Below are positions 1-16,281 of a stretch of 16,281 nucleotides of DNA, one piece after another. Position 1 is the stretch's first letter. Each line of letters starts with the position of its first letter. The notes under the pieces are model-generated. The model did not search any database, was not told where the DNA came from, and saw only the letters and a program-made list of their open reading frames with translations. The translations under genes were made by a program, and so were the position numbers. Origin of the DNA: Eubacteriales bacterium (lineage in GTDB: Bacteria > Bacillota > Clostridia > Peptostreptococcales > Anaerovoracaceae); the NCBI GenBank assembly GCA_028702415.1, contig JAQVOT010000007.1, forward strand, positions 1-16,281, in the 5' to 3' direction.

Positions 1-97
1 GGGAACTGCTTCCGCATCCCCCAAGCAAGATGCTCGTCATGGTAATTACGCAAATTCCAACTACGCCTATTTTCTTCTTCCAAAAAACTCTCTTCAT
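1..97 (-). CDS. Lipoprotein, N-terminal part only (gene runs off the window)
   Basis: The minus strand has an AGGAG ribosome site (103-107) five bases before an ATG at 95-97. The frame then stays open to the window edge. The 32 visible residues form a classical lipoprotein signal peptide: a basic start (MKRVFWKKK), a hydrophobic core (IGVVGICVITMTSILL) and the lipobox LLGGC with Cys28, followed by Gly-Ser-Ser-Ser as a linker. The product should be lipidated at Cys28 and anchored on the outer face of the membrane. The mature protein is not in the window, so its function (a substrate-binding protein is one common possibility) cannot be told. The gene lies about 100 bases downstream of the GTPase-RNase gene on the same strand. 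Confidence 0.8.
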   Translation of the reverse strand, partial: MKRVFWKKKIGVVGICVITMTSILLGGCGSSS

Positions 98-158
98 GCT
101 TTCTCCTTTTCCATCGATGACATTTTTCCGTTATGTTGTCATTTTTTTCCTATGTCGA

Positions 159-164
159 ATTATA
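159..164 (-). promoter_or_regulatory. Possible -10 box of the lipoprotein gene
   Basis: A consensus TATAAT is read on the minus strand about 60 bases before the lipoprotein start. No convincing -35 hexamer is seen at 16-18 bases, so the promoter is tentative. No clear terminator separates it from the GTPase-RNase gene upstream, so read-through is also possible. Confidence 0.35.
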
Positions 165-193
165 TTATTTGCCAGTGTAGTTCATGTGAAGAA

Positions 194-2938
194 CTATCTG
201 ATGTCCGGTATTTCAAGTTTGTTAGGATTATCCATGGCGTTCTGTCTTTGCAGCTTCCTGATGAACTCCGCTATTTCCGCGTCCACCTGCTCCACCTCTT
301 TTCTGAAGTCGGCAGCGGAGACCTTGAAGGCGTCATTGCCCATGATTATGGTTTGCTCCATCCTGTCGGAGGTAGCAACTCTAACCCGGTATTTCCGGGA
401 TTTATTCATCGCATTACCGCTTTCATTTGCAGGTTCATTCTTTCCCGCCATCCGGTATGTGGTTCGCTCAATATATGTGTCCGCAGTCTCGGACTCGCCG
501 GTGTATACAACTGTAATGTTGTCGTGCTTTTCCACATGTCGACGACCACCCTTGACCTTGTAGGCGTCAAATACCGCGATCAGTTCGCACTTTCTGTAAC
601 CCTGGTAATTTGATAGAATCTCAATCAGAGCCTCCCGGGCCGCATCGATGTTAACCTTAGCCAGCTCCTTCAGCTCATCCCAGGCAAAGATAATATTGTA
701 CCCATCCACCAGCAGATATTCAGGCAAAGCCATCTCTTCCCGATGCCTTTCCATCTCAAGTGCTCTGCGTTTTCTCTCCTCTTCTTTTTTTCTGCGTTCC
801 AGTTCGCTGTCAAATTCTCTGGCCTCGATGCTCGGTTTCTTTCCTCCCTTTACTGAGCTACCGACATTGAAAGTTCTATCGAATATCCTCTCCAGATCTT
901 TATCCTCCGCAGATGCAAAACCAGACTTGCCCCGGAACCCGGAATCATCACCACCGCTATGGGATTCCATAACATCATTCATCCGAAGACTCACATGCAT
1001 CATGGCATCCGCCTCATCCCAAGGAACGTTGTGCCCTGCACCATGAGAACAGAAAACTGAATCCGCCGTGTTTGCTACATCCCGATCCGCATCATAGGCA
1101 ATTTCAGATACAACAGCATCCCGGTTGTGGCAGGGTTCATAGCCTGCCAACTGCAAAGTCAGACGGCCATAACCTTTGGTATATGATGCTACATCTATAA
1201 CATAATCCTTCATCTCTGATACCGGTGCCTTACCGGTGAGTTTTGTAAGTGCAGCAGCCTTGGAGGTTTCAGCAAAAATCCCCGCTGATACTCCGGCAGC
1301 ACCGCTCCGGTCACCACCCATGGCCCTAACCTGGCAGCTTCCACCCATTCTCTGGACATCAGCCATCGCCCGTCCTACCATGTCATTAGGAACATAGAGC
1401 TCGAATGAATACCAGGGTTCCAGAAGAACCATGTCCCCTGCCGCAAGACTCTTTCTTAGGGCCTGGCGGATCGCTCTGTATGTAGACTGTCTGAAATCTC
1501 CACCTTCAGTATGCTTATCGTGTGCCCGCCCGCCAACAATGGTAATCTTGATATCCGTAATAGGCGACCCGGTCAAAGTCCCCGCGTGCTCCTTCTCAGC
1601 CAGATGTTGCAGGATAAGTCTCTGCCAGTTTGTATCCAGCACATCGCCGCTTACCGCCGTATCAAACTGCATACCCTCGCCTGAAGGAAGCGGCTCCAAA
1701 AGCAGATGTACTTCCGAATAGTGCCTTAGAGGCTCATAATGCCCTGCCCCCAGTACGGGTTTTGCGATGGTTTCACGGTAGGCGATTCTTCCCTCACCGA
1801 AGCGGACCTGAATCCCGAACCGGCGACTTATTAACTCCTCCAGCACCTCCAGTTGCACCTGGCCCATGAGCCTCACTTGAATCTCCTGCAATTGCTCACT
1901 CCAGTTAATCTGAAGCTGAGGATCTTCCTCCGCAAGCTGCCTGAATTTCACATATGTATCATGAACATTTATACCCTTCGGCAGAATCACGCTGTATGAG
2001 ATTACGGCCTGAGACAGCACCCCCGGGGCCTCCGTTTCGGAAAGCCCTGTCACAGAACAGATAGTTCCGGCCACAGCTTTATCCACGGTAGTGAAACTCT
2101 TGCCGGAATATATCCTTATCTGATTTACTTTTTCTTCACCGATAGTATCCCGCACCCTCAAGGTTCCGCTGACCACCTTGATATGTGTCAGCCTTTCCCC
2201 CAACTTGTCACGGGTAATTTTAAAAGGTCTGATGACCAGTTCCGCTTCTTCATCAAAGGATGTAAGCACCAGCCTGTCGAGGCTCTCCATGAACTCATCA
2301 AGGCCCTGAAGCTTAAGAGCTGAGCCAAAGTAGCATGGAAAAACTTTTCGCGAAGCAATGGCCCGGGAAATATCTTCCTCCGAGATGCTTCCGGATTCAA
2401 TAAACTCATCCATGAGCCCTTCATCGCACATTGCAATTTCTTCGTACCGGTCAGACAGATCGGTAAAATCAACGCAGCTGTCAGCCAGGCTGCTCTTCAG
2501 ATCCTGCAGGATCGCTTTTGCATCCGTACCCTCAGCATCCATTTTGTTCACAAAAATAAAAGCGGGTACATTATATCTTTCAAGCAGTTTCCACAGCGTG
2601 GCGGTATGTCCCTGAACCCCGTCCCTGCCGCTGATGACAAGAATGGCATAATCCAGCACACCCAGAGTTCTCTCCATTTCCGCCGTGAAATCCACGTGAC
2701 CCGGCGTATCCAGAAGAGTCACATCATGCAAAGGCAAGGCGAAGGCGGCCTGTCCGGCGAAGATAGTAATCCCTCTATCTTTCTCCTGCTCATCAGTATC
2801 AAGAAAAGCGCTGGCGTGGTCCACCCTGCCCAGCTGACGAATCGCTCCGGCCCGGTAGAGCATAGCCTCTGACAATGTGGTCTTTCCTGCGTCAACGTGA
2901 GCCAGTATTCCAATTGTAAGTTTCCTGCTTTTTCTCAT
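194..2938 (-). CDS. TetM/EF-G-like translational GTPase fused to a Rae1/YacP-type NYN ribonuclease
   Basis: The protein has 914 residues from the ATG at 2936-2938. Residues 1 to about 655 follow the TetM/TetO ribosomal-protection and EF-G fold: P-loop AHVDAGKTT (13-21), switch I RGIT (55-58), DTPGH (77-81), NKMD (131-134), and an EF-G-type domain IV/V with LLEPWYSFELYVP (505-517) and SYTKGYGRL (585-593). A charged linker (about 705-735, many Glu/Arg/Lys, probably helical) leads to a NYN/PIN-like domain (740 to about 880). This domain carries the YacP/Rae1 signatures VDGYNII (Asp745, Asn748), VFDAY (Asp791), ETAD (Glu817, Asp820) and TSDRMEQ (Asp858). Tet-type proteins are about 640 residues, so the tail is a real addition. 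Rae1 of Bacillus cuts mRNA in the ribosomal A site, where TetM-like factors also bind. A ribosome-directed nuclease or rescue factor is therefore inferred. Tetracycline resistance is doubtful because the loop equivalent to the TetM Ser-Pro-Val tip reads RAHDKHTEGGDFR (471-483). A TTG six codons upstream (2956) is rejected because it lies in the promoter. Confidence 0.9.
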   Translation of the reverse strand: MRKSRKLTIGILAHVDAGKTTLSEAMLYRAGAIRQLGRVDHASAFLDTDEQEKDRGITIFAGQAAFALPLHDVTLLDTPGHVDFTAEMERTLGVLDYAILVISGRDGVQGHTATLWKLLERYNVPAFIFVNKMDAEGTDAKAILQDLKSSLADSCVDFTDLSDRYEEIAMCDEGLMDEFIESGSISEEDISRAIASRKVFPCYFGSALKLQGLDEFMESLDRLVLTSFDEEAELVIRPFKITRDKLGERLTHIKVVSGTLRVRDTIGEEKVNQIRIYSGKSFTTVDKAVAGTICSVTGLSETEAPGVLSQAVISYSVILPKGINVHDTYVKFRQLAEEDPQLQINWSEQLQEIQVRLMGQVQLEVLEELISRRFGIQVRFGEGRIAYRETIAKPVLGAGHYEPLRHYSEVHLLLEPLPSGEGMQFDTAVSGDVLDTNWQRLILQHLAEKEHAGTLTGSPITDIKITIVGGRAHDKHTEGGDFRQSTYRAIRQALRKSLAAGDMVLLEPWYSFELYVPNDMVGRAMADVQRMGGSCQVRAMGGDRSGAAGVSAGIFAETSKAAALTKLTGKAPVSEMKDYVIDVASYTKGYGRLTLQLAGYEPCHNRDAVVSEIAYDADRDVANTADSVFCSHGAGHNVPWDEADAMMHVSLRMNDVMESHSGGDDSGFRGKSGFASAEDKDLERIFDRTFNVGSSVKGGKKPSIEAREFDSELERRKKEEERKRRALEMERHREEMALPEYLLVDGYNIIFAWDELKELAKVNIDAAREALIEILSNYQGYRKCELIAVFDAYKVKGGRRHVEKHDNITVVYTGESETADTYIERTTYRMAGKNEPANESGNAMNKSRKYRVRVATSDRMEQTIIMGNDAFKVSAADFRKEVEQVDAEIAEFIRKLQRQNAMDNPNKLEIPDIR

Positions 2939-2944
2939 AGATAG

Positions 2945-2953
2945 ATTATAGCA
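2945..2953 (-). promoter_or_regulatory. Extended -10 promoter of the GTPase-RNase gene, apparently leaderless
   Basis: On the minus strand TGCTATAAT (TATAAT at 2945-2950 with the extended TGn) ends six bases before the ATG at 2938. Transcription should start at, or within a base or two of, the start codon. There is no Shine-Dalgarno sequence upstream, which fits a leaderless mRNA. No good -35 is visible. The upstream bases belong to the rplT terminator stem and its T-run. Confidence 0.7.
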
Positions 2954-2954
2954 C

Positions 2955-2988
2955 AAAAAAATGAGTCACTATACCCTGGTGACTCATT
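2955..2988 (-). terminator. Rho-independent terminator of infC-rpmI-rplT
   Basis: The arms AATGAGTCAC (2960-2969) and GTGACTCATT (2979-2988) form a perfect 10-bp stem with a 9-base loop. On the minus strand the stem runs into a T-run at 2955-2960. It lies 11 bases after the rplT stop and directly precedes the -10 box of the next gene. Confidence 0.9.
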
Positions 2989-2999
2989 CTAATGGATTC

Positions 3000-3353
3000 T
3001 TATAGTGCCTTCCTTGCTGCGTCGCAAACTGCAGTAAAGCCTGCAGGATCGTGGATTGCCATTTCTGACAGCATCTTTCTGTTGATGTCAATGTTAGCTG
3101 CCTTCAGGCCGCCCATAAGCTTTGAATAGCTCATGTCATTCATTCTTGCTGCTGCGTTTATTCTGGTGATCCAAAGTTTTCTGTAGTCTCTCTTCTTGTT
3201 CTTACGTCCAACGTAAGCTGATCTGAGAGCCCTCATAGTTGCCGGCTTTGCTGCTCTAAACGTGCTGTGCTTAGAACCATAGAAGCCTCTCGCCATCTTC
3301 AATACTTTCTTATGTCTCTTGTGTGCGTTTACACCTTTTTTTACTCTTGCCAT
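3000..3353 (-). CDS. rplT: 50S ribosomal protein L20
   Basis: This 117-residue protein is full length for bacterial L20. It starts [19 protein letters not shown] and includes the highly basic [14 protein letters not shown] and [19 protein letters not shown] segments typical of the family. L20 binds 23S rRNA early in 50S assembly. In many Bacillota it also represses its own operon through the infC leader. The gene is last in infC-rpmI-rplT, 12 bases after rpmI, with a G-rich ribosome site (AGGGGG) eight bases before the ATG, and is followed by a strong terminator. Identification is secure. Confidence 0.98.
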
Positions 3354-3365
3354 TTCAATACCCCC

Positions 3366-3563
3366 TTACTTACTAAGAACTTCCTTGATTCTATTCTGAT
3401 CTGCGCTGGTTAATATAGCGGACTGTCTCAGCCCTCTCTTTCTTTTCTGGCTCTTCTTGGTAAGTATGTGACTTTTGTATGCCTTGTTTCTCTTAACTTT
3501 TCCTGAACCTGTTACTTTGAATCTCTTGCATGCCCCTCTATGAGACTTCATCTTGTTTGCCAT
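3366..3563 (-). CDS. rpmI: 50S ribosomal protein L35
   Basis: This 65-residue basic protein has the L35 signature: [25 protein letters not shown] near the start and a [17 protein letters not shown] segment. It is a component of the large ribosomal subunit. An AGGAGG ribosome site lies six bases before the ATG. It sits between infC (52-base gap) and rplT (12-base gap), the usual order in Bacillota. Confidence 0.98.
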
Positions 3564-3615
3564 AATTTCCTCCTATATAAAATGTATTGTTTGACTTATA
3601 TTAAATAGCCAAGGG

Positions 3616-4134
3616 CTACTTTTTATCGCCCTTTGGTGCGAGAACCATTGTCAGACTCCTGCCCTCCATCTTCGGCTTACTTTCAATATTGCTCACTTCA
3701 GAAACGGCCTCGGCATATTTCTTCATGACTTCCAATCCTCTGGCAACATAGTCACGTTCACGACCTCTGAATCGCAGCGAAACCTTGAGCTTGTCTCCTT
3801 CCTTCAGGAATTTCGCTCCGGTCTTAGCCTTGACCATAATGTCATGATCCTCAATAAATGTTGAAAGTCTCATCTCCTTAACCTGAGTTGTGTGTTGCTT
3901 TTTCTTGGCCTCTTTTTCCTTCTTCTGCTGTTCATACTTGAACTTGCCATAGTCAAGAATCTTGCAGACAGGGGGATCAGCCTTTGGCGAGATGCAAACC
4001 AGATCCAGGGACTTTTGCTCCGCCAGATCCAGGGCATCATCCCGGCTCATGATTCCAAGCTGCTCACCGTCAGCAGCAATAACTCTCAGTTCCCTAGCAC
4101 GAATTTCTTCGTTTATTAAAGCTTCTTTTGCTAT
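3616..4134 (-). CDS. infC: Translation initiation factor IF-3, probably starting at an AUA codon
   Basis: IF-3 binds the 30S subunit, checks the start codon and initiator tRNA, and prevents premature joining of 50S. The N domain (INEEIRARELRVI, GEQLGI), the PPVCKILDYGKFKYEQQKKEKEAKKKQ inter-domain region and the C domain (KEMRLSTFIEDHD, GDKLKVSLRFRGRE) are all present. The chosen start is ATA at 4132-4134. An AGGAGGT ribosome site (4143-4149) lies exactly eight bases before it, and the resulting 172 residues match the family. The frame is also open to an ATG at 4174-4176, but that would add 14 Arg-rich residues encoded by the ribosome site and a GC-rich hairpin. Rare start codons (AUU in Escherichia coli) are a known autoregulatory feature of infC, so AUA here is plausible. 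It heads infC-rpmI-rplT behind a structured leader. Confidence 0.95.
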   Translation of the reverse strand: MAKEALINEEIRARELRVIAADGEQLGIMSRDDALDLAEQKSLDLVCISPKADPPVCKILDYGKFKYEQQKKEKEAKKKQHTTQVKEMRLSTFIEDHDIMVKAKTGAKFLKEGDKLKVSLRFRGRERDYVARGLEVMKKYAEAVSEVSNIESKPKMEGRSLTMVLAPKGDKK

Positions 4135-4158
4135 TTCTTTGTACCTCCTCCGTACATC

Positions 4159-4174
4159 GCCGCTCCGCCGCGGC
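4159..4174 (-). promoter_or_regulatory. GC-rich hairpin just before the infC ribosome site
   Basis: GCCGC and GCGGC arms around a six-base loop lie nine bases upstream of the AGGAGGT of infC and within the putative 14-residue extension. A second small hairpin (about 4194-4212, TTGCC/GGCAA arms) precedes it. These structures may modulate infC translation. The role is inferred. Confidence 0.4.
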
Positions 4175-4218
4175 ATTTCGCTCCATCATTGACTTGCCGC
4201 AAAAGCAGGCAAACCATT

Positions 4219-4247
4219 AAAAAGCGCGGACACAAAAGTATCCGCGC
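4219..4247 (-). terminator. Attenuator terminator in the infC leader
   Basis: A perfectly paired 10-bp stem (GCGCGGATAC with GTGTCCGCGC, one G-U pair) with loop TTTT is followed by TTTTT on the minus strand. It lies about 85 bases before the infC start and well after the promoter, so it acts inside the leader and not at the end of a gene. Confidence 0.85.
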
Positions 4248-4335
4248 TCATAAAAACCATTTAGGTAATTTACAATATTAACCCGGTGGCCCAAGCTACC
4301 AAGGTGAGAAGCGGATAACTTCTGCTTACTACCTC
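4219..4335 (-). promoter_or_regulatory. L20-type leader with attenuator upstream of infC
   Basis: From the predicted start near 4333, the minus-strand transcript has a paired region with AGAAG/CTTCT arms (about 4302-4318) inside AGGT/ACCT, then GGTAGC and CCGGGT elements. It ends in an intrinsic terminator: a 10-bp stem (4224-4233 with 4238-4247, one G-U pair), a four-base loop and a T-run at 4219-4223. This layout matches the autogenous L20 leaders before infC in Bacillota, where L20 binding favours termination. The class assignment comes from layout and memory of the family, not from a covariance search. Confidence 0.7.
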
Positions 4336-4339
4336 GTGT

Positions 4340-4368
4340 ATATTATCATAGGGGGAATGGGATTGCAA
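4340..4368 (-). promoter_or_regulatory. Sigma-A promoter of infC-rpmI-rplT
   Basis: On the minus strand TTGCAA (4363-4368), a 17-base spacer and TAATAT (4340-4345) preceded by the extended TGn motif place the start near 4333. It is divergent from the promoter of the sigma-54 regulator, whose -35 begins 17 bases away. Confidence 0.65.
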
Positions 4369-4384
4369 GGGGTATTTTTTAAAC

Positions 4385-4413
4385 TTGTCAATGCCCGATA
4401 CATTAAGTATAAT
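4385..4413 (+). promoter_or_regulatory. Sigma-A promoter of the sigma-54 regulator gene
   Basis: TTGTCA (4385-4390), a 17-base spacer and a perfect TATAAT (4408-4413) predict a start near 4420, about 80 bases before the ATG. One imperfect GATAC-type repeat (4397-4411) lies between -35 and -10 and overlaps the -10 box. A full palindrome (4419-4436) covers the start point. This layout suggests autorepression by the regulator. Confidence 0.75.
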
Positions 4414-4418
4414 TATTT

Positions 4419-4436
4419 TGATACATTATTGTATCA
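4419..4436 (+). promoter_or_regulatory. Operator-like palindrome (GATAC-N6-GTATC), upstream copy
   Basis: TGATACATTATTGTATCA is a palindrome of 7-base arms around TTAT, at the predicted start point of the regulator gene. An imperfect copy lies 23-24 bases upstream (4397-4411). A decayed copy with the core ACATTATTGT follows at 4438-4447. The same motif recurs three times after the regulator gene, which points to the binding site of this regulator. Confidence 0.65.
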
Positions 4437-4499
4437 CACATTATTGTCTCATGTATTATCATATCATACACTATTATTATGCTCGGGAGAATAAACAAT

Positions 4500-5921
4500 A
4501 TGAATTTTAATTACACATCTTTAACCTTCGATCAGCTGCTTCCGATTTTGGACACCATTACAGACGCGATTTTCATAGATGACGCTGATGGCATCTGCCA
4601 GTGGTGCAATAATGCATGTGAAGAACTGTATAACGTTGATTTTGAAGAAATCGTTGGCAAAAGCGTGGACGACCTGGAAAAATCCGGAATCTTCTCACCT
4701 TCTGTTACGAAACGTGTATTGGAAGAGCACAGAGAACTTACAATAATACATGAGAACAGACATGGCCGTCGCCTCATTACCACAGGCACCCCTATTTTCC
4801 TTCCCCTTTCGGATGAAAACTGGCTTCGCGCAGGAAGCAATAAATACGATCGTGAAATATCATTAGTTATTACTGCGTCCAGAGACATAACTCATATCTC
4901 AACCACTTCAGATGATTCGATATATACCACAAGTGCTCTTCTCAAGGCGAAAAATCTGAAGGGAATGAAGGAAATCAATCTTGATGAAAGTGATCTGGTT
5001 TCAGATTCAGAAGCCATGAGGCACGTTGTTGAACTTACCAAGAGGCTGGCATCTGTAAATACCACCGTCCTGATTACGGGTGAGTCAGGTGTTGGCAAAG
5101 GACTTGTAGCCAAAACTCTTCACGATGAAGGTAATCGCTATAAAGGACCTTTTGTTACCGTTAACTGCGGAGCCATTCCGGAAAATCTGATCGAATCCGA
5201 ACTCTTCGGATATGTTGCAGGAGCGTTTACGGGATCACGTGCCGGAGGAAAGAAGGGCTTTTTTGAGGCTGCTCAGGGCGGAACCATATTCCTGGATGAA
5301 ATATCCGAACTTCCCCTCAACCTCCAGGTAAAACTCCTTCAGGTTATCCAGGAAAGGAGGATTACTCCGGTTGGCTCCACCAAGGCTATCCCTATCGATG
5401 TGCGTATAGTATCCGCAACTAACAGAAATCTGGAGCAGAGAGTTAAGGAAGGCAGATTCAGAGATGACCTCTACTACAGACTCAATGTTGTGCCAATAAA
5501 TGTTCCTCCTCTTCGAGAGAGACCGGATGATATCATACCTCTAATTCACAGAAGCCTGGCAAAATGCAACCGTGACCTGGGAGAAAACAAGTCTATTAAT
5601 CATGACGCACTTTCAGTTCTTCTGAAATACCCGTGGCCCGGCAACATCAGGGAACTGCAGAATATAGTTGAAAGACTGGTTATCACCACGTCACACAACG
5701 TGATTAATGAAGAAGATATATTTATCTTCATCAAACAGGCTGCTGATGAAAACCCTGTAGCCACAGACATCTCTTTGGCTACTGCCCTGGAAAAAGCCGA
5801 GAAGGAAATCCTAGCTCAGGCTCTGGAAAGCTACGGCTCCACCAGGGCAATCGCCAGAGTGCTTAAGGTTAGCCAGCCTACAATAGTACGTAAATTGAAT
5901 AAGTATGGATTGACCAAATGA
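4500..5921 (+). CDS. PAS-domain sigma-54-dependent transcriptional activator with TyrR-type HTH
   Basis: The protein has 473 residues: a PAS-like sensor (about 8-130), a linker, an AAA+ sigma-54 interaction domain (about 165-400) and a C-terminal helix-turn-helix. The AAA+ part shows Walker A GESGVGKG (194-201), Walker B GGTIFLDE (260-267) and FRDDLYYRLNV (320-330). The sigma-54 contact loop reads GAFTGS (241-246), not the usual GAFTGA. The HTH (GSTRAIARVLKVSQPTIVRKL, 446-466) resembles that of TyrR. The start is set at 4500 because GGGAG (4485-4489) lies ten bases before it. The in-frame ATG at 4479 is upstream of that site. The regulator should sense a small ligand through PAS, bind the GATAC palindromes around its gene and drive the -24/-12 promoter at 6192-6208. 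Its ligand is unknown. Confidence 0.93.
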   Translation: MNFNYTSLTFDQLLPILDTITDAIFIDDADGICQWCNNACEELYNVDFEEIVGKSVDDLEKSGIFSPSVTKRVLEEHRELTIIHENRHGRRLITTGTPIFLPLSDENWLRAGSNKYDREISLVITASRDITHISTTSDDSIYTTSALLKAKNLKGMKEINLDESDLVSDSEAMRHVVELTKRLASVNTTVLITGESGVGKGLVAKTLHDEGNRYKGPFVTVNCGAIPENLIESELFGYVAGAFTGSRAGGKKGFFEAAQGGTIFLDEISELPLNLQVKLLQVIQERRITPVGSTKAIPIDVRIVSATNRNLEQRVKEGRFRDDLYYRLNVVPINVPPLRERPDDIIPLIHRSLAKCNRDLGENKSINHDALSVLLKYPWPGNIRELQNIVERLVITTSHNVINEEDIFIFIKQAADENPVATDISLATALEKAEKEILAQALESYGSTRAIARVLKVSQPTIVRKLNKYGLTK

Positions 5922-5968
5922 GTCGCGGTACACGTCCCCAAAACTCACAAAACTCATCGATCCAGGTG

Positions 5969-5986
5969 TGATACATTATCGTATCA
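5969..5986 (+). promoter_or_regulatory. Operator-like palindrome, downstream copy 1
   Basis: TGATACATTATCGTATCA differs from the upstream copy (4419-4436) by a single base in the centre. It lies about 240 bases before the predicted start of the sigma-54 operon, a normal distance for an enhancer, and directly abuts the next copy (centres 19 bases apart). Confidence 0.65.
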
Positions 5987-6006
5987 GTGATACTATTTTG
6001 TATCAC
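5987..6006 (+). promoter_or_regulatory. Operator-like palindrome, downstream copy 2
   Basis: GTGATACTATTTTGTATCAC has perfect 7-base arms and a 6-base centre. It stands end to end with copy 1, suggesting cooperative binding by dimers of the sigma-54 activator about 220 bases upstream of the operon start. Confidence 0.65.
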
Positions 6007-6059
6007 ACTGCTATTGTTATTTATTTCAAGGTGTATTGCCTTAATGTTGAGTAAATTAT

Positions 6060-6089
6060 CACGAGCGATACATTTTTGTATCGCTCGTG
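6060..6089 (+). promoter_or_regulatory. Operator-like palindrome, downstream copy 3 with long arms
   Basis: This copy has 13-base perfect arms (6060-6072 and 6077-6089) around TTTT, with the shared GATACA/TGTATC core extended outward by CACGAGC/GCTCGTG. It is centred about 145 bases before the operon start. It could also fold as RNA, but no T-run follows, so a protein-binding site is favoured over a terminator. Confidence 0.6.
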
Positions 6090-6191
6090 TAGTTTCGTAG
6101 GCAATATACTTTTGCATATTTAATTTTTTAATACTGGGAAATCCCTTGATACAATGGCTTCTGCCGCTATCCTGCCCTCCTCTGGGAAAAC

Positions 6192-6208
6192 TTGGCACGG
6201 GCTTTGCG
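6192..6208 (+). promoter_or_regulatory. Sigma-54 (-24/-12) promoter of the dehydrogenase-aminotransferase operon
   Basis: TTGGCACGGGCTTTGCG matches the sigma-54 consensus TTGGCACG-N4-TTGC at every position, with GG (6194-6195) and GC (6206-6207) twelve bases apart. Transcription should start near 6219. It lies downstream of a sigma-54 activator gene and its repeated palindromes. No tRNA or open frame explains the rest of the 5922-6313 interval. The leader contains a small AGTGGG-CTAA-CCCACT hairpin (6249-6264) of unknown role. Confidence 0.92.
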
Positions 6209-6313
6209 TATTATATAAATCGGGTTCTGATGGGCCCGCACATTAAAAAGTGGGCTAACCCACTGAATAAGTTTAACCATTTTTCACATATTAAAAAAGG
6301 AGGAACTAAAAAA

Positions 6314-7738
6314 ATGGCAGATTTTAATGCAAAGGAATACGTTGCAGGTTTAGTAGAAAAAGCCAGAGCGGCTCAGGCAGTTGCCGAGAACTTCACTCAG
6401 GAAGATTGCGACCTGATGACTGCAGCTGTTACTTATGAAATGACTAAGCCGGAAAACATCAAGATGTTTGCTGAGATGCTGGTTGAAGAATCAGGCATGG
6501 GTATTGCGGCTGACAAGCAGGCAAAGATTATCGGTAAGGTTTGGGGCTCATACCTCCAGATGAAAGATAAGAAGACTGTAGGACTGGTTGAAGAAAACAA
6601 GGAAACCGGCATGCAGGCTTATGCTAAGCCAATGGGCGTTGTTGCCGGTATCATGCCTGTAACAAACGGCGAAGCTACTCCTATCGTTAAGTCAAACATG
6701 GCTCTTAAGACAAGAAATGCTATCATCCTTGCTCCACACCCTAAGTGCAGCAAGCTGAACCTATTCGTTGTTGATAAAATCAGAGCAGTCATTGACAAGC
6801 TGGGATATCCAATGGATCTGGTACAGACTTGTGAACCTGAAGCCGTTAAGCTTTCAACTTCACAGGAACTGATGAAGCAGTGTGACTTCATCCTGGCAAC
6901 CGGCGGCGAAGCACTGGTAGAAACAGCTTACTCATCCGGTACTCCTGCTATCGGCGTTGGTGTTGGTAACTGCGTATCAATCGTAACAGGAAAAACTCCA
7001 ATGAGTCAGGTTGCTGAGCTGATCACAAGATCAAAGAAGTTCGATAACGCTACTTCATGTTCAACAGAAAATAACATCATCGTATTCGAAAGCTGCTATG
7101 ATGAATTCATTAAGGAAATGGAAGCTCACGGTGCTTACATGGTTAAGGGCGATGAAGAAAAGATGAAGCTGCAGAAAGCTATGTGGCCGAACACTCCTAA
7201 CGATAACGTGCTGAACAGAGCAATCGTTGCTCAGAGTGCTGAAAAAATCGCTGAAATCGCCGGTTTTGATGTTCCTGAAGGAACATGCGTGCTGATGGCT
7301 CCGGAAGAGGGCGCATCAATTGAGCACCCATTTGGTGGGGAAAAACTTTCACCTGTATCAGGTATACAGAAGGCTAAGGATCTTGACGACGCAATCGCTA
7401 AGCTGATGGCTTGTCTGGATTATCAGGGCAAGGGCCACAGCTGCGGTATCCACACTGACGATCCTGCAGACGTAGAGAAGCTCGCTATGATTGCTCCTGT
7501 AACCAAGTGCGTTGTTAACCAGCCACAGTGCCTCGTTAACTCCGGTGGATGGACTTGCGGATTCCCTGTATCAATGACTCTGGGTTGCGGAACTTGGGGC
7601 GGAAACTCACTGTCACACAACGCAACATTCGCAGACCTTCTGAACTACACATATGTTTCAAGAGAAATTCCTAACTGGAAGCCGGAAAAGGTTGAAGACT
7701 TCATCGACGCATCAGTAATCGCTAAAGTTGATGCATAA
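6314..7738 (+). CDS. CoA-acylating aldehyde dehydrogenase (sulfoacetaldehyde/succinate-semialdehyde dehydrogenase type)
   Basis: The protein has 474 residues and starts at the ATG ten bases after AGGAGG (6298-6303). The open frame before it (to 6146) overlaps the promoter. It belongs to the acylating aldehyde dehydrogenases, which oxidise an aldehyde to an acyl-CoA with NAD(P) through a catalytic cysteine, probably Cys249 in FDNATSCSTENN (243-253). Other family marks are KPMGVVAGIMPVTN (105-118), TGGEALVETAYSSGTPAIGVGVGN (196-219, cofactor side) and the C-terminal TLGCGTWGGNSLSHN (422-436). The FDNATSCS region and the TLGCG motif look closest to SauS and SucD rather than to acetaldehyde-specific EutE. 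It is co-transcribed with the omega-aminotransferase (21-base gap), so the likely substrate is the semialdehyde made by that enzyme. Sulfoacetaldehyde, malonate semialdehyde and succinate semialdehyde cannot be separated by eye. The even, biased codon use suggests high expression. Confidence 0.88.
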   Translation: MADFNAKEYVAGLVEKARAAQAVAENFTQEDCDLMTAAVTYEMTKPENIKMFAEMLVEESGMGIAADKQAKIIGKVWGSYLQMKDKKTVGLVEENKETGMQAYAKPMGVVAGIMPVTNGEATPIVKSNMALKTRNAIILAPHPKCSKLNLFVVDKIRAVIDKLGYPMDLVQTCEPEAVKLSTSQELMKQCDFILATGGEALVETAYSSGTPAIGVGVGNCVSIVTGKTPMSQVAELITRSKKFDNATSCSTENNIIVFESCYDEFIKEMEAHGAYMVKGDEEKMKLQKAMWPNTPNDNVLNRAIVAQSAEKIAEIAGFDVPEGTCVLMAPEEGASIEHPFGGEKLSPVSGIQKAKDLDDAIAKLMACLDYQGKGHSCGIHTDDPADVEKLAMIAPVTKCVVNQPQCLVNSGGWTCGFPVSMTLGCGTWGGNSLSHNATFADLLNYTYVSREIPNWKPEKVEDFIDASVIAKVDA

Positions 7739-7759
7739 ACGAGAAAAGGAGATATAGAA

Positions 7760-9085
7760 ATGTCAGCAATTAGAGATAAAGATTTAAAGTATAATATTCA
7801 TTCATGGTCCGCTCAGGGGGCACTGAACCCTATCGTAGTAACCAAGGCTGAAGGAATTTACTTCTGGGACGAAGACGGCAAGAAGTATGCAGATATGTCA
7901 TCACAGCTGGTTAACTCAAACCTTGGCCACGGAAACAGAGCTATCATCGATGCTATCGTTGAACAGGCTAATAAGATGCCTTTCATGGGTCCAGGATTTG
8001 CTATCGACTGCAGATCAGACGCTGCTGAAGCAATAGTAAATATGTCCGGTTTCCCTGAAGGATCAAAAGTATTCTTCACTAACGCAGGAGCAGAAGCAAA
8101 CGAAAACGCTATCAAAATCGTTCGTCAGTTCACAGGCAAGCTGAAAATCTTCTCACAGTACAGATGCTATCATGGTTCATCCGCAGGTGCAGGTATGCTT
8201 ACCGGCGAACCTAGACACTTCTTCAACGAGCCGGGAGGCCCTGGTTACGTAAAATATGATGGACCTTATGCTTACAGAGCACCTAAGGCCTGCAAGTTTG
8301 CAAACGATGACGAAGTTGCAGATTTCTATCTGGAACTGCTGGAAAATCAGATCCTGTACGAGGGACCTGAACAGATCGCTGCAATCTGGCTGGTATCAGT
8401 AGTAGGTTCAAACGGCGTACTTATTGCTCCGGTTAAGTGGTATCAGGGTGTAAGAGCGCTGTGCGACAAGTATGGAATCCTGATGGTAGCTGACGAAGTT
8501 ATGGCAGGATGGTTCAGAACAGGTAAAGCATTTGCTTACATGAACTTCGGATATCAGCCTGATATTATCACATTCGCCAAGGGTGTAACATGCGGTTATG
8601 TTCCTATCGGCGGCGTGGTAGTATCCCCTGCAATCGCTAAGTTCTTCGACAATACTTCACTGGGTTGCGGACTGACTTACTCAGCCCATCCACTTGGTTG
8701 TGCTGCTGCAGTTGCAACGATCAAGGAATACAAGGATCAGGACGTAGAGAACAAGATCAAGGTTACAGGCAAAGTTCTGGCAGACATCCTGGACGGCTTT
8801 GCTGAAAAGCACGCTTGCGTAGGTCAGGTAAGACACATCGGTCTGTTCTCAGCAATCGAGCTGGTTAAGGACAAGGCTACAAGAGAACCCCTGGTTCCTT
8901 TCGGCAAGGACCCTGAAGGCATTATGCCTAAAATCCTGGGAATGCTGAAGGCTGATGGATTCTGGACATATTCACACGAGAACATGTTCGTAGTAACTCC
9001 TCCGCTCATCATCACTGAAGATCAGTTGAGAGAACAGCTGCCGATCGTAGACAAGGTACTGGATGCAGTAGATGCTATGATCTAA
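7760..9085 (+). CDS. Class III PLP-dependent omega-aminotransferase (taurine/beta-alanine/GABA type)
   Basis: The 441-residue protein is full length for class III (fold type I) transaminases. It shows the substrate-side HSWSAQ (14-19), TNAGAEANENAIK (107-119) for PLP phosphate, the aromatic/His stretch YRCYHGS (134-140), ADEVMAGWFRTG (244-255, Asp245 pairing with the PLP pyridine N) and Lys274 in FAKGVTCGYVPIGG (272-285), the Schiff-base lysine. It moves a terminal amino group to an oxo acid and yields a semialdehyde. The HSWSAQ start recalls the taurine:2-oxoglutarate aminotransferases of anaerobes, which is a recollection and not a search result. It has an AAGGAG site before the ATG and follows the acylating dehydrogenase in one operon. 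The pair predicts omega-amino acid to acyl-CoA catabolism. No sulfoacetaldehyde reductase, Xsc or transporter is present in the window. Confidence 0.88.
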   Translation: MSAIRDKDLKYNIHSWSAQGALNPIVVTKAEGIYFWDEDGKKYADMSSQLVNSNLGHGNRAIIDAIVEQANKMPFMGPGFAIDCRSDAAEAIVNMSGFPEGSKVFFTNAGAEANENAIKIVRQFTGKLKIFSQYRCYHGSSAGAGMLTGEPRHFFNEPGGPGYVKYDGPYAYRAPKACKFANDDEVADFYLELLENQILYEGPEQIAAIWLVSVVGSNGVLIAPVKWYQGVRALCDKYGILMVADEVMAGWFRTGKAFAYMNFGYQPDIITFAKGVTCGYVPIGGVVVSPAIAKFFDNTSLGCGLTYSAHPLGCAAAVATIKEYKDQDVENKIKVTGKVLADILDGFAEKHACVGQVRHIGLFSAIELVKDKATREPLVPFGKDPEGIMPKILGMLKADGFWTYSHENMFVVTPPLIITEDQLREQLPIVDKVLDAVDAMI

Positions 9086-9114
9086 GCTTAAAGCTTAATC
9101 TGAATGAACATAAG

Positions 9115-9148
9115 GACGGCTTCATCATCGGCTTTGAAGCCGTCTTTT
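9115..9148 (+). terminator. Terminator of the dehydrogenase-aminotransferase operon
   Basis: GACGGCTTCA (9115-9124) and TGAAGCCGTC (9135-9144) form a perfect 10-bp stem with a 10-base loop, followed by TTTT. The promoter of the next gene starts within it: a TTGAAG (9134-9139) that could serve as -35 is in the 3' arm. Confidence 0.88.
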
Positions 9149-9160
9149 AATGTGCTATAA
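9134..9160 (+). promoter_or_regulatory. Extended -10 promoter of larA, apparently leaderless
   Basis: TGCTATAAT (9152-9160, TATAAT at 9155-9160) ends seven bases before the ATG at 9168, so the transcript should begin at or next to the start codon. No Shine-Dalgarno sequence is present. A weak -35 candidate, TTGAAG (9134-9139), has a 15-base spacer and lies in the terminator stem. The segment TGTGCTATAATCT is identical to that before the GTPase-RNase gene. Confidence 0.7.
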
Positions 9161-9167
9161 TCTTTTT

Positions 9168-10436
9168 ATGAAAATCAAACTCGGATATGGCAGCGGGTTT
9201 CAGTCCGCAGATGTGCCTGAAAACAACATAATTAAATTATTAAAGCCCAATGAAATTTCTCGCAAAGGCAGCCAAGAGATCCCGGCAGCATCAGATGCAC
9301 CTTCCATTGTCAGGGAGGCACTGGCTGAGCCCATCGGCGCTCATAAGCTGAGGGACATGGTTCAGCCCGGCGAGAAGATCGTAATCATCACAAGCGACAT
9401 CACCAGGCCCATGCCAACATGGGATGTGGTTCCACATGTGCTGGATGAGCTCTATACAGCAGGTGCAAAGGCTGGCGACATCAGTCTTGTTTTTGCGCTT
9501 GGAAGTCACAGACCCCATACTGAGGAAGAAAAACTCCATCTTGCCGGGGAACAGGCTTATTACGAAATAAGCTGCGTAGACAGCAACCCCATGGACTGCA
9601 TTCACATGGGGGTCACCTCGAGAGGAACGCCTATAGATATTACACGGATTGTTGCTGAAGCCGACAGACGAATATGTCTTGGCAATATCGAGTATCACTA
9701 TTTCGCAGGATATTCCGGGGGAATCAAGGCACTGATGCCCGGTGCCTCAACACCTGAAGCAATCCAGGCAAACCACTCAATGATGGTTGATGAGAATGCA
9801 TGTGCCGGAAAACTTGATGGTAACCCCCTGAGAGAAGATCTGGAAGAAGCTGCCGGTATCTGCAACATTGATTTCATCGTTAATGTTGTTCTTGATGAAC
9901 ACAAGAAGATAATTCATGCAGTGGCCGGAGGTGTAATAAAAGCACACCGCAGGGGATGTGAATTTCTGGATAGCCTGTATAAAGTTGATATTCCGGAGAG
10001 AGCAGATATAGTAATCGTATCCCAGGGCGGTGCACCGAAGGATCTTAATCTGTACCAGACACAGAAGGCCCTGGATAATTCAAAACATGCGGTGAAGGAT
10101 GGGGGAACCATCATTCTGGTGGGTGCCTGTCCCGAAGGCCTGGGGCAGAAGACCTTTGAAGAATGGATTACTGAAGCCGATAAACCGGAAGACCTTATAA
10201 AACGTGTTAGAGAAGACTTCAAACTGGGTGGCCACAAGGCGGCAGCAATAGCAATGGTTTTGCAGAGAGCAAACATCAAGCTGGTTTCCGAAATGGATCC
10301 TGACTTCGTCAGATCAATTTTCCTTGAACCCTATCATGACCTGCAGACCGCTATACTGGACGCCCTGAGGGAACATGGCCGGGATGCAAGCATAATCATA
10401 ATGCCCTATGGGGGTTCCACACTACCGGTTCTGTAG
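9168..10436 (+). CDS. larA: LarA-family nickel-pincer 2-hydroxyacid racemase/epimerase
   Basis: The 422-residue protein matches the lactate racemase (LarA) family in length and motifs: SDITRPMP (76-83, Arg80), ALGSHRPHTEEE (110-121, catalytic-type His114), GNIEYHYFAGYSGGIKALMPG (172-192, His177 and Lys187), ANHSM (201-205, His203) and GGAPKDLNLYQTQKAL (287-302). The Lys and two His residues that hold the nickel pincer nucleotide in LarA are present, so an active enzyme is expected. LarA relatives racemise different 2-hydroxyacids (lactate, malate, phenyllactate and others), so the substrate is open. The cofactor makers LarB, LarC and LarE are not in the window and must be elsewhere. The start is set at 9168. 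The in-frame ATG at 9150 overlaps the -10 box. A strong terminator separates it from the aminotransferase operon, so any pathway link is only by position. Confidence 0.87.
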   Translation: MKIKLGYGSGFQSADVPENNIIKLLKPNEISRKGSQEIPAASDAPSIVREALAEPIGAHKLRDMVQPGEKIVIITSDITRPMPTWDVVPHVLDELYTAGAKAGDISLVFALGSHRPHTEEEKLHLAGEQAYYEISCVDSNPMDCIHMGVTSRGTPIDITRIVAEADRRICLGNIEYHYFAGYSGGIKALMPGASTPEAIQANHSMMVDENACAGKLDGNPLREDLEEAAGICNIDFIVNVVLDEHKKIIHAVAGGVIKAHRRGCEFLDSLYKVDIPERADIVIVSQGGAPKDLNLYQTQKALDNSKHAVKDGGTIILVGACPEGLGQKTFEEWITEADKPEDLIKRVREDFKLGGHKAAAIAMVLQRANIKLVSEMDPDFVRSIFLEPYHDLQTAILDALREHGRDASIIIMPYGGSTLPVL

Positions 10437-10498
10437 ATTAACATTGCCGTTTATGTATGCGGCTCCAAGGATTTAAATAAATCAGCTGGTTATAAAAT

Positions 10499-10540
10499 AA
10501 AGAACGTATTCCGCTCCTAGTTGAATGAAATACGTTCTTT
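10499..10540. terminator. Bidirectional terminator between larA and the FN3 protein gene
   Basis: AAAGAACGTATT (10499-10510) and AATACGTTCTTT (10529-10540) form a perfect 12-bp stem with an 18-base loop. T-rich sequence follows on both strands (TTCTTTTG on plus, TTTATTTTATA on minus). The stop codon of the minus-strand gene (10517-10519) lies in the loop, so its last codons form one arm. Confidence 0.85.
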
Positions 10541-12190
10541 TGTTCTGTATATATGGTCTCTGCTTGTTCCCATGGAATTCACCAGCAAAACCAGATACCC
10601 GTCATCAACAACCACGCTCTCAATTTCCCCAATTGGGACCGAGAAACTTCCCAGATACTGCTTATCGGAAACTCTGTAGCAATCAACATAGCTTTTTGAG
10701 CCACTGACCCATGTGCAGACGAGGACAACACCATTATATGCACCTACATCCTGGGCATGGTTGTACCTTATATTCTTCCAGATAAACTTCTCAACATTGA
10801 AATCTGAATCAGTAACGTATATTTCGTTTCCCTTGGAAAGATAGTACTTGTTATTGCTAACATCATATGCTATGCCGGATGTGGTCCGCGGAAGGTTAAA
10901 TTTCTTCTTATATCCGTAGCTGTCCCCATCCAACACCGTGCAGAGACTTGACCTGATACTTTTATGTGTACGAACTGTATAGAAACTGTCAGTATTAGGA
11001 TTGTATGTTGAACCGTTAGCATGTCCCATGCTTACGTTGGGTCCGGATTTTACGTAATTGCCGTTTCTGTCATAGCAAATCAGCACACCCCTAGAACCTG
11101 ACCTGTTAACATATGAAACAACATATCCGTCCTCGGTAAGGCTCATTGACTGAGGTATGTTGCATCCGCTACCCCCTGTTATTGTAGCCAATGTTGTTAA
11201 ATTTGATGAGTTTAGAGTCTCGATCGTGTGGGAAGAACCATAGGCTGTCGCCTTCTCAGCAGCACTTGATACGGTAATTGCCTGACCTGTTTTTGATTCC
11301 ACAGTTTTATCACGAACTGTTGCTTTTGCCTGAAGTGAATACTTTCCCGCATCCCGGGCAATCTCCAGGGTCGAAATTGCTTTCCCGTCTTCTCCGAGAG
11401 CATCGACGGTCTTAACCCTTTCATATTCTCCCGTTGCCGGATTAAGCTTCTCCAAATCATATGCAGTTGCAAAGTCTATAGCCTTCCACCTGAGAGTAAG
11501 GGATGAATCTGTCAATTCTTTTATCCTCGGACTTGGTGTTCGGAGTTTTTCAGGATATACGGTTACATCAAAAGCTTTCCCGGATGCAGCGAATTCCTGG
11601 GTTTCTGCCGCCACCACAAGGATTTTTGTACGGCCAGGTTCCAGAAATTTTATATCGCCCTTTTCATTCTCAACAGCTATTTTCTCATCTGCAATATGAC
11701 AGTAAATATCCCCTGTAGCCGATGCATCAACTGCAATTTTGTCTCCCTTGAAGCCATCGAAGTTTTCATTGGAGATGTTCATTTCCTGGGGTGGCTTGAT
11801 CGTGATCTCACCATAGTCATCCATGGACAAATCCTGGCCAATGGTACCCCTGACCGTAATCCTGTAAGTCACTCCTTCTTTAAGATTTCTGATCTTGTGA
11901 CTGTTATCCTTTGATGCTTCCAGCCAGGATTTCTCCGGATCTGTTTCCGGTCCTGCCACTTCTCCGGAGGGGTCTAACTGTTCTATCCTTATTTCATACC
12001 CGTCCATATTCGTATTGTCCCAGGTTGCATATACAATGTTATCAAACTGTGTGATCTGCAAACCTGTAACCCTTTCCGAAACCCGGGATTTCTGGACTCC
12101 AAAAATCAAAAAAAGCATAACAAGACATGCTGCCAGTATAACCGACAGCATAATCAACTGAAACTTTGAAATTGGATATCTATATTTCAT
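10517..12190 (-). CDS. Membrane-anchored fibronectin type III / propeller-like protein
   Basis: The protein has 557 residues from the ATG at 12188-12190, one base after the lexA stop. It has a short cytoplasmic start, one membrane helix (about 10-32) and a long outer part. The outer part holds an FN3-like domain (about 38-134, VTGLQITQFDNIVYATWDN), a Big/Ig-like stretch (about 135-213), a second FN3-like domain (about 214-308, LTLRWKAIDFATAYDLEKL) and a C-terminal region (about 320-557). That last region has repeated short beta motifs such as GVLICYDRNGNYV, NEIYVTDSDFNVEKF and SYVDCYRVSDKQYLGSF that look like propeller blades. A surface-exposed binding or adhesion role is likely, but no catalytic motif is seen. 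A GTG at 12211, inside lexA, is an alternative start. Neither start has a clear ribosome site, so translation is probably coupled to lexA. Confidence 0.8.
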   Translation of the reverse strand: MKYRYPISKFQLIMLSVILAACLVMLFLIFGVQKSRVSERVTGLQITQFDNIVYATWDNTNMDGYEIRIEQLDPSGEVAGPETDPEKSWLEASKDNSHKIRNLKEGVTYRITVRGTIGQDLSMDDYGEITIKPPQEMNISNENFDGFKGDKIAVDASATGDIYCHIADEKIAVENEKGDIKFLEPGRTKILVVAAETQEFAASGKAFDVTVYPEKLRTPSPRIKELTDSSLTLRWKAIDFATAYDLEKLNPATGEYERVKTVDALGEDGKAISTLEIARDAGKYSLQAKATVRDKTVESKTGQAITVSSAAEKATAYGSSHTIETLNSSNLTTLATITGGSGCNIPQSMSLTEDGYVVSYVNRSGSRGVLICYDRNGNYVKSGPNVSMGHANGSTYNPNTDSFYTVRTHKSIRSSLCTVLDGDSYGYKKKFNLPRTTSGIAYDVSNNKYYLSKGNEIYVTDSDFNVEKFIWKNIRYNHAQDVGAYNGVVLVCTWVSGSKSYVDCYRVSDKQYLGSFSVPIGEIESVVVDDGYLVLLVNSMGTSRDHIYRTKERISFN

Positions 12191-12191
12191 C

Positions 12192-12872
12192 TTAGAAATA
12201 TCTGAACACACCCTTTACCTTACCAAGTATTTTAACATCGTCCAGGATGATCGGACTCATTGTTGAGTTTTCGGGCTGCAGGCGAATGTGACCTTTTTCT
12301 CTGTAGAAGGTCTTAACGGTGGCCTCGCTCTCAAAGCCATCCACCATGGCAACTACCATGTCTCCGTTGCGGGCTTCACTGCACTGTTCAACCAGAATAT
12401 AATCCCCGTCCATTATACCTGCTTCTATCATGCTTTCACCACGAACAGTCAGCATGAATGTGGTGCCGTTTCCAACAAATCGGGCAGGAACCGGGAAACT
12501 GTCCTCTATGTTCTGCTCAGCCAGTATAGGTGTACCTGCTGCAATTCTGCCAACCAGCGGAACATCGATCACATCGGCACGCTCAACTCCATCCGACGCA
12601 GCTCCTGGATTCACTCCGAATCCCGCATTCACTGCGTTTCTGATCGCTCCCTGTTGATCAAAATCATCATCGGCAACCAGCAGAGCCCTCGGTCTTGCCG
12701 GGTCCTTCTTCAGAAATCCCTGAGCCTCCAGACTGGCAATATCCTTATGACAAGTGGACGTGGATTTAATGCCAAGCTCTGTACAGATCTCCCGCACTGT
12801 TGGCGGATAGCCCTTCTCCCGGATATTCTTCTTCATATATTCAAGTATTCTCTGTTCACGCTCCTTTGACAT
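12192..12872 (-). CDS. lexA: LexA, SOS-response repressor
   Basis: LexA represses DNA-damage genes and cleaves itself when bound by RecA filaments. The 226-residue protein has an N-terminal winged helix (GYPPTVREICTELGIKSTST, 21-40). It then has the self-cleavage bond Ala112-Gly113 in GRIAAGTP, the catalytic Ser147 in RGESM and Lys187 in SEATVK. It is about 20 residues longer than typical LexA because of an acidic/glycine-rich linker (about 65-100). The start is the ATG six bases after AGGAGG. The 21 extra upstream codons lack such a site. An inverted repeat overlapping the -35 region points to autoregulation. The stop is one base before the start of the FN3-type protein gene, an unusual partner for lexA. 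Confidence 0.96.
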   Translation of the reverse strand: MSKEREQRILEYMKKNIREKGYPPTVREICTELGIKSTSTCHKDIASLEAQGFLKKDPARPRALLVADDDFDQQGAIRNAVNAGFGVNPGAASDGVERADVIDVPLVGRIAAGTPILAEQNIEDSFPVPARFVGNGTTFMLTVRGESMIEAGIMDGDYILVEQCSEARNGDMVVAMVDGFESEATVKTFYREKGHIRLQPENSTMSPIILDDVKILGKVKGVFRYF

Positions 12873-12939
12873 AGGACACCTCCTGAAAACAATATGCAAC
12901 TTCTTTAATGGCAAGCATATAGCCTGCTTTTGCATCTAC

Positions 12940-12968
12940 AGTTTAGCATATCTTGAGCTGCAATGCAA
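12940..12968 (-). promoter_or_regulatory. lexA promoter
   Basis: On the minus strand TTGCAT (12963-12968), a 17-base spacer and TAAACT (12940-12945) preceded by the extended TGC motif predict a start near 12933, about 60 bases before the lexA ATG. The -35 box overlaps the LexA-type operator. Confidence 0.65.
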
Positions 12969-12979
12969 ACATTTGTTTG
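12966..12979 (-). promoter_or_regulatory. LexA operator (SOS box)
   Basis: CAAACAAATGTTTG on the minus strand fits the Gram-positive SOS box CGAAC-RNRY-GTTYG at all but one position (A for G at position 2). It overlaps the lexA -35 hexamer. It is the core of a longer imperfect palindrome (12958-12987) with CTGCAA/TTGCAG outer arms. LexA-controlled autorepression is the natural reading. Confidence 0.7.
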
Positions 12980-12998
12980 TGTTGCAGAAAATTCGTTC

Positions 12999-14192
12999 TT
13001 ATCTTGCAAGAAGTTTCTTTATGCCTTTCTCCAGTCCATCCAGCGAAAGCTCGTACATGGGGAACACTGTTCCGATGTCGTGAATGGTCTGGGCGCCATA
13101 TGTCCACTCCCAGCTGTTTTTCTCGATTGGGTTCAGCCAGATCTGCTTCTTGAAACGCTTCTTGAATTTCTGAAACCATTCCATGCCCGTTTCACGGTTG
13201 AAGAGGCCAATTATAGCGTTGCCCCCAGGGCGATAAAGCTCCGATGGAGCCATTGCTGCGTCCCCGACAAAAATAACCTTGTAATCCGAATCCAGTCTGT
13301 TAAACACCCACATGGTGTCAACTGAATCCCGGATTTTGCAGTAAGGTGTGGTGTATAAGCGGTCGTATATGGCGTTGTGAAAATAGTAAATCTTCAGATC
13401 CTTGAAATGATTAGATCTGCTTACCGCCTGGAACAGCCTGTTGCAAAGCCTGCTGTATGGAAGCATTGAACCTTCCGAATCTATGAGAAGAAGCACTTTC
13501 ACCGTATTCTTCCGAGGCCTCTCATAAGCCAGGGAGAGCATACCGCCCTTGTCACAGGTTTCATCCACGGTCTTGTCGATATCAAGTTCTTTTTCCTGAC
13601 TCTCGACTCTGGATGAGTACTGACGAAGCTTTCTGAAAGCCATCTGAAATGTACGTATATCAAGGATCGTATCCTCTCTGAAATCCTTGAAGTTTCGTTC
13701 TCCGGCCACCTGCAGGGCAGTCTTGTGTCTGCCTTTGCCACCCACCCTTATTCCTGCAGGGTTGTAGCCCCCACGGCCCATTGATGAAGTGCCACCGGTT
13801 CCGATCCAGTAGGATCCCCCATCGTGCTTTTCCTTCTGCTCCTTTATGCGCTCCTCAAACATTCGCAAAAGCTCATCCAGCTCTTTTGCGAACAGTTCCC
13901 GGTCTCCCAGATCGTCAAGGGCTCTCTCCAGTTCACTGCCGGAAAGCCAGTTCCAGAATTCCTCAGGCAGATCTTCGGGAGTTTCAACACCTTTGAAATA
14001 TTCCGCGAAGACCTGATCAAACTTGTCGTAATCCGATTCAGTTTTAATTAAAATGCTGCGACACAGCCTGTAGAATCCCGTGAGAGATGCCTTTGCGAGG
14101 CCCTTATCCAAAGCCTCTTCCAGGGTCATCCACTCGTTTATGGAAACATCCAGACCGCGAGCCCGCAGCAAGTAAAAAAATTCTAAAAACAT
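12999..14192 (-). CDS. CoxE-like von Willebrand factor A domain protein
   Basis: The protein has 397 residues. The N-terminal part (1 to about 225) is helical and charged, with a Gly-rich stretch (about 125-155, WIGTGGTSSMGRGGYNPAG). The C-terminal part is a VWA fold starting at TVKVLLLIDSEGSML (230-244). The metal site reads Asp238-Ser-Glu-Gly-Ser242, while the usual motif is D-x-S-x-S, so one metal ligand serine is replaced by glutamate. Proteins of this kind pair with MoxR ATPases as chaperone-like assemblies that act on metal centres or other client proteins. Here the start codon lies one base after the stop of the MoxR gene, so coupled translation and a joint complex are likely. The client is unknown. 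No CO dehydrogenase or similar target gene is in the window. Confidence 0.85.
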   Translation of the reverse strand: MFLEFFYLLRARGLDVSINEWMTLEEALDKGLAKASLTGFYRLCRSILIKTESDYDKFDQVFAEYFKGVETPEDLPEEFWNWLSGSELERALDDLGDRELFAKELDELLRMFEERIKEQKEKHDGGSYWIGTGGTSSMGRGGYNPAGIRVGGKGRHKTALQVAGERNFKDFREDTILDIRTFQMAFRKLRQYSSRVESQEKELDIDKTVDETCDKGGMLSLAYERPRKNTVKVLLLIDSEGSMLPYSRLCNRLFQAVSRSNHFKDLKIYYFHNAIYDRLYTTPYCKIRDSVDTMWVFNRLDSDYKVIFVGDAAMAPSELYRPGGNAIIGLFNRETGMEWFQKFKKRFKKQIWLNPIEKNSWEWTYGAQTIHDIGTVFPMYELSLDGLEKGIKKLLAR

Positions 14193-14193
14193 A

Positions 14194-15039
14194 TTACCAG
14201 TTTCTCAGGGAATAACCCTTCTCTTTTATCTCATTGAACATTTCCATATCCTGGTTCTTCTTGAGCAGCACTCCCAGGAAAGGCATGGCTTCATAAAGAT
14301 CCTCTGTACTGACCCCGCTGACCATCAGGGCCTGGATCCAATCAAGAAGTTCTGATGTTGAGGGTCTCTTCTGTAGATCCTTCATTCCGCGAATCTTGTA
14401 GAAGGCTTCCATCGCGTTTGCCACCAGCTTACTGTTGATGTCTCCGTAATGAACCCGTATGATCTCCTCCATCTTCTCTTCATCAGGAAATTCGATATAG
14501 TGAAAAATGCAGCGCCTAAGAAATGCATCCGGAAGTTCCTTCTCCGCGTTGGAAGTAATTATTACGATTGGACGCTGTTTCGTTTTGATGGTTTCTTTGG
14601 TTTCGTTTATGTAGAATTCCATCTTATCCAATTCCCAAAGCAAATCGTTAGGGAACTCCAGATCCGCCTTATCTATTTCATCAATCAGCAGAACCACCTG
14701 CCTTTGGGAAGTAAAGGCCTCTCCCAGTTTGCCCAGCTTGATGTACTGACCGATATTTTTAACGTCTCCTTCGCCGAACTGTGAATCGTACAGCCTCTGA
14801 ACCGTATCGTAAACATACAATCCGTCCTGGGCCTTGGTTGTGGATTTGATGCTCCAGATAATCAGAGGCATATCCAGTGAATCGGCGATCGCCTCTGCCA
14901 GCATGGTTTTGCCTGTACCCGGTTCACCCTTGATAAGCAAGGGTTTCTGCAGGGCGATGGACACGTTTACCGCATTCATCAGTTCATCTGTTACAACGTA
15001 ATTTTTGCTTCCTTTGAAAATATTCATCTGCTTCCGCAT
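14194..15039 (-). CDS. MoxR-type AAA+ ATPase
   Basis: The 281-residue protein is a single AAA+ module: Walker A GEPGTGKT (38-45), Walker B VVLLIDEIDKAD (115-126), sensor-1 Asn164 in ITSNAEKELP and the arginine pair Arg175-Arg176 in FLRRCIFHYIEFP. The SIKSTTKAQDGLYVYD stretch (63-78) is typical of MoxR relatives that work with CoxE-like VWA partners. It probably remodels a client protein together with the VWA protein encoded next. The start is uncertain: the ATG at 15039 has GGAG only two bases away, and a second ATG at 15027 is possible with a weak site. It follows the SGNH-like gene by 12 bases, so the three genes appear to form one transcription unit. Confidence 0.9.
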   Translation of the reverse strand: MRKQMNIFKGSKNYVVTDELMNAVNVSIALQKPLLIKGEPGTGKTMLAEAIADSLDMPLIIWSIKSTTKAQDGLYVYDTVQRLYDSQFGEGDVKNIGQYIKLGKLGEAFTSQRQVVLLIDEIDKADLEFPNDLLWELDKMEFYINETKETIKTKQRPIVIITSNAEKELPDAFLRRCIFHYIEFPDEEKMEEIIRVHYGDINSKLVANAMEAFYKIRGMKDLQKRPSTSELLDWIQALMVSGVSTEDLYEAMPFLGVLLKKNQDMEMFNEIKEKGYSLRNW

Positions 15040-15051
15040 TTCATTTCTCCA

Positions 15052-16281
15052 TTATTCTGAATCGTCGGTATCTTCAATACCGTTCTTTTCTTTTATCTGT
15101 TCTTTATATTCTTCTTTCTTCTCGTACTGATCAATTATCTTATCCGCATCGGGATTGTTCTGATTCAGTATAGTCACTTCACCGCCGATTTTGTCTTTAT
15201 GCCCCACTGTCAGGATCCCATCCTTGACATAATCCCTGTAGATCTTATATGCCTTTTCCCAGCTATCGTATACGGCATCTCCGCGGTGGTCCTTTAGATT
15301 ATAGTTTTGTTTAATATATGCTGTAAGCCAGTTTGTGTATTTTTCGGCCCCGATGAAATTAAGATGTTTGCTGTTATAAAAGTCGTGATCCCAGTCTATA
15401 TCGAGTTCCTGATACATTTCCGGTGTGTTGAAATTGATAACATCATAACCTCTCTCCTTAACTATATCTATCGCCGTGTTGAACTTCGGCATCTGGGCCT
15501 TCTTTACTGAATAAGGTGACAGAACAAAAAGCACCTGCTTGTCCTCAGGTAAAGTATCACAATAATCCAGAACTTCATCCAGCGCAGTCTCTGCCATCTC
15601 TGATAGAGGTTCTCTTTTATCCGACAGCCTTGACATGAACTGGTTGACCTGCTTTGTCGTGTTATAGCTCATGACATAGCCCTTTGTTTCATTCCTGCTG
15701 CTGGGAATTTTCAAATCCCCCACTGTCATGGATTCCTGGGCCAGTCTGCTGTGGTACTTGATGATCGGGAACAGGTATTCCACTTCCTTATATGTTATGT
15801 CCCCCAGAGCTCCCTTGGAGCCACCCATATATTCAAAAGATTTTTTAATGGCACCGTGCCTGTTCTCCGACATTTTCAGATTGTCGGTCACACGCCTGAT
15901 ATGGGCATCGGTAATCTGTTCAACTTCCTTATCCACCCATCTCAGTTCGATTATATACAAATCCGGATCCTGTGATTTCTCAACCTCATCGATCAGATTT
16001 GGTACATAGAAAAGGGGCATACCCATGGTTGCCAGTGTAAATGAACTGATGCCTTCATCGTGGAATGCCTTGGGGTTAATAAAGTACCTGTTGGATGCAC
16101 TGGTTCCTAGATATATGACGTCTATCGTGTTTTCCTTTTCTGCATAAAACGCCTTGAAGGTCTGCCTGTTTGCATCGGAATCTCCCATGCTGAACACCTT
16201 GCTCAGATACACGAAAACAACCCCTGCACACAGGAGGAATACCAGGATTGCAAGGATGATTCTTGTTTTTGTAAATGTCTT
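15052..16281 (-). CDS. Membrane-anchored SGNH/DltD-like protein, 5' end outside the window
   Basis: The frame is open from the window edge, so the gene is cut at its 5' end. The GTG at 16212 is an internal valine. The first 29 or so visible residues contain a membrane helix (RIILAILVFLLCAGVVFVYL). The rest is extracytoplasmic. It begins with DVIYLGTSASNRYFINP, where the Ser of GTS is the expected nucleophile of an SGNH hydrolase, and closes with DHDFYNSKHLNFIGAEKYTNWL, whose Asp and His suit the C-terminal catalytic block. The layout recalls DltD and AlgJ/AlgX-type proteins that help O-acylate envelope polymers together with an MBOAT transferase. The family is assigned from these motifs only. 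An acidic tail ends the protein (EDTDDSE). The stop is 12 bases before the MoxR gene. An MBOAT gene just beyond the window would support the function. Confidence 0.78.
   Translation of the reverse strand, partial: KTFTKTRIILAILVFLLCAGVVFVYLSKVFSMGDSDANRQTFKAFYAEKENTIDVIYLGTSASNRYFINPKAFHDEGISSFTLATMGMPLFYVPNLIDEVEKSQDPDLYIIELRWVDKEVEQITDAHIRRVTDNLKMSENRHGAIKKSFEYMGGSKGALGDITYKEVEYLFPIIKYHSRLAQESMTVGDLKIPSSRNETKGYVMSYNTTKQVNQFMSRLSDKREPLSEMAETALDEVLDYCDTLPEDKQVLFVLSPYSVKKAQMPKFNTAIDIVKERGYDVINFNTPEMYQELDIDWDHDFYNSKHLNFIGAEKYTNWLTAYIKQNYNLKDHRGDAVYDSWEKAYKIYRDYVKDGILTVGHKDKIGGEVTILNQNNPDADKIIDQYEKKEEYKEQIKEKNGIEDTDDSE

Follow-up and report, generated by a model that had tools for sequence, protein, structure and literature searches.

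Known systems and prior description

Rae1 is among the few bacterial enzymes known to cleave mRNA within the ribosome, and its route of access to the ribosome is not settled. In the tetracycline ribosomal protection protein Tet(M), the tip loop of domain IV, i.e., YYSPVSTPADFR, has a role in displacing the drug. The Rae1 of Bacillus subtilis was reported to cleave mRNA in the ribosomal A site (PMC6613710, PMC12320835). Atkinson et al. (2015) described a YacP-like NYN domain on Tet proteins of ten Clostridiales species and suggested a resistance mechanism for them (PMC4342817). The same paper cites an early prediction that NYN domains process rRNA or tRNA. In a literature search on the fusion architecture, PMC4342817 was the only paper found to describe it. 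The first-pass annotation of the present locus had suggested that the architecture may recur in clostridial databases, which it does, and had named no biochemical account of it. The architecture, reported in 2015, is not new. The new points are the conservation of the catalytic acids, a GTPase outside the Tet(M) group by sequence tests, the exclusion of stand-alone Rae1, and the empty rlmB-sigH slot.

The fusion gene and its two domains

In the window, i.e., the whole stretch of 16,281 nucleotides that was analysed, an intact frame was found on the minus strand (Table 1), and the plus-strand reading of the same interval is interrupted by stops. It encodes a complete EF-G/TetM-type GTPase followed by a complete NYN_YacP (Rae1) domain. 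The first-pass annotation had located the gene correctly without giving its strand. Its reading of a TetM/EF-G-like GTPase joined to an NYN/YacP domain in one 914-residue protein was confirmed for both domains by Pfam, and the search that it had proposed for the tail gave a significant match (140.2 bits vs cut-off 24.6).

Table 1. Features of the fusion locus, with positions in the window
Feature	Position	Strand	Remarks
Fusion gene	194..2938	-	914 aa; ATG 2938-2936, stop 196-194
GTPase G domain, residues 7-224	2267..2920	-	Pfam GTP_EFTU, E 9.5e-49
EF-G-type domains II to V, residues 225-605	1124..2266	-	Pfam EF-G_D2, EFG_III, EFG_IV, EFG_C
Domain-IV tip loop, residues 470-484	1487..1531	-	Motif AHxKHTEGGDFR, vs Tet(M) YYSPVSTPADFR
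C-terminal extension, residues 603-648	995..1132	-	CHN...SVFCSHGAG..V.W.....MH; folded in predicted model
Tether, residues 649-739	722..994	-	~662-712 mostly low confidence in model, then charged helix 713-736
NYN_YacP (Rae1) ribonuclease domain, residues 742-901	236..715	-	Pfam, E 8e-41
infC, rpmI, rplT	3000..4176	-	Directly upstream of fusion gene; infC 3616-4176, rpmI ~3366-3563 (by eye), rplT 3000-3353; infC, rplT by NCBIfam
L20_leader	4212-4333
Terminator-like hairpin then T run	2958..2989	-	Between rplT and fusion gene; -16.3 kcal/mol, z -2.8; outside hairpin list with loop limit 8
Extended -10-like TGCTATAAT	2945..2953	-	Ends 6 nt before ATG; consensus match only

Conservation was followed in 80 fusions, i.e., the window and 79 of 80 homologous loci; L013, with a frame interrupted as read, was omitted, and the alignments omit both L001 and L013. 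The G domain carries the P-loop AHVDAGKT, the motif DTPGHVDF including His81, and NKMD, and residues D16, K19, and H81 were conserved in 80/80 fusions. With these motifs and EF-G domains II-V (Pfam spans, EFG_IV 383-497 and EFG_C 555-605; the EFG_III score is exactly the cut-off), the arm is a translational GTPase of the EF-G-like type. C603, C630, and H648 of the C-terminal extension were found in all 80 fusions, and the extension is also present in unfused relatives. The tether is variable, and the spacing from H648 to D745 ranged from 74 to 116 residues (median 84) in the 80 fusions. The predicted structure (pTM 0.57) showed a GTPase arm with the EF-G fold and a flexible tether, and the placement of the nuclease relative to the GTPase is undefined by this model. 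In structure comparison with the PDB, the listed matches were EF-G-fold proteins with EF-G on top, and in one of the two comparisons they mostly covered residues 1-617.

When the tail was aligned with YacP/Rae1 of B. subtilis (chains 5mq8 and 5mq9; E ~1e-22), its motifs DGYN (D745), VFDA (D791), E.ETAD (E817, D820), and TSD (D858) were in register. All five acids are thus present in the window, as the first-pass annotation had stated, and D745, D791, D820, and D858 were kept in 80/80 fusions and E817 in 79/80. The four Asp residues were kept in 89/89 fused and 20/20 stand-alone NYN domains. Judged by sequence, both halves are complete and their catalytic residues are conserved.

In the homologue search, NYN_YacP, GTP_EFTU, EFG_IV, and EFG_C were found together in 120/120 proteins among the matches listed, the protein of the window included. 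An origin of the fusion by assembly error was ruled out by these 120 fused proteins and by its occurrence in one-contig genomes (G022, G191, and G238). Among the matches listed, six of the ten named rows carried a tetracycline-resistance name, a label under which, according to the first-pass annotation, the architecture might recur in Clostridia.

The GTPase scored 373 bits against NCBIfam tet_protect (equivalog cut-off, 775) and 267.1 bits against the EF-G equivalog TIGR00484 (cut-off, 659.4), i.e., below both. The domain-IV tip of the window reads AHDKHTEGGDFR, whereas TetM and Tet36 have YYSPVSTPADFR at that place, and K475-H476-T477 of the tip was found in 80/80 fusions. In a quick tree, which came with a program warning on long branches and in which about half of the fused loci had been thinned out, a single branch (SH-aLRT 100) divided 74 subfamily sequences from TetM, Tet36, OtrA-like proteins, EF-G, and the distant relative G130. 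The fusions did not group with the Tet proteins, and 16 unfused Clostridia GTPases formed a clade beside the fused ones. TetM was the best match in the PDB search by sequence. On the tet_protect cut-off, the domain-IV tip, and the tree, the tetracycline-resistance label is unsupported by sequence. The earlier description as TetM-like holds for fold and domain order, but not for membership of the Tet(M) group: the Tet(M) tip is missing, and the GTPase falls into a subfamily of its own.

Genomic context and distribution

The fusion gene follows the infC-rplT ribosomal operon in the window and in 5/6 of its closest loci, and this position is not general elsewhere. No conserved partner gene was found within four genes of the fusion at 77 loci, where neighbours were compared by clustering only and the top cluster reached at most 9/77. 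The full-length fusion was found in 2/72,556 plasmid records and in 2/50,697 phage records, the latter both unannotated entries named 'Bacteriophage sp.' from faeces, and a mobile resistance gene was rejected on these counts. An anti-phage defence protein was likewise rejected, i.e., PADLOC gave 0 families at E 0.001.

Among 237 scorable Clostridia genomes (243 minus six with broken or unclear frames, i.e., G044, G156, G172, G185, G190, and G235), the fusion was present in 83 and absent in 154. A stand-alone NYN_YacP above the cut-off was found in 0/83 fused genomes vs 72/154 of the others (Fisher p 1.4e-17, uncorrected for kinship); the survey suggested in the first-pass annotation, for stand-alone yacP missing where the fusion is present, was thus borne out. 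G120, G174, and G208 each appeared to have a second NYN copy, but these were 21-bit fragments below the cut-off and were not counted. Fused and stand-alone states both occurred within four families (f21, f22, f26, and f27) and two genera (g26 and g31), never together in one scored genome. No NYN_YacP was found in 82 of the 154 non-fusion genomes, and Rae1 is therefore dispensable.

The GTPase with a clear frame was found in 98 genomes, fused in 83 and unfused in 15, the distant relative G130 being omitted from the unfused set. Five genomes had the unfused GTPase without any NYN_YacP. The expected pairing of unfused GTPase with stand-alone Rae1 was not borne out, i.e., no significant association was found. 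With one threshold throughout, Rae1 was present in 8/13 non-fusion genomes with the GTPase and in 64/141 of the rest (p 0.38); with two GTPase genomes added from a laxer search, which covered mainly stand-alone genomes, the counts were 10/15 and 62/139 (p 0.17). The arm thus does something even where the nuclease is missing, and the halves may act separately. The comparison lends no support to GTP-driven delivery.

The stand-alone rae1 was located directly after the same upstream gene in 16/20 copies, and this gene was RlmB in the one tested. In 16/18 hand-picked fused genomes, the genome of the window apart, rlmB adjoins sigH with no intact rae1 between them. Three stand-alone controls showed rlmB-rae1-sigH in two cases and rae1-sigH in the third. 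In the fused genome G022, this slot holds a decayed rae1 that is broken by stops and shifts of frame, whereas its congener G051 has an intact rae1 there and no fusion. In the window's own genome (90% complete), the RlmB profile gave only matches below the cut-off. The usual but not defining Rae1 trait, i.e., a small stand-alone protein behind rlmB, is absent from the window, where the domain is fused and is encoded behind infC-rpmI-rplT. Because the stand-alone gene is absent from fused genomes and the rlmB-sigH slot has no intact rae1 in 16/18 of those inspected, the fusion is most likely the Rae1 of the genomes that carry it.

Proposed function and comparison with known systems

In many gut Clostridia, the fusion appears to have taken over from the separate Rae1 that related bacteria have, and it is probably a housekeeping translation-control factor, not a tetracycline-resistance protein. 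As far as the genome sequences tell, it has both active sites intact and no separate rae1 alongside. On balance, the favoured reading is that it is Rae1 as a ribosome-dependent mRNA endonuclease, tethered to its own EF-G-fold GTPase and handed over into the A site by a GTP-driven step. Cleavage of mRNA would be expected by analogy with Rae1 and binding to the A site by analogy with the EF-G/TetM fold. That the GTPase brings the nuclease there, as the first-pass annotation had suggested for stalled or otherwise marked ribosomes, is plausible and compatible with the findings. The order of events may be as follows. On ribosomes whose A site is empty, the GTPase arm would probably dock at the factor site and place its domain-IV tip at the position of the A-site tRNA. 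Once GTP hydrolysis had freed domain IV, the NYN domain would move on its ~90-residue tether into the vacated A site and cut the mRNA. The message would be destroyed and the ribosome left open to rescue. The A site would hardly have room for both domain IV and Rae1 simultaneously, so a hand-over must be assumed.

An unlikely alternative is that the fusion replaced Rae1 while its halves stayed independent, i.e., an ordinary Rae1 in one chain with an uncharacterised ribosome GTPase, for co-expression and general localisation to the ribosome, with no GTP-driven delivery. The flexible tether, of variable length and mostly low confidence in the model, agrees with this, as do the lack of significant association between the halves when separate and the five genomes in which the unfused GTPase occurs without NYN_YacP, so that the arm has its own function. 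However, the fused state dominates among the 98 genomes with the GTPase, and both halves stay intact, which suggests that the linkage matters. A tetracycline protection protein with an added RNase, as proposed in PMC4342817 and implied by the database label, fits the sequence names, the shared domain order, and TetM as best PDB match by sequence. It is very unlikely in view of the tet_protect score, the AHxKHTEGGDFR tip, the fully supported branch apart from TetM, Tet36, and OtrA-like proteins, the position after infC-rplT in the window and 5/6 of its closest loci, and the near absence from plasmid records.

It is most improbable that the tail processes rRNA or tRNA, with the GTPase taking it to ribosomes that are being assembled or matured. 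The place of the window copy behind infC-rpmI-rplT would suit this, and so would the rRNA methyltransferase gene next to rae1 at 16/20 stand-alone loci, its family having been checked for one, but the infC neighbourhood is not general among the loci, and Rae1, which among solved structures is closest to the tail, was reported to cut mRNA on translating ribosomes (PMC6613710, PMC12320835). A further reading, put forward only tentatively, is a two-stroke ribosome-editing factor. Its GTPase, with the KHTEGGDFR tip and the Cys/His module, might sense an empty or blocked A site and clear it, and GTP hydrolysis might then swing Rae1, covalently tethered, into the decoding centre, where it would cut the message. 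If this were true, Rae1 in much of the gut Clostridia would usually take the form of a GTP-controlled A-site mRNase; to our knowledge, no other such enzyme is known.

The fusion joins Rae1 to a GTPase of the A-site-binding kind in genomes that appear to have lost the separate copy, and it gives a direct handle on the access of Rae1 to the ribosome. The tetracycline-resistance label borne by a large gut-bacterial family has a weak basis and could lead microbiome surveys to overcount resistance genes.

Compared with known systems, Tet(M), Tet(O), Tet(36), and Otr(A) share the EF-G-like domains I-V with the fusion (~27-30% identity) but differ in the domain-IV tip, the C-terminus, the tree branch, and the NCBIfam cut-off. 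Elongation factor G, the top structural match, has the same fold and GTPase motifs but a different tip, and the fusion has an extra C-terminal module and a nuclease and scores below the TIGR00484 cut-off. In Clostridia and Ligilactobacillus salivarius, the unfused proteins named 'translation factor GTPase family protein' (639-724 aa, 39-47% identity) have the same Cys/His C-terminal module and the tip KHT.GGDFR as in the fusion, or VHTVGGDFR in L. salivarius, but lack the NYN tail. The Rae1/YacP of B. subtilis (5mq8, 5mq9) has the same NYN domain with all acids aligned, but it is a small stand-alone protein, i.e., a 181-residue chain, without a GTPase. The Tet-NYN proteins of PMC4342817 share the domain architecture and the bacterial group and are very probably of the same family. 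As described there, they are treated as Tet proteins, whereas in the present analysis the GTPase falls into its own subfamily and the fusion takes the place of Rae1.

The fusion protein and its predicted fold

The first-pass annotation had described one 914-residue protein joining a GTPase to an NYN/YacP domain with all expected acidic residues kept, and both points were confirmed. The gene is an intact single frame, and Pfam recognized five EF-G-type domains and a C-terminal NYN_YacP domain (residues 742-901, E 8e-41). The tail matched 5mq8 and 5mq9, structures of B. subtilis YacP/Rae1 (E about 1e-22), with D745, D791, E817, D820, and D858 in register. The P-loop, DTPGHVDF, and NKMD were all intact in the GTPase arm. 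Conservation was read from 80 aligned fusions, i.e., the window's and 79 of the best 80 loci from a contig scan of genomes. D745, D791, D820, and D858 were invariant (80/80), as were D16, K19, and H81 of the GTPase arm (80/80), and E817 was kept in 79/80. A larger set likewise showed all four aspartates in 89/89 fused and 20/20 stand-alone domains. Ahead of the TSD motif, the NYN domain of the window has up to 16 inserted residues (region 831-850; about 389-448, reverse strand). The edges of this insertion are occupied in no more than 8 of the 89 fused sequences, and its middle in the window's alone.

An AlphaFold2 model built from 72 sequences showed a mean pLDDT of 80.8 and pTM of 0.57. Residues 600-650 were confidently folded. 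The pLDDT was mostly below 50 across residues 662-712, where a weak helix spans 676-690, and residues 713-736 formed a charged helix. The NYN domain was well predicted, except for parts such as the 831-850 loop. Across the 80 aligned fusions, H648 and D745 lay 74-116 residues apart in the chain. The top structural matches of the GTPase arm were EF-G, ribosome-bound and free.

Distribution and genomic context

The protein homologue search scored 7984 candidates, each at E 1e-30 or better. NYN_YacP occurred together with GTP_EFTU, EFG_IV, and EFG_C in all 120 top-scoring proteins, among them that of the window. Record titles of the best 80 loci included Ruminococcus, Lachnospiraceae, Oscillospiraceae, and Faecalicatena. 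The recurrence in Clostridia anticipated earlier was confirmed. In a phylum sample, NYN_YacP was detected in 163/299 genomes. Among the matches listed, 12 NYN_YacP matches outside the window's class had frames of fusion length (877-909 aa), length being the only criterion.

The order infC-rpmI-rplT precedes the fusion gene in the window and in five of the six closest loci, the exception being L004. No shared partner gene was found, i.e., the top neighbour cluster within four genes reached at most 9/77 loci. Because a hairpin parts the gene from rplT and a -10-like element lies near its ATG (Table), the gene may have its own promoter, and its leader is perhaps absent. The pattern TGNTATAATNNNNNNATG occurs twice in the window, at 2936-2953 (-) and 9153-9170 (+), each time at an apparent gene start (chance expectation 0.02). 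In the whole genome it was counted 14 times, versus once for the reversed pattern. These sites possibly mark leaderless transcripts.

Table. Features of the window; genes within 4479-16212 were named by eye only.
Feature	Position	Strand	Remarks
Fusion gene	2938 to 194	-	intact single frame, 914 aa, ATG start
Extended -10-like TGCTATAAT	ends 6 nt before fusion ATG		
Terminator-like hairpin	between rplT and fusion gene		-16.3 kcal/mol, z -2.8
Rfam L20_leader (RF00558)	4212-4333	-	78.6 bits; upstream of infC, whose operon precedes the fusion gene
Sigma-54-type regulator	4479-5921	+	
Aldehyde dehydrogenase and aminotransferase	6146-9085	+	
larA-like	9150-10436	+	
LexA-like	12192-12935	-	
VWA-type protein with AAA ATPase	12999-15039	-	

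Absence of stand-alone Rae1 from fusion-bearing genomes

The sample comprised 243 Clostridia genomes, requested at 90% completeness and including that of the window (89.7%). NYN_YacP was found in 161 of them, and a search for the GTPase at E 1e-85 hit 101. Fused and stand-alone states were scored from frame length, and six genomes were dropped for contig ends or broken frames. The fusion was present in 83 genomes. A stand-alone copy was present in 66 among the matches listed and in six more confirmed at 160-196 aa. Apparent second NYN copies in three fused genomes were 21-bit fragments below the cut-off and were discounted. Stand-alone NYN_YacP was thus found in 0/83 fused versus 72/154 other genomes (p 1.4e-17, genomes being counted as independent and kinship ignored), as the first-pass annotation had predicted. 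Both states were found within four families (f21, f22, f26, and f27) and within two genera (g26 and g31).

The same upstream gene stood directly before stand-alone rae1 in 16 of 20 loci read. In the one locus tested it was RlmB (NCBIfam, 265 bits vs 160), and the gene after rae1 was SigH. The SigH of G051 was used to probe 18 hand-picked fused and three stand-alone genomes. In 16/18 fused genomes, rlmB adjoined sigH without an intact rae1 between them, the aligned ends lying 14-583 bp apart; the sigH locus of the other two (G167 and G144) yielded no rlmB. Of these 16 slots, 15 had no rae1 match at E 1e-4, and the 583-bp gap (G191, L159) had none even at E 10. The remaining slot holds a rae1 remnant (L154, about 1040-1500). 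It belongs to G022, which shares its genus with G051 and is a fusion-bearing genome assembled as one contig. Alignment to the G051 protein gave two significant pieces spanning residues 48-168; a third (residues 13-42) reached only E 6.4. The remnant is broken by stops and frame changes, its longest open stretch being at most 49 codons. No other observation points so directly to a separate rae1 having become dispensable through the fusion. The order rlmB-rae1-sigH was kept in two of three stand-alone controls, and the third (G048) had rae1-sigH without rlmB.

Some observations agree less well with this picture. Genomes with the unfused GTPase carried stand-alone Rae1 in 8/13 cases versus 64/141 other non-fused genomes (p 0.38, one threshold), or in 10/15 with two genomes added from a laxer search (p 0.17). 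Five of them had no NYN_YacP at all, and therefore the GTPase arm has a role also where Rae1 is absent. In G209, the GTPase is unfused and the stand-alone NYN gene has no rlmB next to it. This NYN groups among the fused tails in the NYN tree, and the arrangement is perhaps a secondary split. In the window's own family, G215 has neither protein, and two fusions are divergent (G001, L111; G198, L112), with tip and C-terminal module altered. In the former, Gln replaces E817, and both C630 and H648 are missing; C630 is missing from the latter. The function of both may be shifting.

The fusion is real, and its architecture is already in print. Excerpts of PMC4342817 (2015) report Tet proteins with an acquired YacP-like NYN domain in ten Clostridiales species and suggest a resistance mechanism. 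No functional account of the fusion was found in the literature searched. The new point is that the fusion has very probably taken the place of Rae1, which excerpts of PMC6613710 and PMC12320835 describe as an A-site endonuclease. The likeliest mechanism, somewhat favoured as a whole, is GTPase-assisted A-site mRNA cleavage, in which the GTPase arm would assist and the tethered Rae1 domain would cut mRNA in the A site.

The GTPase arm compared with Tet proteins and EF-G

C-terminal to domain V, the fusion carries the module CHN...SVFCSHGAG..V.W.....MH, whose C603, C630, and H648 were present in 80/80 fusions. Unfused relatives (639-724 aa) have the same module and the same domain-IV tip, with 1-2 positions varying; the nuclease was therefore attached behind a pre-existing GTPase. 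Mapping the fused label on the NYN tree took three changes, of which well-supported branches forced two, and a single clade of all fused tails was not rejected (AU p 0.73). A quick GTPase tree of 79 sequences, with several long branches flagged by the program, placed 16 unfused Clostridia sequences in one clade (support 100) and set the unfused Ligilactobacillus salivarius protein (L101), with a long branch, among the fused proteins. This tail-less member, from outside Clostridia, lies on large L. salivarius plasmids (L101; H63-H72), where it is mostly labelled TetM/TetW/TetO/TetS family.

Of the label 'TetM-like', the EF-G-type domains stood, and membership of the Tet(M) group did not, on cut-off, tip, and tree. 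The GTPase scored 373 bits with NCBIfam tet_protect (cut-off 775) and 267 bits with the EF-G model TIGR00484 (cut-off 659), and it is about 29% identical to Tet(M). In the quick GTPase tree, one branch (SH-aLRT 100) split 74 subfamily members from TetM, Tet36, OtrA-like, EF-G, and the distant G130. Judged by sequence, the fusion GTPase lies outside the Tet(M) group, which is also a new point. In the alignment, its domain-IV tip is AHDKHTEGGDFR. The corresponding loop is YYSPVSTPADFR in Tet(M) and Tet(36), GPISTAADFR in the otr(A)-like protein, and YHEVDSSEMAFK in EF-G. The C-terminal Cys/His module is likewise present in the fusion but absent from the reference Tet and EF-G sequences.
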